A stretch of 64,000 bases of DNA, from assembly GCF_000024185.1 (NCBI RefSeq), contig NC_013790.1, forward strand, positions 1,449,501 through 1,513,500, in the 5' to 3' direction. This document shows positions 1 through 64,000 of the stretch, in pieces. Every line of letters starts with the position of its first letter. Position 1 is the stretch's first letter. The position numbers were made by a program, and so were the translations under genes. The notes under the pieces were generated by a model that worked only from the letters and a program-made list of their open reading frames with translations, ran no database searches and had not been told where the DNA came from. This DNA is from Methanobrevibacter ruminantium M1. GTDB taxonomy: Archaea > Methanobacteriota > Methanobacteria > Methanobacteriales > Methanobacteriaceae.

Positions 1-2
1 TT

Positions 3-1466
3 GACAATACAAGCACTGAAATAGATAATTTAAAGAAGGAATCAATCAGTCTAAAGCAGGAAATAAAATCATTGGATGAGCCATTGGCTGATATTAAAAA
101 GGTTGAAAACAAATGCCCTGTCTGCCAATCTGAAATTAGTGAAGATAAGAAGAATGAACTTATCAATGGGTATGAGGCCACAATATCTGGCAATACAAAG
201 AGGATAAATGAAATTAATGGGTTTCTCCTTAAATTAAATGAGGATAAATCCTTGAATGAGTCTAAATTAAAGAGCCTTGATTCAATTAAAAACGATATTT
301 ATGCTAATAAGCATATTGTAGATGACCTTGACAAGTCCAATAAGACTCTTGAAACATTGGATGCTAAAATCAAAGAGCTTCAAGGGAAAAAGGAGGAGCT
401 TGAAAGTTTAGATAAAATGATAGAATCCAAAAATGGAGAATTCATTGAACTTGAAGCCCATAATAAGAAATATCTGGAAGCAAGCACTCTTCTTAAGTCT
501 TTCCCTGATGAAACTAAAGTCAAGGATGACTTATATGCAATATATGGCAAGATCAAGACTGAGGATGAAAAGCTTAAAACATATATCAGTTCAGATTCAG
601 AGCTTTCTTTAAATATTACCTTGGAAGAGCTTGATGAGTCAATTGAAAAACTATCCGAAAAGGATAAGAGATATAATATCTTATTAGGTTCAGTTAAAGA
701 TAAGAAAGAGTATGAAGATAAATATGAGAATAAAAAGAAAGAAATCGAATCAAAAACTCAAGAGATTGAGGAGATTAAAAAGCAGATAGAATCTTCCAGC
801 TATGATGAGGAATATTATAATCATGTAAATATCTTGCTTGAAAGGTTAAACAATAAATTCACTTATTATTCTCAGGACATTGCTGTTAAGGAGACTAATC
901 TTGCCAATTTTGAAACTGTAATCAAGAATATTGAAGAGATCATTCAACAGAACAGAGAATATAAGGAAGAGTATATTGCAGTTACCGAATATTATAATCT
1001 CCTTGAGGACTTTAGAAAACTATACAGCAAGGACGGAATTCAAAGGGATCTTAAATCACAATCCAGACCGTTGATTCAGAAGAATACCAAGGATTTCTTT
1101 GATAAGTTCAGCTTCAAGTATTCAGATTTAATCTTGGATGATGACTATAACATTTCTATTTTTGGCCCTGAGGGTGAGGCGAATATAGATATGGTCAGTG
1201 GTGGTGAAAAGATTGCTATAGCTCTTGCTTTAAGATTGGGAATTACTCAAGCCATGTCTAAGGGTAATATTGAAACAATTCTTTTGGATGAGCCTACAAT
1301 TCATTTGGATAGCTTCCGCAGACAGGAGCTGATCAATGTATTGAGGAGCATGTCTATAATTCCTCAAATGATTATAGTCACTCACGATACAGAGCTTGAG
1401 ACTGCTGCCGATACTCTGATTTCAGTTGAAAAAGAAGAGGGAATTTCTAAAATTGAAAATAGTTAA
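3..1466 (+). CDS. rad50: Rad50 ATPase, C-terminal part (5' end outside window)
   Basis: SMC-like ATPase that works with Mre11 in DNA double-strand break processing. The reading frame is open from the first bases of the window, so the gene starts upstream; the TTG at 72 is only an internal codon. The zinc-hook motif CPVC lies at about 114-125, followed by roughly 300 residues of Lys/Glu-rich coiled coil. The C-terminal ATPase lobe carries the signature motif VSGGEK (about 1193), Walker B ILLDEPTIHLD (about 1278) and the H-loop IIVTHD. Family members are about 850-950 residues, so roughly half is visible. Its stop codon lies in the first copy of a 40-bp tandem duplication. In archaea mre11, herA and nurA usually lie upstream, which cannot be seen here. 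Confidence 0.95.
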   Translation, partial: DNTSTEIDNLKKESISLKQEIKSLDEPLADIKKVENKCPVCQSEISEDKKNELINGYEATISGNTKRINEINGFLLKLNEDKSLNESKLKSLDSIKNDIYANKHIVDDLDKSNKTLETLDAKIKELQGKKEELESLDKMIESKNGEFIELEAHNKKYLEASTLLKSFPDETKVKDDLYAIYGKIKTEDEKLKTYISSDSELSLNITLEELDESIEKLSEKDKRYNILLGSVKDKKEYEDKYENKKKEIESKTQEIEEIKKQIESSSYDEEYYNHVNILLERLNNKFTYYSQDIAVKETNLANFETVIKNIEEIIQQNREYKEEYIAVTEYYNLLEDFRKLYSKDGIQRDLKSQSRPLIQKNTKDFFDKFSFKYSDLILDDDYNISIFGPEGEANIDMVSGGEKIAIALALRLGITQAMSKGNIETILLDEPTIHLDSFRRQELINVLRSMSIIPQMIIVTHDTELETAADTLISVEKEEGISKIENS

Positions 1467-1532
1467 AGCAGTAAATAAAATAGTAAAAAACTGTGAAAAT
1501 AGTTAAAGCAGCAAAAAAATAGTAAAAATCTG
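1453..1532. repeat. 40-bp tandem duplication over the rad50 stop codon
   Basis: The stretch GAAAATAGTTAAAGCAG occurs at about 1455 and again 40 bases later, followed by similar AATAGTAAAAA and CTGTGAA segments. The TAA of rad50 lies in the first copy. A T-tract terminator follows. Confidence 0.7.
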
Positions 1533-1587
1533 TGAATATAAAAATAGTTAAAAATAAGTATTTAGTTATTATTTTAATAATTAATAC

Positions 1588-1612
1588 TTATTATTCTTTT
1601 TTTTTTTAATTA
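1588..1612 (+). terminator. T-tract terminator after rad50
   Basis: An uninterrupted run of about 13 T follows CTTATTATTC roughly 120 bases after the rad50 stop. Archaeal RNA polymerase terminates at such oligo-T tracts; there is no hairpin. Confidence 0.5.
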
Positions 1613-1680
1613 ATTGGTCTATTAATTGGTTCATTATTATTTTTCTTAAAAATTAGATTCCAATAAAAAAATAAGATTAT

Positions 1681-2106
1681 TTAAATGTCAAAATCATCAT
1701 CAAAGTCATAATCACCCATTATTATGCTTTTTATATCATCTATAATGCAATTTGCATTCCATCCTACAACGCTTTTAACCTTTTCTTCAAGCTCTTCTGG
1801 AACTATTTCCATACCATAAGGGCGCACTAAAAGCAAAGGAATATCAAATTCTTCTGATTTTTTAATCAAGGTATCAAATAGTTCCTTATTGTCATTGTAA
1901 AGACCAGACAATAAAACGATAATGTCTACTTTAGAAAAGAACTGTTCTCCAAATGGTGCATAGTCTCTTGCAAAGGATTCGGTCCATAAGAAGTCTGGCT
2001 TTGAGTATAATCTTTCTGTAAAGATTTTATATTCATTTTCAGAGTCAATTCCTTGTGTGATTATAAGATTAAATATTTTATTTACTTTTTCATCTTCTTC
2101 AAACAT
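1681..2106 (-). CDS. TIR-like domain protein (MTH538 / DUF1863 family)
   Basis: A 141-residue protein resembling the MTH538-type TIR-like fold (PF08937, the family that also includes the Thoeris component ThsB). The recognised block is the C-terminal half: VDIIVLLSGLY, then LLLVRPYGMEIVPEELEEK and VVGWNANCIIDDI, matching the family pattern 'PI(I/L)xVRPxGxExVPxEL...(I/V)VGWNxxxIxxxI'. The start ATG follows GGTGCTAAT. The C-terminus is a short acidic tail (DYDFDDDFDI). The gene is monocistronic, convergent with rad50 and followed by no close partner. The molecular function is not known; NAD-related or defence activity is possible, but no catalytic Glu could be assigned with certainty. Confidence 0.7.
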   Translation of the reverse strand: MFEEDEKVNKIFNLIITQGIDSENEYKIFTERLYSKPDFLWTESFARDYAPFGEQFFSKVDIIVLLSGLYNDNKELFDTLIKKSEEFDIPLLLVRPYGMEIVPEELEEKVKSVVGWNANCIIDDIKSIIMGDYDFDDDFDI

Positions 2107-2821
2107 ATTAGCACCACTTTTTTAACGATGATTATAATTTTGATAAATTAAATTATTTTTTTTTATTTTTGTTCTTATATTTCTTTTATTTTTTTAAATA
2201 TTAAAGCATTATTATTTTTTTCAAATTTGTATGGGATTATTAATAAAATAATTCTAAAAATTGAAAAAAATTAATAAATGTTTGAAAACTGGTAAAAATT
2301 GTCTCAGAAATAACATTTCAAAAAAAAATTTAGTCGAAAGTGTATAAAAATTAACATTTCATATAAAAATTAGTCACATTTGTATAAAAAATAACATTTC
2401 ATAAAAAAATATCTAAAAAAAATAATCTGAAAAACTTATAGAAATAGTTTAAAATGCAAAATAAGAAAAGTTTGAAAAAGAGAAATAAAAAGAAAGATAA
2501 AAATTAAGTAATTTTTTTATATGGGATAATTGATTTTTTAAATACTTAATTTTTATTCTTTAACTTAAGTTAGAGTCTTACCTTAAAAGGTTATCTTCAT
2601 ATTTATTATATAATTCATTATTTATAAATGTAATGCTAAATACACTAATATTTTTAATTATTTTATCATTTTGATAAATAATAATTCTTGATATATCGAA
2701 TAAAGTTACTTTAATAATCTTTTTTAATATTGGGTAAATTTAATACTATTTATTATAATGTTATTACTAAAATATATTTAAAAAACTATAAATTACATTT
2801 TATTTGTCTTAAATCACTTAA
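2107..2821. repeat. Intergenic region with three ~40-bp repeats
   Basis: No gene is supported in these 715 bases. At 2311, 2352 and 2392 the sequence TAACATTTCA recurs with a period of 40-41, each followed by A-rich sequence, TTAGTC and GTATAAAAA. The segment nearest 2106 should hold the promoter of the TIR-like gene. The remainder is AT-rich without visible structure. Confidence 0.6.
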
Positions 2822-3895
2822 TCAAAAGGATTCTTCATAAATTTTCATTAAAAAACTGGCTAAAGATACTATATCCATACGATTGTGCTCAATTATTGGA
2901 ATCAATGGACCAATATTATTTTCTTTTAAATAGCTTTGATAATAGTCTGGAATAAACGCTCCAGGGACATCATCTTCCCTTTTTATGCCAAACAGATTTT
3001 CTTCAATTGTGGTTAGTTTGCAGTTAGGTAATACATCTTTCCATAGATTGCGAGCCGGATATATAAGGTCGTAGTGTATCTGGTCAAGATTATAGTCCAT
3101 TCTATAATAATGTGCCCTATTCTTGATATATGGTATATCAAAGCTTGCTCCATTATAGGTTACATGAACGCTTGCCTCATCCAGATGGGAAAGGTAAGCC
3201 TCTATCACTGCAGGCTCCTCCTCAATGTCCCTTAGGAGATATTGGTTGGATTCAATCCATTTGCCTTTTATCTCAGCAATTCCAATAAGGATGATAGGGA
3301 CATTTGAAAGCCCTAAAGTTTCTATATCCATAAATTTAAGGTTAAACGGATCAAGGGAGCTTAATGCCTTAAGGGTTCTGTTCTTGTCAATCGGCTGGGA
3401 GTGATCCATAGGATATTTGGATGATTCCTTTAAAAGCTTGAAATCAGATACAAAACAGTTCCTTTCTATCCGATTCAATGCCTTTTGGGCCTTATGGGAG
3501 TATTTGTCATGTTGAAGAAGGTCATAGATTGTATGGTAGTTATTTTCCTTCAGTCTGGATTCGGTTTGATAGCCGATACCTGGAATTAACTTCAAATTTG
3601 AGGAAAGCTCATTCTTTATCTCATCTTTCTTATCCTCTAGGTGAAAGTCTAGCTTTTCCCTTCGCCTAATCCTTAAGGTCTCTCCATAGATGTTTTCAAT
3701 AACTGAACTTCCTTCTATGTCCAAGAGGTCCCAGTCCTTGTATTTGTTCATAAGTCCAAGCTTTAGCTTATTATAGTAAGTTGGGGATGATTTCCTATAC
3801 CTTTCTATGGCCTCTTTAGATGGATGTCCTGAAGATAATGAGTTTGATAGGATGCTTTTAAGGTATCTCTCATGTTCTGCTCTTCGAGATGTCAT
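2822..3895 (-). CDS. DEDD-type exonuclease, MrfB/YprB-like (RNase_H_2 family)
   Basis: Predicted 3'-5' exonuclease of the PF13482 family. Numbered from the upstream TTG at 3910, acidic residues sit at D195-x-E197 (FMDIETLG), D258 (NGASFD) and D346 with H342 (HNRMDI), a DEDDh active site. A helix-hairpin-helix segment (LIPGIGYQTESRL, about residues 108-120) precedes it. An ATG at 3895 (MTSRRAEH) is preferred to the upstream TTG; neither has a strong ribosome site. It is last in a minus-strand cluster behind a 102-residue protein and an MrfA/YprA-type helicase. In Bacillus subtilis MrfA and MrfB act together in repair of mitomycin damage, so an equivalent role is inferred here from family and synteny. 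Confidence 0.85.
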   Translation of the reverse strand: MTSRRAEHERYLKSILSNSLSSGHPSKEAIERYRKSSPTYYNKLKLGLMNKYKDWDLLDIEGSSVIENIYGETLRIRRREKLDFHLEDKKDEIKNELSSNLKLIPGIGYQTESRLKENNYHTIYDLLQHDKYSHKAQKALNRIERNCFVSDFKLLKESSKYPMDHSQPIDKNRTLKALSSLDPFNLKFMDIETLGLSNVPIILIGIAEIKGKWIESNQYLLRDIEEEPAVIEAYLSHLDEASVHVTYNGASFDIPYIKNRAHYYRMDYNLDQIHYDLIYPARNLWKDVLPNCKLTTIEENLFGIKREDDVPGAFIPDYYQSYLKENNIGPLIPIIEHNRMDIVSLASFLMKIYEESF

Positions 3896-3942
3896 TTTAT
3901 CTAGATTCAATCAATATGATAGTGTTACTGTAAACCATAAGT

Positions 3943-4251
3943 TTATTCGTTAAAATAATCAATATGGAAAGTTATATATGTATAAGGCAATTCACAGCAA
4001 GGCACTACATCCCTTGAAGTGATAGTAACGTTTCCATAGCTTTCAAAATAGTCTTCAACCTCTTTTCTAACATCTTTTACCTTATAAGGATCATGAACTC
4101 TAATGTTTCCTAAAAAACTGGTTCCTTTTGATGTTTTCATTACTGAAATTCCATCCATCCTATAAGGAAGTTCATGCTTTTCTAGGATTGCATTAATGTC
4201 TGTTGTGACTTTCTCTTGCAGTTCTTTTCTCTTTTCAGCAGTTAATTCCAT
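3943..4251 (-). CDS. Conserved-looking hypothetical protein between MrfA- and MrfB-like genes
   Basis: A 102-residue soluble protein that I do not recognise. It starts at ATG behind a strong AGGTGAT site. The N-terminus is a charged helix (ELTAEKRKELQEKV). The rest alternates short beta-like segments (ISVMKTSKGTSFLGNIRV, VTITSRDVVP, YTYITFHIDYF) and contains a Cys pair (VVPCCELPY), suggesting a small alpha/beta fold. It lies 104 bases downstream of the helicase gene and about 48 upstream of the exonuclease gene on the same strand, so co-transcription is likely. A role as accessory subunit of an MrfAB-like repair system is inference from position only. Confidence 0.75.
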   Translation of the reverse strand: MELTAEKRKELQEKVTTDINAILEKHELPYRMDGISVMKTSKGTSFLGNIRVHDPYKVKDVRKEVEDYFESYGNVTITSRDVVPCCELPYTYITFHIDYFNE

Positions 4252-4355
4252 ATTATCACCTATTTTTATAATTTAGACTTTTTTAATAAAATTATAAATC
4301 TTTATTTCTATAAATTAACAATTTGATTATAGTTTAATTATCATTTAATAATCAT

Positions 4356-7112
4356 TTAATAACTATTCTTCAACTCAAAGTAAAATTCATTAGCCAATTC
4401 ATGAGCAGGCTCAATAGACAATGCCTTTTTAACAAAGGACAATGCTCCCATACTATCTCCTTGAATAAACAATATCTTACCAATGAGATAATAAGCATCT
4501 GCAGATTGATTGTCATAATTTATGATTATATCAGTTAGAATGTCTTTTGCAATTGAATAGTTTTCCTTATTAAACTCTTCCAATGCCTTTTCATATTCCT
4601 CTTGGGCTTCATCATCTTCTATCTCAATTTCAGCATTATCCGCTTCTCTTTCATCATCTATTTCAATTTCAGCATTATTTGGTTTTTTATCATATTCAAC
4701 TTCAACATCAGAATGTCCATTTAGATTATCATAATCACTGTTTTCAGTATTAATTCTTTCTTCCTCTAATTTAGCAAGGTCCTCTGGGCTTAGCTTATTC
4801 ATCTCATCCCACATATAATCTAAAATATATTCCGTGGCCTTCTTATGAAGTGGCTTATTATCATTGCCGCATTTTGGTGAATAAATGCAAGAAGGACATC
4901 CGTCCTTGCATTCGCAATTCTTAATCAGGTTTCTAGTTGATTTTGTAAGTTCGGTGATTAGGTCAATCGCCTTTTCACAGATTCCTATTCCTCCCTCATA
5001 TCCGTCATAGATGAATATAGTCGCTTCCTGTGTGTCCTCATGGTAATTGGTTGAAAGTCCACCTATATCAAACCTGTCGCACATCACATGAAGGGGGAAG
5101 AGTCCAATCATAGCATGCTCTGTTCCATGAAGGCCTCCTGCAAAGACTTCAGTTTCATCCTTGTAGATTTCTTCAAGCTTGTCCTTAACGCTATCTGGGA
5201 TAGTAAACCAAATTCCTTTAGTGTTGAACTTAAGTGGAGGCAGATCGATTATATATTCTCCAATAACCTTTGAATATTGCATCAGCTTATACTTAAAATA
5301 GTCTTCCTCTACTTCAAGTTCACCGAAATGGACTGTAAACTCTCCTATCCTATGCTTTTTAATCTTTTTGGTAATCTTGATGTTTGTTCTTTTCAATGCT
5401 ATTGTATGGGCTTCCACATCCTTCTTTTTGACAAAGATGAAATGGCTGTCTAGATCAACCTTATTTACAATATAGGTCTGTCCTTGGTTTATCAGCACAG
5501 CTCCCTCGTGGGCTTCCCTGTACATATTGGACTTTTCCATATGCTCTATCACAGTTCTTCCATTCATCACTGTAAATATCTCATTTGAAATCTGGTCTAA
5601 AGAAAAGTTAAAGGATGGGCTGTCATCATATGGATAGATGTAGAATCCTCTGCTTTTTCTTAAATCCCTGTTTCTGACTATATTGTCAAGGAAGTCTTCT
5701 GTAACATTGAATTCCTCTTTTGCTTCCTCTAATGTAAGTGGAAGCTCGTTAGCAGCGCAGATGATATGGTTTTTAAGTAGCTTTTCATTGTTTAGGTCAA
5801 TAACCACATTCTCATGAGGCTTGTCAAAGAAGAATTCCGGGTTTTTCATAAAGTACTGGTCCAGCTGATTCTCGAATGCAACCAAAATGACAAGGGACTT
5901 CTGATTTGTACGGCCGGATCTTCCTCCCTGTTGCCAGGTGGAAATCATGGATCCTGGAAATCCGGATATTATAACAGCATCAAGGCTTCCAATGTTTATT
6001 CCCAATTCAAGGGCATTTGTGGAGGTGACTCCCAAATAGTCTCTGGACTTCAATCCGTCCTCTATCTGCCTTCTGTCCTCTGCCAAGTAACCTGCCCGAT
6101 AGGCTGCAATCTTTTCGACGTTTCGCTTTTTGACCTTTTCCATATCACGTTTTGTCCATAGTGCAATGAGCTCTGCAATCTTTCTGGATGAGGTAAAGCA
6201 TAATGTCTGTATGTCCTTTAAAATCAGATACAGGAATATGCGCTCTGTTTCCATATGGACAGAGCGTGAATACTCATCCATGTCAAATTGGTCCTTGGAA
6301 TCCTTTTTGATTGACTTATATGGATTGTACAATACAAAATCCTTCTCTCCGCTAGGGGAGGAGTCCTCGTCAATGAGTTCAAAACTCTCTCCTGTAAGCT
6401 TCTCTGCAAGTTCCAATGGGTTTGCAAGGGTTGCTGAGGACAATATGAATTTAGGTTCAGAGCCGTAAAACTTTGCAATCCTTTTAAGTCTCCTGATAAG
6501 AAACGCCACATTGGAACCGAAGATTCCCTTATAATAATGGGCCTCATCGATGATGATATACTTTAGGTTTGAGTAGAATCGCTCCCATTGGTGGTGCCAA
6601 GCCAATATATGATGAATCTGGTATGGGTTGGTCAAGATGATGCGAGACTCCTGTCTGATTTTATATCTTTTAGCCTTTGGAGTGTCCCCATCGTAAGGGT
6701 TTGGGTTTAGATCAAGGCCCATCTCATCCTCAAAGTTCCTTAGGACCTTCAATTGGTCGTAGGATAAGGCCTTTGCAGGGTAAATATATAATGCACATGC
6801 ATCATTATCGCTAATAAGTTCCTCTAAGACTGGCAGGTTGAAGGCCAATGTCTTTCCGCTTGCTGTAGGGGTGGTTATTATGATGTTCTTATCTTCTCTT
6901 GTTTTTTCAATAGCCAATGCCTGATGTCTGTAGAGCTTTATCTTCTTATCCTCAAGATATTGGAGAATTCTTTTGTTTAATACATCTACCTTCTTATAGC
7001 TTGCATCTTTCCCTGGAATGGTTTCCACATATTCGATCTTTCTTCTAAAACGAATGTCGTTTTTGAATTGATCGATTTTGCCCATCTGCTTATCTTTGCT
7101 TTCGGTAGACAT
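4356..7112 (-). CDS. DEAH-box helicase with MZB (DUF1998) zinc domain and TPR tail, MrfA/YprA-like
   Basis: A 918-residue SF2 helicase. Walker A TPTASGKT is at residues 81-88, DEAH at 189-192, SAT at 226-228, and motif VI QQGGRSGR at about 394-401. The C-terminal MZB/DUF1998 region has GGIGICEKA and a Cys cluster (CECKDGCPSC...CGN; C733, C735, C739, C742, C748) that fits the zinc site of MrfA. After this come an acidic linker (about 785-838, with the repeated AEIEI segment) and a TPR-like tail (about 839-915), which is not part of the usual MrfA layout as far as I know. It heads a cluster with a 102-residue unknown and the MrfB-like exonuclease. Role: DNA unwinding in repair of helix-distorting or cross-link damage, by family. 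Confidence 0.9.
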   Translation of the reverse strand: MSTESKDKQMGKIDQFKNDIRFRRKIEYVETIPGKDASYKKVDVLNKRILQYLEDKKIKLYRHQALAIEKTREDKNIIITTPTASGKTLAFNLPVLEELISDNDACALYIYPAKALSYDQLKVLRNFEDEMGLDLNPNPYDGDTPKAKRYKIRQESRIILTNPYQIHHILAWHHQWERFYSNLKYIIIDEAHYYKGIFGSNVAFLIRRLKRIAKFYGSEPKFILSSATLANPLELAEKLTGESFELIDEDSSPSGEKDFVLYNPYKSIKKDSKDQFDMDEYSRSVHMETERIFLYLILKDIQTLCFTSSRKIAELIALWTKRDMEKVKKRNVEKIAAYRAGYLAEDRRQIEDGLKSRDYLGVTSTNALELGINIGSLDAVIISGFPGSMISTWQQGGRSGRTNQKSLVILVAFENQLDQYFMKNPEFFFDKPHENVVIDLNNEKLLKNHIICAANELPLTLEEAKEEFNVTEDFLDNIVRNRDLRKSRGFYIYPYDDSPSFNFSLDQISNEIFTVMNGRTVIEHMEKSNMYREAHEGAVLINQGQTYIVNKVDLDSHFIFVKKKDVEAHTIALKRTNIKITKKIKKHRIGEFTVHFGELEVEEDYFKYKLMQYSKVIGEYIIDLPPLKFNTKGIWFTIPDSVKDKLEEIYKDETEVFAGGLHGTEHAMIGLFPLHVMCDRFDIGGLSTNYHEDTQEATIFIYDGYEGGIGICEKAIDLITELTKSTRNLIKNCECKDGCPSCIYSPKCGNDNKPLHKKATEYILDYMWDEMNKLSPEDLAKLEEERINTENSDYDNLNGHSDVEVEYDKKPNNAEIEIDDEREADNAEIEIEDDEAQEEYEKALEEFNKENYSIAKDILTDIIINYDNQSADAYYLIGKILFIQGDSMGALSFVKKALSIEPAHELANEFYFELKNSY

Positions 7113-7646
7113 ATTATCAGTTTCTTTTAATTTAATAGATAAATTAAGGATTTTTATTATTTTGGGCCTTTTAAGAGCTCTATTAAAAAAAATCCACTTC
7201 TTTTTTTAAAAGTTTTATCTTTATAATTTCTTTAATTTTTATCCTTTTTAAAAAATTTTATAACAATTATATATTTGCTTATTTTTCATAATAAAACTTA
7301 TCATTAAGTTCATCATATTTTTCATCAAATTGATTTAATATTGTTATTTTAGTAAAAATATTAGTTTTCACATGCTCTTATGTAATCTTTATAAAGTATA
7401 AATACTAAAAGTAAATATAAGAATTGAAACAAAGTTTTAAGGAATTTTTATAGATTTTAAGATTGATTGAGTATTCATATTTTTAATGCTATATATCACA
7501 CAATTTATTCAAATTTTATTCAATTAATCAATAGTTAATCAGTAGTTAATTATAGAATCTAATTAATTAAATAAGTTTATAAATCATTATTTTAATATTA
7601 TATTGACTAAAAATATTTAAAAGAATTATATTATTGGGGTGATTAT
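7113..7646. other. Divergent intergenic promoter region
   Basis: This region lies between the helicase (minus) and the UvrD helicase (plus) and contains no gene. TATA-like elements are TTTATAAATC at about 7576 and AAATATTTAAAAG at about 7609 for the plus-strand gene; the GTG start has a GGGGTGAT site immediately upstream. A further TTTATAAAG at about 7389 may serve either strand. Confidence 0.4.
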
Positions 7647-10214
7647 GTGATAAGTTACGAAGAATTTGAAAAGCTGGTTGTAGAGATATTAGAAAGGGAT
7701 ATCTCTTCCAATTCAGACCAAAAGGCCGCTATATCTGCTGATAAGTCACAATCCTTATTTATTGTAGCAGGTCCAGGCTCTGGAAAGACTACAGTTATGG
7801 TTTTAAAGATACTTAAATTTATTTTTGTAGATGATGTCCAGCCAAAGGAGATACTTGCAACTACATTTACTAAAAAGGCTGCTTCAGAACTATTATCCCG
7901 TATATTAAGCTGGGGAGATAAGCTTAAGAAAAAAATCCCTGTTTTTATTATGGATAAGGTAATGAATGGGGAAATGGCAGATGGCTCTGTTGTAGATAAG
8001 GTTAGAAAAATCGATTTCAATCAAATCAATGTAGGAACAATAGACAGCATAGCAGATGAGCTCTTAAGGGTCCATAGGGATGCAGGTACAAGCCAGCCTA
8101 TTCTGATTGAGGATTTTGTTGCAAATTCAGTTATGATTAATGAATGTCTTTTAAAGAATGATATGTATTTGCATGAGTCCTTGCAGGAGTATTTGGCTGA
8201 GATAACAGGAAAGGAATCTCAAATTGACCAAAAGCCTAAGGTTAAAAACCTTACAGCCATGGCAGATATCCTCCTTAGCATTAAGGAGCATATATATTAC
8301 AATATGGTTGACATTAATGATATACTGGCTGATACAAAGGATAATGAAAGGGGAAAGAAAATAGCATTGAATCTTATTATGGAATATGAAAAAACCCTTA
8401 GAAGTCAGAATATCTTTGATTTTGCCATGTTAGAGACTGAATTTTTAAACAGATTGAGTTCAGGTAAATTGGATAGCTTTTTAGATGATGTTAAAGTGAT
8501 TTTAGTTGACGAATATCAGGACACCAATCTCCTTCAGGAAAGCATTTACTTTAGGATTGCAGAATCTGCCATTAAAAATGGCGGTAACATTACTGTTGTA
8601 GGAGATGACGACCAATCTTTATACAGATTTAGAGGAGCAAGCGTTGACTTGTTTACCAATTTCATTGAAAGAGTTTCTAGAATTGGCATAGAAGCGAAAG
8701 AGATAAATCTTAAGACAAATTACAGATCAACTGAAAACATCATTGACTTATGCAATGACTTTGTTGAATTGGATGATGAGTATCAGGATGCTCGTGTAAA
8801 GGAAAAGCCTAAAATCGTTTTTCCTAATCTTGATTCTTCTGAAGATACTTCAGAAAATGAATCTCCAGAAGACCTACCTAATGAGGATGAAATAGAAACC
8901 CAAAAGATTCCTGTTTTAGGCATGTTCCGTTCATCTGAAGAAAAGCTTGCAATGGATTTGACTAACTTTTTAGATGAACTAAACAGAAAAGGAAAAGTAA
9001 AGAGAAAAGTAAAGAGAGTCTTAAACAAGGACATCAATAAAAAACTAAATTCAGACAGTGAAGATGCCTTGGAAAGCTATAAGAAGTCTGGCTTTGAGCT
9101 TGCTCAAAGCGAAGGGGAAATCATAATAGAGCTTGATGAGGAGACAGGTTCCATAGATGATGTTGCATTTTTAACATATTCCCCTAAGGAAGTCACTCAT
9201 AACTCTCGCAAATTCCCATTTATTCTTAAAAAACGCTTAGAACACCTTAGAACTCCAATTAGAGTATTCAATCCAAGGGGACAGGATCTGCAGGATATCG
9301 AATCTGTTGCAGTGTTCTGCGGGTTGATGCTTGAATGCATAGATCCAAACTCCTATTACCAGAATTCAAATAAAAAGCTTCCTCGCCTTGCAAGACGAAA
9401 TATGTCTGTATGGAGAAGAAAAGCCCAATCATTCATCAAGGATGTAAATCCAGAGCCTCACTCTCCAATTTCCCTTGAGGATTTCATAATTCATTGGCAG
9501 GTAAGGCAGCCTTTCAATACAAACGGTTCAAAAGACCTGAAATGGCCTAAGGAAGCAGGCCTAATGGAACTTGCTTATAAATTGGTTACTTGGATTGAAG
9601 AGTTTCAGGATGATGACGAAGGACTGGTATACCTAAAGGCGATTACCCAAACAATCAATCAGACAAGCTTCTTTAATAAATACTCTTCAAACATAGTTTT
9701 CACTTCCCATGAGGCTGAAGAGGAATCAATCAATGAGGCATTGATGAACATATTCGTACCTATTGCCGTTGGGGGAGTTAAGATTGATGAAAACCTATTT
9801 GAAGTCATACCTCCAAACAGGTTTAATATAATGTCCATACATCAATCTAAAGGCTTGGAATTTCCTCTTGTGATTGTAGATGTTGGGTCCAGGTTTAAGA
9901 AGAATACGGTAAGGGAATCCAACCTAAGGTTTCCTAAAAAGGCAGACAAGTCATCAATCATTCAGGATAGAATACGAAAATACAGCAGCTTAGGTGAAAG
10001 CGAAAGGGATTCAAAGGATAGGGCCTTTGATGATCTTACCCGACTATACTTTGTTGCATTCTCAAGAGCCAAGGATGTTTTGCTATTAGTTGGTTTAAAT
10101 CCAAATATTGATGGATATAAACAAAAAGATAAATTGCAAAAAATACCTAATGTTGCTTTAGGTTGGAATAGGGATGAAGAATTCATAGGGTTTGATGACA
10201 TTTATTTAATTTAA
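7647..10214 (+). CDS. UvrD/Rep-type SF1A DNA helicase without nuclease domain
   Basis: An 855-residue SF1A helicase with the full motif set: GPGSGKT (42-48), ATTFTKKAA, DEYQDT (288-293), GDDDQSLYRFRGA (about 318-330), TNYRSTEN, the QSKGLEFP region (about 733) and LYFVAFSRAKD (about 803-813). The start is GTG behind GGGGTGAT; the nearby ATG is out of frame. Between motif IV and the 2B region is an acidic, Ser/Glu-rich insert (about residues 385-520). There is no C-terminal nuclease, but the next gene downstream encodes a PD-(D/E)XK nuclease with Fe-S cysteines, giving a split helicase-nuclease pair analogous to AddAB/AdnAB-type machines. The same combination is fused in the 1,546-residue protein at 53.8-58.4 kb. 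Confidence 0.93.
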   Translation: MISYEEFEKLVVEILERDISSNSDQKAAISADKSQSLFIVAGPGSGKTTVMVLKILKFIFVDDVQPKEILATTFTKKAASELLSRILSWGDKLKKKIPVFIMDKVMNGEMADGSVVDKVRKIDFNQINVGTIDSIADELLRVHRDAGTSQPILIEDFVANSVMINECLLKNDMYLHESLQEYLAEITGKESQIDQKPKVKNLTAMADILLSIKEHIYYNMVDINDILADTKDNERGKKIALNLIMEYEKTLRSQNIFDFAMLETEFLNRLSSGKLDSFLDDVKVILVDEYQDTNLLQESIYFRIAESAIKNGGNITVVGDDDQSLYRFRGASVDLFTNFIERVSRIGIEAKEINLKTNYRSTENIIDLCNDFVELDDEYQDARVKEKPKIVFPNLDSSEDTSENESPEDLPNEDEIETQKIPVLGMFRSSEEKLAMDLTNFLDELNRKGKVKRKVKRVLNKDINKKLNSDSEDALESYKKSGFELAQSEGEIIIELDEETGSIDDVAFLTYSPKEVTHNSRKFPFILKKRLEHLRTPIRVFNPRGQDLQDIESVAVFCGLMLECIDPNSYYQNSNKKLPRLARRNMSVWRRKAQSFIKDVNPEPHSPISLEDFIIHWQVRQPFNTNGSKDLKWPKEAGLMELAYKLVTWIEEFQDDDEGLVYLKAITQTINQTSFFNKYSSNIVFTSHEAEEESINEALMNIFVPIAVGGVKIDENLFEVIPPNRFNIMSIHQSKGLEFPLVIVDVGSRFKKNTVRESNLRFPKKADKSSIIQDRIRKYSSLGESERDSKDRAFDDLTRLYFVAFSRAKDVLLLVGLNPNIDGYKQKDKLQKIPNVALGWNRDEEFIGFDDIYLI

Positions 10215-10563
10215 TTAGTCGTTATTTTGATTTAATTATATGAAAAATTGTATTGTGTTTTATTATTAATTAGCATTTTTCAGTTTTTCATAGATTAGAC
10301 TAATCATTATTTTGTTATCATTTTGGATTATTAAATTGGATATTTCATTATAAAATTCAGAAGTATTAAATTTATATTAACTTATATGTTACTTATTAAA
10401 AATTATTAAGTAAATATGAAAGAATAATTAAATTTATATATTACTTATTAAAAATTATTAAGTAAATATGAAAATAATAATTAATATATATAACTTATTA
10501 AAAATCATTAAGCAAATATGAAAAAATATGGTCAATTAGCAGTCATTCAATTAAGGTGTAAAG
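10215..10563. repeat. Three copies of a 21-bp inverted-repeat element
   Basis: Copies of a 21-bp element of the form ACTTATTAAAAATTATTAAGT (one base of which is spaced differently in the third copy) begin at about 10391, 10443 and 10493. Each is followed by AAATATGAAA and an AT-rich spacer, giving a period of 50-52. The outer ACTTA/TAAGT arms are inverted. A related family with a 43-bp period lies at 14191-14340. The region separates the UvrD helicase from its neighbouring nuclease. The nuclease start has a clear AAGGTG site; no second promoter could be assigned with confidence. Confidence 0.7.
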
Positions 10564-11973
10564 ATGAAACTATCAACACGTTCTAAAGAGTATATTATTC
10601 CAGAATATAGTCTAACTGGAGACTTATTGTCCTTTCTCACTTGCAATTTGCAATATCGCTATCAGAATAAGGGAAATCTTCCTCCTTCCATGCCTATTCA
10701 ATTGTGGTTTGGTGAATTTATTCATGGAGTCATGGAAGAGGCTTATTTAAAATGGAATAACCTTAGTGATGAAGAAAAGAAGGATTTCAAATGGGATTGG
10801 GAAAGAGATATAAAGCCTATAGAGGATATAATCACAAAAAGACTTAAGGTAAAAGGCCTTAATCCTCCAATCAATTATACTGAAAATTATGGTCCTAAGG
10901 AAAACATGTACAGTGCCAGAGTGGACAGATCAATAAAGATTTGGGGACCTCATCTCTTTCCATTGATAGAGGATGCTGAAGTTTTGATAAAGGGCATTCG
11001 AGATATGCCTAAGGACAATGAAGGACATTCAAGGTCTGAGTATTATTCTATAAATGGGGTGATAGATGTATTAAGCTCAGTCAAGTTAGATGAGATATAT
11101 TCAATAGAGAATGATTTTAATGGTGATAATGAAAAATCAAAAAATACATTCAAACAAACAACTTTAGATAGTTTCTTTGTTATTGATTCATGTGACATTG
11201 ATAATGTTAGAGATAAATCCTCTAAGAAATCAGGAAATAAAATTTTAGAATATTTGGCTAATAATGAAGAGTTTAAAACTATTCTGGAAAATTTAGAAGA
11301 TGATGAATATGAAATAATTATAGATTATAAGGGTATGAGAAGGCCTAGCGCTCCAAATAAAAATGATATTGATAAAAATAATATTCATTTGTTAAATGAG
11401 GATTCTAATGATGAAAACTCATTGGAAGATTATAAAACTTGGATTCAGCATGAATGGCAAATTTTAACTTATGCTTGGCTAAGATCCATGCAGGAAGATG
11501 CTAAACCAGTTATCTGTGGAATTATTTTCTATCTGAATGAATTGGTTCCTTCTACTGAGGATTTGTTATTGATAAGGGAAGATTTAGAAAACAATAAAAC
11601 GGACATTCCTAGGCAATCCATTCCTAAGGACTGGGAAATATTAAAGAATTGGGATGAAAATGGTCCGAAGGCGATTCACGATGACTTGTCTAAAAAATTT
11701 AAGATGGACCGGTCAATTAGGATAATAAATATAAAGGAAGATTTAATAGATGATTCTCTATTGGAATTTGATGAAGTTGTAAATCAGATAGAAAGCTCTA
11801 TGATTAGGGAATTAAATGGTTCTAAGATTAAGGAAGCTTGGAATGCAAATGCTGAACAGAGAACATGCAATGCTTGTGATTTCAGTACATTTTGTAATAA
11901 AAAAGATTTAGAAGAAAATACTAATGAGAATTCAAATGAAGAAGATAATAAACCTGTTTTTTCAGTTCCTTAA
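10564..11973 (+). CDS. PD-(D/E)XK nuclease with predicted 4Fe-4S cluster (AddB/Cas4-like)
   Basis: A 469-residue protein of the PD-(D/E)XK superfamily. Core motifs are FIHGVMEEA (H54), NGVIDVL (D168), IIIDYKG (D254, K256) and the helix QILTYA (Q299, Y303). Four cysteines, C27 near the N-terminus and C435-x2-C438-x5-C444 at the C-terminus, reproduce the split Fe-S ligand pattern of AddB and related nucleases. The insert between D168 and D254 (about 175-245) is charged and Asn/Asp-rich. The start is ATG behind AAGGTG with 5-base spacing. It follows the UvrD helicase gene on the same strand. Predicted to cut or process DNA ends together with that helicase (inference). Confidence 0.88.
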   Translation: MKLSTRSKEYIIPEYSLTGDLLSFLTCNLQYRYQNKGNLPPSMPIQLWFGEFIHGVMEEAYLKWNNLSDEEKKDFKWDWERDIKPIEDIITKRLKVKGLNPPINYTENYGPKENMYSARVDRSIKIWGPHLFPLIEDAEVLIKGIRDMPKDNEGHSRSEYYSINGVIDVLSSVKLDEIYSIENDFNGDNEKSKNTFKQTTLDSFFVIDSCDIDNVRDKSSKKSGNKILEYLANNEEFKTILENLEDDEYEIIIDYKGMRRPSAPNKNDIDKNNIHLLNEDSNDENSLEDYKTWIQHEWQILTYAWLRSMQEDAKPVICGIIFYLNELVPSTEDLLLIREDLENNKTDIPRQSIPKDWEILKNWDENGPKAIHDDLSKKFKMDRSIRIINIKEDLIDDSLLEFDEVVNQIESSMIRELNGSKIKEAWNANAEQRTCNACDFSTFCNKKDLEENTNENSNEEDNKPVFSVP

Positions 11974-12124
11974 GACAAATTAATAGCTTATTTTTTTTAA
12001 AAAAAGAATTTATGATTTTTAATAAAAAAAGAGTGTATTATATATTTTTATTAAAAAGAGCGTTTATAAATTTTTATTAAAAAGAACTTTTATGAAAAAA
12101 GAAAAAAAGAAATAATTAATAAAA

Positions 12125-12805
12125 TTATTTCATATTTGCAAATGCTTCAATGATTGGTTTTATATTGTCTCTGTGCATACCATAAGCAATTTCTTCATCT
12201 TCTATGCCAGCATATGCTCTTGAACCGCTACAGGCTAAAGTTGCATTAGGCTTGCCGCTAACATAAGGTCCGCTAACTGCATCTGCACATAATGACTGAA
12301 TTCCAGCGAATTTTGCATTGAACATTTCACCGCTATTGTAGACAATAGCTTGAGTGATTCTCATTCCGTTTTTAGGATTTGCAATGACTACAACTACATC
12401 AGGAGCGAAATTAGCTTTTTCCAATGGCGCATATACAATGCCAAAGCTTCTTTCATCCTTTCTATAAATATTGTCAAGAACGCTTTTAGCAGTTTCAATA
12501 GATTCAAATCTGCCTAAATTATAGTATAATTCACCGCTTGCAATCTTAGGAGGAAGATCGATTAATCCCATTGCAGAAGCTCCGCCAGCACATCTTTGCT
12601 CTTCAGCAGTTGAATAGAATGATTCGCCTTTAGCTGCTTTTGTAATCATTTCACAGTGTCTTAATGATTCGTCAATCTTTTCAATACCTTCTGGAACTTC
12701 ACTTTCATCGTTGATGAATTTAACTGCAACAGGCAATCTGCTAAGCTTTAGCTCATCAATAAATATTTTAGAATAATTAGCATTTTCATTAATATCATAA
12801 TCCAT
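12125..12805 (-). CDS. DUF169 family protein
   Basis: A 226-residue soluble protein of the DUF169 family (PF02596), widespread in methanogens and anaerobes. The motifs are RLPVAVKF, a CxxI segment (RHCEMI), EEQRCAGGASAMGL, SLCADAV and TLACSGSRAYAG; the spaced cysteines suggest metal or cofactor binding, but the function is unknown. The ATG start follows GGTGATTAG. The gene stands alone, with A-rich sequence between its end and the nuclease gene that converges on it. Confidence 0.88.
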   Translation of the reverse strand: MDYDINENANYSKIFIDELKLSRLPVAVKFINDESEVPEGIEKIDESLRHCEMITKAAKGESFYSTAEEQRCAGGASAMGLIDLPPKIASGELYYNLGRFESIETAKSVLDNIYRKDERSFGIVYAPLEKANFAPDVVVVIANPKNGMRITQAIVYNSGEMFNAKFAGIQSLCADAVSGPYVSGKPNATLACSGSRAYAGIEDEEIAYGMHRDNIKPIIEAFANMK

Positions 12806-13247
12806 CTAATCACCATAAACTGAATAATTAATACTATATTTTTTTATTATAGTATATTAAAGTTATGAATTATTATTCATATCTCTTTTTTAAAATCTAA
12901 TAATTAATTCTCTTAGATTTATCTGAATATAGAATAAATCATTTTATTTATTTTATTCTTATATGTATTAATATATAGTAGTTATTTTTGAAAAATATTG
13001 TTTAAAAAGAATTTTTTTAATGATTTTCCTATAATTTAAAGTTATTTACTTATAATATTTATTTAAAAAATTTATTATCTGTTTAAAAAACTTTATATTG
13101 TTTAAAATATAATATTATATTGTTTATAAAAATTAAAATTATTTAATTAATTTTACAATATTAATAGACCTAATTTATTGAGATTATTTAATTAATTTTA
13201 CAATATTAATAGACACTATTTTAATTGAAATTATAGGAAGAAAAATA
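12806..13247. repeat. Divergent intergenic region with a 32-bp direct repeat
   Basis: This lies between the DUF169 gene (minus) and the ExoIII gene (plus). A 32-bp sequence beginning ATTATTTAATTAATTTTACA occurs at 13138-13169 and again at 13183-13214 (period 45). A TATA-like TTTATAAAAATT lies at about 13122, just before the first copy, so the duplication lengthens the promoter-to-start distance of the ExoIII gene. No gene is visible. Confidence 0.55.
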
Positions 13248-13988
13248 ATGAGCAATTTGAAAATTATTTCATGGAATGTAAATGGCATAAGGACTAGGAT
13301 AAAAAATAAGGACATCAATCCTGTTTTAGAGAAAGAGCCTGATATTATTTTATTCCAAGAGACTAAAGCTAGCTATGAGCAAATGGATAAGAAATTCTTA
13401 AATAAGAATCCCTATGATTATTATTTCTTAAAAGGTGAAAGCGCTAGGACTGGCGGACTAGCAAGCTTTACCAATATTGTACCTAAAATAATCAAAAGAT
13501 TCTTTATTAAATCTCAAGATGCATTCCATAGGGCATGTGTATTGGATTTTGAAGACTTTACATTAATTCATATTTATGCACCTGCTGGAACTGGTAAAAA
13601 AGCTAATTTTAATCAAAAATTAGATTATTTCAACAGTCTATTAAAATATGTAGAAAAGAATAAGGACAAGAATTTGATTATTGCAGGTGACTTTAATATT
13701 GCTCATAATGATATAGACATATCCAACAAGGACACTAAAGTTAGCTTCACCGATGAAGAAAGATCTGTTTTAGATAAACTTGAATCATTTGGATTTGTAG
13801 ATGCCTTAAGATTATTCAATGAAGAAGAATCTTTTTCATACTGGAAAAATAAGGAAGAAAACGATGGTGCACGTTTAGATTATTTCTTTGTTTCTGAATC
13901 TCTTAAGGATAAGGTTAAATCTTCTTCTATATTAGTTGATGTTGAAGGTTCTAAACATCTTCCTATTGAACTTGAAATTGAGATTTAA
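13248..13988 (+). CDS. xth: Exonuclease III family AP endonuclease
   Basis: A 246-residue base-excision-repair enzyme that cuts DNA at abasic sites. Family motifs are SWNVNGIRTR, ILFQETK (catalytic Glu), GDFNIAHNDIDI (Asp/Asn), GARLDYFFVS, and a C-terminal SKHLPIEL. In most relatives this last motif is SDHxP(I/V); here Lys replaces the Asp before the catalytic His. The homologue Mth212 of Methanothermobacter also cuts at uracil; whether this one does is unknown. Start ATG is preceded by AGGAAG. It is monocistronic, with a T-rich 3' flank. Confidence 0.93.
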   Translation: MSNLKIISWNVNGIRTRIKNKDINPVLEKEPDIILFQETKASYEQMDKKFLNKNPYDYYFLKGESARTGGLASFTNIVPKIIKRFFIKSQDAFHRACVLDFEDFTLIHIYAPAGTGKKANFNQKLDYFNSLLKYVEKNKDKNLIIAGDFNIAHNDIDISNKDTKVSFTDEERSVLDKLESFGFVDALRLFNEEESFSYWKNKEENDGARLDYFFVSESLKDKVKSSSILVDVEGSKHLPIELEIEI

Positions 13989-14160
13989 TTTTATTTTTTA
14001 ATTTTCTATAATTTACTTGTTTATTTTTTATTAAACTTTATTCTTTTTTCTTAATTTTTTTTTATCTTTTTTTTATTTTTTCCATTAATTTTTTTCTAAT
14101 TTTTTTTATCTTTTTTGCTATTCTATTTTTTCTTTTTTCTTTCTTTTCTTTCAACTTTAT
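13989..14160 (+). terminator. Long T-rich tract after the ExoIII gene
   Basis: About 170 bases of C/T-rich plus-strand DNA with many runs of 5-8 T follow the stop codon directly. This is consistent with archaeal oligo-T termination. Confidence 0.5.
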
Positions 14161-14190
14161 TTTTCTCATTATACCTTAAAATTATATATA

Positions 14191-14340
14191 ACTTAATAAT
14201 AATTAATAAGTAATTTAATAAATAATATATATTACTTAATGAAATATAATAAGTAAATTAATTAATAATATATATTACTTGATGATAATCAATAAGTAAA
14301 TTCAATATTATTATAATATACTTAATGAAATTCATTAAGT
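14191..14340. repeat. 43-bp tandem array of a 21-bp palindrome, four copies
   Basis: Palindromic elements start at 14191, 14234, 14277 and 14320, exactly 43 bases apart. The last copy is a perfect 10-bp-arm palindrome, ACTTAATGAA-A-TTCATTAAGT; the others deviate by a few bases, and the first is one base shorter. The 22-base spacers resemble each other (AAATTAATTAATAATATATATT type), so this is a satellite and not a CRISPR. It lies between two convergent genes, which argues against a promoter role. Confidence 0.75.
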
Positions 14341-14425
14341 AAAAATTTAAAATAATAATTATAAAGAATCTTTTTAGTAAAAAATATTATAAAATAAGTA
14401 AATAAATATCCGATTTATAAAAGCA

Positions 14426-15082
14426 TCATAACAAGCTTTCATAATCTGAATAATAATTTATATTAATTAACTCATCAGGATGATTCTCTTCAACTCCATA
14501 AAATTCAAAGCCATCTGCAAAGATTTCTCTTAATATTGGATTTAAATTGTCATCCTTGTCTTTAATATAATCAATTAATTCACATCTGCTTGCAGCAAAA
14601 GGCATCCCTAATCCTTTAGCAGTGTCTAATTTACCAATATCCAAACGTCTTAAAACAGAAATGGTCTTATTAGGATTGGAAGAATTTAAAATAGAATCTA
14701 AAATATTATTAAAAGTAGTTGAACTGACAGTTGGTTGATCTGCAGTTACACAAAGGGCGATGTCTGAATTTATATTATTTAATCCATTTAATAAAGAGAC
14801 AGATAATCCTACATCAATAGGATTATTCATGACTATCTTTATTCTTTCATCATCAATATCCTTAATTAAAGGTAATATTTCGCTGCTATAATGACCTAAT
14901 ACAATTGCACATTCTTCTATACCCTTTGTATTCAATACATTATCAATTGTTGTTTCTATAACAGTTTTTGATTTAAAGGGGAGTGTAAGCTTATTCTGCA
15001 ACGGAAGATTCCTTTTCTCTTGATCTTGTCTCATTCTAGAATTTTTTCCTGCTGCAGTTATGACTGCTGAAACACTTAGCAT
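14426..15082 (-). CDS. MobA-like nucleotidyltransferase
   Basis: A 218-residue NTP-transferase domain protein (MobA/IspD superfamily). The N-terminal signature VITAAGKNSRM corresponds to the family's (L/A)AGxSxRM, followed by KLTLPFKSKTVIE. The metal-binding acidic segment is CVTADQPTV. Members transfer GMP or CMP to molybdopterin or activate sugars and other compounds; which substrate applies cannot be told. The ATG has an AGGTAAT ribosome site. No molybdopterin genes are next to it. Confidence 0.8.
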   Translation of the reverse strand: MLSVSAVITAAGKNSRMRQDQEKRNLPLQNKLTLPFKSKTVIETTIDNVLNTKGIEECAIVLGHYSSEILPLIKDIDDERIKIVMNNPIDVGLSVSLLNGLNNINSDIALCVTADQPTVSSTTFNNILDSILNSSNPNKTISVLRRLDIGKLDTAKGLGMPFAASRCELIDYIKDKDDNLNPILREIFADGFEFYGVEENHPDELININYYSDYESLL

Positions 15083-15225
15083 AATATTACCTAAAATTAA
15101 ATATTAAATATTAAGGATGAATATTCAGTATAATTGTTTTTTTTTAATAGATTAAAGTTTTTCTACTATTTAAACTAAAAATTATATTAAATTAAATCAA
15201 AGTATATTTTTAACTAGTTTTTTTT

Positions 15226-16455
15226 CTAAATAGTAGTTCCTGTTTCTGTACTGTTGGTAGTGGTTACATTATTTGGAATATATTCAACTACATCTGCATA
15301 TATTGCCATTCCAGTACCGGCACCTTCAGTCCACATATTGATTTGTATAGGATAGTCAAGAGTGTTGGTAACTCTGATTCCAGTTGAAGGACTGTATCCA
15401 AAGAGTACAGCATCTTCACCATAATCCATACCTACAGGCAAACTGAATCCTAAAGCTAATACAGCATTTCTTAAAGCTCTTGCTGGAGGACATACACCGT
15501 GTGTAGCCATTCCAGACTGTGCATTTGCTTCTTTAACAGCACTGAAATAAACTCCTTCCCTTCCACATCCAGAGGTATTTGCAGGAATTACAGTTCCATT
15601 CCATGCTGTAACGAATTGTCTGGCATTATATTCTCTGTTTGCATCGTTATATTGAGGGTGTGAACCTAAGTATGTATAGGTGCTGCTTACAACAGTGCTA
15701 TTTACATTGTCTTTATAAAGAATTACTGGAGAGCCTCCAGGGTATTTGATTGAATAGTTATAAGCTTCAGGGAATTTCTCTTTAAGCTCAGTTGGAGTAA
15801 TGTATGAACGGTTATCGTTAAGACCGTCAATACAGAATTCTATATTGTATTTGGAACCAACTTGTGATGTATTATACCAATATTTTATTGTCTCTTCACT
15901 TACCATGTCTCCTGGAAGAGTGTCATTAGTTATGTCATTGGCATTAATGTGTTTTATGGTTTCATTTGTCTTGTTGTTAATGATGTCAATACCACCTTCA
16001 ACAATCACCGCTTGTGTGTATGGGGTATTGAATCCATATAAAAAGTTTCCAGGTTCAACAATGTTGATCTGGTCTTTTTCAATATCGATATAAGCAGGAC
16101 CTTTGATTCCTTGAATCTCGCCGGATTTAGTAATGTTTCCGGTTACAAGTTCAGATGCAGGGGTAGGTACCACTCCTGTGGATATTGAGAAGAATGCATC
16201 TGCAATGTCTCCTCTTAAGATTTGATCAGTCAATGCACCTATATCTGAAACTATAGGGTACTTGTTTATTTTGTTTTTGTCAATTATGTTATCTCCATTG
16301 AAGACAGTGGATCCATTCTCATATTTGGAAATTTCAGCCATGTTTTGAGTATTATGGTGACTTGTCATTGCCATGGAGATAGGTATTAGTAAAATTATTA
16401 TTACAATTAATGCAATAAAAATCTTAAAAGATGTTTTTTTGAATAATCTTGGCAT
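15226..16455 (-). CDS. Membrane-anchored protein with VanW-like C-terminal domain
   Basis: A 409-residue protein with one N-terminal membrane segment (FKIFIALIVIIILLIPISMA, about residues 11-30) and a large extracytoplasmic part. The C-terminal portion has THGVCPPARALRNAVLALG followed by DAVLFGYSP and NTLDYPIQINMW. This matches the VanW pattern (GGxCQxSTTLYNAVLxAG, then DATVxYG and NNTDYPIxI). VanW proteins are cell-envelope proteins of unclear activity. The start ATG follows GGGAGTG. The next gene upstream on the same strand is a Mur ligase, consistent with a cell-wall role. The family assignment rests on pattern only. Confidence 0.6.
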   Translation of the reverse strand: MPRLFKKTSFKIFIALIVIIILLIPISMAMTSHHNTQNMAEISKYENGSTVFNGDNIIDKNKINKYPIVSDIGALTDQILRGDIADAFFSISTGVVPTPASELVTGNITKSGEIQGIKGPAYIDIEKDQINIVEPGNFLYGFNTPYTQAVIVEGGIDIINNKTNETIKHINANDITNDTLPGDMVSEETIKYWYNTSQVGSKYNIEFCIDGLNDNRSYITPTELKEKFPEAYNYSIKYPGGSPVILYKDNVNSTVVSSTYTYLGSHPQYNDANREYNARQFVTAWNGTVIPANTSGCGREGVYFSAVKEANAQSGMATHGVCPPARALRNAVLALGFSLPVGMDYGEDAVLFGYSPSTGIRVTNTLDYPIQINMWTEGAGTGMAIYADVVEYIPNNVTTTNSTETGTTI

Positions 16456-16530
16456 GCTATCTTTACACTCCCATATTTTTATTTAAATCAATTTATTTGT
16501 GAATATAATCATTTATCATTTCCTTTTGTT

Positions 16531-16666
16531 TTTTTATCAATTTTTAAAGATAAATATGAAATGTTTATCCATTTTGGGATTTTTTTATTTAATTTTATCA
16601 ATTATTTTAGATAAATATGAAATGTTTATCCATTTGGGATTTTTATTTAATTTTATTAGTTTTTAT
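16531..16666. repeat. 61-bp tandem duplication
   Basis: GATAAATATGAAATGTTTAT begins at 16549 and at 16610, with similar flanks. It lies between the Mur ligase end and the start of the VanW-like gene. It produces a spurious hydrophobic 60-codon reading frame on the plus strand. Confidence 0.65.
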
Positions 16667-16720
16667 AGAATGAATTTATAAATTTATTGTTCTAAATAAG
16701 AATAGTAAGAGATTATCTCC

Positions 16721-18052
16721 TTAATCGCACTCATAATCACTTTCATTTATCGAATCAGCAATTTCTCTTAATCTATCCTGTATTTTAATAATGGTCTCTT
16801 GACCGTTTCCTCCTATAAATATAGCAGGGTCATGTGAGAATTCTGCAACAAATGCAACTATCTCATCCAGATTATTGGCTATTTCGATTCTTCCATCATA
16901 ATTCAGCAGGCCTAATCTGTAGATTGCCTGATCTAGGGTATCCTCAAGTCCAGGGAATAGAATGATTGCATCGGGATTTGCATTAACAACTTCATTTAAG
17001 ATGTCCAATCTATGATTCTCATTATGCCTTGGAGTTCCAATGAAGATTGCAGTGAAGTCAACTTCATCAAGAATGACCTTAATCGCATCTGAATTGTCGG
17101 ATTTTCCTATATAGATTGTGCAGTCATTTAGCTTAAGAAGCTCTAATCTTCCTTTTACAGGTTTAAAGTTTTCTAGGCTTGTTTTAATGATTTCCTCATC
17201 TATCTCAAAAACATTTTCATTTATGTATTCGGATAATGATTGGCTTAATCCTGCATTCAATCTATTGAATCTGCCGAAAAGATCAATTTCATAATCTGTT
17301 TCGCCGTATTCTATGGTATTTTTAGAAATGCCAATAAATTCTTCCTTAAAGCTCTCTGGAAACTCGGGGTTCTTATTTAAAAATATTGTTTTATCTTTGA
17401 AAAACTCCTTTAGGGAATCTTTATATCCTTCCATTGAACCGTGAACGTCCATATGATCATTTCCCATATTTGTTAGGGCTATAATGTCAAAGTCAAAGCA
17501 ATATCTGCAGAATCCGACAGTCATATCACAAACTTCAATAAGCAAGACATCATATTCTTCCTCATCTGCTTCTAGGATAAGGTCATAATAGCCTTCAAAG
17601 CCTCCTCCACCATTTCCTCCGACTAAAACATTTTTGCCGGCATTTTCTAGGATTTCCTTAATCATGGACACAGTGGTTGTCTTTCCATTGGTTCCGGTTA
17701 CTCCAATTGTAAAGATATCCCTATGCTTGGTCTTAACGTCACATAGGAGTTTTCCAGAGTTTTTATAATGCTCTGCAATTCTGCTTCCCCAAATGCTAGG
17801 GCTTAATACAACTGCATCAGCGGAATTGATGATTTCCTGATTGTTAAATCCTAAATCAATGGTTAGATTATCCTTTTGGAAAGTGATTTTATCCTTAGAT
17901 GGAGATACATTCACTTGGGCAAGGCTTATAGGCAGATTGTCCATTTTGATATTGACATTCAAGTCACTTGCATAAACATCCCAATTATGTTTTAATAGGG
18001 AATTCAATGCTTTTTTCCCTTCTACGCCTAAACCTATTATAGCAGCCTTCAT
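16721..18052 (-). CDS. MurD-like Mur ligase, probably pseudomurein peptide ligase
   Basis: A 443-residue ATP-dependent amide ligase of the Mur family. It has an N-terminal Rossmann start (AAIIGLGVEGKKAL), the P-loop GVTGTNGKTTT (about residue 118), the NMGNDHMDVHGS segment, and a C-terminal domain with KGRLELL and GGNGQETIIKI. Methanobacteriales use Mur ligase homologues to build the peptide of pseudomurein; this one is closest in layout to MurD, but which amino acid it adds cannot be decided here. The CfbE-type F430 synthetase, also MurD-like, is less likely because the N-terminal sequence differs from what I recall of that family. The P-loop is followed by a Gly-rich GGNGGGGF. Confidence 0.83.
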   Translation of the reverse strand: MKAAIIGLGVEGKKALNSLLKHNWDVYASDLNVNIKMDNLPISLAQVNVSPSKDKITFQKDNLTIDLGFNNQEIINSADAVVLSPSIWGSRIAEHYKNSGKLLCDVKTKHRDIFTIGVTGTNGKTTTVSMIKEILENAGKNVLVGGNGGGGFEGYYDLILEADEEEYDVLLIEVCDMTVGFCRYCFDFDIIALTNMGNDHMDVHGSMEGYKDSLKEFFKDKTIFLNKNPEFPESFKEEFIGISKNTIEYGETDYEIDLFGRFNRLNAGLSQSLSEYINENVFEIDEEIIKTSLENFKPVKGRLELLKLNDCTIYIGKSDNSDAIKVILDEVDFTAIFIGTPRHNENHRLDILNEVVNANPDAIILFPGLEDTLDQAIYRLGLLNYDGRIEIANNLDEIVAFVAEFSHDPAIFIGGNGQETIIKIQDRLREIADSINESDYECD

Positions 18053-18221
18053 TATCTCACTTATTTTTAAGATTTTGCTAAATCATTCGTTCGATTAAAT
18101 ACTAATAATATTAAATTAATATAAAAATGTTTTATATTAATTTATATTTATGTTAATTATTATTAATAAATTTAACATTTCGTAACTAGAGAAACTATTT
18201 ATAGGGTATAGTTTTGAATGT

Positions 18222-18390
18222 GTTTAATTCGATTATTTAAGAAAATTTTATAAATCAAATTATCTATTTTTAGGATATTGTTTATTGTTTAATTCGATTA
18301 TTTAAGAAAATTTTATAAATCAAATTATCTATTTTTAGGATATTGTTTATTGTTTAATTCGATTATTTAAGAAAATTTTATAAATCAATT
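18222..18390 (+). promoter_or_regulatory. 65-bp tandem repeat carrying three copies of a TATA-box promoter
   Basis: GTTTAATTCGATTATTTAAG starts at 18222, 18287 and 18352, period 65 (two full copies and a partial third). Each copy contains AAAATTTTATAAATC, a good archaeal TATA box with an A-rich BRE. The third box (about 18372-18386) lies about 40-50 bases before the M42 peptidase start, the right distance for its promoter. The first two would give longer transcripts. Confidence 0.65.
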
Positions 18391-18423
18391 TAACTAATTA
18401 TATATTATATGAAAGGTGAAATG

Positions 18424-19512
18424 ATGACATCTGATGAAAAAATTAAATTAGTAGAAGAACTCTGTATGACTCCAGGTATCTCTGGGTTTGAAGAAAAGAT
18501 TGCAGAGATTATTAAAAGAGAATTAAAAGATGTAGCAGATAAAATTGAAGTAGACAAGATGGGAAATCTAATCGCTACTAAAAAAGGTTCTTCTAAAAAA
18601 GGACCAACCGTAATGTTGGCATCCCATATGGATGAAATTGGTTTGATGGTAAGCTATATCGACGATAATGGTTACCTTAAGTTTGCAACCATTGGCGGAA
18701 TCAACGATCAAATGCTTATGAACCAAACAGTTGTTATCCATTCCAAAAATGGTGATGTGACTGGAGTTATCGGTTCTAAGCCACCTCATGTAACCAAGCC
18801 TGAAGAGAAAAAGAAAGTTGTTCCATATGATGAAATGTTTATTGATATTGGAGCAAAGGATAAGGAGCAAGCTGAAGAGATGGTTTCCATTGGAGATCCA
18901 ATTACATTTAAAACATGGTTTGAAGCATTTCCAAATAATTTAGTAATGTGTAAGGCATTGGATAACCGTTTAGGCTGTTATGTCATGATGGAAGTCTTAA
19001 AAAGAGTGGATTCCAAAGCTACAGTATATGGTGTTGGAACAACCCAAGAGGAAGTTGGCTTGAAAGGTGCAAAAGTAACTTCATATAAGTTAAACCCAGA
19101 TATGGCATTTGCTCTTGACGTTACCTTATCCGGAGATCACCCTGGAATAAAACCTGAAGAGGCTCCTGTTGTTATAGGAAAAGGACCTGCTGTAATCTTA
19201 ATCGATGCAAGCGGCAGAGGAATAATTACTCCTAAATACATTAGAGAGCTTTTGATTAACACTGGAGAAAAAGAAGAAATTCCATACCAGCTTGAAGTAA
19301 GTAGTGGTGGTACAACTGATGGTACAGCAATTCACCTTACCAAAGAAGGAATTCCTACCGGTGTATTATCTGTTCCAACCAGGTATATTCACACAACTGT
19401 TAGCGTAGCAAGTATGGATGATGTTGAAAATACAATTCAATTGATTGTAGCTGCTATAAACAGTTTAGAAATAAATTTTAAATACATTTTCAGTATTTTA
19501 AATACTTTTTAA
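18424..19512 (+). CDS. M42 family metallo-aminopeptidase (TET-type)
   Basis: A peptidase that removes N-terminal residues from peptides as part of cytosolic protein turnover. Metal and catalytic residues are visible: ASHMDEIG (H68, D70), KALDNRLG (D180), TTQEEVG (E209, E210), [11 protein letters not shown] (D232), and a C-terminal YIHTTVSV His. The frame is also open from ATG 18409, but the AAAGGTGA ribosome site lies inside that extension, so ATG 18424 (or 18421) is preferred. The last 13 or so residues ([12 protein letters not shown]) are encoded by the start of a 38-bp duplicated AT-rich sequence and look like a recent tail. Confidence 0.92.
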
Positions 19513-19562
19513 CTTTTAAGTATTTTTACAGTATTTTAAATACTTTTATAATTTTTTAAGTA
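19491..19562. repeat. 38-bp tandem duplication over the M42 stop codon
   Basis: CAGTATTTTAAATACTTTT occurs at 19491 and 19529. The first copy supplies the last codons and stop of the peptidase gene; each copy also holds the short palindrome AGTATTTTAAATACT. Confidence 0.6.
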
Positions 19563-19587
19563 TTTTTAGAATAATTAATTTATTCTA

Positions 19588-19672
19588 AATTCTTTTTTTT
19601 ATTTTTCTATATTTTTCTATATTTTTCTTTATTTTTTTTTATTTTTCTATATTTTTCTATATTTTCTTTATT
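19588..19672 (+). terminator. T-rich terminator region between convergent genes
   Basis: Repeated CTATATTTTT and runs of up to 9 T on the plus strand follow the M42 gene and precede the convergent aldo/keto reductase gene. Confidence 0.5.
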
Positions 19673-19722
19673 ATATTTCCTTAAATAATCTTAATAAATT
19701 ATTTTTTCCTTTTTTTATTGAT

Positions 19723-20865
19723 TTAATTACCATAAGGACTAAAACCCTCTTGGAAATGCTCACACAATTTTTCTAATTCTTTTGGAATGTTTATTTTTTG
19801 AGTGCAATAATCTATGCAGGTTTCACACTGTGTGCAGTCGCTTGCTGGAACCTTCTCATCAGCTAACTTATCAAAATACAATCTATAGATATTTGATTCT
19901 TTCTGAACTTTATGGTGATTGTATAATCTAAAGTACTCAGGAATTGGAATCTCTAACGGGCATGCCTTAAGACAGTATCCGCATTCGCTGCATGGCACTG
20001 CAAGATTTTCTCTTAATTTATCTGCTTCTTTAAGCAAGAAGTCAAATTCCTCTTCGCTTAATGGTTTGAAGTTTTCAAAGGTATTGATATTATCGATTAA
20101 GTCTTCCATTTTGCTCATCCCACTTAAAACTATTTTCACATGTTCAAGGGATGCACAGAATCTCATTGCAAAGCTTGCTATTGAAGCGTCTTGACTAAGC
20201 TCCTTGAAATCATTATTTATTTCTTCAGGTTGGTTTACAATCACTCCTCCCTTTAATGGTTCCATCACATAGACATCAAGGCCATGCTCTACACATAAAT
20301 CGTAGCATTTATGGGCTTCGATAGCTGGATCTTCCCAATCCAAATAGTTAAGCTCCAATTGCACAATGTCAATGTCTTTAGCATATTTATTAAGGAACTT
20401 TTCTAACAAATCGGAATTCTCATGGAAACTGATTCCAATCTTCTTTGCTATGCCCTTTTCTTTCATATTCTTTACATATTCAAATGTATTATGTTCCTCA
20501 GCCAGTTCTAGCCATGGAATATTAATATTATGTACAAAAAAGACATCAAAATAGTCGATTCCAAGCCTTTCAAGCATAGTATTTACAAATTTCTCATTGT
20601 CTTCTTCACTTGTAAGGGCCCAAGTAGGCATCTTATCACAGATAAGGAATGATTCGCGAGGATATCTTTCAACAAGGGCTTTTTTAATTGCAATCTCGCT
20701 CATTCCATTATGATATGCATAGGATGTGTCAAAATAGTTAAATCCTTTTTCCATATAGGTATCAACCATCTCATTAAAGTATTCTTGGTCAATTGACTGT
20801 GGATTGTTTTCATCCTTTAGGGGCAATCTCATACAGCCAAAACCAAATTTAGATTTGTATTTCAT
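19723..20865 (-). CDS. Aldo/keto reductase with two 4Fe-4S ferredoxin motifs
   Basis: A cytosolic oxidoreductase of about 380 residues. From the ATG at 20865 (MKYKSKFGFGCM) the catalytic tetrad is D46 and Y51 (NYFDTSYAYHNG), K78 (LICDKMP) and H112 (FFVHNIN). The C-terminal part carries CSECGYCLKACP and CTQCETCIDYC, two 4Fe-4S ligand sets. The frame extends six codons upstream, but the GGAG there makes a better ribosome site than coding sequence. This type is common in anaerobes and probably couples carbonyl reduction to ferredoxin; the substrate is unknown. It is transcribed away from the giant helicase-nuclease gene. Confidence 0.9.
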   Translation of the reverse strand: MKYKSKFGFGCMRLPLKDENNPQSIDQEYFNEMVDTYMEKGFNYFDTSYAYHNGMSEIAIKKALVERYPRESFLICDKMPTWALTSEEDNEKFVNTMLERLGIDYFDVFFVHNINIPWLELAEEHNTFEYVKNMKEKGIAKKIGISFHENSDLLEKFLNKYAKDIDIVQLELNYLDWEDPAIEAHKCYDLCVEHGLDVYVMEPLKGGVIVNQPEEINNDFKELSQDASIASFAMRFCASLEHVKIVLSGMSKMEDLIDNINTFENFKPLSEEEFDFLLKEADKLRENLAVPCSECGYCLKACPLEIPIPEYFRLYNHHKVQKESNIYRLYFDKLADEKVPASDCTQCETCIDYCTQKINIPKELEKLCEHFQEGFSPYGN

Positions 20866-21351
20866 TTTCTTTACTCCAAACATTATCCATTGTTATATAT
20901 ATTTATGTATCTAAAGTTTTCATATATATAAATATTCATTTTTCTTAAAAATTTCTTTAATTATATTAATTTATTTTAGTTATCTTAAACAGATTAATGT
21001 TATTTTTTTAATATTTGTTCAATAAATTAAATATGCTTATTGAAATTTAATAAGGATTGTTAAAACTTAAAATAATTAATGCAAAATTTATTATTTTTTA
21101 ATTCAATTTTAAATAAGTATTTAAATAAATATTAGAATAATTTTACTATTACAAACCTTTATAAATTACAAAGACTATAAATAATATTGTATCAATTATT
21201 ATAATACTATCGATAGGTATATTAATAAAAAGAAGTCCTTTCGAATAGTTATTAAAAAAAATTAAAAGTATATCATCATGATAATTAGTTTTATTTTCTA
21301 AATTAAAGCAACTAATAATTAGATTTATTTTCTAAAGCAAAGGGATAAATA
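20866..21351. other. Divergent intergenic region before the giant gene
   Basis: No gene is visible. It contains TTTATAAATTAC at about 21157 (possible TATA box for the plus strand), the 10-bp palindrome CTATCGATAG at about 21207, and a near-duplicate of about 33 bp just before the giant gene (TAATTAG-T/A-TTTATTTTCTAAA at about 21281 and 21314). The giant gene's ATG follows AAAGGGAT. Confidence 0.45.
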
Positions 21352-24300
21352 ATGAAATTTAGAACACCATCAAAGAAAGACACCAATAAGGATATTGAGA
21401 AGGAGTTTAAAAACTTAAGAAAAGAGCTCTTGGATCTAACCTTAAGAAACCCTCTTCTTAACTTTAAGGCTAGAAACCGAAATCTCAGTATTATCAATCA
21501 ATCTCCTATAAACATCTATAGGACCCTTGTTTTAGAGAATAAAAAGATGTTCTTTCAAGCAAATAAGAAAGAAACTAAAAAGTCAAAGGCCCATGCATTC
21601 ATAGATGAGGCTAAGGAGTTTCTATCACAGGAAAGCGATAAGACCTTAAAGGCAGACTTATCACCTAGTGAACTTCAAAAAAGACTCTTTTATATAGATC
21701 AGCAATCTAAGACAATGGTACAGGAGCAAGGTTACAATATCCTATACATTGCAATCGGATTTATCGAATGGATTGACAATAAGAAGCCAAGACAAAAGAA
21801 TTTAGCACCTCTCATTCTTATTCCAGTTGAAATGGAACGTAAAAAAGTTGGAAACTCTTTTTCATTATCTTGGACAGGTGAAGACTTACAGAACAATATT
21901 TCTATTCAAGCAAAGCTAAGGGAAATCGGCATAGAATTGCCTAAGTTTGAACAGACTTCCTATGTGGAAGGGGTTAACCACTATCTGGAAAATGTAAGGC
22001 AGGCAATCAGGCCATTTCCAAAATGGGATGTAAAATATGACATAGCATTAGGATTCTTCTCATTCACCAAGTTTGTAATGTATAATGACTTGAATCCGGA
22101 AAGTTGGGATGAGAACATCGACTTGACAAAAAATGAGCTTATTCAAGCAATCTTCAACCCAAGCAAGAATGTATATGAAGATACCTTTGAAGAGGATGAT
22201 GTAGATGAAAAGCTCCATTATAAGACAATGTATCAGGTTTTGGATGCAGATTCCTCCCAGATTGCAGCTATTGAAAATGTAAAGGCCGGACATAACCTTG
22301 TTGTAGAAGGTCCTCCTGGAACCGGAAAGTCACAAACCATTGTAAACTTGATAGCTGAGCTTATTGCAGAGGGGAAAACCGTTCTTTTTGTAAGTGAAAA
22401 GATGGCTGCACTTGAAGTGGTAAAAAGCAGATTGGATAGCGTAGGCCTTGGCAAGTTTGTATTGGAGCTTCATTCACATAAGACAAGACGAAAGAAATTC
22501 CTTAAAAACCTTCAAAAAGCCACTAATGTTCGCTCAACAAGGGATTTAAAGTTAGATCAAACATTAAGAAAGCTTGAAAACCTACGTGACCAGTTAGATC
22601 AATATGCAGAGATAATTCACCGTCCTATGGCAAATGTCAAGCTCAGCCCATTTGAACTCTATGGTATGAAGGAGTCTTCAGAGGATTATTTCTCCCGCCA
22701 AAATAGGTTATTGCCTTTGGTTAGGTTTGACAATCCAGAAGATATCACCATGAAGGATCTGGATGATATAATCATATCATTGGAAAACCTATCAGAGCTC
22801 TATTCAACAATATCAAAAAACAATCCTTGGAGCTATTGCAATCCGAAAAGCTTGCTTCCAGCAGATTTAAGGGAAATAGAACAGCTGATAATGGATACCC
22901 TCGAGGCACTCACTGACTTTAGATATGAGATGGACATAATAAATGAGGTCTATGGAATCAAGGTTCCAAATACCCTGCAGGAATATGAAGATTCAATCAC
23001 TGCATTAAGCCTATTAAATAGCGAGACAGTTAACCTTATTGACAGCTCCATCCTATTGAATAGGGAGTGGTATAGCAATCCTGAACAGGCACAAATTCTA
23101 ATCAAGCTATTGGCTTCATATCAGCAATCATCTAACCTCTTTGATAAGTTTACAGATTATCTTCTCATTGCTGATTTGGATACATTGATTCAAGACTTGA
23201 ATAAGGACTTGAATAAGAAATTTAGGCTCTTCGGCGGAAATTCCCATAAGGATGAGCTAAGCAGATTATATAAGGGCCCTGTTCCTAGTGAAAAGGAAGC
23301 CTTAAATGACCTTATTAAGGTACGTAAAGAAATTAAAGTTAGACAAAGCTATAATGATAATGAAAAACTTGGAATCAGATACTTTGGAGATTTATGGGGC
23401 AAGAATGCCAATGTTCAAGAGCTTAAGGAAGTTTCAATCTGGATGAGAAAGTTCACACATCTTTTATCTAATGGCACATTCAATGAAAATACCGTTAAGA
23501 TGCTTTCTAATGAAATATTCCACCCTTCAATAGATGATGGAATCGATGAATATATTGAAAAAGGCAACAGATTCTATGAAAGCCTTAAGAAACTGGAATC
23601 CAAACTCAATCCGAGAAGCAAGATTATATTTAAGAAGGAAAGCGAAGATGTTCCATTTGACAAGTGGGAAATTCAACTTAACAAATGGAAAGGACAATTG
23701 TCAAGCCTCCACTTATGGTCACAGTATTCCAATACCAAAAGGGCATGCATGAACACTCATGCTTCTATTTTCATCAAGACAGTTGAAAAGAGAAATATCA
23801 AAAAGGACGATGTAAAGCCACTGGTATTAGGTAATTTTGCAGACAGTCTCTTGAATATTGTATTTAGTGAAAATGAGATATTGGCAGGATTCATTGGAGA
23901 ATTGCATGAAAACCGCATTGCTGACTTTAAGGATTTAGATCGAAAGATCATCAATCTAAACCGAAAAAGAATATTCAATAAACTGAATAGCCAAATCCCT
24001 AAGATTTTCGGTGGAGCAAACGACCCTGAAGCAAAGATCTTAGCTGGAGAATTCACTAGAAAAAGCGGACACTTGCCAGTTAGAACCCTTCTTGAAAAGG
24101 CTGGAGGAACAATCAAAAAAATCAAGCCAGTCTTTATGATGAGTCCATTGTCAATTGCACAGTACCTCGACCCTACAAATCCTAAATTGCAATTTGATGT
24201 TGTCATTTTCGACGAGGCAAGTCAGGTTAAGCCCGAGGATGCATTAGGTGCATTCATGAGAGGAAAGACTGCTGTAGTTATGGGAGACACTCAACAATTG

Positions 24301-27300
24301 CCTCCTACAAGTTTCTTTGATCAGATGACAGACAGCGAAGGGGGAGAGGAAGTGGCAACCGCTTTGGATATGGAAAGCATTCTTCACTTATGCAAAATGT
24401 CATTCCCTGTCAAGATGCTTAAATGGCACTACAGAAGCCGCCATGAGTCTTTAATCAATATTTCCAATAGGGAATTCTATGATAATGAGCTCTTGGTCTA
24501 TCCTTCACCTTGCCATAATGACCCTGAACTAGGACTTAAATTCCATTATAATCCAAATACAGCATATCATAGAGGAGAAGGCTCTGCTAACCCATTGGAA
24601 GCAAAGGATGTTGTAAAGGAAATATTCAGACACTTTGAAAAGTATGGCGATAAGAAGAGCTTAGGTGTTGGAACATTCTCTGTTGCTCAAAAGAATGCCA
24701 TATTAGAGGAATTGGAGATTGAAAGAAAGAGCCATCCTGAATTTGAACCACTATTTTCTGATAAGAGAGAGGAAAGGTTCTTCGTAAAGAACCTTGAAAC
24801 AATTCAAGGGGATGAAAGGGATGTCATTCTAATAAGCGTAGGATATGGATATGATACAGAAGGTAAGATGTCCTTAAACTTCGGTCCTCTAAACCAAGAC
24901 GGTGGAGAAAGACGTTTGAATGTGCTTATTACAAGGGCAAGGGAAAAATGTGTTGTTTTCACCAATTTCAGAGCCCATGACATTCATCTAACAGCAAACC
25001 CTCCATTTGGGGTTAAGTCTCTACAAAGCTTTTTGGAGTATGCTGAAAACCTTTCACAAAATCAGTTCATTGACCAAGAAGAGGATGAGGAGGCTCCATT
25101 TGAGGATGCAATCTATAATTTCCTAGCAGATAACGGATATCGGGTCGATAAGAGAATCGGTTGTGCAGGATTTAGAGTGGATCTTGCTATAATTGATGAG
25201 GAGAATCCGGGAAAATACCTCCTGGGAATCCAGTGTGACGGCCATAATTATGCTTCAAGCAAGGTAGCAAGAGACAGAGACAGACTAAGAGAGCAAGTAT
25301 TAAACGGATTAGGATGGAAAATCTATCATATTTGGTCAACAGACTGGTATAGAAACAGAGACCTAGCCAGAGCTAGACTCTTGGAGCATATTGAGAATAC
25401 AATAATCACTACAAAGGTTAATGACTTGAAGTCAAAGATTCATGATGCTGAATCAATGCAGATAAATCCAGTCACTACTGTTGTTATTGATAAGAAAAAT
25501 AAGGAGAAAGATTCTGATGATGATTCAGACAGTGATAAAACTGATAAAAATAAAGAAAGCCTTATTAATAATTATTTAAAAGATTTAGAAGATGAATTTG
25601 GAGACAATAGTGATAAAAAGGACAATAATAATGAAGATGATGATTCTAATAATGATGATGGAGGATTAGTCATTGATTCAACTGATGATTCTATTGACAA
25701 TCCAGATGATGGAGGATTAGTCATTGATTCAACTGATGATTCTATTGACAATCCAGATGATGAAGGGTTAGTTATTGATTCAGATACCAATTTAGGTAGT
25801 GAAGAGTTTGATATTGGTTCTGATTCTGTTTTAGATGATGATTCTGATGATGAAGAGTTTGGTGTTGATTCTGATTCTGATTTGGATGAAGAAGAAATCA
25901 TTGAAGATTCAGAAATTAAATTAAGCGACACTCTTAATACTGATTTAAAAGATGAAGACATTTATGAACCTGAAATTGAATTAGATGACAATTCTGATTC
26001 TGATTTGGATGAAGAAGAAATCATTTATGAAAGGGAAATTCAATTAAAAGAGGGTTCTGATTTAGATACAGAAGATGAAATTATTATTGAAGAAAATAAT
26101 AACAATGGTTCTGATATTGATTTAGATTCAGATGATGTAACTGTATTTGAATTAAGTGATGAGGATTCTAGTTCTGATTCAGATGATGTGACTGTATTTG
26201 AATTAAGTGATGATGATTCTAGTTCTGATTCAGATGATGAAGAATTAGATAATGATTCCAATATTGATTTGGAAGATGAAGAATCAGATGATAATTTCAC
26301 TCTTGATTTGGAGGATCAATCAAATAATCTGATGCCAAAAAGCACTATTGATAAATCTGAGTTTTTAAAAGATTTATATGGTGAAGATGATGATTTAAGT
26401 TCAACTATTGACGAAGAACCGAAAATACTTAATGATAATAATGAAGTTATTAATAAATCTTTTGATTCAAAGGATAAAAAGAGTTCTAAAAATATTAGCA
26501 AATCTGAGCTTAAAAATCAAGAAAAAGCTAAATCTAAAACTAAATCTAAAACTAAATCTAAAGCTAAACCTAAAAATAGAAATCAAGAGATTAAAAATAT
26601 TGAAAACGGCAAAATTAAAAATGATGATTCTAAAAAAGAGCAGAATAAACCAAAATCTAAAAATAGGTCTATACTAAATAGATTAAAGAATATTGGTGGA
26701 GGTTTGGGTTTATCAAGATCAGAAGAATCTGAAGGTAAAGAATTTATTAAGGCTGAAGATAAAAAATCAAAAGAATTTGTATCCGATGCCAAAAAGTCAA
26801 TAAAAAGAAAAGACAGAAAGGCAAAAGATAAGGATTCCAATGATAAAAAAGAAATAAATAAAAAACTTAATAAAGAGCAAAATATAAAAAATAATAAAGA
26901 TAATATTGTTGAATCAGATAAAAAACAAGAGGAAATTAAAGAAGAAATTCAAAAACCTGTTCCTAAATCTAAACCAAATAATACAAAAGAGTTAATTAAT
27001 CAAAATAACAAAACCATTGAAGAATTAGAAGAATATATTAATAATAGTTCAAATAATTCTGATTTAGAATTTGATGGTGCTTCTGATATTGATTTAGAAA
27101 AAGAAATTATTTCAGAAGACAAAACTAAATTAGACGTAGAATCAGATATTCAAATGGATGATGAATATGTGATAGTTGATGATTCTGAATTGGAAGACGA
27201 ATTTGAGTTTATAGAAGAATTAGATGATGATTCTGAATTGGAAGACGAATTTGAGTTTATAGAAGAATTAGATGATGATTCTGAATTGGAAGATGAAGAA

Positions 27301-29250
27301 TTTGAATTTATTGATGATTTAGATGATGATTTTGGTTCAGAAGATGAATATGAACTAGTTGATGATTCTGAATTGGAAGACGAATTTGAATTAATTGACG
27401 ATTTAGAAGAAAAATCCAACAATTATGATAATGAAGATATTAATCTTAAAGAAGATAGTGAATATTTAGAAAAAGAAGAGTCTGAGGATATTATGAGACA
27501 AAAGGAAAGTGTTTCAAAAAGAAAGGTTGAGCATGAAATCATTGATGATTCTCTAGATGTTATTGTTCCTATAAGTGCTGAAAGAAGAGCAGATGAATAT
27601 AATAATTATTCTGAAGATGCTAATGTTATTATTCCAATTCAAGATGAAGAGGAATTTGAAGAGGAATATTATAATAATGATTCTCAAGTTGATTCTGAAG
27701 AGGGAATTGATGAATTGGAAGAATTAATCTCTGAAAACATTAATTATTCAGATGATGATGCTAGAGAAGAATTCTTAACAAATAAAGAGTCTAATCAAGA
27801 AAGTGAAGAAGATTCTTACTATTACAGCGCAGTAGGAATTGAAAATTCACTTAAAAAGAATGCTGTTCAATATCCAAAATCAAGCAATAGGAATAAAAAA
27901 GGCATTGTAGGTGCTGTATCTAGCTTAAAAGATGAAATGCTTTATATCAATGCTTCAATTAAAGAAATAGAAAACCCAACTGAAAGAGAAAAAATCTATG
28001 TGATAGACCCTTCAGAAGAGGAATACTATAATCAGCCAGATGATTCTATTTACTATAATGATTCCCTTAGTGAAAATAAGGAAAGATATGCTAAATCAAA
28101 ACAATATGAAGATGAAGTTGAAGTCATTTCTCCGGTATCAGATTCTGATGAGGGAGAAACAGGCCATATTCAATCTGATTATATTGAAAGAAAAGCTGAA
28201 GACAGTTCTAAATCTAGTTCTGAATCCTTATTTAGTCCTAAAAAACATGAATATTTGGATAAAATTAAGGAATATGCTGCTGAATCTGAATATGAAGAGG
28301 CAGCTGAAAACCCTACAATAAGTCCAGTTCATACTGAAATTGAAGAAAGTGTTGAATCTTCTGTAATTAGCCCGGTTCATACTGAATATGTTGAAACTGT
28401 TGAATCTTCTGCTATCAGCCCTGTCCAACAGGAATATGACAAAACAGAGGAACCTTCAACCATAAGTGCTGAAGATCAAGAAACAGAGTTTATTGATGAT
28501 ATTCTTTTAGAAGAAGATGAATTATCAAATATTCAAGATACTGATGACTCTGCTTTAGCTGAAGAAGAACCGGAATCTATAGAAATAGATGATGATGAAT
28601 TTGAAAGCATTATCACTGATGTGGATCAAGATTATCAAGAACTTGAAAAAGAGAGAATAAAGGAAGCTAATGTATTAAGTGCAGTAGATAATACCAGATT
28701 AACTCCTACCGGCAAATTAGAAGATTATATCGTGGCATATAAGGAAATTGATGATGTCATTATCAAAAGTGCCACAGAAATATATGATGATGAGAAGAAA
28801 GTGGCTACTGCAGTTATGGACATTGTAAGTGCAGAAGGCCCTATTCATGTAGATATGGTTATACGCCGGATTAGGGAAAGCTGCAATCTCTCTAGAGCAG
28901 GCACTAAATTTAAGGAAGCTATATTTAAGGCAATTGACCGCAATGAATCTCATATGAATCTTATAAGAGAAGAGGATTTCTTATTTATAGATTATGACCA
29001 AATTGCAGTTAGAAAAAGAGATAAACCTAATATAGACCTTATTTCTGATTTGGAAATAGAAAATGCTATAGATTTGGTATTAAGCTTTGAAAAATCATTA
29101 AAGGTTAAGGAATTAGCTAGAATCGTTTCTAGAACCTTAGGTTTTAAATCCACTTCTAAGAAAACTTCAGCTAAGATTTTAGAAGTCATTGATGTTATGA
29201 TCGGCAAAGAGATTTTAGTAAATGTTAATGATAAAATAGAATTTAGATAA
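21352..29250 (+). CDS. Giant DUF4011 / SF1 helicase / MTES_1575 nuclease / DUF3320 protein with long acidic insert
   Basis: A 2,632-residue protein. The N-terminal DUF4011-type region (LLDLTLRNPLLNF, about residues 25-37) leads into an SF1 Upf1-like helicase: GPPGTGKS (320-327), FDEASQ (953-958), MGDTQQLPP (about 977-985), TIQGDERD (about 1151) and RRLNVLITRAREK (about 1186-1198). Next is a Vsr/MTES_1575-type nuclease (about 1250-1350; D1277 in FRVDLAI, D1296 in IQCDGHNY, then RDRDRLREQ and WSTDWYR). Residues about 1380-2490 are low-complexity: Asp/Glu/Ser repeats, a Lys-rich block (KSKTKSKTKSKAK), then more acidic repeats. The DUF3320 domain follows at about 2495-2560 (EGPIHVDMVIRRIRE). Relatives are usually 1,500-2,000 residues. 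DUF4011-helicase-Vsr proteins have been linked to phage defence; here that is inference. Confidence 0.93.
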   Translation: MKFRTPSKKDTNKDIEKEFKNLRKELLDLTLRNPLLNFKARNRNLSIINQSPINIYRTLVLENKKMFFQANKKETKKSKAHAFIDEAKEFLSQESDKTLKADLSPSELQKRLFYIDQQSKTMVQEQGYNILYIAIGFIEWIDNKKPRQKNLAPLILIPVEMERKKVGNSFSLSWTGEDLQNNISIQAKLREIGIELPKFEQTSYVEGVNHYLENVRQAIRPFPKWDVKYDIALGFFSFTKFVMYNDLNPESWDENIDLTKNELIQAIFNPSKNVYEDTFEEDDVDEKLHYKTMYQVLDADSSQIAAIENVKAGHNLVVEGPPGTGKSQTIVNLIAELIAEGKTVLFVSEKMAALEVVKSRLDSVGLGKFVLELHSHKTRRKKFLKNLQKATNVRSTRDLKLDQTLRKLENLRDQLDQYAEIIHRPMANVKLSPFELYGMKESSEDYFSRQNRLLPLVRFDNPEDITMKDLDDIIISLENLSELYSTISKNNPWSYCNPKSLLPADLREIEQLIMDTLEALTDFRYEMDIINEVYGIKVPNTLQEYEDSITALSLLNSETVNLIDSSILLNREWYSNPEQAQILIKLLASYQQSSNLFDKFTDYLLIADLDTLIQDLNKDLNKKFRLFGGNSHKDELSRLYKGPVPSEKEALNDLIKVRKEIKVRQSYNDNEKLGIRYFGDLWGKNANVQELKEVSIWMRKFTHLLSNGTFNENTVKMLSNEIFHPSIDDGIDEYIEKGNRFYESLKKLESKLNPRSKIIFKKESEDVPFDKWEIQLNKWKGQLSSLHLWSQYSNTKRACMNTHASIFIKTVEKRNIKKDDVKPLVLGNFADSLLNIVFSENEILAGFIGELHENRIADFKDLDRKIINLNRKRIFNKLNSQIPKIFGGANDPEAKILAGEFTRKSGHLPVRTLLEKAGGTIKKIKPVFMMSPLSIAQYLDPTNPKLQFDVVIFDEASQVKPEDALGAFMRGKTAVVMGDTQQLPPTSFFDQMTDSEGGEEVATALDMESILHLCKMSFPVKMLKWHYRSRHESLINISNREFYDNELLVYPSPCHNDPELGLKFHYNPNTAYHRGEGSANPLEAKDVVKEIFRHFEKYGDKKSLGVGTFSVAQKNAILEELEIERKSHPEFEPLFSDKREERFFVKNLETIQGDERDVILISVGYGYDTEGKMSLNFGPLNQDGGERRLNVLITRAREKCVVFTNFRAHDIHLTANPPFGVKSLQSFLEYAENLSQNQFIDQEEDEEAPFEDAIYNFLADNGYRVDKRIGCAGFRVDLAIIDEENPGKYLLGIQCDGHNYASSKVARDRDRLREQVLNGLGWKIYHIWSTDWYRNRDLARARLLEHIENTIITTKVNDLKSKIHDAESMQINPVTTVVIDKKNKEKDSDDDSDSDKTDKNKESLINNYLKDLEDEFGDNSDKKDNNNEDDDSNNDDGGLVIDSTDDSIDNPDDGGLVIDSTDDSIDNPDDEGLVIDSDTNLGSEEFDIGSDSVLDDDSDDEEFGVDSDSDLDEEEIIEDSEIKLSDTLNTDLKDEDIYEPEIELDDNSDSDLDEEEIIYEREIQLKEGSDLDTEDEIIIEENNNNGSDIDLDSDDVTVFELSDEDSSSDSDDVTVFELSDDDSSSDSDDEELDNDSNIDLEDEESDDNFTLDLEDQSNNLMPKSTIDKSEFLKDLYGEDDDLSSTIDEEPKILNDNNEVINKSFDSKDKKSSKNISKSELKNQEKAKSKTKSKTKSKAKPKNRNQEIKNIENGKIKNDDSKKEQNKPKSKNRSILNRLKNIGGGLGLSRSEESEGKEFIKAEDKKSKEFVSDAKKSIKRKDRKAKDKDSNDKKEINKKLNKEQNIKNNKDNIVESDKKQEEIKEEIQKPVPKSKPNNTKELINQNNKTIEELEEYINNSSNNSDLEFDGASDIDLEKEIISEDKTKLDVESDIQMDDEYVIVDDSELEDEFEFIEELDDDSELEDEFEFIEELDDDSELEDEEFEFIDDLDDDFGSEDEYELVDDSELEDEFELIDDLEEKSNNYDNEDINLKEDSEYLEKEESEDIMRQKESVSKRKVEHEIIDDSLDVIVPISAERRADEYNNYSEDANVIIPIQDEEEFEEEYYNNDSQVDSEEGIDELEELISENINYSDDDAREEFLTNKESNQESEEDSYYYSAVGIENSLKKNAVQYPKSSNRNKKGIVGAVSSLKDEMLYINASIKEIENPTEREKIYVIDPSEEEYYNQPDDSIYYNDSLSENKERYAKSKQYEDEVEVISPVSDSDEGETGHIQSDYIERKAEDSSKSSSESLFSPKKHEYLDKIKEYAAESEYEEAAENPTISPVHTEIEESVESSVISPVHTEYVETVESSAISPVQQEYDKTEEPSTISAEDQETEFIDDILLEEDELSNIQDTDDSALAEEEPESIEIDDDEFESIITDVDQDYQELEKERIKEANVLSAVDNTRLTPTGKLEDYIVAYKEIDDVIIKSATEIYDDEKKVATAVMDIVSAEGPIHVDMVIRRIRESCNLSRAGTKFKEAIFKAIDRNESHMNLIREEDFLFIDYDQIAVRKRDKPNIDLISDLEIENAIDLVLSFEKSLKVKELARIVSRTLGFKSTSKKTSAKILEVIDVMIGKEILVNVNDKIEFR
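25655..25812 (+). repeat. 51-bp coding repeat in the giant gene
   Basis: GGAGGATTAGTCATTGATTC recurs at 25660 and 25711, and in changed form at 25762. It encodes the repeat (G/E)GLVIDSTDDSIDNPDD. The near-identity of the DNA points to recent duplication. Confidence 0.75.
27178..27321 (+). repeat. 48-bp coding repeat in the giant gene
   Basis: GATGATTCTGAATTGGAAGA recurs at 27178, 27226 and 27274, encoding DDSELEDEFEFIEEL. A further copy of the DSELEDEFE segment follows at about 27364. Confidence 0.75.
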
Positions 29251-29267
29251 TTTGCAAAACAATAATT

Positions 29268-29330
29268 CTATTTTATTTTTATTTTTTTCTATTTTTTTCT
29301 ATTTTTTTCTATTTTTTTCTATTTTTGTTT
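29268..29330 (+). terminator. Terminator of repeated CTATTTTTTT
   Basis: Just after the giant gene, CTATTTTTTT is repeated about four times in tandem with 10-base spacing. Oligo-T runs of 7 fit archaeal intrinsic termination. Confidence 0.55.
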
Positions 29331-29774
29331 AGAATATTAATTATAATTTTTAATTTTAATTAGATTATTTTGGTTTAATATAGTTATATATAGTAAACTC
29401 GATTTTAAGCCATTTTTCAATAAAATTTTAAATTCTACTTTTTATATTTTTTATAGTTTATAGAATAAGTATATATTTAATTAAGCATTATTTTTATTAT
29501 TTTATATATTGTATTAAATTATTCAATTTAGAACTATTGCATATATATGTGCTTATTAATTTAGATAATTTTAATCAATTTTTATTAGTTTTTTAATTCT
29601 ATTATTATTGATTAAATTGTCATAAATAAAAAAATTCTATTATGATAAATTTTTATCTGTTTAGCTAAATTAGAATCATGAAAATTGCTTTTTAATTTAG
29701 CTGATAATTAATTAGCCTATTAATATTATTACTTTTTTTGTTATTTTTATTACATATGTATTATTTTTTTCTTT
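29331..29774. other. AT-rich intergenic DNA, no gene seen
   Basis: This is the first 440 bases of the 1.9-kb gap between the giant gene and the small basic protein. It consists of almost pure A/T with no reading frame, repeat or box that I can support. Confidence 0.5.
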
Positions 29775-29982
29775 AAAAGTATTACTTGAAAATATGTAAA
29801 AGTATTAAAAAATTGATAAAAAGTAATACTTATTTTTTCTAATAAGTAATAAAAATTTCATAAAAATTAATACTTTTTTCATTCAAAAAGTATTACAAAA
29901 TTGATTAAAAGTATTATTTAAGTATTAAAAATTTAATAAAAAGTATTACGAAAAAGTAATAAAAATCTCTTAAAAAGTATTA
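29775..29982. repeat. Iteron-like cluster of AAAAGTA(T/A)TA
   Basis: About ten copies of AAAAGTATTA or AAAAGTAATA, plus inverted TAATACTTTT, lie within 208 bases, at roughly 29775, 29798, 29818, 29844, 29870 (inverted), 29886, 29907, 29920, 29939, 29952 and 29973. Most are 20-23 bases apart, about two helical turns. The regular spacing suggests binding sites for a protein, but none is identified. Confidence 0.55.
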
Positions 29983-30179
29983 TTTTTTTAGCTAATAAAT
30001 TTTAGATTTATTTGTCCTGTTAAATAGGAATTTTGATAATTTTCTATTTTTAAAAATTTTAATCTGGATAATTTTTGATCTTGTCCTGGAGAAAATATTT
30101 TCGATTTATTTTTTCAAAAAAATTAAGATTTTTCCAAGATTTTGAAATTTTCTAATTTTTTTAAAAAATCTGAAAAATA

Positions 30180-30480
30180 ACAAAAAAATGTTTCATTAAA
30201 TACAAATTATTTCTATATCTATAAACTAATTGTAAAAGTTTCATAAGTATGAAATAATTTCAATTTATAAAAACATATTAAAAAAATAGTTTTAATATGA
30301 TAAAATAATTTCAATAGAATAAAACAATATTTTAATTTCATCATAATAAAACTTTTTCAATATATGCAAACTAAATATTGTTTATAATCTTTGAAACATT
30401 TTTCATACATACAAACTAAAATAGTTTAGAACTATAGAAACATTTCTATAAAGTATAAACTAAATTATTACTTAATAATA
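30180..30480. repeat. Zone of AAAC/GTTT inverted repeats
   Basis: Short dyads recur, for example GTTTCATAAGTATGAAA at about 30238 and a distant pair AAACAATATT (about 30323) / AATATTGTTT (about 30374). They resemble the more regular array at 30744-31020 but without a clear period. Confidence 0.4.
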
Positions 30481-30630
30481 AAAAAAGTATTATAGGTATA
30501 TTTCAAGTGTAAAAGAAAAAATTTTTCGAAAATTTTTAAAAATTGCATAAAATAGTAAAAAAACATTATTACATATACATCAAACGATTAATTTTTGCTA
30601 TTTTAAAACAATAATTATTTAGAAAAAATC

Positions 30631-30662
30631 CTACTTCGTTATACTGTAGTATAACGAAGTAG
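30631..30662. repeat. 32-bp near-perfect hairpin in an AT desert
   Basis: Arms CTACTTCGTTATACT and AGTATAACGAAGTAG (15 bp) flank a 2-base centre. It is the most GC-containing, most symmetric element in the 1.9-kb non-coding gap. It could be a protein-binding palindrome, a recombination site or an RNA hairpin; nothing here decides which. Confidence 0.8.
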
Positions 30663-30743
30663 AAATTTCAAAAAATTTTCAAAAAAGTCCCCTAAATCAT
30701 ATATTTTCAAAAATTGTTTGTCGATTTTTTTTCATAAATTTCG

Positions 30744-31020
30744 AATTTTGTTTTAATCTTATGAAACTATCAAAAAATAGTTTTTATAATATCAAACAAA
30801 CAGAATTTTGTTTTAAGTATATGAAACTTTTGAAAATAGTTTATGTTATATGAAACAAATAGAAATTTTGTTCATCTTTTATAAAACAATTAAAAAAAGT
30901 TTTCATTATATGGAACAATATTCTAAATTTTGTTTTATATTTGCGAAACTATTAAAAATAATGTTTTTATTATATGAAACAATATGATTTTTGTTTTAAA
31001 TAAATAAAACAATTAGTTTA
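30744..31020. repeat. Degenerate ~60-bp repeats, about five copies
   Basis: AATTTTGTT recurs at 30744, 30804, 30864, 30926 and about 30987. Each unit contains a second inverted pair of the type GAAACTAT...ATAGTTT, so half-units alternate in orientation about every 30 bases. No spacer-like unique sequence and no coding frame are visible. Confidence 0.6.
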
Positions 31021-31176
31021 TTTTCATAAAATAAATAATTTTAAAATTTCCAGATAATAAAAATAAAATAAAAATAGAATAAAAGAGTTATTAGAAAATG
31101 ATTAATAAATTAAAATAGAATAAAAGTATTTTTAGAAAAAATAAAATTTCAGGATTGAAAAAAAAAGAGAATAAAT

Positions 31177-31464
31177 TTAATCAGAATCAATCTTTTCTAG
31201 CTGATCTAACTCTGAGTTAAATTTATAATCCTGAAATTGATAATATTTAAACCTATAAGGCATTTTAGATTTTTTAGGTTTGCGACTTTTAGGCTTATTT
31301 TTATTTTTTTGCCTATCTAATCTAGCTCTTTTCTTGTCTCTGTTTCTTTGAGCTCTCTCTTTATGAGATAGCCTAGCTAGAGTTTTCTTTTTACGTTCAT
31401 TAGGAGATTTATATGTTTTCTTATGGGCTAATCTCCTTCGAGTATGGATAAGAGTGATTGACAT
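31177..31464 (-). CDS. Small highly basic hypothetical protein
   Basis: A 95-residue protein; residues 8-70 are dominated by Arg and Lys (TRRRLAHKKTYK, ARLSHKERAQRNRDKKRARL, KNKNKPKSRKPKKSK), followed by an aromatic stretch (YRFKYYQFQDYKF) and an acidic end (ELDQLEKIDSD). It is not a family I recognise. The charge suggests nucleic acid binding. It lies 24 bases behind another small gene on the same strand and next to the repeat-rich non-coding region. It may be real because the codons form a long basic, structured pattern with an in-frame ATG, but the ribosome site is weak. Confidence 0.55.
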   Translation of the reverse strand: MSITLIHTRRRLAHKKTYKSPNERKKKTLARLSHKERAQRNRDKKRARLDRQKNKNKPKSRKPKKSKMPYRFKYYQFQDYKFNSELDQLEKIDSD

Positions 31465-31488
31465 TTTAAAACCTAAATATGAAGATAA

Positions 31489-31668
31489 TTATAATTTTTC
31501 TATTTTTTTATCTAAAGTAGATTGGATCTCATCAATTCTATCAACAACTACACGAATTGCCTGTTCTCCGTTTCTTGTAGGATTAATTCCTTGTTCTACT
31601 AATAATGCATCTCTAATATCTCTTAATCTGTCAATTGAATCAATTTTCATTATTGTACTGTAAAACAT
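31489..31668 (-). CDS. Small helical hypothetical protein
   Basis: About 59 residues from ATG 31668 (MFYSTIMKID), which has a GGTGG ribosome site; the frame also opens at a TTG four codons earlier, inside that site. The sequence is amphipathic and helical (SIDRLRDIRDALLVEQG, AIRVVVDRIDEIQSTLDKKI), as in small dimerising or DNA-binding proteins. I do not recognise it. It is followed after 24 bases by the basic 95-residue protein, so the two are probably co-transcribed. Confidence 0.6.
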   Translation of the reverse strand: MFYSTIMKIDSIDRLRDIRDALLVEQGINPTRNGEQAIRVVVDRIDEIQSTLDKKIEKL

Positions 31669-32055
31669 ATTATCCACCAATTTAAATTATATTGAGTCTA
31701 TTTTAATCATTTTATTTTTCTAAATAATTGCTTTTTTAATACAATTAAATATATGATTTTTCTAATATTAATAGTTATTAGAAATTATAGAAAAATTATT
31801 TAATTCAAATTATATTTTTGATAATATTGAGTTATTTTCTTTAAATAGATTATAACGCTAGAAATTTTATATAAAAGAAATTTAGAAAAAATTTAAGAGA
31901 TATAATAATTTTAAATAAAAAAAGTAAAATATTAATTGGATAAAATTTAGGAAATATAATTAATTTTACTAAAAATAAGTAAAATATTTGATTTATAAAA
32001 AAATAAAAAAAGAGAATTATCTTAAAAAAATAATAAGATAATTTTTATTTAAATT
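31669..32055. other. AT-rich intergenic DNA, no gene seen
   Basis: This lies between the adhesin end and the start of the small gene pair. It should hold the promoter of the latter, but no single TATA box stands out. A short repeated TAAAATATTAATTGGATAAA-like sequence occurs near 31930. Confidence 0.35.
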
Positions 32056-34332
32056 TTATTTAACTTCAATTATACTAATCACAGTATCTGCAACATATCC
32101 TGCTGTCTTATTTATATAAGAAGAAATCACAGCATAATCACCTGGCAATAAATCTGTTATGGTTGCATAACCATTATCGCCGGTAGTTACATTATATTCC
32201 ATGACATTGCAAGGAACAGTATTGTTTAAACCAATGCTTAAACCATTTACAGCATATTTAATGAAATTATTAGCCATTTCTGTAGCTGTTCTTCCATATA
32301 CATAATCCATATCATAATCATTTAGATATGTTCCAGGATATGACAATCCAGTGAAGTTTTTAGGACTGTAATCATCGTCATGAGCTCTTTCAAGCCATGT
32401 ATCTGTAGCTAGGTTTCTTTGAGTGTGAGTGAATCCTAATACAACTTCATTATCGTATTTCTTCAACAGATTCTGATACCAACTTGCTGCCATGTCAACA
32501 AACATACCACTGTCCACACCACCGAAGATACAGAAAATACAAACATCAGAGTAAGCTCCCATTGCATCTGTACAATGAGCATTCGGACCGATATTTGAAT
32601 TGATAATTACTTTATATCCTTTGGATTTAAGGACTTCTCCAATGGATTTAATAAATTGCGAGTCTGTTGCTTTGTTATAGATGTTATCAGAATTGATAAC
32701 AACAGTCTTTTTAGTAATAGGCAATCCAGATCCTACACTACGATTTACTGTAGCTGCAGTAATCTCAACTGTCTGATTTGCCAATGGATTACTGTTCATG
32801 TCGGTTAATCTGACAGAGTATTCTCCAAGAACGGTTTGATCTTTTGCTATGATTTTAGCAGTTGCATTATTCAAGACATTAATCTTTAATGATTTGCTGC
32901 TTGCATAGTAACTGTTTGTCTTAGCAAAGTTGAGTTTTATTGTGTAGTTTCCAGGATTTTCCTCTATCTTCAATGCGACTTTACCATTGGAGTCTGTAGT
33001 TTTTGTATAATTTATATTAGCTAAAGTAATTTTAACCTTTTGGTTTGAAATTCCTTTATCTTTGCTGTCTTTTAGATATGCATAGAAATATTTTCCTCTT
33101 TTCACTGTTGAATTTTCAACTGTAATCTTGGTTTTTTCAACATAAGAGGTAATAGTGACTGATTTTGAGCTTGCTGAGTAGGATGTTGATCCTGCGAAGC
33201 TTGCTTTTACTGGGATTTTTCCAAGTCTTGTATTTATTTTCAGGGCTACTCTTCCGTTTTTGTCTGTTTTTAGGTTAAAGTAGATTTTGTCGAATTTCAT
33301 TACCACTTTTTGCCCTGAGAGTGCATTTCCGTCACTGTCTTTTAGATATGCATAAATATATTGACCTCTGACAACTGAAGTACTTGGAATTGTCATGACT
33401 GTCTTTAAGGTATATATTTTTATCTTTTTGGATAAAGACTGGGAGTTATATGTTTTATCTCCAGCAAAATTGATTTTTGTTGAGTAAGTTCCTGTCTTTA
33501 AACTTAATTTTAGGCTTGCTCTGCCATTTTTGTCTGTAGTAACGGTATATGTTTTTCCAGAGATGGTAATGCTTATCTTCTTATTTGAAAGGGCATTGTT
33601 GTTTTTATCCTTTAAATAAGTGTATAGGTTTCTTCCCCTTACAACACTTGAGCTTGAAGTCAATTTTGTATTGACTTTAGCAACAGTTAAAGTAAAGTCT
33701 TTTCTGGAAGCGCTATAATTATCGCTGCCATCATATATTGCTGAAAAAGCATATTTGTTTGGATTAAGTTTAATGTCAAGTGCGGCCATTCCATTTGAAT
33801 CGGTAGTTCTTGTATAAGATGAATTTGAAAATTTAAATATTACCTTTTCGCCGGAAATGCCATGATTGGAACTGTCTTTTAAGTAAATGTATAATTTATC
33901 TCCTTTTACCACTGTAGAGTTTTTGAAAGTTAATACAGTAGGAGATTTTGCAGATTTAACTGCATAACTTGTATAAAAGCTAGTTTGTAAAATTACATCG
34001 TCTACGCTTAAATCTTCAGTTAATAAATTATTTGATTCAAGCTCTTCGTTAATTCCTGATACTATTTCAGATCCTGAAGCATCATCTGATGCATTATCAG
34101 AGCTATCTGTATTACTGTTTGACAATTTTTCAGAGTTGTCTGAACTGTCTAAACTAATAGTATCACTACTATCTGATATATTTTCATAGGTTACAAGATT
34201 AGTATTTTGTGAGTCAGTAGATGAAATTATATCAGTTTCATTTATTTCTGTCGCTGAGACTGCACCAACGCTAATTACTAAAATTAGACATAAAAGTGCA
34301 ATAATCAGAGTAAAATCTATCTTTATCGATAT
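32056..34332 (-). CDS. Adhesin-like secreted protein with Ig-like repeats, probable ATA start
   Basis: A surface protein of about 758 residues. The frame is open well above the first TTG (34125). It encodes a textbook signal peptide, (M)SIKIDFTLII..VSVGAVSA, preceded by GGAGGTG five bases before an ATA codon at 34332; no ATG, GTG or TTG lies in frame there. After an Asp/Ser/Asn-rich segment come four Ig-like repeats of about 90 residues (about 130-485), each with (V/K)xRGxxxYxYLKDS and TTD(K/S)NGxxxL. A fifth Ig-like repeat appears split by a domain of about 170 residues (about 543-710; VVINSDNIYNKATDSQF, GGVDSGMFVDMAASWYQ, RAHDDDYSPKNF). I know that domain only as a recurring part of Methanobrevibacter surface proteins. 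Probable role: cell surface adhesion. Confidence 0.82.
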   Translation of the reverse strand: MSIKIDFTLIIALLCLILVISVGAVSATEINETDIISSTDSQNTNLVTYENISDSSDTISLDSSDNSEKLSNSNTDSSDNASDDASGSEIVSGINEELESNNLLTEDLSVDDVILQTSFYTSYAVKSAKSPTVLTFKNSTVVKGDKLYIYLKDSSNHGISGEKVIFKFSNSSYTRTTDSNGMAALDIKLNPNKYAFSAIYDGSDNYSASRKDFTLTVAKVNTKLTSSSSVVRGRNLYTYLKDKNNNALSNKKISITISGKTYTVTTDKNGRASLKLSLKTGTYSTKINFAGDKTYNSQSLSKKIKIYTLKTVMTIPSTSVVRGQYIYAYLKDSDGNALSGQKVVMKFDKIYFNLKTDKNGRVALKINTRLGKIPVKASFAGSTSYSASSKSVTITSYVEKTKITVENSTVKRGKYFYAYLKDSKDKGISNQKVKITLANINYTKTTDSNGKVALKIEENPGNYTIKLNFAKTNSYYASSKSLKINVLNNATAKIIAKDQTVLGEYSVRLTDMNSNPLANQTVEITAATVNRSVGSGLPITKKTVVINSDNIYNKATDSQFIKSIGEVLKSKGYKVIINSNIGPNAHCTDAMGAYSDVCIFCIFGGVDSGMFVDMAASWYQNLLKKYDNEVVLGFTHTQRNLATDTWLERAHDDDYSPKNFTGLSYPGTYLNDYDMDYVYGRTATEMANNFIKYAVNGLSIGLNNTVPCNVMEYNVTTGDNGYATITDLLPGDYAVISSYINKTAGYVADTVISIIEVK

Positions 34333-34680
34333 ATTTACACCTCCATATCGAAATAAAATCTTGTAATTAAATTTATATTTTTTATCTTATATATACTTTG
34401 GGGCTAAAAAAAGTCATAGAGGGCTTTAAATTTATTTTTACTTAATTTTTTTTAGTTTTCTTAATTTGTTTTATTACGTTAAAACTAACTCCATTAGCTT
34501 TGTTTTTTGTATCTTTATTTAGTTGTTTAGATTAAGACTAATTTATTAGTTAGATATTTAAAATTTAAAATACAAATATAATATACAAATCTTAATTTAA
34601 ATATAATTAAAAATCTTAACTTAAATAAAATATATAAAAATATTTATAAATTTAATAATTTATTATAAAGAGGAATTTTA
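34333..34680. promoter_or_regulatory. Divergent promoter region of the adhesin and DUF368 genes
   Basis: For the plus strand, ATTTATAAATTT at about 34642-34653 is a TATA box about 35 bases before the DUF368 ATG, followed by a GAGG ribosome site, so the leader is very short. For the minus strand the adhesin has its GGAGGTG site at 34344-34338, and a TATATATAAG-type box lies near 34390. Confidence 0.5.
34338..34344 (-). promoter_or_regulatory. Strong ribosome binding site that decides the adhesin start
   Basis: GGAGGTG on the minus strand is a full match to the archaeal 16S rRNA tail. It is placed five bases before ATA TCG ATA AAG, the first codons of the signal peptide frame. In the other frame the only ATG near it (ATG GAG GTG TAA) stops at once. 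Confidence 0.7.
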
Positions 34681-35532
34681 ATGAATTTTAACTTAAAAGA
34701 CATGATTTTAATTTTTATCAGAGGTTTCCTTATGGGCTCTGCAGATACAATTCCTGGAGTCTCTGGAGGAACCATCGCATTAATCACAGGTATATATGAA
34801 CGTCTAATCCATGCAATAAGCAGCATAAAATTCGGATTTATAAAGCCATTAATCAAATTGGACTTTGCCGGATTTAAGGAAAAGCTCTTTGAAGAGATTG
34901 ATTTTGAACTATTCATACCTCTTGTTTTAGGTATAGGTATTGCAGTTTTAACCTTATCCAAGGTAATAAGATATCTTCTTCAAAATTATACAGCATATAC
35001 ATTTTCATTCTTTTTAGGCCTTATTTTGGCTTCTGCCTATATTTTATACACCAAATTGGATGAAATCAATATAAAGCTTATCATATTAACAATAATCGGT
35101 ATAATCTTATCATATATATTTGTAGGGTTAAACCCAATTGCAGCTAACCATAGCCTAATTGTATTATTCTTCTCTGGTATGATTGCCATTTGCGCTATGA
35201 TATTGCCTGGAATTTCCGGATCATTCTTATTATTGCTTTTAGGACAATATGCATATATGCTAGATTCATTAAATTCATTAAATTTCACTGAAATCATTGT
35301 CTTTATTGCTGGAGCATTCATAGGAATCTTAGGATTTTCCAAAATCCTTAATTACCTTCTTGAAAACTATGAATCTGCTACAATGGCCTTCCTGATTGGA
35401 ATAATGATTGGTACCTTGAGGCTACCTTTCAATCAGATCACAAGCAATTTAACTGGATCTTGGTTAATCTGCTTGATTTTAGCTATAATTGGAGTTGTCT
35501 TAATAGTGGTCTTAGAGAAAAAGCTTAGTTAA
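34681..35532 (+). CDS. DUF368 membrane protein, PopT-type polyprenyl-phosphate transporter
   Basis: A 283-residue polytopic membrane protein of the DUF368 family (PF04018). It has the family signature GFLMGSADTIPGVSGGT near the N-terminus, a second related motif MILPGISGSFLLLLLG (about residue 180), and about eight hydrophobic segments. Bacterial DUF368 proteins (PopT) return undecaprenyl phosphate across the membrane; in a methanogen the substrate would be the lipid carrier for pseudomurein or glycans (inference). The start ATG is preceded by GAGG. It is monocistronic. Confidence 0.9.
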   Translation: MNFNLKDMILIFIRGFLMGSADTIPGVSGGTIALITGIYERLIHAISSIKFGFIKPLIKLDFAGFKEKLFEEIDFELFIPLVLGIGIAVLTLSKVIRYLLQNYTAYTFSFFLGLILASAYILYTKLDEINIKLIILTIIGIILSYIFVGLNPIAANHSLIVLFFSGMIAICAMILPGISGSFLLLLLGQYAYMLDSLNSLNFTEIIVFIAGAFIGILGFSKILNYLLENYESATMAFLIGIMIGTLRLPFNQITSNLTGSWLICLILAIIGVVLIVVLEKKLS

Positions 35533-35642
35533 ACTTTTAATTATAATTTTAAAAAAAAAATTAGGCATTATTTAAAATTGAAAAAAATTATTAAAGTAAT
35601 TCTTTTAATCTTATAACTTATGTTAAGTGTCATGGTGTTAAA

Positions 35643-37538
35643 ATGGGATTATTTGGTTTCTTAAAAAAGGATAAGAAGGAAAAATCAAATAAAAAATTTG
35701 ATGAAGAATCTAATAAGGATTTAGATGAAGCTATAGAAGAATCAACTGATATGATTAAAAAAGATTCTGATTCTAGTAAAGATAAATCAGAATCAGATGA
35801 TTCTAAATCTAAAGAGTCTAAGGATTCTAAAGAAAAAGAATCTAAATCTAAAGAGCCTAATGATTCTAAATCTAAAAAATCAAAAAATAAAGAATCAAAG
35901 GATTCTAAAGAAAAAGAACCTAAAAAGTCCAAATCCAGACTATTTAGACGTTCTAAAAAGTCTGAAGATAGCATCGACTTCGATTCCATAAAGCACTTAA
36001 GCAAAGAGGATATGCAAGAGGCTAAGGAAAAACGTCTAAAAAAGGATTCTAGAACCAAAGAAGAGAAACTCAAGGATGAAACCTTTAGGCAAATAGCAAT
36101 GAACCATAGCAATAGAAATAACCGTCTTGCAGCAGTTATGGAAATAAAGTCCCAAGATATATTGGAGGATGTATGCCTTGACCATAAGGACAGATTTGTT
36201 AGAACCATTGCAGCTTCACGAATCACAGATCCGAATATCCTAGAAGAGATAGCCTATAATGCCAAATACACAGATGTTCGCCAAATCGCCTTTGATCAGT
36301 TAGGCCAAGTTGAAAATGTATTTGCAGAGATAGCAAAATATGATAAAAAAGGTAAAAACCGCTTTGCAGCAATAAATGAAATTGATGATGAACTTATATT
36401 AATGGATATTGTCATCAATGCCAAAGATAAAAAGGTAAGGATAAAGGCACTTGAAAAGATAAATAATGCTGAAATATTGGCTGAAATTCTAAAAAACACC
36501 AATGATAAAAAGATAACCAACCTAATCGTTGAAAAGGAAAGCTTTGATAATGAGGAAGTCCTCTCTAGAATAGCAGAGGATGAAAGCTATGACAAATTCA
36601 TTAGAAGCGAAGCAATAAAGAAATTAAATCCAGATAATGAAATAATAAGGGAGATAGCAATCAATGATTCAAATGAACATGTCCGATTGATAGCTATTGA
36701 GAAATTAGAGGATGAAGATGATCTTAATGAAATAGCCTTAAATTCAGAATACTCATCATCTCGTTTGCAAGCTGTTAAAAAAATCAACAACCAAGAGATA
36801 TTAAGTCAGATTGCCTTAAATGATGAGGATAAGTTTGTTAGAATGGAAACTTTAAGCAAGATAGATGATGAAAAAATACTATTTGAAGTGTATAATAAAG
36901 ATTCAGATGAATTCGTTAGAAGCGAAGCAATCAAATACATCAATTCTCCTCTTAATTTAGCAGACATTGCAATAAATGATGACAATTTAATAGTATCTAA
37001 AAATGCTTTAAATAAAATCTTCAGTCTTTATGAGGAAGGTGATTTTGAAGAGGATCTGGATGAATTGCTTGGAAAAATAGCAATTAAATCAAATAAAGAT
37101 GAGATATCTGAATTGTCAATCAAATCCATTGAAAAAGAGGATGTTCTAGAGCATATTGTAAACGAATCTAAAAACACTAATACTTTATTGCTTGCAGTTG
37201 ACAAGATTAAATCTGAAGACATATTAAAGAATATCTCAGAGTCAAATGAAAATTCCAAAATCCGAGTCAAGTCCGTTAGCAAGATTAAAGACAAGGACAA
37301 TTTAGAAGATATTGCTTTAAACGGCAATTATAATGATGCAAGAGTTGAAGCCATAGTAAATGTTCATAATCAGGAGATATTGTCTAACTTGGCCTTAAAT
37401 GATGAAGATTCCAAGGTAAGGGAAGCTGCTTGTAGGAATCTTAATGGATTGAATACTTTAAAAGAGGTTTTAGCAAAAGACACAGATGAATACGTTCGTA
37501 AAATTGCTAAAAAGAGATATGATTTGATTAGTAAATAA
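35643..37538 (+). CDS. HEAT/LRV-like repeat protein with charged N-terminus
   Basis: A 631-residue protein. Residues 1-125 are low-complexity Lys/Ser/Asp/Glu with a repeated (K)DSKxKESK pattern. From about residue 140 to the end there are at least 15 short helical repeats of about 24-26 residues, with a core like DxxxxVRxxAxxxIxDxxxLxEIA. This fits the leucine-rich variant or HEAT-like superhelix families used for protein-protein contact. There is no signal peptide or catalytic motif. The start ATG follows GGTGTT. A cytosolic scaffold is likely; the partner is unknown. Confidence 0.78.
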   Translation: MGLFGFLKKDKKEKSNKKFDEESNKDLDEAIEESTDMIKKDSDSSKDKSESDDSKSKESKDSKEKESKSKEPNDSKSKKSKNKESKDSKEKEPKKSKSRLFRRSKKSEDSIDFDSIKHLSKEDMQEAKEKRLKKDSRTKEEKLKDETFRQIAMNHSNRNNRLAAVMEIKSQDILEDVCLDHKDRFVRTIAASRITDPNILEEIAYNAKYTDVRQIAFDQLGQVENVFAEIAKYDKKGKNRFAAINEIDDELILMDIVINAKDKKVRIKALEKINNAEILAEILKNTNDKKITNLIVEKESFDNEEVLSRIAEDESYDKFIRSEAIKKLNPDNEIIREIAINDSNEHVRLIAIEKLEDEDDLNEIALNSEYSSSRLQAVKKINNQEILSQIALNDEDKFVRMETLSKIDDEKILFEVYNKDSDEFVRSEAIKYINSPLNLADIAINDDNLIVSKNALNKIFSLYEEGDFEEDLDELLGKIAIKSNKDEISELSIKSIEKEDVLEHIVNESKNTNTLLLAVDKIKSEDILKNISESNENSKIRVKSVSKIKDKDNLEDIALNGNYNDARVEAIVNVHNQEILSNLALNDEDSKVREAACRNLNGLNTLKEVLAKDTDEYVRKIAKKRYDLISK

Positions 37539-37560
37539 TAAATTGAAAAAATAGTTAGTA

Positions 37561-37875
37561 TAAAAAGAAATAGTTTTTTAGTAAAATAAAGTGAAAATTG
37601 TTATTTTTAATTAAAAAGTTAAAAAGAAATAGTGTTTTTTAGTTAAATAAGGTGAAAATTGTTATTTTTAATTAAAAAGTTAAAAAGAAATAGTGTTTTT
37701 TAGTTAAATAAGGTGAAAATTGTTATTTTTAATTAAAAAGTTAAAAAGAAATAGTGTTTTTTAGTTAAATAAGGTGAAAATTGTTATTTTTAATTAAAAA
37801 GTTAAAAAGAAATAGTGTTTTTTAGTTAAATAAGGTGAAAATTGTTATTTTTAATTAAAAAGTTAAAAAGAAAAT
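37561..37875. repeat. 61-bp tandem repeat, five copies
   Basis: GTGAAAATTGTTATTTTTAA starts at 37591, 37652, 37713, 37774 and 37835, exactly 61 bases apart; copies 2-5 are nearly identical and the first is slightly divergent. It fills the gap between the convergent HEAT-like gene and uvrA. The last copy ends within about 10 bases of the uvrA stop. Confidence 0.9.
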
Positions 37876-37881
37876 AGTTAG

Positions 37882-40785
37882 CTATTTAGCACTATTTTCT
37901 TCAACTAACTGCTTTGCAAGAGCAGTTCTATTCTCATTTAAAACTACTTTTAAGAAATCACCAGTATATGTTCCAGATTCAGCAATCTCTTCAGGTGTTC
38001 CAGTTGCAATGACTTCACCGCCGCCATCTCCACCTTCAGGACCTAAATCAATAATATAATCCGCTGTTTTAATAACGTCAAGGTTGTGTTCAATAACAAC
38101 AACAGAATTGCCTGCATCAGTCAATCTGTCTAAAACATTCAATAATTTCTTAATGTCGTCAAAGTGAAGACCTGTAGTAGGCTCATCCAAAATATATAAT
38201 GTTTGGCCTGTGCTTGTCTTGGAAAGCTCCTTAGCTAATTTTACCCTTTGTGCTTCACCACCTGACAATGTGGTTGCAGGCTGTCCAAGCTTTATATATC
38301 CTAATCCTACATCATATAATGTCTGCAACTTTCTTGCCACTCTTGGAATATTCTCAAAGAACTCTAAAGCTTCTTCAACAGTCATTTCTAATACTTCATA
38401 GATGTTTTTGCCTTTAAATCGGATATCCAAGGTTTCTTCATTATATCTCTTTCCTTTACAGACTTCACAAGGAACATAAACGTCAGATAGGAAATGCATC
38501 TCAATCTGTATGATTCCATCACCGAAACAGGACTCGCATCTTCCTCCCTTTACATTGAAACTGAATCTTCCAGGTTTGTATCCTCTTGCCTTGGCTTCAG
38601 GAGTTTCAGCAAAAAGCTCCCTTATAGGAGTGAATACCCCTACATAAGTTGCAGGATTGGAACGTGGAGTTCTGCCTATAGGTGTTTGGTCAATTCTAAT
38701 GATCTTATCAATGTTTTCAATGCCTTCAATGGAATCATGCTTTCCAGGATGCATGTATTTCTTATTTATCTTTGTAGAAAGGCCCTTATACAATACCTGA
38801 TTTATCAGGCTGCTTTTTCCAGAGCCGCTGACTCCTGTAATACAAGTGAATAGTCCCAATGGAATCTCAACATCAATATCCTTTAGGTTGTTTTCCCTTG
38901 CACCTTTGATGGTGAGGAAATTGCCGTTTCCGCTACGTCTGTCCTCTCTGATTGGTATGAATTCCCTTCGAGATAGGTATTTTCCTGTAATGGACTCTTC
39001 TGATTCCATAATCTCTTCAGGACTGCCTTCTGCAATGATCTTTCCTCCATGCTCACCAGCTCCTGGGCCTATGTCAATGACATAGTCTGCAGATAATATG
39101 GTTTCTTCATCGTGCTCCACAACAATCAGGGTATTTCCTATGTCTCTTAGGTGCTTTAAGGTTTCAATAAGCTTTACATTGTCCCTCTGGTGAAGGCCTA
39201 TGCTTGGCTCATCTAGGATATATAGAACCCCAACCAGACCTGAGCCTATCTGTGTAGCGAGGCGAATCCTTTGGGCTTCCCCTCCGGATAATGTTCCAGA
39301 GGATCTTGACATTGTAATGTAATCCAATCCCACATCAACTAAAAACTTCAATCGGGCCTTAATCTCTTTTAGAATCTCTTTTCCAATATACATCTGCCTT
39401 TCTGTAAGCTCCAGTTCCTGGAAGAACCTATAGCTTTCCTTGATTGATAAATCACATACGTCTATGATTGATTTGTCCCCTACAGTTACAGCCAATACTT
39501 CAGGGCGAAGCCTCTTTCCTCCACAGACTGGACATTTTAAGTCACTCATGAATTTAGAGATGTATTTGCGGTTATAATTAGATTTGGTTTCAAGGTACAG
39601 TCTTTCCATTCTTGTGATAACACCTTCAAATTTACGATTCACCCTATATGATCTGTTTCTTCTTTTAAAGGCAAATGCCACCTTTTCATTTGAGCCATAT
39701 AATAATATATGCTGATGCTCTTCGCTTAAGTCCTTGAAAGGTGTGTCCATGCTAAAGTTGAAATGTTCAGCTACAGCCTGTAACATTTGGTAATAGTAGT
39801 TTTCCTTCTTATTTGACTTTGACCAAGGAACTATGGCTCCTTCATTCAATGAAAGATTTTTATTGGGAACGATTAGGTCTGGATTCATTTCCATCTTTGT
39901 TCCAATACCATTACATTCAGGACATGCTCCCTGCGGAGCATTGAATGAAAACATCCTAGGTGTCAATTCTTGAAAACTTATGCCACAGTCGGTACATGCA
40001 AAGTCTTCAGAATATGTTTTTTCGTACTCGGTTTCATTTCCTTCACTATCCCTTCCATTAAACATGACAGTCACTATGCCTTCTGCAAAATTACAAGCTG
40101 TTTCTACAGAATCTGACAACCTTCTTTGGAAGTCTGTTCCTTCCCTTATTACAAGGCGGTCAACAACCAAATCTATGCTATGGCGGAAGGTCTTTGCAAG
40201 CTCAATTTCCTCATCAAGCCCACGGATTTCACCGTCTATTCGGGCTCTGACAAATCCGTTTTTTCTGAAGTCTTCCAATATGTCCTTATGCTCCCCCTTA
40301 CGGTCTTTAATGACTGGAGCTAGCACATGAATCTTTAATCCTTCCCCTTCTTCTATTATGGATTCGGTTATTTGACCTATGGTTTGATGAGAGACTTCCT
40401 TTCCACAGTTTGGACAGTGTGGAATTCCTATTCTTGCATATAATAAACGTAAGTAGTCGTATATTTCAGTAATTGTTCCTACAGTTGATCTTGGATTTAC
40501 TTTTGTAGTCTTTTGGTCTATGGATATTGCAGGTGAGAGACCTTCTATATAATCCACTTCAGGCTTTTTCATCTGTCCTAAAAATTGTCTTGCATAAGCA
40601 GATAATGATTCTACATATCTACGCTGTCCTTCAGCATAAATGGTATCAAAAGCAAGTGTAGATTTGCCGGAGCCACTTAATCCGGTTACTACTATGAATT
40701 GATCACGTGGAATGGATACATCAATATTTTGAAGGTTATGTTCTCTTCCACCCTTTAATATGATGTTTTTTCTTTCTGAACTCAT
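37882..40785 (-). CDS. uvrA: Excinuclease ABC subunit A
   Basis: A 967-residue DNA damage-recognition ATPase of nucleotide excision repair. It contains two ABC ATPase halves (GLSGSGKST near residue 35 and GVSGSGKSS near 635), two LSGGEAQR signatures ([11 protein letters not shown] and RVKLAKELS follow), and the zinc modules CPNCGKE, CTDCG...CPECNG, CPVCGG and CESCFGDG...CEVCKG. It is full length. Of two adjacent ATG codons the second (40785) has better spacing from GGGTGA. uvrB and uvrC are not in the window. In archaea UvrABC is found in a limited number of lineages, including Methanobacteriales. Confidence 0.97.
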
Positions 40786-41178
40786 CATTTCACCCTAATA
40801 ATAAGAAAGTCATATTTTAATTTATTTTATCGAATAAAGGATAATTATAATTTTTTATTTATTTATAAATTTATTTTATCGAATAAAGGATAATTATGAT
40901 TTTAATTTATTATATCTTATATAAATAAGATTAGCAAGAGCGCTTGCAAACTAATATTTATTTAATAAATTAAAATTGTTTTTATTTATACAAACAATTT
41001 AATATTAGTTTTAACTATTATATAAAATTAATGATTTTTAAAAATGATTTGATTAATGAATTTAATAAAAAAAGAATTTAATAAATTATTTAAACAATTT
41101 ATTGAATAAAATAATTTATTCGCTTAAAAAATATTATTTGGATTGGTTTAATAAAAAAATAAAAAAGAATAAGAAGAT
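40786..41178. repeat. Intergenic region with a 30-bp direct repeat
   Basis: AATTTATTTTATCGAATAAA begins at 40819 and 40868 (period 49; 30 bases identical). This is the upstream region of uvrA, so the repeat may duplicate promoter sequence. The rest, up to the htpX stop, is AT-rich without other structure. An isolated GCAAGAGCGCTTGC palindrome sits at about 40932. Confidence 0.55.
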
Positions 41179-42147
41179 TTAATTCATATCAGCTAATCTT
41201 TTTATTCTTTTAAGCATGTCTGGATGTGTAGAGAGCATTTCCATAATCTTATTGGAACCTGAAATCTTTACATTATTGTTTTTTAACTGATCCAATTCTT
41301 CTTTGCTAATAACTCCATCGCGATTGAAGTCAAGCTGGGATAAGTCATTGATTTCATTTCTTGCATTGCTGATATCAGTTAAGAAAAATGCTTTGGTTCC
41401 TTCAACATCCTTGATTTCTTGCTCTGGAATCCTTGCAGCACCATAAACAAGCTTATAAAGAGCTGAAGCTAATTTTTCAGGTTGGCATCCAAGCTCTACG
41501 CTTCCAGCATCTGCATAATATTCCCTTACTCTTGAGATAAAGAGTACAATCAATTGGCCTAGGAAGTATGCAATCAAAGCTAAAAAGCCGATTAATGCTC
41601 CTCCGCCATTGTTGTTGTCTCCTCCACCTCCGGAGAAGATTAAAGAGAATCCTAAATAATAGCAGATTAATGGTATGGCACTAACAACAGTTGTAATGGC
41701 CATATCATTATGTTTGATATGGGATATCTCATGGCCTAAGACCGCCTTAAGCTCATCATGGTCAAGAAGGCCTAATATTCCTTTGGTTACACATACATGT
41801 CCGCTGCGTTTGGATCTTCCATATGCAAATGCATTTGGCACCATGGTATTTGAAATGCCTACCTTAGGTTTTGGAATGTTTGCCGCTTGAGCTAATTCCG
41901 CTACCATTTGGTGCAGTTCAGGGGCTTCGCTTTCGGATAAGTAATGAACCCCCATAGAGCTTTCAACAATCTTTGGACCGAATATGTATTGGAGGAATAG
42001 GACAAATAGTCCTGCAATTGCGTAGAATCCGTAGAATCCTCTGTATCCTAGGAAATTTCCTGCAAGCATGATCAGTACATAAACCAGACCGAACATGACA
42101 GCCATAGAAAGCCATAATCGTAATTTAAGTTTCCATGTCCCTTTCAT
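41179..42147 (-). CDS. htpX: HtpX-like M48 membrane metalloprotease with EF-hand loop
   Basis: A 322-residue membrane protease for damaged membrane proteins. N-terminal membrane segments lie at about 11-30 and 38-56, and two more at about 152-172 and 184-205. The zinc site is HEISH (139-143), with E209 in REYYAD. Between the protease core and the usual C-terminal THPDMLKRIKRL lies LDFNRDGVISKEEL, a perfect 12-residue EF-hand loop (D273, N275, D277, G278, I280, E284). That element is not part of the standard HtpX layout. Start ATG 42147 follows AAGGAG. Confidence 0.92.
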   Translation of the reverse strand: MKGTWKLKLRLWLSMAVMFGLVYVLIMLAGNFLGYRGFYGFYAIAGLFVLFLQYIFGPKIVESSMGVHYLSESEAPELHQMVAELAQAANIPKPKVGISNTMVPNAFAYGRSKRSGHVCVTKGILGLLDHDELKAVLGHEISHIKHNDMAITTVVSAIPLICYYLGFSLIFSGGGGDNNNGGGALIGFLALIAYFLGQLIVLFISRVREYYADAGSVELGCQPEKLASALYKLVYGAARIPEQEIKDVEGTKAFFLTDISNARNEINDLSQLDFNRDGVISKEELDQLKNNNVKISGSNKIMEMLSTHPDMLKRIKRLADMN

Positions 42148-42238
42148 ATTATAACTCCTTTTTTTATTATAAAATTAAGCAATTCTGATATAAATATTTA
42201 TTTATTTAATTTTAAGATATTCAAAAAAGTCATATTCT

Positions 42239-42420
42239 AATTAAAACTAGAATTAAGTGAAATTTGAATAATTCAATTAAAACTAGAATTAAGTGAAATT
42301 TGAATAATTCAATTAAAACTTGAACAAGAAAATTAAATATTCAATTAAAACTAGAATTAAGTGAAAACTGAATAATTCAATTAAAACTAGAATTAAGTGA
42401 AAACTGAATAATTCAATTAA
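42239..42420. repeat. 36-bp tandem repeat, six copies, overlapping the rfcL stop
   Basis: AATTAAAACTAGAATTAAGT-type units start at 42239, 42275, 42311, 42343, 42379 and 42415 (period 36, one copy 32). Copy three is divergent (ACTTGAACAAG). The last copy runs into the rfcL stop codon at 42417. The array lies between rfcL and htpX on the same strand. Confidence 0.8.
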
Positions 42421-44009
42421 AAACTAAATAAAGTAGTCTGACCTTTTTCTAGTTTTTCCTCTGTCTTTTCCTTTTTATCTTCATCTTTATCTTTTTTCTC
42501 CTCATTATCAGCATCATTTTTTCCTTTATCCAATCTTGATTTGGAAGGCTTTAAGGAAAATTCATTTGCTATTTCATCCAATTCATCATCTGAAATATTA
42601 TTTAAATCTTCCTTAATTGTTATATCTTCAATATAATCCTCATCAATCAAGTTCTTATTAAGATTATTGTCTGCTAAATCTGCTTCAGATGGAACATTGG
42701 CGAATATACCTTTTTTAATGCTGTTACGCCACTCTTCTTTTTCTTCTTCTCTCATTTCCGCTTTGACTTTTTCCATAGCAGTTATGACCTTTTTAGGTAT
42801 CTTTTTCTTTCTGAATCTTTTAATTTCATCCTCTTCAAGTTCTAAAAAGTCTGATATCTGCCAAGCGGTTACGTCATCTTCAAACATTATTTCAAAGTAT
42901 GGGAAAATGGTATAGGCGACCTGTAATGAAACATGCATTTTCTCTTCCATTTTAGCTGCAATCCTATCCCTTAATGCCCTTTGTCCACGGGTTCTGCCCA
43001 TCAATGTAAATGCCATAGGGCCTGTTACCCTAGTGAATTTTTTATAGGTCTGCTTTTTGGATAAGGCAACACCTGGACCCATAAAGTCTGAAGCATATCT
43101 CCAATAGCCATAGTTTCTACTGCTTCTGGCCCTTCCAAAGAATAGGTCTGCCTTGCTTATCATTTCATAGGCATCCTTGATTTCCTTGTTATCTTCATAT
43201 TCCCTTGGAATGTTTTCTGCAATATATTCCATAACCAATGTAGGATCTTCGTTGTTTTCCCTTAGGGACCTTTTTACATTGATTGCATTTGTGCTTTTTA
43301 GGACTCTTGTAACAGTGTCTATTACTGTAGCTGTATTGTCCTTCTGGCCGGTTGTATCAAGGGTTTCTTCTGTCAATTCCCCTCCGTTTTCAACCAATGC
43401 CTGCAAGGTATTGATTGCAGAACGCAAGTCTCCGCTGGAGCGTTTTGAAAGCTTCATAAGCACATCAGGGTCCACTTCGATTCCTTCATTTTTAAGGACA
43501 ACATCACGAAGGAACTTATTGATTGTAGGTGCCCTGATCTTGTCCATCTTGATGACTTGTGCATTCTTCTTGATTGTAGTTAACTTATTGCTATAGAAAT
43601 CATTTGCCATCATTACAATAGGCTGTTTGCTGTTTTTAATGATCTTATTTAAAGCGCTGGTTCCGCCTCTGTCATTGGTTCCGTGGATACCATCCACCTC
43701 ATCCATTATAATCAGTTTCTTGTTTTCACCAAATAGGGATTTGGTAGTGGCTGATTCTCCTATTGTGCTCATAAGGACATCCTGAGAACGCTTGTCACTT
43801 GCATTCAACTCTATGTATTCGCTGAACTCATTGGCTATGATATGTGCTATAGTGGTCTTTCCGGTTCCAGCAGGTCCTATCAATAATAAGGGCTTTTGCG
43901 GATTTCCATCCTGCCATGATTGAAGCCAGTCCTCTATGACCTTCTTTTGTTTGTTGTTACCGACAACTTCCTTAAAAGTCTTTGGCCGGTATTTATCTAC
44001 CCATAACAT
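42417..44009 (-). CDS. rfcL: Replication factor C large subunit
   Basis: A 530-residue subunit of the clamp loader that places PCNA on DNA. AAA+ motifs are GPAGTGKT (45-52) and IIMDEVDGI, with sensor region LRSAINTLQ. The C-terminal tail (about 455-520) is charged and low-complexity and ends in QTTLFSF (524-530), a PCNA-interacting PIP box. Start ATG 44009. It follows rfcS on the same strand with a gap of about 65 bases, so the clamp-loader genes are probably one operon. Confidence 0.97.
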
Positions 44010-44074
44010 AATTTTAACCTAAAATATAAAACTTAAACTTAAAACTAATATGAATAACTCATCAATTGGCTTCA

Positions 44075-45019
44075 TTATAAAAACTTAGCAAGTAAAGCTT
44101 CCAATTGGATTCTTGGGTTTGCTCCTTCCCTGATTCTAAAGTCAGTGTCTGCAATTGCCCCAATCAATTCCATATAGACTTCACCGCTCATCTTTCCATC
44201 CATGACTCTGCCTGCAACATCCTGATAGATCTGGTTTACCATATCCTCTCCGCTTGTGCCCTGAAGAATCATAACATCCCTTAAAATATTACGGGATTCC
44301 ATGAACTTGCCTCTTAAGGCCGCATCGACCATTTCCTTAATCTCTTGAGGTCTTGCCTTAGTTACAACCTCATAAACATGGTCTTCGGTTATGTTTCCAG
44401 TGGAGGCTGCAGACTGAAGCATATTTACAGACTTACGCATATCCCCTTCGCCGAATAGGACTATGGTTTCTATGGCCTTTTCTTCGTATTCGCATCCTTC
44501 AGCCTCTGCAATGTATTTTAATCTGTCTGCAATCTCTTCAGCCTTTATTGGTGCAAAGCGGAATATTGCACATCTGGATTGAATTGGGTCAATGATTTTT
44601 GAAGAATAGTTACAGGAAAGTATGAATGAGCAGGTCTTGGTATACATTTCCATTTCACGTCTTAACGCATGCTGAGCGTCCTTTGTCATATTGTCCACTT
44701 CGTCTAAGAAGATGATTCTAAATGGAGCCCCTACAGGTTTCAATCGACAGAAATTCTTAATGTTTGTTCTTACTGTTTCGATTCCCCTTGCATCAGATGC
44801 GTTAAGCTCTAAGAAGTTTTGTCTCCAATAGTCCCCTAAGATTGCCTTTACAAGTGCAAGTGCTGAAGTGGTCTTACCTACACCTGCAGGACCTGTAAAC
44901 ATTAAGTTTGGCATGCTTCCTTGATCTACGTATTTCTTTAGGCTTTCTACGATATGCTTTTGTCCTACAATGTCGTCTAAAGTTTGCGGTCTATACTTTT
45001 CTACCCAAGGTCCTAACAT
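44075..45019 (-). CDS. rfcS: Replication factor C small subunit
   Basis: A 314-residue AAA+ clamp-loader subunit. Motifs: GPAGVGKTT (about residues 42-50), FLDEVDNMT, and the arginine-finger SRC motif in QSRCAIFRF. The frame opens at GTG 45028, but ATG 45019 ([13 protein letters not shown]) matches the normal start of the family, with the GTGATT there acting as ribosome site. rfcL follows directly. Confidence 0.97.
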
Positions 45020-45577
45020 AATAATCACTTAAATTAAATTTAATCCCCTAAAATTTCAGTTATTTTGTTCTATGTATTTAATATTAGTTTATCTGTTTAT
45101 TTACAGACAGTTTATCATTATTCGGCTTTTATTTTGATTCTATAATCTTCCTTAATTTAAGAAAAATTATTGAATTTTTAGTAAATCTTTAGAAAAATAA
45201 AGATATTTTATACTATTTATTATATGATTTTCATATTTTTTAAAACTTATTATTTTTCAAATCAATATTGATTTGATATTGTAAACTTTTATATAATAGG
45301 ACCTATCTTTTTTATTAATTGGGGTAAAAATTGATTTGAAAGTGTTTTTTCTGATTATAAATTTAACAAAATTTCTTGAATTAAAAATAGAAAAAATAGT
45401 CATTATAATAATTTTAAAAGAAATAAGAATAATAAAAAGAGAGTTTAATTTAATTTAAAGAATAAGAATAATAAATAAGAGTTTAATTTAATATAAAAGT
45501 AAAAATTAATAAAAAAATAAAAAATTAAGATAAATAATTATCTTAATTAAAAAATAGAAAACAAATTGTTATCTAAT
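45020..45577. other. Intergenic region upstream of rfcS with palindrome and duplication
   Basis: No gene is visible. It contains CAAATCAATATTGATTTG (45258-45275), a perfect 18-bp palindrome, and a 39-bp tandem duplication starting at 45422 and 45461 (AATAAGAATAATAAA). The rfc promoter should lie in the first 150 bases. The A-rich end follows the zinc-ribbon gene. Confidence 0.5.
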
Positions 45578-47059
45578 TTAGATATCAACAGATTGTGGCA
45601 TGTCTCCTGTAACTGCATAGTTTAAGACAACTTGGCCGAACAATTCAAGCATCTTATTTGGAGAAAGATCCGCTTGACCTTTTACGCTCACTCCAACATA
45701 ATTAGGAACTTGATTATTGCTGTCAATCCATGAGTGGACTCTGTTTGCAATGCTGATATAGTCAGATTGGGAAATAGACTGACTTTGGTCTTCTCCAGAT
45801 GGACTAGATGCAGAACTGACAGAATTAATCTTAATTGGAGAGAATACGCCATTGTTGACATTCAATATATATTCACTGAAAATGTCAATGCATTGTGCTT
45901 GTGTAAATACATTTCCTTTATAACTTATAGAAGAGAAGCGGTAATTATTATTTGCAGCTTCTTGAGCAAGATTTGGAACATCTGTCATTTCTATTGTGTC
46001 AGAAATAGTATCATCTCCTTTATTATCATCAGTTGTGTCATTTAATGTATTGTCTGTATCTTTTCCTGAATCTGAATTATTGTTTAAGTCATCAGAATCA
46101 TTTAAGTCATCATTCTTGTTTAAATCATCTGAATCGTTTAAGCCATTCTTGTTTAAGTCATCAGAATCATTTAAATCAGAATCATTTTGCTTATTATCTA
46201 TTACAATCACAGAATTATTATCATCATCTGTATTATTTATCTTACTGTCAATTGAAGTTAGGTTATCATCAGTTTTCAAATCAATTGAAGTATCGTTCTT
46301 TTTATTATCATCACTGGTTTTATTGGTCTTTTCAGTGTAAACTTTACTATTGTTTGTTGAATTTGTCTTTTCACTGTAGACTTTGTCTGAACTGTTTGTA
46401 GTGTTAGTCTTTTCAGTATATGTCTTAGCTGAACTGTTAGTTGCATTTGTCTTTTCAGTGTTGACTTTTGCTGAACTGTTTGTAGTGTTAGTCTTTTCAG
46501 AATAGACTTTTGTTTTATTTGTATCGTTATTGCTTGTTTTATTATTGTCTGTCTGATTTTGAACAGTTGCAGTTTTTGTTTTATTTTCAACAGTCTGATT
46601 GACAGTCTGATTGTCTGTTAGGTTGTCAGTCTGGTTTTCTGTAAAGTTATCACTTTGAGTTTGGCTTACATTGTCATGATTTACGCCATAATTATTTAAG
46701 TTTGTATCGTCATATGTGTCATTTGCCAAAGGGATTATTGAATTGATCCCATTATTGCCGTCACCACCGAAAATAGCCACTCCTGTAACAGCGCCGATAG
46801 CCAGTAAAATAACTAAAGCGCAGATTATAGGTATCTTGTATGTACTAAAGAAAGAATTGCTTGTATTTTCTTCTATAATTCCTTTTTTAAATGTATCTAC
46901 AGGGCTTAAGGTAGTACCACACTTATGACAAAATTTGGAATTTGGCTTATTTGCAGTGTTACAATTAGGACATATTCTAGTTGTATTCAGCTGCAAACCA
47001 CAATTTTTACAAAATTTTTCATTATCATCGTTTACTGTATTACATTTTGGACATATCAT
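45578..47059 (-). CDS. Zinc-ribbon / membrane / pseudomurein-binding repeat protein
   Basis: About 493 residues from ATG 47059 (MICPKCN); the GTG at 47068 belongs to the GGGGTGA ribosome site. Two zinc ribbons (C3, C6, C17, C20 and C30, C33, C44, C47) face the cytoplasm, followed by one membrane helix (about 76-97, IPIICALVILLAIGAVTGVAIF). A long Asn/Thr/Asp/Ser linker with repeated (T/V)YxEKTNxTNSS and DDLNKN units comes next. The C-terminal region has a pseudomurein-binding repeat, SIANRVHSWIDSNNQVPNYV, and the end LFGQVVLNYAVTGDMPQ. The protein probably spans the wall and anchors membrane to pseudomurein. The glycosylation-prone linker is inferred from Thr/Asn content. Confidence 0.85.
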   Translation of the reverse strand: MICPKCNTVNDDNEKFCKNCGLQLNTTRICPNCNTANKPNSKFCHKCGTTLSPVDTFKKGIIEENTSNSFFSTYKIPIICALVILLAIGAVTGVAIFGGDGNNGINSIIPLANDTYDDTNLNNYGVNHDNVSQTQSDNFTENQTDNLTDNQTVNQTVENKTKTATVQNQTDNNKTSNNDTNKTKVYSEKTNTTNSSAKVNTEKTNATNSSAKTYTEKTNTTNSSDKVYSEKTNSTNNSKVYTEKTNKTSDDNKKNDTSIDLKTDDNLTSIDSKINNTDDDNNSVIVIDNKQNDSDLNDSDDLNKNGLNDSDDLNKNDDLNDSDDLNNNSDSGKDTDNTLNDTTDDNKGDDTISDTIEMTDVPNLAQEAANNNYRFSSISYKGNVFTQAQCIDIFSEYILNVNNGVFSPIKINSVSSASSPSGEDQSQSISQSDYISIANRVHSWIDSNNQVPNYVGVSVKGQADLSPNKMLELFGQVVLNYAVTGDMPQSVDI

Positions 47060-47372
47060 CTTTTTCACCCCCTGTATTAATTTATAAAAATACAGAGATT
47101 GAATATATTATTCAACAATATTATTATGTTATTCCCTATTTAAATATTATGGTTTTTGATTGTCCAATGTTAAAATTTGAATAGGATTTTAGTAAAAATA
47201 GTTAAATGTTATTGTAATTTAGATAAAATAAATAAAAAAATAAAGAGTTATTGTGAAAAATGAATTACTCACTAAAAAACACTATTGAAGATAAAAAAAG
47301 AGAAATTAAGAGAGATAGATTACTAAAAAAACACTTTGAAAGTAAAGAAAAGAAAAATTAAGAGAGATAGAA
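47060..47372. repeat. Intergenic region with a ~51-bp duplication
   Basis: CTAAAAAA(A)CACT begins at 47272 and 47323; both copies end in AATTAAGAGAGATAGA. This precedes the end of the PIN gene. The other part is the promoter region of the zinc-ribbon gene. No gene is seen. Confidence 0.5.
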
Positions 47373-47846
47373 TTAATACTGATTTAATTCATTGAGTATG
47401 CCATAGAATTCATCTGTTGATATAATTTTTTTGTCTAAAAGATCATTTAAAATGTCTTTAGTGCCAATGCATTTTATATCATACTTTTCCAGATAAAACT
47501 CAATTGATTTTGGATTATTGAAAGCAAGTGTCTTTTTATTCTTGACTGCAAGTGCAATGGAGGAAGCTTCGCTTTCGCCTAATATTTCATTATCATAATT
47601 ATTGATAATTTCATAATAAAGCTCGAAAACAGCCGTGTTTAAGTTGATTTCCTCTATTTTAATAAATTTCTTATCAATAAGTGTATTTAAGTCGTCCCTT
47701 ATGTATTGTGATATGCTTGGATTGGATAAATTATTATAAACCTTATTAGAGATTATAATTCTTTTAAACTTCCTTTCCAACAAATCAGATCTTCTTACCT
47801 TTAAAAAATTCAACAGACAGTCTATATTAAAAACAATTGATTTCAT
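47373..47846 (-). CDS. PIN-domain-like protein (putative toxin nuclease)
   Basis: A 157-residue protein with PIN-like features: an N-terminal Asp in SIVFNIDCLLNFL, ISNKVYNNL, the central acidic GESEASSIALAVKNK (family pattern GExEAxxIALA), TLAFNNPKSIEFYL and a final CIGTKDILNDLL. PIN proteins are metal-dependent RNases and often toxins. ATG 47846 follows GGGTGATT, so the two codons upstream are probably not translated. It is the third gene of a minus-strand set after XRE and ImmA/IrrE, separated from the latter by a 370-base palindrome-rich region. Confidence 0.72.
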   Translation of the reverse strand: MKSIVFNIDCLLNFLKVRRSDLLERKFKRIIISNKVYNNLSNPSISQYIRDDLNTLIDKKFIKIEEINLNTAVFELYYEIINNYDNEILGESEASSIALAVKNKKTLAFNNPKSIEFYLEKYDIKCIGTKDILNDLLDKKIISTDEFYGILNELNQY

Positions 47847-47895
47847 AATCACCCACTCTACATACAGTTTTTTTTTAAATTAAACCTTTGTGCCC

Positions 47896-48206
47896 TTAAA
47901 AATAAGCATTTTGCTTATTTTTTAACCCTTTTAAAAATACATATGTATTTAAAAATTAAACATTTACAGTAAAAATTAATAATTCTGGCGAATTATTAAT
48001 AAAAATTAAACCTTTACACTTAAACAAATTAAATTTGTTTAATTTTAATAAGTTTTAACTTATTGTGATTTATTTAATAAGTTTTTAAACCATTATTTTA
48101 ATAAGTTTAAACCTATTAAGAGTCCCTTTTTTAAACTTAAAAAGTTTTATAATTTGTTTCAATCGACTTAATTATAAGTTATTTCATTTGCTTTAATAAG
48201 CTTATT
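47896..48206. repeat. Cluster of short palindromes
   Basis: At least six near-perfect palindromes lie in about 310 bases: AAAATAAGCA-TTT-TGCTTATTTT (about 47899-47921), AAATACATATGTATTT (47935-47950), TTAATAATTC-TGGC-GAATTATTAA (47976-47999), TTAAACAAATT-A-AATTTGTTTAA (48020-48042), AATAAGTT-TT-AACTTATT (48047-48064), and AATAAGCTTATT (48195-48206). A direct repeat TTAAAC(C/A)TTT(A/G) precedes several of them (about 47880, 47956, 48006). The cluster separates the ImmA/IrrE and PIN genes. Confidence 0.7.
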
Positions 48207-48221
48207 TGAATTTAACTTATA

Positions 48222-48998
48222 TTATAAGCCATCATTGAAATTGAAAGTTAAATCACTCCTGAAAGCATCTAAAAGCAATTCATCTCTTTTTCCACTAGAT
48301 ATTCTCTTATTCGAGAAGGCTTTTTCAACCGATCGAATATATTTACCTAATGAATAGTACTTTTTAGATTCCTCGGATTGAACATATAGATCATCGCTGA
48401 ATCCATTGATTCTGGCTTCATAACCTATAAAAACTTTCCTAAAATTTATGCATTCTTCTTTTGTAATGAATTCCTGTTCTTTTAATCTAAATAACGTTGC
48501 ATGGTGGCTCATCTGGAAGAACTGTTCTGCACGAATGGTATCCTCCAAGGTCCATTTGCCAATATTATTTGTTTTATAATAACGCTCTAACCCCTCATAA
48601 GGCATTATTAAATAAGAAGCAAATATATTAGCTTCTATTTCAGAGTCATCCTTATTTGAATCTTCACAGATAATTATGTCCTCCTTATCCTCTTCAAATA
48701 AAAGATGGTATAATTCATGTGCTAAGGTGAATCTTTGCCTTCCCTTAGACATGTTTGAATTTATGCATACAACCATGTCATCGGAATCACATTCTTCTTC
48801 TAATTCCTTTTCATTGAAAAGATTAATATTTTTTATGCACATGCCGCTTGTATTTTCAGACATTGGATAAAAAATGATTGTTAAATCGGGTAATTTGGAT
48901 AATACAATAGAGAATAGGTCTATTGGACTGTATGGGTTCAACTCCCAATCTCTTCTCAATTCGACAGCAAATGAATTTAGTTTTATTCTATCTCTCAT
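48222..48998 (-). CDS. ImmA/IrrE-type metallopeptidase (M78 family)
   Basis: A 258-residue soluble zinc peptidase. The active-site helix is RFTLAHELYHLLF (HExxH), followed by a second acidic region EIEANIFASYLIMP (conserved E-AN-FA pattern of the family). In bacteria such proteases cleave XRE-type repressors (ImmA-ImmR) or regulators of the DNA damage response (IrrE-DdrO). Here the XRE gene lies 121 bases upstream on the same strand and is the likely substrate. Start ATG follows GTGGTTAG. Confidence 0.88.
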   Translation of the reverse strand: MRDRIKLNSFAVELRRDWELNPYSPIDLFSIVLSKLPDLTIIFYPMSENTSGMCIKNINLFNEKELEEECDSDDMVVCINSNMSKGRQRFTLAHELYHLLFEEDKEDIIICEDSNKDDSEIEANIFASYLIMPYEGLERYYKTNNIGKWTLEDTIRAEQFFQMSHHATLFRLKEQEFITKEECINFRKVFIGYEARINGFSDDLYVQSEESKKYYSLGKYIRSVEKAFSNKRISSGKRDELLLDAFRSDLTFNFNDGL

Positions 48999-49119
48999 CT
49001 AACCACTTAGAATTTTTTTTAGTGATTTTATGAATTCAAATAGGAATGGAACATAATATGGGCTAAGAGTTAAATAATAAGCAACAATTGCTTATTAAAC
49101 TAACTAATAATTTTCTGCA

Positions 49120-49461
49120 TTATTCTTCAGACTCATCATCTTCGTCTATTTCGTTTAAAAAACGCATGTTCAAGACAATCTTATGTACTGAAGAAATGCA
49201 ATCCAAATCTTCCCTTGCAGCATTCTTTGATCTAAAGGAAAAGTTTACTGCATTATATTCGTCATCTTTACAAAGAATATAGGAATCGGTGCATCCGTAT
49301 AATGCACAAAGCTTATCCAGCAATGACAGGTTCAGGTTTCTGTTTCCAGCTTCTATCTGGGATAGGAGTGGCTGTGAAATACCTAAATAGTTAGCCAAGT
49401 CAGATTGAGACAATCCTTTTGATTCTCTTAATCCTTGTAAACGTTGTCCTATTTTTTTCAT
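49120..49461 (-). CDS. XRE-family helix-turn-helix regulator
   Basis: About 113 residues from ATG 49461 (MKKIGQRL), chosen because the upstream GTG overlaps the ribosome site GTGAG. The HTH is LSQSDLANYLGISQPLLSQIEAGNRN (residues 17-42). The C-terminal half (about 60-113) ends in a very acidic tail (LNEIDEDDESEE). It is the probable repressor of its own XRE-protease-PIN gene set and the target of the adjacent ImmA/IrrE protease. Confidence 0.9.
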   Translation of the reverse strand: MKKIGQRLQGLRESKGLSQSDLANYLGISQPLLSQIEAGNRNLNLSLLDKLCALYGCTDSYILCKDDEYNAVNFSFRSKNAAREDLDCISSVHKIVLNMRFLNEIDEDDESEE

Positions 49462-49490
49462 TGATCTCACTTAACTAATTCTATTATTAT

Positions 49491-49536
49491 TTTTGTAATA
49501 AGAATATATAAATATTACGATATAATTATTACAAAA
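49491..49536 (-). promoter_or_regulatory. Inverted repeat flanking the XRE TATA box (probable operator)
   Basis: TTTTGTAATAA (49491-49501) and TTATTACAAAA (49526-49536) are perfect 11-bp inverted arms 24 bases apart. On the minus strand they enclose TTTATATA, a TATA box about 45 bases before the XRE start. A second, shorter dyad of the same type (TTTGTAA...TTACAAA) lies at 49701-49721. Binding of the XRE protein here would block its own promoter. Confidence 0.6.
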
Positions 49537-49721
49537 AAATTTTAAAAAGATTTCAAATTATTAGTTGAAATTTTAATTTTTTCATTTAATTAATTGTTTT
49601 GAAAAATATGATTTATATAAAATTTATTTTTGATTTATTATCGATTAGATTTATTGTTTTGATAAATAAATTGTTTAAATAAAGATAATTTTTTTATCTT
49701 TTTGTAAAAAATTATTACAAA

Positions 49722-49890
49722 TAGCCATAGTTTACTTATGGCTTTATTAAGTTTTACTATAAATTTACTATAGTTTACCTATGTCTTTATTATACTTTTA
49801 CTGTATATTTGCTATAGTTTACCTATGTCTTTATTATACTTTTACTGTATATTTGCTATAGTTTGCTTGTGTCTTTATTATAGTTTTTCA
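49722..49890. repeat. 44-bp tandem repeat, about four copies
   Basis: CTATAGTTTACCTATGTCTT and variants start near 49725, 49768, 49812 and 49856 (period 43-44). The two middle copies are nearly identical, including TTATACTTTTACTGTATATTTG. It lies in the upstream region shared by the XRE set (minus) and the Mrr_N gene (plus). The remaining bases up to 50195 are AT-rich with CATATATTAATATAAG at about 50102 as a possible TATA region. Confidence 0.75.
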
Positions 49891-50195
49891 TTTTTCTTAT
49901 TTTTTTAACTATGCTTTTAATAATGTTTTAATAGAAATTTACTAACTTTTTACTAGTTTTTTATTTAGTTTTTAATATGATTATATTAATGATTTATTCT
50001 TAATTTAGTAATATTTTATTAAATTTGTAATAATTCTGAATGCATTAATTATTAGTGTCCATTTATTATTTGTATTAGCAAATAATTTTAATATTTAAAT
50101 GCCATATATTAATATAAGAATTAAATTTAGATGATTTATTTTAGATGAATATTTAGAATTTATTAATATTAATAAATAGTTTATAAGGCGATATT

Positions 50196-50930
50196 ATGGC
50201 AGTTCCTGAAATAAATGAATTATTTTTACCATTGCTTAAGACAATAAAAGATAAGGATGAATATAAGGTAAAGGACATTACAGATGAGGTTATTGAAATA
50301 ATAGAAATCTCTGAAGAGGATAAAAACATTACCTTGCCTAATGGTGAAACATTGATAGAATCTAGAATCAGCACAGCTAATACATACCTAAGAAAGGCTG
50401 ATCTAATTGAATCAAACAGATTCCTTTACTATAATATTACTGATGAAGGATTGAAAGTCCTTGAGGAAAATCCAGATGAATTGAAAGAAGAGGATCTTAT
50501 GGAAAACTCTGCTTTTAAAGAGTTAAAGGATGTTTATACTCATGATGATGTAACTGAAGAGATTCCAAATCCACAGGACGCTTTAAAGGCTTCTCTACAA
50601 AAGCAAATGGAAGATGTCAGAGCGGAAATCTCCAATGATGTAATTAAAGAGAATGAGGTTAAATACTTCAGGCCTAAAAACCAAAAGGAAAATGATGAAA
50701 TCTATGAAATCAGAAGCCGCAGGGCCAATCTAAAAGATGATAAGGATAAATCCAAAAGAAAATGCCATGACAAGCATCATGGACACAAACACCATCATAA
50801 ACATAAGTATATTGTCTATAAGGAATTCTCTCCTGCAGATGAATTGTTAAAGTATGCAGAACTCTTTGAGAGAGGTTATTTAACTAAAGAAGAGTTTGAT
50901 AAGAAAAAAGAAGAATTATTGAAATTATAA
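50196..50930 (+). CDS. Mrr_N winged-helix protein with His-rich linker and SHOCT tail
   Basis: A 244-residue protein. The N-terminal region (about 4-95) matches the winged-helix Mrr_N domain of restriction-like proteins (PEINELFLPLLKTI, ISTANTYLRKADLIES, YYNITDEGLKVLE). The Mrr endonuclease domain is absent. A charged linker follows, with a His-rich stretch at 190-203 (eight His) that could bind metal. The C-terminal SHOCT motif is SPADELLKYAELFERGYLTK (212-231). SHOCT segments are short oligomerisation-type tails. The start ATG follows AAGGCGAT; a T-tract follows the gene. Possible role: DNA-binding regulator. Confidence 0.75.
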   Translation: MAVPEINELFLPLLKTIKDKDEYKVKDITDEVIEIIEISEEDKNITLPNGETLIESRISTANTYLRKADLIESNRFLYYNITDEGLKVLEENPDELKEEDLMENSAFKELKDVYTHDDVTEEIPNPQDALKASLQKQMEDVRAEISNDVIKENEVKYFRPKNQKENDEIYEIRSRRANLKDDKDKSKRKCHDKHHGHKHHHKHKYIVYKEFSPADELLKYAELFERGYLTKEEFDKKKEELLKL

Positions 50931-50935
50931 TTCTC

Positions 50936-50972
50936 TTTTTTACTTTTTTAGTTTATTTCTCCATAGCAAATT
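50936..50972 (+). terminator. T-tract terminator after the Mrr_N gene
   Basis: CTCTTTTTTACTTTTTTAG follows the stop within a few bases; two runs of six T, no hairpin. Confidence 0.45.
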
Positions 50973-51041
50973 AACTAGTTTTGAAAATTTTTAACTAACT
51001 TTTTCTTAAGAATACTTCTTTTTTTTTAACTATTTCTAATT

Positions 51042-52241
51042 TTAAAACTCTTCACAGTAAATATTCACAGCATTATCAACCACTTCATCTTTCTTCCTAT
51101 TATAAGCCTTCTCTAAAAAGAAAGACACTTCTGTTCCTTCATAGATAAAGCTTTTATCATCCTGGAATTCACGGGCATTAAAGAAATAAGACTTGTTTCC
51201 GGATTTTATAAATCCATTGTTGTTTTCAAAGACCTTAGTTATCTTACCATATTGTCTTTCCTGGCCTATGAATTTTAAGCTGAGCCAAAGGGCAGACAGT
51301 TCCTTATGGATTGATTTGTAGTCAGTATTATCAAGATCCAACTCATATGAAGCCAATTCCTCATCCCAGCCTTCCTCTTGGGTCCAGTCCTTGGCATTGC
51401 GTATTACATAGACCAAGTACTTATGCATGATATATTCATCTTCATAGCCTTTGGCCTTTAAAATGTCTCCAATCAATAGATACAATTTCAATTTGCTTTC
51501 TACCTTGCCGTCTGGAGATAATGCAGCTCTAGCAGCCCATTTGGCAGAGGAATCAAGGTCTTCTTTTAAATAATAGTTTTTAGCTATTTCATGATAGATG
51601 AACCAATCGTTTTTAACCTTAACGATTTCATCCAAATATTCTAAGGACTTATCGTATTCTCCTAATTCCTTATAGGACTTGGCTATTTTGTATTTGAACC
51701 AATAGTCATTGAAATTATTAAATTCTGGAATCTTTTCCAAGGCCTCATTGGATAGCCTTATCACATCATCGTATTTTTTAATTTCAAAGAGCCCTTTGGT
51801 TATCTGGAGATACCAGTTTTCCTTGTTTGAATTGTATTTATGAGTGTCATCCCTTTTAGCCTGATTATTGCTTAAGTAATCGGGATTTAACTTATCAGCC
51901 CATGCTATAAGCTTATATGCATTGTTGTTAAATGTGATATTGTCTGAATAGAATTTCATTAGCTTAAGTATGGAAATGGTATAGGAGCAAGGCTTTTCCC
52001 TACGGGAAGAGTTCTTTTGCTTTGCATATTTGGTCAGTTCCTTGACATATTCCTCCAATTCAGCTATTGTGCTTGCATTCTTGACTCTTGCAAAGTATAT
52101 GTCCCATGCATATCTTTCCTTATCTATTTCAGGTAGTTCTTCACCAGATTCTAAGTAAGATTGGTAGCATGATAAGGACTCTTCATACTTCTTTACTTTA
52201 TTGTATTCTCTTGCCTTTTCTAAATCTACTTTTGAACTCAT
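51042..52241 (-). CDS. TPR protein with C-terminal cold-shock-like domain
   Basis: A 399-residue protein. Residues 1-310 are helical TPR-like repeats (AREYNKVKKYEESLSCYQSYLE, KSYKELGEYDKSLEYLDEIV, YYLKEDLDSSAKWAARAAL). The last 75 residues read YGKITKVFENNNGFIKSGNKSY-FF...GTEVSFFLEKAYNRKK...AVNI. This follows the cold-shock domain pattern (GxI....GFI...g...FFh...G..V.F......g..A.nI). It probably binds RNA or protein in the cytoplasm. The start ATG is preceded by AAAGGGATTA. It lies about 100 bases after the start of the acidic protein gene, on the same strand. Confidence 0.75.
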   Translation of the reverse strand: MSSKVDLEKAREYNKVKKYEESLSCYQSYLESGEELPEIDKERYAWDIYFARVKNASTIAELEEYVKELTKYAKQKNSSRREKPCSYTISILKLMKFYSDNITFNNNAYKLIAWADKLNPDYLSNNQAKRDDTHKYNSNKENWYLQITKGLFEIKKYDDVIRLSNEALEKIPEFNNFNDYWFKYKIAKSYKELGEYDKSLEYLDEIVKVKNDWFIYHEIAKNYYLKEDLDSSAKWAARAALSPDGKVESKLKLYLLIGDILKAKGYEDEYIMHKYLVYVIRNAKDWTQEEGWDEELASYELDLDNTDYKSIHKELSALWLSLKFIGQERQYGKITKVFENNNGFIKSGNKSYFFNAREFQDDKSFIYEGTEVSFFLEKAYNRKKDEVVDNAVNIYCEEF

Positions 52242-52339
52242 TATTAATCCCTTTTTCTTATTTTTAAAGTCTTTGTCTATTTATCTAAAATAATTCTTTA
52301 TATGTTTAAGTCTAAATTTTTAGTTATAATCTTTAATAT

Positions 52340-53536
52340 TTACTCATCGTACTGATAATCACCATAATAAATATCCTCATTTAAGTCAAATGGCTCTTCA
52401 TCTTCCTCGTCTCTATTGAAATAGATATTAGCTGTTCCATCTAGATTATTCAAGTCATCAAAATCTATGCCCTGGTTTTCTATCTCTTCAAGTTCCAAGT
52501 CATTGAACTGATAATATTCATCATACTCTCTGTATTCTTCCCTGTCTAAATAAGCTTCTATTGAATTATTAATGGCTTTCTTATCCTCTAAAAGAGATTC
52601 CAGATATGAATCTACCTCATATTCATACCTTTCCATTTCCTCTAGCTTATTTGAAATTAGAAAATCAATCTCTCCTTCAATGTTTGAATTGATCTCCTCA
52701 TCAAAGCTAATAAGATTCTCTAAAGAGTCATATGGGTCATCTTCAATTAATGTTTCAAGCTCTGCATCTAATGGAAGAATGTTTTCCAAATAATCCACAA
52801 CTATATTGTCGCAATCATCAAAATCCTCTATGAAAAAGGGTTCATCGTATTCAGGACCATCACTATTTATAATATCCCATTCTGGAGAGCGGTCAATCTC
52901 ATTATAGGAATCGGCTTGGCTTAAAGCAAAATCGATAGTGTCCATGTCCTTATAATCCAAATAGTCTGAAAAGTTATCTACCTCATGCATGTTGCCATAA
53001 TCGATGTGATTATTGATTGGACTTGACTGGTAGGCCTCAAATTTTGATTCTATGGACTCTTCATAGTTATTATAATGCATCTCATCTAAAGATTCAATAT
53101 GGTCATAGTATTTCTCTTCCACATCATCGGGACTTATCTGGTTTTTATACTCATCTGCATAGTAATCCAATTCTTCTTGTCTTTCCTGTTCATATTTTGC
53201 AATGATCAAATCAAATATTTCCCCTTCATCCTCATAATCTTCTATAAAGGATTCTATATTATCTTCTCTATATTGATTATCATCGATAAATGAATCTATT
53301 TGATTCATGTAATCCTCATAATCCTTGATTAATGAATCAAATTCAAAAGACTCCAGATTTTCATCATAAAAGTCAACTAAATGATTATAATCCTCTTCTT
53401 TTTCCTCGTAAAAATTGAATAGATAATCAAAATCATCTTCAATATTAGATTCGATTGATTCGATTTCATTTCCTTCAAAATCAGCATATTCTTCATTTAA
53501 AAAGACAAATATGTCAGTATCGTTATAAAATTTCAA
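52340..53536 (-). CDS. Very acidic hypothetical protein
   Basis: A 398-residue protein of unknown family, dominated by Asp, Glu, Tyr, Asn and Ile with few basic residues. Recurring patterns are FxEDYEDxxExxDxLIxxYE and DExxYNNYEESIESK, suggesting helical acidic repeats. There is no signal peptide or membrane segment. The start is TTG (MKFYNDTD) behind GGGG with 7-base spacing; the nearby ATG is in another frame. It could be co-transcribed with the TPR/cold-shock-like gene downstream. Function unknown; acidic proteins of this kind can mimic nucleic acid or act as chaperones, but nothing here shows that. Confidence 0.7.
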   Translation of the reverse strand: MKFYNDTDIFVFLNEEYADFEGNEIESIESNIEDDFDYLFNFYEEKEEDYNHLVDFYDENLESFEFDSLIKDYEDYMNQIDSFIDDNQYREDNIESFIEDYEDEGEIFDLIIAKYEQERQEELDYYADEYKNQISPDDVEEKYYDHIESLDEMHYNNYEESIESKFEAYQSSPINNHIDYGNMHEVDNFSDYLDYKDMDTIDFALSQADSYNEIDRSPEWDIINSDGPEYDEPFFIEDFDDCDNIVVDYLENILPLDAELETLIEDDPYDSLENLISFDEEINSNIEGEIDFLISNKLEEMERYEYEVDSYLESLLEDKKAINNSIEAYLDREEYREYDEYYQFNDLELEEIENQGIDFDDLNNLDGTANIYFNRDEEDEEPFDLNEDIYYGDYQYDE

Positions 53537-53799
53537 AATAAAACCCCATGGTAGATATATATTTTATATAAAGGCATTTTGACAATAATTAAAAATTTAA
53601 AGTAATTTGATGTATTGGTTGGTTTATTGCAGTATGATACTTGTTTTTAAACAATCTAATATCACATCCCCTGTTTGATTATTATATATTATATTAAAAT
53701 CATATATAAAGTTTTCTAAAATTATTTGAGATTAAATAAGTTAAAGTTTTATTTAAAAATAGACAGGAAATAGTCATTTTTACAAATAAAACCATATAA

Positions 53800-56700
53800 T
53801 TAATTGTTTTCACAAATAAAACTATATCTGCAGAATGAACATTCAGAGAACTCGTCATAACCTTTTGAATGGAATTCCTCATTCCTAATGTTAGATGCAA
53901 TTTCCCTAATCTTCTCTTCTCTTTCATCCCTCTCTTCTTCATTTAGCTCAAAGTCAAGCATTTCAAGAGATTTGATTGCATATATCTGCAGCTTATCAAC
54001 AACTGCATCATTATACATTGGATCATCCTTTAAAGCTAAAGCATAAGTATATAATTGCTTTTTATATTTCTCTTGAGCTTTTTTAGAGATGTTTTCAGTT
54101 GTCTTATAGTCTAAGATAACAATTCCATTATCTGTTTTATATAATAAGTCAATGGAACCGATTAAAACAAAATAGTCCTCTCTATTGATGTCAAATTGAT
54201 ATTCAGAGCCAATGATATCAAATCTTCTGCCATAATTGTCCCAATATTCAAAGATATTTGATAGAACATAGTCTATAGGAGTTTCGTCACGGTCTATATT
54301 AGGGCTTTCCATATAGATTCTCTTGACGATTTTAATGATTTCATCTCTTGAAATGAGAAGTTCATTGTCTATTTCTCCAACTAATTCTCCTTCTTTTTCA
54401 TCCTTTCTTTCAATGATTGTCTTATTTATTTCCTCTAAGGAATTGTGATTGATATTTCCTTCAGTAATTGCTTCCCTATCTGAAATCTTGAACTTATAGT
54501 TGTAGGCTAAATGATACTGGAAAGGACAGGATTCATAGGTCTGAATGGAACTGTAGCTTAAGGTTAGCTTCTTGTCATCCTCTATTACAATAACATTTGG
54601 AATCTTCCTTTCATCTATTACCTTGTCGATTTCGGTAGGTTCAATCTTTATAATTCCATCATATGCATTGATTAAATTGCCAAGATGGTCCTTTTTCTTA
54701 TTGATGAAGGATAATTTCTCCTTATATTCAATCTCTTGGTTCTTATAGTAGAATAACATGAAGAAGAGTTTGGTTTTCTCCTTGAGCTCTGTTCTGTCAT
54801 TTAGGATTGACATATGCCTAATATTATCAATCTCTTCAGATTCCATTATCTTAAAGAGAAGTTCCAGTTTGGCAAATTTGTCATCATTAAATAGAGATTC
54901 AATCAATTCCCAATTGATTATGAAGTCCTCACAAAGCTTTGGACTTCCAGCTTCCAGAACCTTTTCTCTTAAGAGTGCCAAATCTCCAATGGAGTTGACT
55001 GAATCATCCATAAGCACTTTGCTGAGTTCATCCAAGTCCTCTTTTATCTTGTATTCCTCATAACTGCTTATACTATATCCCATGTCATATTTCTTGTCGA
55101 ATTCTTCAGTGTCTTTAATTAGCTTGATTTTATAATCCAAGTATGATTTTTTATTGTTCAACTCTTTTTCTCGCTTTAAGATCTCCTTATTTGATTCCAT
55201 GGTTTCTTTGTTTTCCATTATTTCAGACTCGATTGACTGGAGCATGCAGTACAATGCATTTAAGGCAATTTGATTCTTGCTGAGGGAATCATCTTCATTG
55301 CTTTCAATGGCCCCTTCAATGATTGATTGGATTTCCATCTTATATTTGAAGTGAATTTCAGACATTGAATCATTTAAGTCATCATCTTGAAGCTCCTTAA
55401 GCTTAGATAAGAGCTTTTTGGTTCTCTTTAGTGATTTTTCTATATCCTCACCTAATCCTGCAATTTCATTTTCAGTACGGACTAATATGTCTGATAATGC
55501 TTCTTTATCTTCAAAGTAGTCTTCTATAGGTTTATTATTACTACTTAATGAATCTATGGATGTATTATCGTTATCTAATTCTTTATCAATAGTTGAATCA
55601 TTGATTATATCCTCAAAACTATTCTCAGATTCATCAGAATCCTCATTATTTTCACCAATGTCAAAGTCATTCAAGAACATATTCTTTAAATCATCCCTTG
55701 TTAATCCACTATCCTCATCAAGATTGAATAAGTCAATAAGATCATCCATAATCTTATCTTCGTATTTTAAGTCTTTTATCTTCCATTTTATTTCAATGGA
55801 AAGTTCTTTCAATTGCTTATTTAGAACCTTAATCTTTTTATGATCTTTAATAAGAGGCTTCAATTCCTTAAGTTCTGCCCTTATATCTTTTAACTCATCA
55901 TTCAAGCTCTTAAGAAGGAAGGATAAATCATTAACATCCTCTTTTTTCATCAGCTCATCAAGCTCATCCTTAATACTACTTATCTTTTCCTTTAGCTCGA
56001 TTGCTTTGATTTCCTTTTCCAAGGTCTTGGAATAAGTGGTCTTTTTAGGATTTTTAAAGTTTTTAGATAAAATAAGAAGGTCCTGAGCCCTGGTCATAGC
56101 CACATAGATATTCCTTTCCTCTTCCTCATAATGGAGTGTGACATCATCCTTATCAAGGCTTTTATATCTTAGGCATTCCCTTGGAGTGTAGAATACAGCG
56201 CTTCCATTCTTATATTTGGTTTCTCTTAGGTCTTCATATTCCCTTGGGAAAGATGAGTCGTTCAAGCCTGCAAGAATGACAACTGGAAACTCCAATCCCT
56301 TGGACTTATGAATGGTCATTATGTTTACGCCATTTTCATTTTCAATGTCATAGCTGTAATTCTTGATATTAGAGTTTAAGAACCAGTAAAGGCCTCTTAT
56401 GTCTCTGTTGGATATGATGTTTTCATATTCGTAGATGATTTGGGTAAAAAGCCCAATATAATCCAAAGCTTGCTTGTTTTTAGGGTCAAATATATAGTCT
56501 TCACTTAAGAAACCGCATATCTCAAGGATCCTATAATAGACATTCAATATGGTAGGCCTTTCATCAAAGTCCTTATCATCACCGAATATTTCAAATTTAA
56601 GCTCATTCAATTGATTGAAGAATTCTAAATCATCTTCATTAGTAATTCCATATTCTCTAAGGGTTTTATTTGTTAATACAGGTTTAGGATATTCCTTAAA

Positions 56701-58440
56701 AACAGCATCAAGAACTTCATCTTCAAGCTCTAAAACTCCCTTATAGCTTCTTTTTGTAAATCTATTCCCTGTGATGTCATTATAAATTAATTTAGCATAA
56801 TTAAAGACATTTTCTTCAAATTCCTTTTGCTTTTCAATCAATATTTCCTCTGTTTCAGAGGATAATTTTATAAAGGTCTGCTTAAAGTCTGCATTTGTAA
56901 ATGCCCTTAGGTTAAGCCAGTCAGCTTCCCAGAATGTGATTATTGGAGTTTCTTGAGGGTTATCGTCTTCAATTATGAAATGCAATAGAGTTAAGATGGA
57001 TTTTATCTCATCCTTGTTTTCAAGGTCCTGCAATCCCTTTACCTGAAATGGAATGTTCTCATCATTGAATACGTTGATTATGTCTTTAGAGGAAGTGAGG
57101 ACAGATCTAAGCAAGACGGCAACATCATTGTAGTTTTTAATCTTTTCCTCATCCTTAAGTCCTTTGATGATTTTGGCAATGCTTGCCGCTTCCATTTCCC
57201 TTTCTTCGTTTTCTATATAGTAGATGTTTCTTGACTCTTTACGGGCCTCTCTTAAATTCTTTCTAGATTTTTTACCCCTTTGCATCTTTATGTATTGTTC
57301 ACTGAACTCAATAATCTCATTAGTAGAGCGGTAATTGACGTTTAATCCAACTTTTTTACAGCAATATTTATTATCAAAATATTCAAAGTAATTTTCCAAA
57401 GCCCCTCTAAATCCATATATACTTTGGTCCATATCTCCTACAGCAGTAAATGAGGATGTTATTTTCTTATCAGAGATTTCCGCTTCATCTAGTTCTAATT
57501 CACTAATAGGGGGACAATCTTCTTCAGCATCATCTTTACTTTTTTCTATGGGATTTAAAGCATTTTTCATTAATATTTCAAATATTTCAATCTGTACAGG
57601 GTCTGTATCTTGAAACTCATCAACAAGAATGTTTGTATATTGGGTTTCTGGGTTTTCCTTTAAGTATTCAAGAGCCTTTACCTGAAGGATGTTAAAATCA
57701 AGATAATTGTGCTCATCTAAAAGTTTTTTATAGATTGGATATGCCTTTGCCACTTGAAGGTGCAATGCATTATACCAGGAATCTGCATAGGCATGATAAT
57801 CAGTAGCAGTTTTCAGATTCTTTTTCTTTTTATCAAGATCTATCTTCTTTCTTGGAAACTTGCCGGTTTTTCTATATTCTTCGTTTACAAAATCAATATA
57901 ATCTTGGGAAACTGGTTCATTCTCCTTTATCCATTCTACCAGTTTTTCTGTATCCACATCAAAAGTAGAATATTTGTCAAAAGCAGCCACTACATCCTTT
58001 ACCTTTCCTCTAGTTAATGTAGACTCTCTTTTAAACCCAAGTCGTTCTCTATTCTTATATATGAACATGTTCTTTTTTGTTCCATAATCATCATCAAGGA
58101 TTTTATAGGTAATGTTAGTGTTTTCGATTAATAGTTTATAACAAAAAGAGTGTACAGTGGATATCTGCATTTGATTGATTATATCCACATCAAAATAGTC
58201 CATTAATCTTTCTTTAAGCTCACGAGCTGCCTTATTAGAAAAAGTAATTATTAAGAATGATTCTGGGTCCATTTCCTTTTCTTCTACCAGGTACCTTACC
58301 CTTTCGGTAATAACTCTGGTTTTACCTGAACCTGGACCTGCTTCAATCAAGAGAGGCTTTTCGCCATAGTATGTGACAGCTTCCTCTTGGTATTCATTTA
58401 GTTCAAATTCTGTATTCTGGTTTTCTGCTATAGTTTCCAT
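53800..58440 (-). CDS. UvrD-type helicase fused to Fe-S PD-(D/E)XK nuclease, with coiled-coil insert
   Basis: A 1,546-residue helicase-nuclease. SF1A motifs: GPGSGKTR (35-42), FSNKAARELKERL, DEFQDT (274-279), GDMDQSIYGFRGA, VNYRSTNE, HKSKGLEFPVVI and IYVAMTRAQD (about 770-780). Residues about 790-1270 are a Lys/Glu-rich coiled-coil region with an acidic Ser/Asn part. The C-terminal nuclease has SCPFQYHLAY (C1305), IGSIDLLY (D1431), VILDYKTT (D1444, K1446), QLYTYALAL and C1534-x2-C1537-x5-C1543, giving the same four-cysteine Fe-S pattern as the nuclease at 10.6-12 kb. The layout resembles AddA/AdnB-type end-processing enzymes. Role: DNA end resection or defence (inference). It stands alone. 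Confidence 0.92.
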   Translation of the reverse strand: METIAENQNTEFELNEYQEEAVTYYGEKPLLIEAGPGSGKTRVITERVRYLVEEKEMDPESFLIITFSNKAARELKERLMDYFDVDIINQMQISTVHSFCYKLLIENTNITYKILDDDYGTKKNMFIYKNRERLGFKRESTLTRGKVKDVVAAFDKYSTFDVDTEKLVEWIKENEPVSQDYIDFVNEEYRKTGKFPRKKIDLDKKKKNLKTATDYHAYADSWYNALHLQVAKAYPIYKKLLDEHNYLDFNILQVKALEYLKENPETQYTNILVDEFQDTDPVQIEIFEILMKNALNPIEKSKDDAEEDCPPISELELDEAEISDKKITSSFTAVGDMDQSIYGFRGALENYFEYFDNKYCCKKVGLNVNYRSTNEIIEFSEQYIKMQRGKKSRKNLREARKESRNIYYIENEEREMEAASIAKIIKGLKDEEKIKNYNDVAVLLRSVLTSSKDIINVFNDENIPFQVKGLQDLENKDEIKSILTLLHFIIEDDNPQETPIITFWEADWLNLRAFTNADFKQTFIKLSSETEEILIEKQKEFEENVFNYAKLIYNDITGNRFTKRSYKGVLELEDEVLDAVFKEYPKPVLTNKTLREYGITNEDDLEFFNQLNELKFEIFGDDKDFDERPTILNVYYRILEICGFLSEDYIFDPKNKQALDYIGLFTQIIYEYENIISNRDIRGLYWFLNSNIKNYSYDIENENGVNIMTIHKSKGLEFPVVILAGLNDSSFPREYEDLRETKYKNGSAVFYTPRECLRYKSLDKDDVTLHYEEEERNIYVAMTRAQDLLILSKNFKNPKKTTYSKTLEKEIKAIELKEKISSIKDELDELMKKEDVNDLSFLLKSLNDELKDIRAELKELKPLIKDHKKIKVLNKQLKELSIEIKWKIKDLKYEDKIMDDLIDLFNLDEDSGLTRDDLKNMFLNDFDIGENNEDSDESENSFEDIINDSTIDKELDNDNTSIDSLSSNNKPIEDYFEDKEALSDILVRTENEIAGLGEDIEKSLKRTKKLLSKLKELQDDDLNDSMSEIHFKYKMEIQSIIEGAIESNEDDSLSKNQIALNALYCMLQSIESEIMENKETMESNKEILKREKELNNKKSYLDYKIKLIKDTEEFDKKYDMGYSISSYEEYKIKEDLDELSKVLMDDSVNSIGDLALLREKVLEAGSPKLCEDFIINWELIESLFNDDKFAKLELLFKIMESEEIDNIRHMSILNDRTELKEKTKLFFMLFYYKNQEIEYKEKLSFINKKKDHLGNLINAYDGIIKIEPTEIDKVIDERKIPNVIVIEDDKKLTLSYSSIQTYESCPFQYHLAYNYKFKISDREAITEGNINHNSLEEINKTIIERKDEKEGELVGEIDNELLISRDEIIKIVKRIYMESPNIDRDETPIDYVLSNIFEYWDNYGRRFDIIGSEYQFDINREDYFVLIGSIDLLYKTDNGIVILDYKTTENISKKAQEKYKKQLYTYALALKDDPMYNDAVVDKLQIYAIKSLEMLDFELNEEERDEREEKIREIASNIRNEEFHSKGYDEFSECSFCRYSFICENN

Positions 58441-58541
58441 ATTTTCCCCTTTACATTATATTGATTTTTTAAACCATAAAACAAAAATAAAAGCTTTAAA
58501 CATTAAAATAAGAAAAAGAATAATTATTTATATTAAAATAA

Positions 58542-59750
58542 TTATTCCAATAGCAATTTTAAGAGATTACACCCTGTCAATTCACCAAGAGAACCCTCTT
58601 TAACACTGTCCTCATCATAGACTTGGACATCATCTGGCTCATCTACAGTTGAATAGATGGCAATAGGGACCATATCTCTTGTGTGGGTTCCAACATCTAT
58701 TGGAGTAGGATGATCCGGCAAAACAGCTATCTTAAAGTCACCATATTCTGGAAGTGCCTCAAGTAGAGGGGCTAATATATGTTTATCAATATTTTCAATG
58801 CCTCTGACCTTTTCCTCTAGGTTTTTAGCATGGCCTGCCTCATCAGGTGCTTCTATATGAACAAATACAATGTCATTATCCTTTAAGGCATCAATTGCAT
58901 ATTCTCCTTTGGCATTATAATCAGTATCAAAGAATGCAGTTGCTCCTGGAACATCTAGGTTAGTGCATCCTGAACATACGCCTAATCCTTTAATTAGGTC
59001 AACGCCAGTTATTACAGCTCCCTTTAGGCCATAAACTTCTTTCATGCTTGGCATTGCAGGCATTGTTCCTTGACCCCAGAACCAAACCATATTGGAAGGC
59101 TCTTTTCCTTCTTCAATTCTCTTAAGGTTTACCGGATGGTTTTCTAGGGCTTCCTTTGATTCCAGCATTATTGACTTAACTTCATCTGCAAAGGAATCAA
59201 ACTCTATCTTATCAGCGATTGTCTCTCCAACAAAGTCATGTGGAGGAACCATGTCCAATTTAGCTAGCTTTTCTGCATTTTCCTTATCATTGTATACAAA
59301 TAAGTGTCTGTAGCTTACTCCAGGATAGAACTTGCCTTTAAAGCCAGGATACTTGTCATTGAAGTATTCATTTAAGTACTCCATAAGTTCTGCAGCTTCC
59401 TCAGAGGATATATGTCCTGCATTTGAGCTTGCCATAAGGCCGTCACGTTCTGTGATTGTATTGCAGCGGAAGACCACATCTCCATCTTTGGTTTCAACTC
59501 CCATGCTTGCAGCTTCCAATGGTCCTCTGCCTGTGTAGTATAGCAATGGATCATAGCCGAATATGCTCATGTTAGCCACATCAGAGCCTGGAGGAAGGCT
59601 TTCTGGCACATTTTGAATAAGGCCTGTACGTCCTTCTCTAGCTATTCTATCCAATGCAGGCTTTTCTGCTACCTTAAGTGGAGTTTTTCCATCTATCTCT
59701 TCTATAGGATAATCACTAGCACCATCTTCTATAACAATAACATATTTCAT
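58542..59750 (-). CDS. apgM: Cofactor-independent phosphoglycerate mutase family (ApgM-like)
   Basis: A 402-residue enzyme of the alkaline phosphatase superfamily. N-terminal metal and catalytic residues are in IEDGASDYP and PPGSDVANMSIFGYDP, followed by YYTGRGPLEAASMG and RCNTIT. C-terminal metal ligands are in HIEAPDEAGH and LPDHPTPIDVGTHT. The usual reaction is interconversion of 3- and 2-phosphoglycerate. A sister subfamily has been proposed to be a homoserine kinase, and here the next gene upstream on the strand is homoserine dehydrogenase. ATG follows AGGAG. The 378-base gap to hom carries repeats, so separate transcription is possible. Confidence 0.88.
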   Translation of the reverse strand: MKYVIVIEDGASDYPIEEIDGKTPLKVAEKPALDRIAREGRTGLIQNVPESLPPGSDVANMSIFGYDPLLYYTGRGPLEAASMGVETKDGDVVFRCNTITERDGLMASSNAGHISSEEAAELMEYLNEYFNDKYPGFKGKFYPGVSYRHLFVYNDKENAEKLAKLDMVPPHDFVGETIADKIEFDSFADEVKSIMLESKEALENHPVNLKRIEEGKEPSNMVWFWGQGTMPAMPSMKEVYGLKGAVITGVDLIKGLGVCSGCTNLDVPGATAFFDTDYNAKGEYAIDALKDNDIVFVHIEAPDEAGHAKNLEEKVRGIENIDKHILAPLLEALPEYGDFKIAVLPDHPTPIDVGTHTRDMVPIAIYSTVDEPDDVQVYDEDSVKEGSLGELTGCNLLKLLLE

Positions 59751-60128
59751 TATAAAACTCCTATTTTCTTAAATTCCTGTTGATATATTGAATAAAATCC
59801 TTATAATCAGTTGTTTGTTGTTGATTTTTGAATAAATCATTATAATAATCTTGTATTATTGAATAAAAACTTATAATTTTTTGCTGTTGATATATTGAAT
59901 AAAATCTTTTTAATCGTTCTGTTGTTGAATTTGAATATAATCTTTATAATCTTATTTTGATTGATTAAATCTTCTTTAGTTAAGTGTAAAAAGTTTATCA
60001 AATTAACTCTTAAAATAATATTTAATTAAAAAAGAGTAATAATTTTATTTATTTATCTAAAATAAACTATAATAAACTTTTAAATCAATTTAAAATTAAT
60101 TCTTAAAAAAAGTAAGAATAAAGAATAA
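59751..60128. repeat. Intergenic region with degenerate TTGAATAAAATC repeats
   Basis: Five related segments of the form (GTTGATATA)TTGAATAAAATCCTTATAAT occur at about 59780, 59811, 59845, 59888 and 59923, with 30-45 base spacing. Beyond them the sequence is plain AT-rich DNA. The apgM promoter must lie in or near the repeats. Confidence 0.55.
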
Positions 60129-61145
60129 TTACTTATTCTTTATAATATTAATCAAATCTGTAAGCATGGCTGAAGCGGTTTCCAAGGAACCTGCACCTTT
60201 ACCCATTACAGTGATGTCATCTGCAAGGTCTGTTGTAATGTTTGCAAGGTTCAAGGTACCGTCTATTGCAAATGGACTGTTTTTCTTAACAAGTCTTGGA
60301 GATACCTTCAATTGTTTTCTGGACACTTCACCAATCAACTTGACATAATAGCCTTCTTCCTTGGCCAGATTGATTGCCTCTAATGAAACATCTGATATTC
60401 CCCTAACTTCAACATCATCATAGGTTGCATCGATTCCTAAAACAGAATTAGCCAAGATTACTACCTTACATGCTGCATCAATACCCTCTACGTCTTGTGT
60501 AGGGTCAGTTTCAGCAATACCTAATTGTTGGGACTCTGCTAAGGTATTCTCATAGGTCATGCCTTCTGTTGTCATTCTTGAAAGGATATAATTGGTTGTA
60601 CCGTTTAAAATTCCTTTTATTGAGCTGATTCCACAGCTTGCCAATGTTTCCTGACATAGGTTGATTATAGGCATGGCTCCGCCGACTGAGGCTTCAAACT
60701 TAAAGTCGACTCCTGCCTTTTCCTTAGCTTCAATTATTTCCTTATAGAAAAGTGCAAGGTGTCCCTTATTTGAGGTTACAACATCCTTTCCATCTGCAAA
60801 TGCCTTCAATGTCAAGGATTTTGCAGGCTCTGCATCTACAATATTGGTTGGAGTTGCTTCAATGAGTACGTCATAGTCAACTGCATCTAAAATGTCAATT
60901 CCAGAGATGTCGCTTCCATATTCAGGATAGTTTGCTAATTTGCCAGTTTCCTCTTTAGTCTTAAGGAGCAATTCCTCATCCAAACCGTCTTGGCATATTG
61001 CAGAGCTGGATGAATCACCAGCTGCAACTACTTTTAGGCTTATGCCAAACTTCTCATTGATCATTTCCTTTTTCATGGATATTGCACGTGCAACACCTTG
61101 GCCTACAGCGCCAAAACCGATTAATACAAGTTTACATTCATCCAT
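60129..61145 (-). CDS. hom: Homoserine dehydrogenase
   Basis: A 338-residue NAD(P)-dependent enzyme converting aspartate semialdehyde to homoserine for threonine and methionine. It has the Rossmann motif [13 protein letters not shown], the core [10 protein letters not shown], the substrate loop [14 protein letters not shown], and [24 protein letters not shown] with catalytic and metal-site residues. There is no C-terminal ACT domain; regulation may come from the separate ACT protein encoded just upstream. Its AGGAGG ribosome site overlaps the stop codon of that gene, so the two are translationally coupled. Confidence 0.96.
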
Positions 61146-61156
61146 AATATTCCTCC

Positions 61157-61642
61157 TTAGACCTCATCAATCACTAAAAAGTCCTTCTCTTTAGCAATTT
61201 CCATAACCTTATCATAGGCTATTTCCCTTTTTCCTAAATCAAGCTCGATTGTAAGCAGTGCAGTTGATTTGAGTTCGCCATCTAATTTTAATTGTAAATC
61301 ACTTACGACAAGTCCTTCCACAGCGTTGATCTTATCGACGGTGTCTCTTAAGTCAGTGTCTATGATATGTCCGTAAAGGATAGTGCTTAGCTTTTCCTTC
61401 TTGATTGTATCATCCACTTCTATAAGGTTTACTCCCATCTCCTTAAATTTATCAACAACTGCTTGAAGGTTTTCCCTTTCTCCTTCAAGAGCTATTTGAA
61501 CAGGCACTTTGCCTTCTTCAGTTCTTATCTCTCTTTTGTGTACAATGGTTACCAGATTAGCTCCAAGCTCACCAATAGGGCCTAATATGGAAACCAATTG
61601 TCCAGGAACATCCAATATTTCAAGAATTAAGTTCATTCTCAT
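61157..61642 (-). CDS. ACT-domain regulatory protein
   Basis: A 161-residue protein with two ACT-like halves ([20 protein letters not shown] at the start and [21 protein letters not shown] from about residue 85). It is a small-molecule (amino acid) binding protein. It overlaps the hom ribosome site with an 11-base gap and is therefore likely to regulate homoserine dehydrogenase in trans. ATG follows GAGGGAT. Confidence 0.9.
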
Positions 61643-61744
61643 AATATATCCCTCTTTATGTTTACAATTAATTTAGAATAACTTCATCTAATTTATTAGA
61701 ATTAATTTAGAATAATATAACTAACATTAACTAATCTCAACCGT

Positions 61745-61960
61745 TTAACCAGTCCAATCTGCTCTTTTTACAATAACATTACCATCTTTGTCAGTTCTAG
61801 CATTTCTGACAATTTTACTAGCGTCCTTTTCTTCAGATTCATCTTCACGATTAAGATTAAGGTTATCTGTAATATAATAAGTTCCTTCCAATTCTGGAAC
61901 TTGATCCAAGGTTTTTGAAAATTCTTCTAATATTTTTTCTGCATCTTTTTCAATTGCCAT
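61745..61960 (-). CDS. gatC: Asp/Glu-tRNA amidotransferase subunit C
   Basis: A 71-residue protein resembling archaeal GatC: ILEEFSKTLDQVPELEGTYY, then NLNREDE, KIVRNARTDKDGNVIVK and WTG. GatC belongs to GatCAB, which makes Asn-tRNA or Gln-tRNA by transamidation; gatA and gatB are not in the window. It is shorter than bacterial GatC at the N-terminus. The ATG follows GGAGA. It lies between asnB and the ACT/hom pair, consistent with an asparagine and aspartate-family cluster. Confidence 0.8.
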   Translation of the reverse strand: MAIEKDAEKILEEFSKTLDQVPELEGTYYITDNLNLNREDESEEKDASKIVRNARTDKDGNVIVKRADWTG

Positions 61961-62135
61961 AAAAATTCTCCAATAAGTTTTTAAAAAACCTTTAAATTAA
62001 TTATTCTTCCATTTAATTAATTTTTTATATCTTTTTAAAAATCCATTAAATAATTTAAAAGTTTATACTATAATACTATTTATTAATCAATATTAATATA
62101 CTTTTTTAGAATTTTTTTTATCAAAATCAATATTT

Positions 62136-62224
62136 TTAGTGAAAATTAGAATAAAAGAACATCTTCTTAGTGAAGATTAGAATAAAAGAACTTATTTTTA
62201 GTGAAGATTAGATTAAAACAAACA
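62136..62224. repeat. 31-32-bp tandem repeat, three copies
   Basis: TTAGTGAA(A/G)ATTAGAATAAA starts at 62136, 62167 and 62199. It lies between the end of asnB and gatC, ending about 20 bases from the asnB stop. Confidence 0.75.
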
Positions 62225-62245
62225 ATAGGAATAATTGATTTGACT

Positions 62246-64000
62246 CTAATGTTTTAAGGATTCTACAAACTCTTCAATGTTAAAGCTTCTCAAAACTTTC
62301 TTTTTTAGAATCTTATTTATGCCAGAGCCGTATTGAGCAGCCTTCTTAGGTCTGTCTGCAATATATTCAGCCACTCCAATGTCCTTAGCCAAGTCCCTTA
62401 ATATATGCTTTCTAAGAAGGTCATCACCATCTTTTATCTTGAATTTCCCTGGAATATCCAATGCAAGGCTAATTACATCCTTATCTAAAAACGGAACCCT
62501 TAGTTCTACCCCATTGGCCATTGCAACTGCATCATCCCTTTCAAGATTGACGTGATATATGTTTGCAATGTCATGATATATCTCTTCATCCAAGTCAAAA
62601 TATGCATCAAATAGAGTGTGATTATCAAAATGTTTCAGATATCTGTTATATCCACCAAAGAGCTCATCTGCACCCTGTCCAGATAGAGCTACCTTTATAT
62701 TATCTTCATGGATTGCCTTAGTTGCAAGGTATATGGTCATTCCAACGCCAAGCTTCATGATGTTTGGGTCTTCTATGGCAGTCAGCACATCTGGAACGCT
62801 CTTTCTGATTGTATCTTCATCTATAATTATTGTCTTTAAGTCTAAATCTAAATCTTTGGCAACCCTTTTGCTGAATTCGATATCCTGTGAGTTTTCAAGT
62901 CCTACTGCATATAGCCTTATGTTTAATGGCTTAACATTTTCTGAAAAGTCATTTGATGATTTGCTATTTTCTAGTGAATTATTTGATGGATTGCTAGTTT
63001 CCCCCAAACCATTTAAAAACACGTTATCCAAATCTGAAGATTTATTATTAACTGAATCAATTTGCTTTTGCCTTTTTTCTGCAATGCTCTTTAGAATGAC
63101 CGCTAAAATAGTACTGTCAACTCCTCCAGAGAATATAAGGCCTATATCTACTATGTTTTCAACACGCTTTTCAACTGCCTCATATATATCATCAGCCAAG
63201 AGCTCTTTATAAACATCATAGGTATCTTTAGTGTCCAAATAGGATTTATAGTCATCAAATGAAGATTTAAGCAATTTAAAGTCAGTATTTATGATTTCAT
63301 TTATCAAATCATCATCTAAATCAATTTCTTCAAAGTTGTATAGAATGGATCCTGGCTTTAAATCCTTTATGTCACTATCTTCAAATCCAGCCTTCCAAAG
63401 TGCTTTCCTTTCAGATGCAAATCCTTTCAGATTATCAGTTACAGCATAAAATAAAGGCTTTACTCCAATGGAATCTCTTGATATGGCCAAATCATCATTA
63501 TCCTTATCATATATTGCAAACGCATAGTCTCCATCCAATTGACCTACGACTTCTTTTACAGATTCTAAAAGAGGATTTTCCTGATTGCCTGAATTTGTCT
63601 CTTTATAATAATATTGAATCAAATTAGCCAATAGTTGACTGTCACTTTTGGACTTTACATAATTTTCATTGTTTTCCTTTAGAAAGCTTTCAAGCTTATT
63701 GAAATTATATATCTCTCCATTGAATATGAATACAAGATTATCCAATATGATCGGCTGTCTGTTTTCATTGATATTGTCTGTTATTTCTCTTTTTTCATTG
63801 ATTAGATTAAATATGGACAATAGATTATGTCCAAGGCCTATTGTAGAACATTGATTGGAATCATTATCTTCCATAGATGATTCATTGAAAGATTTTCTAT
63901 TATCTAAAATGAAATTATTTTCATAGAGTGATTCAGATGAACCCTTATTGTATAAATAATATCCGCTTGAATCCATTCCCCTATGTTTAGTAGATTCCAT
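62246..64000 (-). CDS. asnB: Asparagine synthetase, glutamine-hydrolysing (5' end outside window)
   Basis: The last 585 codons of AsnB. The N-terminal Cys2 and about 25 residues lie beyond the window edge; the ATG at 64000 is internal. The glutaminase domain shows KHRGMDSSGYY (Met in place of the usual Pro of HRGPDSSG), VFIFNGEIYN and KSDSQLLANLI. The synthetase domain has the PP-loop IGLIFSGGVDSTILAV, LSGQGADELFGGY and ELRVPFLD. A Ser/Asn-rich insert of about 45 residues (SVNNKSSDLDN...NSLENSKSSND) follows the PP-loop helix and is unusual for the family. Confidence 0.93.
   Translation of the reverse strand: MESTKHRGMDSSGYYLYNKGSSESLYENNFILDNRKSFNESSMEDNDSNQCSTIGLGHNLLSIFNLINEKREITDNINENRQPIILDNLVFIFNGEIYNFNKLESFLKENNENYVKSKSDSQLLANLIQYYYKETNSGNQENPLLESVKEVVGQLDGDYAFAIYDKDNDDLAISRDSIGVKPLFYAVTDNLKGFASERKALWKAGFEDSDIKDLKPGSILYNFEEIDLDDDLINEIINTDFKLLKSSFDDYKSYLDTKDTYDVYKELLADDIYEAVEKRVENIVDIGLIFSGGVDSTILAVILKSIAEKRQKQIDSVNNKSSDLDNVFLNGLGETSNPSNNSLENSKSSNDFSENVKPLNIRLYAVGLENSQDIEFSKRVAKDLDLDLKTIIIDEDTIRKSVPDVLTAIEDPNIMKLGVGMTIYLATKAIHEDNIKVALSGQGADELFGGYNRYLKHFDNHTLFDAYFDLDEEIYHDIANIYHVNLERDDAVAMANGVELRVPFLDKDVISLALDIPGKFKIKDGDDLLRKHILRDLAKDIGVAEYIADRPKKAAQYGSGINKILKKKVLRSFNIEEFVESLKH

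Follow-up and report, generated by a model that had tools for sequence, protein, structure and literature searches.

A Paired UvrD-Type Helicase and AddB-Like Nuclease in the Break-Repair Island of Methanobrevibacter ruminantium M1: A Candidate End-Processing Machine with DpdA-Linked Relatives

Introduction

Resection of DNA ends in archaea is described around Mre11-Rad50 and HerA-NurA. In Methanobrevibacter ruminantium M1, a stretch of 64,000 nucleotides (NC_013790.1, positions 1,449,501 to 1,513,500; hereafter the window) encodes a UvrD-type helicase followed by a RecB/AddB-type nuclease beside genes of this kind (Table 1), which raises the question of whether the two proteins constitute a further resection machine and, if so, where it came from. 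An AddAB-type UvrD/nuclease of archaeal Methanobrevibacter was not found in the limited literature collection searched. The reading favored here, at a probability of roughly 0.55, is that the pair forms one two-part end-processing machine, derived from a Dpd-like DNA-degrading arm and domesticated into a break-repair island.

Table 1. Coordinates of the gene pair and its surroundings in the window.
Feature	Position	Strand	Remarks
Rad50, C-terminal part (zinc hook, SMC ATPase)	72..1466	+	gene starts before the window
141-aa homolog of solved protein MTH538 (1eiw)	1681..2106	-	
MrfB-like exonuclease	2822..3910	-	RNase_H_2, PF13482 E 2.4e-35
Conserved protein of 102 aa, encoded between the MrfB-like gene and the MrfA-like gene	3943..4251	-	
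MrfA/YprA-type SF2 helicase	4356..7112	-	TIGR03817, PF09369; divergent from UvrD gene
SF1A/UvrD-type helicase	7647..10214	+	GTG start, 855 aa, nuclease-domain-free
Three copies of an AT-rich 52-bp repeat	10376..10528	.	inside the 349-bp intergenic gap
PD-(D/E)XK RecB/AddB-type nuclease	10564..11973	+	ATG start, 469 aa

The Helicase and the Nuclease

The first-pass annotation described a complete SF1A helicase without a nuclease, and this description holds. The protein matches PF00580 (E 3.6e-49) and PF13361 (E 8.5e-13), and the domain search found no nuclease domain in it. Motifs I to VI lie at residues 42, 288, 319, 358, 732, and 800 and are retained across an alignment of 81 rows (two of them truncated at motif I), with rare substitutions at a few positions. 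The structure model of the helicase aligns with UvrD (Z 27.4 over 465 residues), with AdnB (Z 25.9 over 621 residues) and with AddA (Z 21.6 over 635 residues, the model stopping at the motor). Its top PADLOC matches are to GajB, and Gabija resembles the pair in that a UvrD-type helicase is encoded beside a nuclease; however, GajA is an OLD/TOPRIM nuclease, whereas the partner in the window is of the PD-(D/E)XK type.

That partner, in which the domain search detected no helicase domain, matches PF12705 (E 1.1e-7) and carries the catalytic motifs H54, D168, D254-x-K256, and Q299-xxx-Y303, with a variable insert at approximately residues 172-250. Its cysteines are exactly the C27, C435, C438, and C444 given by the first-pass annotation as AddB-type, and are putative Fe-S ligands. 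Loss of catalytic residues in homologs was not seen: every one of the 101 distinct nuclease ORFs keeps C27, H54, E87, D168, D254, K256, Q299, and Y303. Cysteine stands at C435 and C438 in 94 of the 94 rows that extend that far and at C444 in 93 of 93, the eight rows lacking at least one of these three being frameshifted (L133) or truncated where a locus or contig stops. A number of truncated ORFs and near-duplicates were dropped from the alignments used (A1, A2). In fold, the nuclease model corresponds to the nuclease domain of AddB with Z 12.2 over 270 residues, covering AddB 785-1143 only, and ACE1 (12.1) is practically level with it, followed by AdnA (11.3), Cas4 (10.1), and Dna2 (9.9). Foldseek gave no matches at E 0.001 or better, and searching the solved structures by sequence alone returned nothing for the nuclease, either with the single sequence or with the A3 profile.

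Comparison with known machines places the pair near AddAB and AdnAB in part. The helicase has an SF1A motor of AddA/AdnB build across the 621-635 residues aligned, and the nuclease shares the fold and four-cysteine layout of AddB. In contrast to those enzymes, motor and nuclease are separate proteins here, the helicase has no counterpart of the C-terminal RecB-type nuclease of AddA, and the nuclease lacks the inactive N-terminal helicase with which AddB reads Chi. The AddAB/AdnAB-like machine first suggested is thus sustained for the motor and nuclease folds but not for these two missing parts, and the pair, judged from sequence and structure models, appears to work like a stripped-down AddAB rather than to be a member of that family. 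Since the Chi-reading half of AddB and the AddA nuclease are both missing, canonical Chi control would not be expected.

Dna2 and Bad, which also combine an Fe-S RecB-type nuclease with a motor, are single polypeptides with an SF1B motor. A Dna2/Bad-like machine for flap and fork processing, split over two genes, would account for the shared four-cysteine layout around a RecB-type nuclease and for the Dna2 fold match, but it is improbable: the motor in the window is a separate protein of the UvrD/AddA/AdnB-type SF1A build, and AddB, ACE1, and AdnA all outscore Dna2 as fold matches of the nuclease. A CRISPR Cas4 was likewise rejected, the nuclease scoring 16.8 bits against the NCBIfam cas4 cut-off of 65, and no cas genes were recognized among the neighbors examined. 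UvrD-Cas4 fusions have been described, as has an unfused UvrD/Cas4-like operon in Clostridiales (Hudaiberdiev et al., 2017; PMC5704561). Compared by description, these resemble the pair in joining a UvrD-type helicase to a pfam12705 nuclease; the available portion of that paper names neither Methanobrevibacter nor DpdA nor a NurA-HerA-Mre11-Rad50 neighborhood.

Pairing and Distribution of the Two Genes

Helicase is followed by nuclease on one strand in all 76 loci in which both genes were found, with a median gap of 11 bp; these loci stem from the best 80 of 123 relatives. In the window the two genes are 349 bp apart, and no Rfam families were detected in its positions 1-16000. The pair is single-copy in Methanobacteriaceae. 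Among 118 genomes of the family outside one genus (g3, probably Methanosphaera), 107 carry both genes, four the nuclease only, two the helicase only, and five neither (Fisher p 1.4e-5), and in one genome (G066) many stops in helicase and nuclease alike indicate joint decay. The co-occurrence anticipated across the group therefore stands outside g3 but breaks down within it, where the independent distribution named beforehand as refuting is seen: the helicase occurs in 18 of 20 genomes and the nuclease in none of the 20. That so many g3 genomes retain the helicase alone indicates that it can work without the nuclease. The g3 helicase is shorter and fast-evolving, and forms a long branch (1.91) whose placement in the helicase tree is unsure; in two loci (L144, L145), no divergent nuclease adjoins it. 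PF12705 proteins are present elsewhere in g3 genomes, none of them shown as a helicase partner.

A second view would treat the two proteins as independent housekeeping enzymes that have adjacency alone in common. The solitary g3 helicases and the wide gap in the window agree with it, as does the separation of the two genes in Methanovirga-type (g4) genomes; yet both genes are kept in four of six g4 genomes despite lying apart, the genes are absent together and decay together, and operon-like spacing recurs over archaea, bacteria, plasmids, and a virus in the loci described above. This view is accordingly very improbable, and the adjacency of helicase and nuclease is no chance neighborhood.

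The Break-Repair Island

Genes for NurA, HerA, a Mre11-like protein, and Rad50 lie just upstream of the pair. Of the 72 Methanobacteriaceae loci, 48 have enough flank to place the MrfA-like gene, and in 45 of these it adjoins the pair divergently on the opposite strand; 41 have enough to place Rad50, which falls inside the downstream flank in 34. This location, within a NurA-HerA-Mre11-Rad50-MrfAB neighborhood, is fixed in the main Methanobacteriaceae clade. HerA-NurA and Mre11-Rad50 share with the pair a common island of archaeal end-resection genes but differ from it in their unrelated motor and nuclease folds. Because the NurA, HerA, Mre11-like, Rad50, and MrfA/MrfB-like genes adjoin the pair, it would extend the set of resection enzymes of archaea. 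The separate machine that had been envisaged is thus borne out as an additional pair but not as a substitute; replacement of HerA-NurA was rejected on finding NurA in 15 of 15 genomes tested.

The Link to DpdA

DpdA inserts 7-deazaguanine into DNA. Outside Methanobacteriaceae, relatives of the pair are encoded alongside DpdA, a DpdC-like DUF6884 protein, DpdB, and QueC/D/E, as in Dpd islands. DpdA is present in 11 of 14 such pair-bearing records (8 of 11 outgroup records and all three plasmids, from Bradyrhizobium, Picosynechococcus, and Rhizobium), although several of the loci linked to DpdA come from metagenome bins that may be misnamed. In a sample of 294 genomes, DpdA was found in six of seven nuclease carriers versus 12 of 294 overall (p ~7.5e-9). 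The genes are arranged as DUF6884-UvrD-nuclease-DpdA operons in L134 and L136 and as UvrD-nuclease-DpdA operons in L137 and L132; one virus record (G462) holds the pair together with DpdA. Two nuclease queries found no match in phage records. Some of these loci also contain a second, distant UvrD-nuclease pair type that is itself DpdA-linked. By comparison, DpdA above cut-off occurs in 0 of 138 Methanobacteriaceae, the window genome included. Classical Dpd islands have the restriction operon dpdD-K (PMC11888242) where these loci have the UvrD-nuclease pair, an arm that goes unnamed in the available parts of that Dpd text (GATOR-GC) and of a BREX text. The limited literature collection searched yielded, for DpdA with UvrD, only an unrelated phage.

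In trees of 33 nuclease and 31 helicase rows, hand-picked and midpoint-rooted, Methanobacteriaceae form one clade (support 99/99 and 98/99, respectively) nested within DpdA-linked rows, and the distant second pair type falls on the opposite side of the deepest split. The nuclease tree is not resolved just below the Methanobacteriaceae clade.

These relationships also bear on whether the pair is still a defense enzyme in Methanobacteriaceae, degrading foreign or unprotected linear DNA in an island that merely tolerates such modules. Among the matches listed, relatives outside the family all lie in DpdA loci, on plasmids, or in a virus, and the early-branching Methanobacteriaceae copies (g13 L173, g17 L174) sit outside the repair island among defense-like genes, namely DrmD/BrxH-like, DinG-like, NERD-UvrD, and LmuB-like genes. 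Against this, single copy number, wide retention, a fixed place in the repair island, and absence of DpdA do not make the patchy pattern of a defense system, and continued defense is considered unlikely, at about one chance in four.

A Model for Origin and Function

The favored reading, an end-processing machine taken over from a Dpd-like arm, can be set out as follows. An SF1A motor of 3'-5' polarity, together with an Fe-S nuclease on a polypeptide of its own, would correspond to the AddA motor and the AddB nuclease. The motor would load at a gap or at the end of a duplex and then unwind, and the nuclease may cut the strand so displaced (the 5'-ended one, if AddB is a guide), which would leave a 3' single strand for RadA. 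The family may have arisen within compact modification systems of the 7-deazaguanine (Dpd-like) kind as their DNA-degrading arm; in such systems DpdA would mark self DNA and the pair would destroy unmarked DNA. After entry into Methanobacteriaceae, DpdA would have been lost and the pair domesticated for break repair beside the resection genes.

A broader proposal is more tentative, and we hold it at slightly less than even odds. Under it, compact systems that modify DNA with 7-deazaguanine, whether archaeal, bacterial, plasmid-borne, or viral, would use UvrD with an Fe-S PD-(D/E)XK nuclease as an alternative arm for restriction, sometimes with a second pair, so that motors and nucleases would number two each, as they do in AddAB/AdnAB. 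Methanobacteriaceae would have captured this arm, lost DpdA, and fixed an AddAB-like repair enzyme in homologous recombination.

The presence of an AddAB-like pair in the resection island of most Methanobrevibacter-type methanogens makes it a candidate third player in resection. Its link to DpdA makes the pair a candidate for the destruction of unmarked DNA in 7-deazaguanine-marked cells, and in at least one virus record, that have no dpdD-K. Taken through its history, the pair may illustrate a possible route from defense enzyme to repair enzyme.

The helicase and nuclease genes

Both ORFs that the first-pass annotation had read as a split AddAB/AdnAB-like UvrD helicase and Fe-S nuclease are present as it described them (see table). 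Domain searches found PF00580/PF13361 and no nuclease domain in the helicase, and motifs I-VI are retained across an 81-row alignment, the exceptions being truncations and rare substitutions. The nuclease matches PF12705 and retains H54, D168, D254-x-K256 and Q299-xxx-Y303, together with the four cysteines pointed out earlier (C27, C435, C438, and C444). Loss of catalytic residues in homologues, which would have counted against the proposal, was not seen: the tested catalytic residues are invariant in 101 distinct nuclease ORFs, as are the C-terminal cysteines in all rows extending that far; the stretch from D168 to E250 differs in length between homologues.

Coordinates of the pair, its neighbors and additional observed features
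Feature	Location	Strand	Remarks
NurA, HerA, Mre11-like phosphoesterase	L168, just 5' of window		PF09376, PF01935/PF09378, PF00149
Rad50	after Mre11-like gene; C-terminal part at start of window		
MTH538 homologue	window 1681-2106	-	match to 1eiw, E 4e-11; beside Rad50 in many genera
MrfB-like exonuclease, 102-aa protein, MrfA/YprA-type helicase, in that order after MTH538 homologue	window 2822-7112	-	
UvrD helicase ORF	window 7647-10214	same as nuclease ORF	855 aa, GTG start
AT-rich repeat in helicase-nuclease gap	window 10376-10528		52 bp, three copies
Nuclease ORF	window 10564-11973	same as helicase ORF	469 aa
Very long ORF	window 21352-29250	+	2632 aa
UvrD helicase fused to C-terminal PD-(D/E)XK nuclease	window 53800-58440	-	1546 aa
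Another UvrD-nuclease fusion	genome 1567102-1570230		frame 1574 aa
Mre11-like and LmuB/SMC-like ATPase genes	L173 (genus g13) 3521-7428		immediately 5' of UvrD-Nuc, apparently one operon
Annotated NurA and ATP-binding protein weakly similar to HerA	L191 (Picosynechococcus plasmid) 1468-4488		

Structural alignment of the predicted nuclease model (mean pLDDT 72) put the nuclease domain of AddB first (Z 12.2, rmsd 4.9, 270 residues), in a tie with ACE1, an Argonaute-associated protein of Cas4 type (Z 12.1, rmsd 4.2, 242 residues), and AdnA (Z 11.3, rmsd 4.1, 229 residues); Cas4 (Z 10.1) and Dna2 (Z 9.9) came next. Foldseek with this model by itself returned no match at E 0.001 or better. For the helicase model (pLDDT 83), UvrD, PcrA, and Rep gave Z 26-28 over 375-537 residues, and longer alignments were obtained with AdnB, over 621 residues (Z 25.9, rmsd 4.2), and AddA, over 635 residues (Z 21.6, rmsd 4.8). 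Going by predicted fold, the pair is the counterpart of the AddA motor and AddB nuclease; unlike AddAB, it is missing AddB's Chi-reading half and AddA's own nuclease.

Distribution and neighborhood in Methanobacteriaceae

The helicase (E up to 1e-60) was detected in 127 of 138 Methanobacteriaceae genomes and the nuclease in 111, the only nuclease-positive genomes among the 151 of the phylum sample (0/13 outside the family). Most of this gap is due to genus g3, probably Methanosphaera; co-occurrence of the two genes holds for 107 of 118 genomes outside g3 and breaks down within it (helicase 18/20, nuclease 0/20). The remaining non-g3 genomes carry the nuclease only (four, three of them fragments), the helicase only (two), or neither (five). 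One genome counted among the 107, G066, has stops throughout both genes, a case of joint decay. At loci with both genes they lie on the same strand (76/76) with a median gap of 11 bp; in the Methanovirga-type genus g4 they are separated, yet four of six genomes have both. The nuclease-less g3 helicases (L060, L144, and L145) are shorter, at about 735 aa, and fast-evolving, and the G035 frame is broken near its start.

In the window, the MrfA-like gene is divergent from the UvrD gene. Among Methanobacteriaceae loci with sufficient flanking sequence, 45 of 48 have a MrfA-like gene on the other strand and 34 of 41 have Rad50 within the downstream flank; other genera share the same neighbor set, in part rearranged. 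MrfA-/MrfB-like genes of the Bacillus subtilis mitomycin-repair type adjoin Rad50 in an archaeon. Because NurA was found in all 15 genomes tested, the pair is not a NurA replacement. Two UvrD-nuclease fusions are encoded elsewhere in the M. ruminantium genome, and helicase-nucleases are thus not rare there. Early-branching copies (genera g13 and g17) have defense-like neighbors instead of the repair island, namely Mre11-like, LmuB/SMC-like ATPase, DinG-like, NERD-UvrD, and DrmD/BrxH-like helicase genes.

Association with DpdA outside the family

Among the best 80 of 123 relatives in a scan of named genomes, eight loci were labeled as other archaea or bacteria. L134 and L136 carry an operon DUF6884-UvrD-Nuc-DpdA, and L137 and L132 carry UvrD-Nuc-DpdA, the L132 contig opening with the tail of a DUF6884 gene and stopping inside DpdA. 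DpdA, the transglycosylase that inserts 7-deazaguanine into DNA, scored 419-434 bits against NCBIfam NF041059 (cut-off 200). DUF6884 is the DpdC domain according to the GATOR-GC paper (PMC11888242). L140 has DUF6884, UvrD in frameshifted pieces, and Nuc at a contig end, and L133 has a queuosine-precursor transporter gene downstream. All three plasmid records with the pair encode DpdA: Bradyrhizobium pB41S5 (with two dpdB, queC, queD, and queE), Picosynechococcus (with NurA), and Rhizobium WYJ-E13 (with DpdB). Virus record G462 carries DUF6884-UvrD-Nuc, with DpdA elsewhere on the contig. Across 14 non-family records, DpdA was complete in 11, cut by a contig end in one, and not found in two (L133/G163 and L140/G169).

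In one 294-genome sample (nuclease profile E up to 1e-6; DpdA counted if over cut-off), seven genomes had the nuclease, 12 had DpdA, and six had both (Fisher p 7.5e-9); with strong nuclease matches only, DpdA was present in three of four (p 2e-4), the fourth contig ending within the nuclease. These values serve as a guide only, since the sampled genomes are related to one another. No DpdA exceeded the cut-off in the 138 Methanobacteriaceae genomes, where weaker matches of at most 35 bits, lying in frames some 650-700 aa long, probably represent the tRNA transglycosylase TgtA.

A second, distant pair type, with a helicase of about 750 aa and a nuclease of about 315 aa (PF12705), abuts DpdA in G168, G400, and virus G462, and a similar nuclease and helicase fragment adjoin DpdA in G167. 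Such pairs lie at L206, L210, L211 (helicase fragment only on the contig), and L212, and both pair types occur together in one virus record and one bacterial bin. In a haloarchaeal genome, QueC and DpdA lie within a few kilobases of a 1048-aa UvrD-nuclease fusion. UvrD-nuclease modules are therefore found with DpdA repeatedly.

Proposed mechanism and history

The split arrangement per se is already known, since Hudaiberdiev et al. (2017; PMC5704561) describe both UvrD-Cas4-like fusions, from bacteria as well as mesophilic archaea, and a Clostridiales operon in which UvrD and the Cas4-like gene are unfused. No publication linking DpdA to a UvrD-nuclease pair was found in the literature searched, which did not cover key Dpd papers. 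From family knowledge, the motor most likely travels 3'-5' from an end or gap, passing the displaced strand to the nuclease, which by analogy with AddB would cut the 5'-ended strand and leave a 3' tail for RadA. The pair has no Chi reader; in DpdA hosts, the modified base may be what stops degradation.

Methanobacteriaceae rows form one clade amid DpdA-linked rows in both trees (support 99/99 and 98/99); alphaproteobacterial and cyanobacterial plasmid copies branch deeper, and the second pair type lies beyond the deepest split. The history can only be inferred, since the trees are midpoint-rooted, the nuclease tree has no resolution below the family clade, and many of the rows linked to DpdA come from bins. 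Tree positions and gene contexts together suggest that the pair had a DpdA-linked origin, passed through defense islands, and was domesticated in the repair island of Methanobacteriaceae.

What the first reader, a model, noticed from the sequence alone, without database searches (positions are those of the whole stretch)
21352..29250. Giant DUF4011 helicase-nuclease with a ~1,100-residue acidic disordered insert
The sequence shows DUF4011-type, SF1 helicase, Vsr/MTES_1575-type nuclease and C-terminal DUF3320-like regions in one 2,632-residue frame. Known relatives carry the same domains in order without such an insert, and DUF4011-helicase-Vsr proteins have been reported in anti-phage defence. 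The insert separates nuclease and DUF3320 and is strongly Asp/Glu/Ser-rich with a central Lys-rich block. It could be a flexible tether, a DNA mimic that restrains the nuclease, or a sensor of phage DNA-binding proteins (inference).
Basis: partly seen in the sequence, partly recalled or inferred. Interest (0 to 1): 0.82.

Follow-up and report, generated by a model that had tools for sequence, protein, structure and literature searches.

The report
Domesticated archaeal helicase, giant acidic tether
This methane-producing archaeon carries a very large DNA helicase of a phage-defence family that its whole lineage has kept as a core gene near DNA-repair genes; along the way its nuclease lost key active-site residues and a short acidic linker grew into a roughly 1,100-residue disordered tether, so it looks more like an adopted house-keeping machine than a phage-defence nuclease.

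Summary
In detail: one intact 2,632-aa gene with DUF4011, SF1 helicase, MTES_1575 (Vsr-like) nuclease and C-terminal DUF3320, with a ~1,126-residue acidic (32% D/E, net -241), predicted disordered stretch between nuclease and DUF3320. It is not an assembly artefact. Relatives across the order have the same layout, and the stretch is an expanded linker: 62-135 aa in distant homologues, 70-98 in Methanothermobacter-like genomes, 128-213 in two sister genera, 399-1,126 in one fully supported clade. The interpretation changes in two ways. (1) The gene behaves as a vertically inherited core gene (69 of 70 non-g11 family genomes). Its ancestral neighbours are MrfA and MrfB, a helicase-exonuclease DNA-repair pair; lineages lacking it also lack MrfB. 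(2) The E-x-D-G-x-x-Y-H nuclease motif, invariant in plasmid-borne homologues, is eroded here (Q1294, A1301; E kept in 26% and H in 0% of the long-spacer clade), while helicase motifs are kept. So 'acidic DNA mimic restraining an anti-phage nuclease' is unlikely. Best reading: a domesticated helicase with a probable pseudo-nuclease and a tandem winged-helix tail on an acidic tether, probably serving genome maintenance. No function was tested.

The parts
21352..29250 (+). DUF4011-SF1 helicase-MTES_1575-spacer-DUF3320 gene, 2,632 aa (orthologue of PDC-S37-type proteins)
21424..21918 (+). DUF4011 domain (aa 25-189)
22249..24966 (+). SF1 (Upf1/IGHMBP2-like) helicase, aa ~300-1205; Walker A at aa 320, DEAS at aa 954; motifs near-invariant in 41 homologues
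25099..25392 (+). MTES_1575 (Vsr-like PD-(D/E)XK) nuclease domain, aa 1250-1347, with degenerate motif
25231..25254 (+). eroded catalytic motif, aa 1294-1301 QCDGHNYA (ancestral ECDGxxYH): Glu to Gln at 1294, His to Ala at 1301
25408..28785 (+). acidic disordered spacer, aa 1353-2478 (1,126 aa, net charge -241)
26458..26910 (+). Lys-rich block inside the spacer (aa ~1703-1853); clearly positive bins in 3 of 4 members of this genus examined, weak elsewhere
27817..28020 (+). conserved islands inside the spacer (aa 2156-2223; consensus PLRKNxxYY ... YINKSLKEIENPT ... VIDR), with a predicted helix at aa ~2185-2207
28771..29247 (+). C-terminal tandem winged-helix module containing DUF3320 (aa 2474-2632; pLDDT about 95)
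4356..7112 (-). MrfA (YprA-type SF2 helicase with MZB domain); ancestral upstream neighbour, here 14 kb away
2822..3910 (-). MrfB-like DEDDh exonuclease; ancestral immediate upstream neighbour, here 17 kb away

Best explanation
A DUF4011 SF1 helicase-nuclease of a family otherwise found in candidate phage-defence loci and on plasmids was fixed early in Methanobacteriales as a chromosomal core gene, next to the MrfA helicase and MrfB exonuclease (shown). In this lineage the helicase engine is kept intact while the Vsr-like nuclease lost the conserved Glu and His of its active site, several times for the Glu, so it is probably a non-cleaving DNA-binding module (shown in sequence; inactivity inferred). 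The ~65-90-residue acidic linker before the C-terminal tandem winged-helix module grew once, in the ancestor of the Methanobrevibacter-like clade, into a 400-1,126-residue acidic disordered tether (shown). Inferred mechanism: the enzyme is an ATP-driven translocase for genome maintenance, most likely on the same damaged or blocked DNA as MrfA/MrfB. The acidic tether lets the winged-helix module reach far from the helicase, and its charge competes with DNA for the basic surfaces of helicase, pseudo-nuclease and winged helices, keeping the protein off undamaged DNA until a specific substrate displaces it.
For: Core, single-copy, vertical: orthologue in 69 of 70 non-g11 genomes of the family at >=90% completeness and 7 of 8 Methanothermobacter-like genomes; genera with several members mostly form clades in the core tree. 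Repair context: MrfA>MrfB>DUF4011, same strand, gap to MrfB 0.4-1.0 kb in seven f3, two g14, one g3 and one g10 genome; identities confirmed by MZB (PF09369), MrfA 6znp E 1.8e-146 and MrfB 8un9 E 5.4e-23. Co-absence: MrfB missing from all 13 g11, all 4 f2, G097 and G105, exactly where the orthologue is missing. Pseudo-nuclease: E and H of ExDGxxYH 8/8 in plasmid homologues, E 7/7 and H 6/7 in the paralogue clade, intact in g14/g3, but E 26% (seven different residues) and H 0/23 in the long-spacer clade, L + S/R in f3; D1277, D1296 and Y1300 kept; 73/75 reference-invariant helicase columns kept. Spacer: single expansion clade, SH-aLRT 100; length 399-1,126, always net negative, while sequence drifts (35-46% identity within genera against 79-87% for the core). 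Tail = tandem winged helix. Precedent for acidic disordered regions tuning DNA search: PMC10250230.
Against: No functional data on this protein. Loss of the Glu does not prove inactivity: Vsr itself, from my knowledge, lacks an acid there, and D1277 and D1296 remain. Co-absence with MrfB could reflect one deletion of adjacent genes rather than shared function, and rests on few events. Other neighbours are also conserved between f3 and g14/g3, so part of the adjacency is regional synteny, and in genus g8 linkage is gone (60-550 kb). A core gene can still defend: P. aeruginosa has a core DUF4011 gene beside a defence hotspot (PMC10250203). The acidic-competitor role of the spacer is inference only.
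Confidence: 0.5

Rival explanations
1. It is still a resident anti-virus helicase-nuclease (PDC-S37/Hhe-like) that every cell of the lineage carries; the acidic region restrains a slow or altered nuclease, or senses viral DNA-binding proteins.
For: Best profile match is the PADLOC candidate defence family PDC-S37 (1,622 bits) with Hhe and Mokosh helicases next; plasmid homologues lie beside CRISPR, SIR2 and restriction genes; D1277/D1296 kept.
Against: Near-universal and vertical, not patchy; the ExDGxxYH motif invariant in plasmid homologues is eroded here; it scores below the curated ProA (1,308 < 1,500) and Hhe (909 < 2,000) cut-offs; ancestral neighbours are repair genes.
Confidence: 0.25
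2. The spacer has no dedicated function: a neutral, repeat-driven expansion of an unconstrained acidic linker, tolerated because both ends fold independently.
For: Tandem repeats in the spacer DNA with periods of 24-63 bases; fast divergence and length variation.
Against: All 23 long-spacer members keep it at >=399 aa with net negative charge through many divergences; conserved islands persist within it; in-frame maintenance throughout the clade; the linker is already acidic in 51% GC Methanothermobacter-like genomes, so it is not AT bias.
Confidence: 0.2
3. The open frame is an assembly or annotation fusion of separate genes (helicase-nuclease, acidic protein, DUF3320 protein).
For: None found; the length alone is unusual.
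Against: The same order in one frame in more than 25 independently assembled genomes, and the shorter version in Methanothermobacter-like genomes and plasmids.
Confidence: 0.01

Closest known systems
PDC-S37 (PADLOC-DB phage defence candidate, single gene)
   Same: DUF4011, SF1 helicase and MTES_1575 in order; 1,622 bits over aa 13-1387
   Different: Spacer expanded more than tenfold, degenerate nuclease motif, core-gene distribution and MrfAB synteny
NCBIfam ProA (NF058533) and Hhe (NF042953) anti-phage proteins
   Same: Homologous DUF4011-helicase-Vsr core (1,308 and 909 bits)
   Different: Below the curated cut-offs (1,500 and 2,000), so not a member of either equivalog
Core DUF4011 gene flanking defence hotspot cDHS1 of P. 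aeruginosa (PMC10250203)
   Same: A DUF4011 gene that is core in its species
   Different: Compared from the paper only; spacer and motif of that protein were not examined here
MrfAB mitomycin repair pathway (B. subtilis; PMC11194089)
   Same: Window genes 4356-7112 and 2822-3910 are homologues of MrfA and MrfB; the paper leaves room for further unknown partners
   Different: No DUF4011 protein is described in the passages of that paper retrieved here; association proposed here from synteny and co-absence only
D/E-rich disordered autoinhibitory regions of eukaryotic DNA-binding proteins such as HMGB1 (PMC10250230)
   Same: Strongly acidic disordered stretch attached to DNA-binding domains
   Different: Here ~1,100 residues, internal rather than terminal, archaeal, effect untested

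Membership tests
PDC-S37 (PADLOC) | Full-length profile match over DUF4011, helicase and nuclease | tested here: met
   1,621.9 bits, protein 13-1387 to profile 4-1372 of 1,550; this library gives no cut-off
PDC-S37 (PADLOC) | Intact nuclease motif ExDGxxYH as in plasmid homologues | tested here: not met
   Q1294 and A1301 here; E and H in 8/8 plasmid homologues
PDC-S37 (PADLOC) | Anti-phage activity | not testable with these tools
   needs an infection assay
NCBIfam ProA / Hhe | Score above curated cut-off | tested here: not met
   1,307.9 < 1,500 and 909 < 2,000
SF1 Upf1-like helicase | Walker A/B and motifs III-VI | tested here: met
   GPPGTGKS, FDEASQ, GDxxQLPPT, HYRS, IQGDERD, GGERRLNVLxTRA near-invariant in 41 proteins; 73/75 reference columns kept
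MTES_1575 / Vsr-like nuclease fold | Profile match | tested here: met
   PF18741 5.6e-34, aa 1250-1347
MTES_1575 / Vsr-like nuclease fold | Catalytic activity | tested here: inconclusive
   Two conserved Asp kept, Glu and His lost; no assay possible
MrfA-MrfB repair system | MrfA and MrfB genes present and adjacent | tested here: met
   449 bp apart in this genome
MrfA-MrfB repair system | DUF4011 protein acts with MrfAB | tested here: inconclusive
   Ancestral adjacency and co-absence, but no functional test

The most novel reading that the evidence does not exclude
MrfA, MrfB and this DUF4011 protein form an undescribed three-component archaeal DNA-repair system in which a captured defence helicase with a dead nuclease is the third partner, and its 400-1,126-residue acidic tether works as a built-in electrostatic gate that keeps the machine off undamaged DNA.
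Probability: 0.25. Interest if true: 0.75.

Novelty: new variant of a known kind. Interest (0 to 1): 0.55.

Why it matters
It offers a traceable case of a phage-defence-type helicase-nuclease turning into a core gene: the tree shows where the linker expanded and where the active site eroded, and versions with an intact motif and a short linker survive in sister genera and as paralogues for direct comparison. It gives a candidate for the further partners of MrfA/MrfB that PMC11194089 leaves open, and shows that a defence-library hit in a genome need not mean a working defence nuclease. The spacer is among the longer acidic disordered regions one could test for electrostatic control of a helicase.

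Tried and rejected
Assembly-fusion explanation: rejected by more than 25 independent genomes with the same frame. AT-rich codon bias as the cause of acidity: rejected, since the linker is acidic at 51% GC too. Insert unique to this species: rejected. Insert as a horizontally gained domain: no Pfam match inside it. Literature for 'DUF3320 with phage' and 'PDC-S37' found nothing. Structure profile search with alignment A1 gave no PDB hit. AlphaFold of helicase C-part to DUF3320 (pTM 0.44) was too weak to place the tail against the nuclease. Only the C-terminal part of the spacer was modelled.

Full report
Observation. The frame 21352-29250 (+) encodes 2,632 aa without a stop, in one copy, in a complete-looking 2.94 Mb single-contig genome. 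Pfam places DUF4011 at 25-189, SF1 helicase domains over about 300-1205, MTES_1575 at 1250-1347 and DUF3320 at 2482-2520. The best named families are PADLOC PDC-S37, then Hhe; NCBIfam ProA and Hhe match below their cut-offs.

Spacer. Residues 1353-2478 carry 32% D/E and a net charge of -241, and 99% of windows are on the disordered side of a charge-hydropathy plot. AlphaFold2 on residues 2137-2632 gives low confidence (pLDDT about 35-45) for most of the spacer's end, one short helix of about 80 at 2185-2207, and pLDDT about 95 for two winged-helix domains at 2474-2632; Foldseek hits are weak and winged-helix in type, e.g. SelB. Among 226 sampled genes of the genome the longest acidic run was 95 against 270 here.

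Evolution of the spacer. The same measurement in relatives gives 62-135 aa in seven of eight plasmid homologues from bacteria and haloarchaea (the eighth, L213, had too weak a DUF3320 match to measure), 70-98 in Methanothermobacter-like f3, 128-213 in g14/g3, about 55-62 in g13/g15, 45-200 in a ~45%-identical paralogue clade, and 399-1,126 in the Methanobrevibacter-like clade. In an ML tree of the cores all 23 long-spacer proteins form one clade with SH-aLRT 100, sister to g14/g3 plus f3. Within genera the spacer is 35-46% identical while the core is 79-87%, yet net charge stays negative in every member. Two conserved islands (2156-2176, 2196-2223) persist in most members. The Lys-rich block is clear in three of the four members of this genus examined and weak elsewhere.

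Core gene and context. At >=90% completeness the orthologue is in 69 of 70 genomes of the family outside g11; g11 has none but often carries the paralogue (for most g11 genomes this assignment rests on identity, four sequences were placed on the tree). Seven of eight f3 genomes have it, f2 and f4 do not. In f3, g14, g3 and g10 the order is MrfA, MrfB, DUF4011 on one strand with 0.4-1.0 kb between MrfB and DUF4011; in this genus they are 12-20 kb apart and in g8 60-550 kb apart. MrfA and MrfB identities rest on PF09369 and PF13482 and on PDB matches 6znp (1.8e-146) and 8un9 (5.4e-23). MrfB is absent from all 13 g11, 4 f2, G097 and G105, which are the lineages without the orthologue; MrfA stays in g11 and f2. 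Four draft genomes lack MrfB but have the orthologue; in one of them MrfA sits at a contig edge. Caveats: other neighbours are conserved between f3 and g14/g3 too, and adjacent genes can be lost in one deletion.

Literature context. PMC12458937 divides YprA/MrfA helicases into a repair branch, including MrfAB, and a defence branch, and does not mention DUF4011. PMC11194089 states that MrfAB acts independently of UvrABC and leaves unknown partners open. PMC10250203 reports a core DUF4011 gene beside a defence hotspot in P. aeruginosa.

Nuclease. The motif E-C/T-D-G-x-x-Y-H is invariant in eight plasmid homologues; in the paralogue clade the Glu is 7/7 and the His 6/7, and g14/g3 keep both. Here it reads QCDGHNYA. 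Across the long-spacer clade the Glu is kept in 26% and replaced by I, L, M, N, Q or T; the His is kept in none of 23. f3 has Leu and Ser/Arg. D1277, D1296, Y1300, the RDRLR stretch and the tryptophans are kept, and 73 of 75 reference-invariant helicase columns are kept against 20 of 32 in the nuclease. The scatter over the tree means several independent losses of the Glu. I infer a pseudo-nuclease; because Vsr itself lacks that acid (my knowledge) residual activity is not excluded.

Reading. The protein is best described as a captured PDC-S37-type helicase that became a core gene beside MrfAB, with a degenerate nuclease and a winged-helix tail on a greatly expanded acidic tether. What is shown: anatomy, distribution, synteny, co-absence, motif erosion, single expansion. 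What is inferred: loss of cleavage, a role in genome maintenance with MrfAB, and the tether as reach plus electrostatic gate. Confidence in the whole reading is 0.5; a resident anti-virus role (0.25) and a functionless spacer (0.2) are the live rivals.

Noticed in passing
window 31177-31464 (-): A 95-aa strongly basic (Lys/Arg-rich) protein lies convergent to the acidic giant and is conserved next to it in this genus (7 of 8 high-quality genomes); no Pfam match.
   Followed up: partly
L169, L170, L171, L172 (paralogues in g8/g11): A second giant architecture: ~2,200-2,480-aa DUF4011 proteins whose extra length lies inside the helicase (around residues 571-651 of our numbering), with no Pfam domain in the insertion of the two scanned, L169 and L172, and with an intact ECDG motif.
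   Followed up: partly
L066 (Methanobrevibacter UBA586): The orthologue is split over four short frames: a pseudogene or sequencing errors.
   Followed up: no
window 2822-10214, 37882-45028, 53800-58440: The window is rich in DNA replication and repair genes: MrfA, MrfB, UvrD-like helicases, UvrA, two RFC-like clamp-loader subunits and a UvrD-PDDEXK protein.
   Followed up: no
window 4356-7112 (-): This MrfA homologue carries C-terminal TPR-like matches and is 918 aa, against ~774 aa in g11, which lacks MrfB.
   Followed up: no
plasmids collection, hits H1-H25: DUF4011-DUF3320 proteins occur in 365 plasmid records, 244 of them Klebsiella, which fits a mobile defence role for the wider family.
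   Followed up: partly
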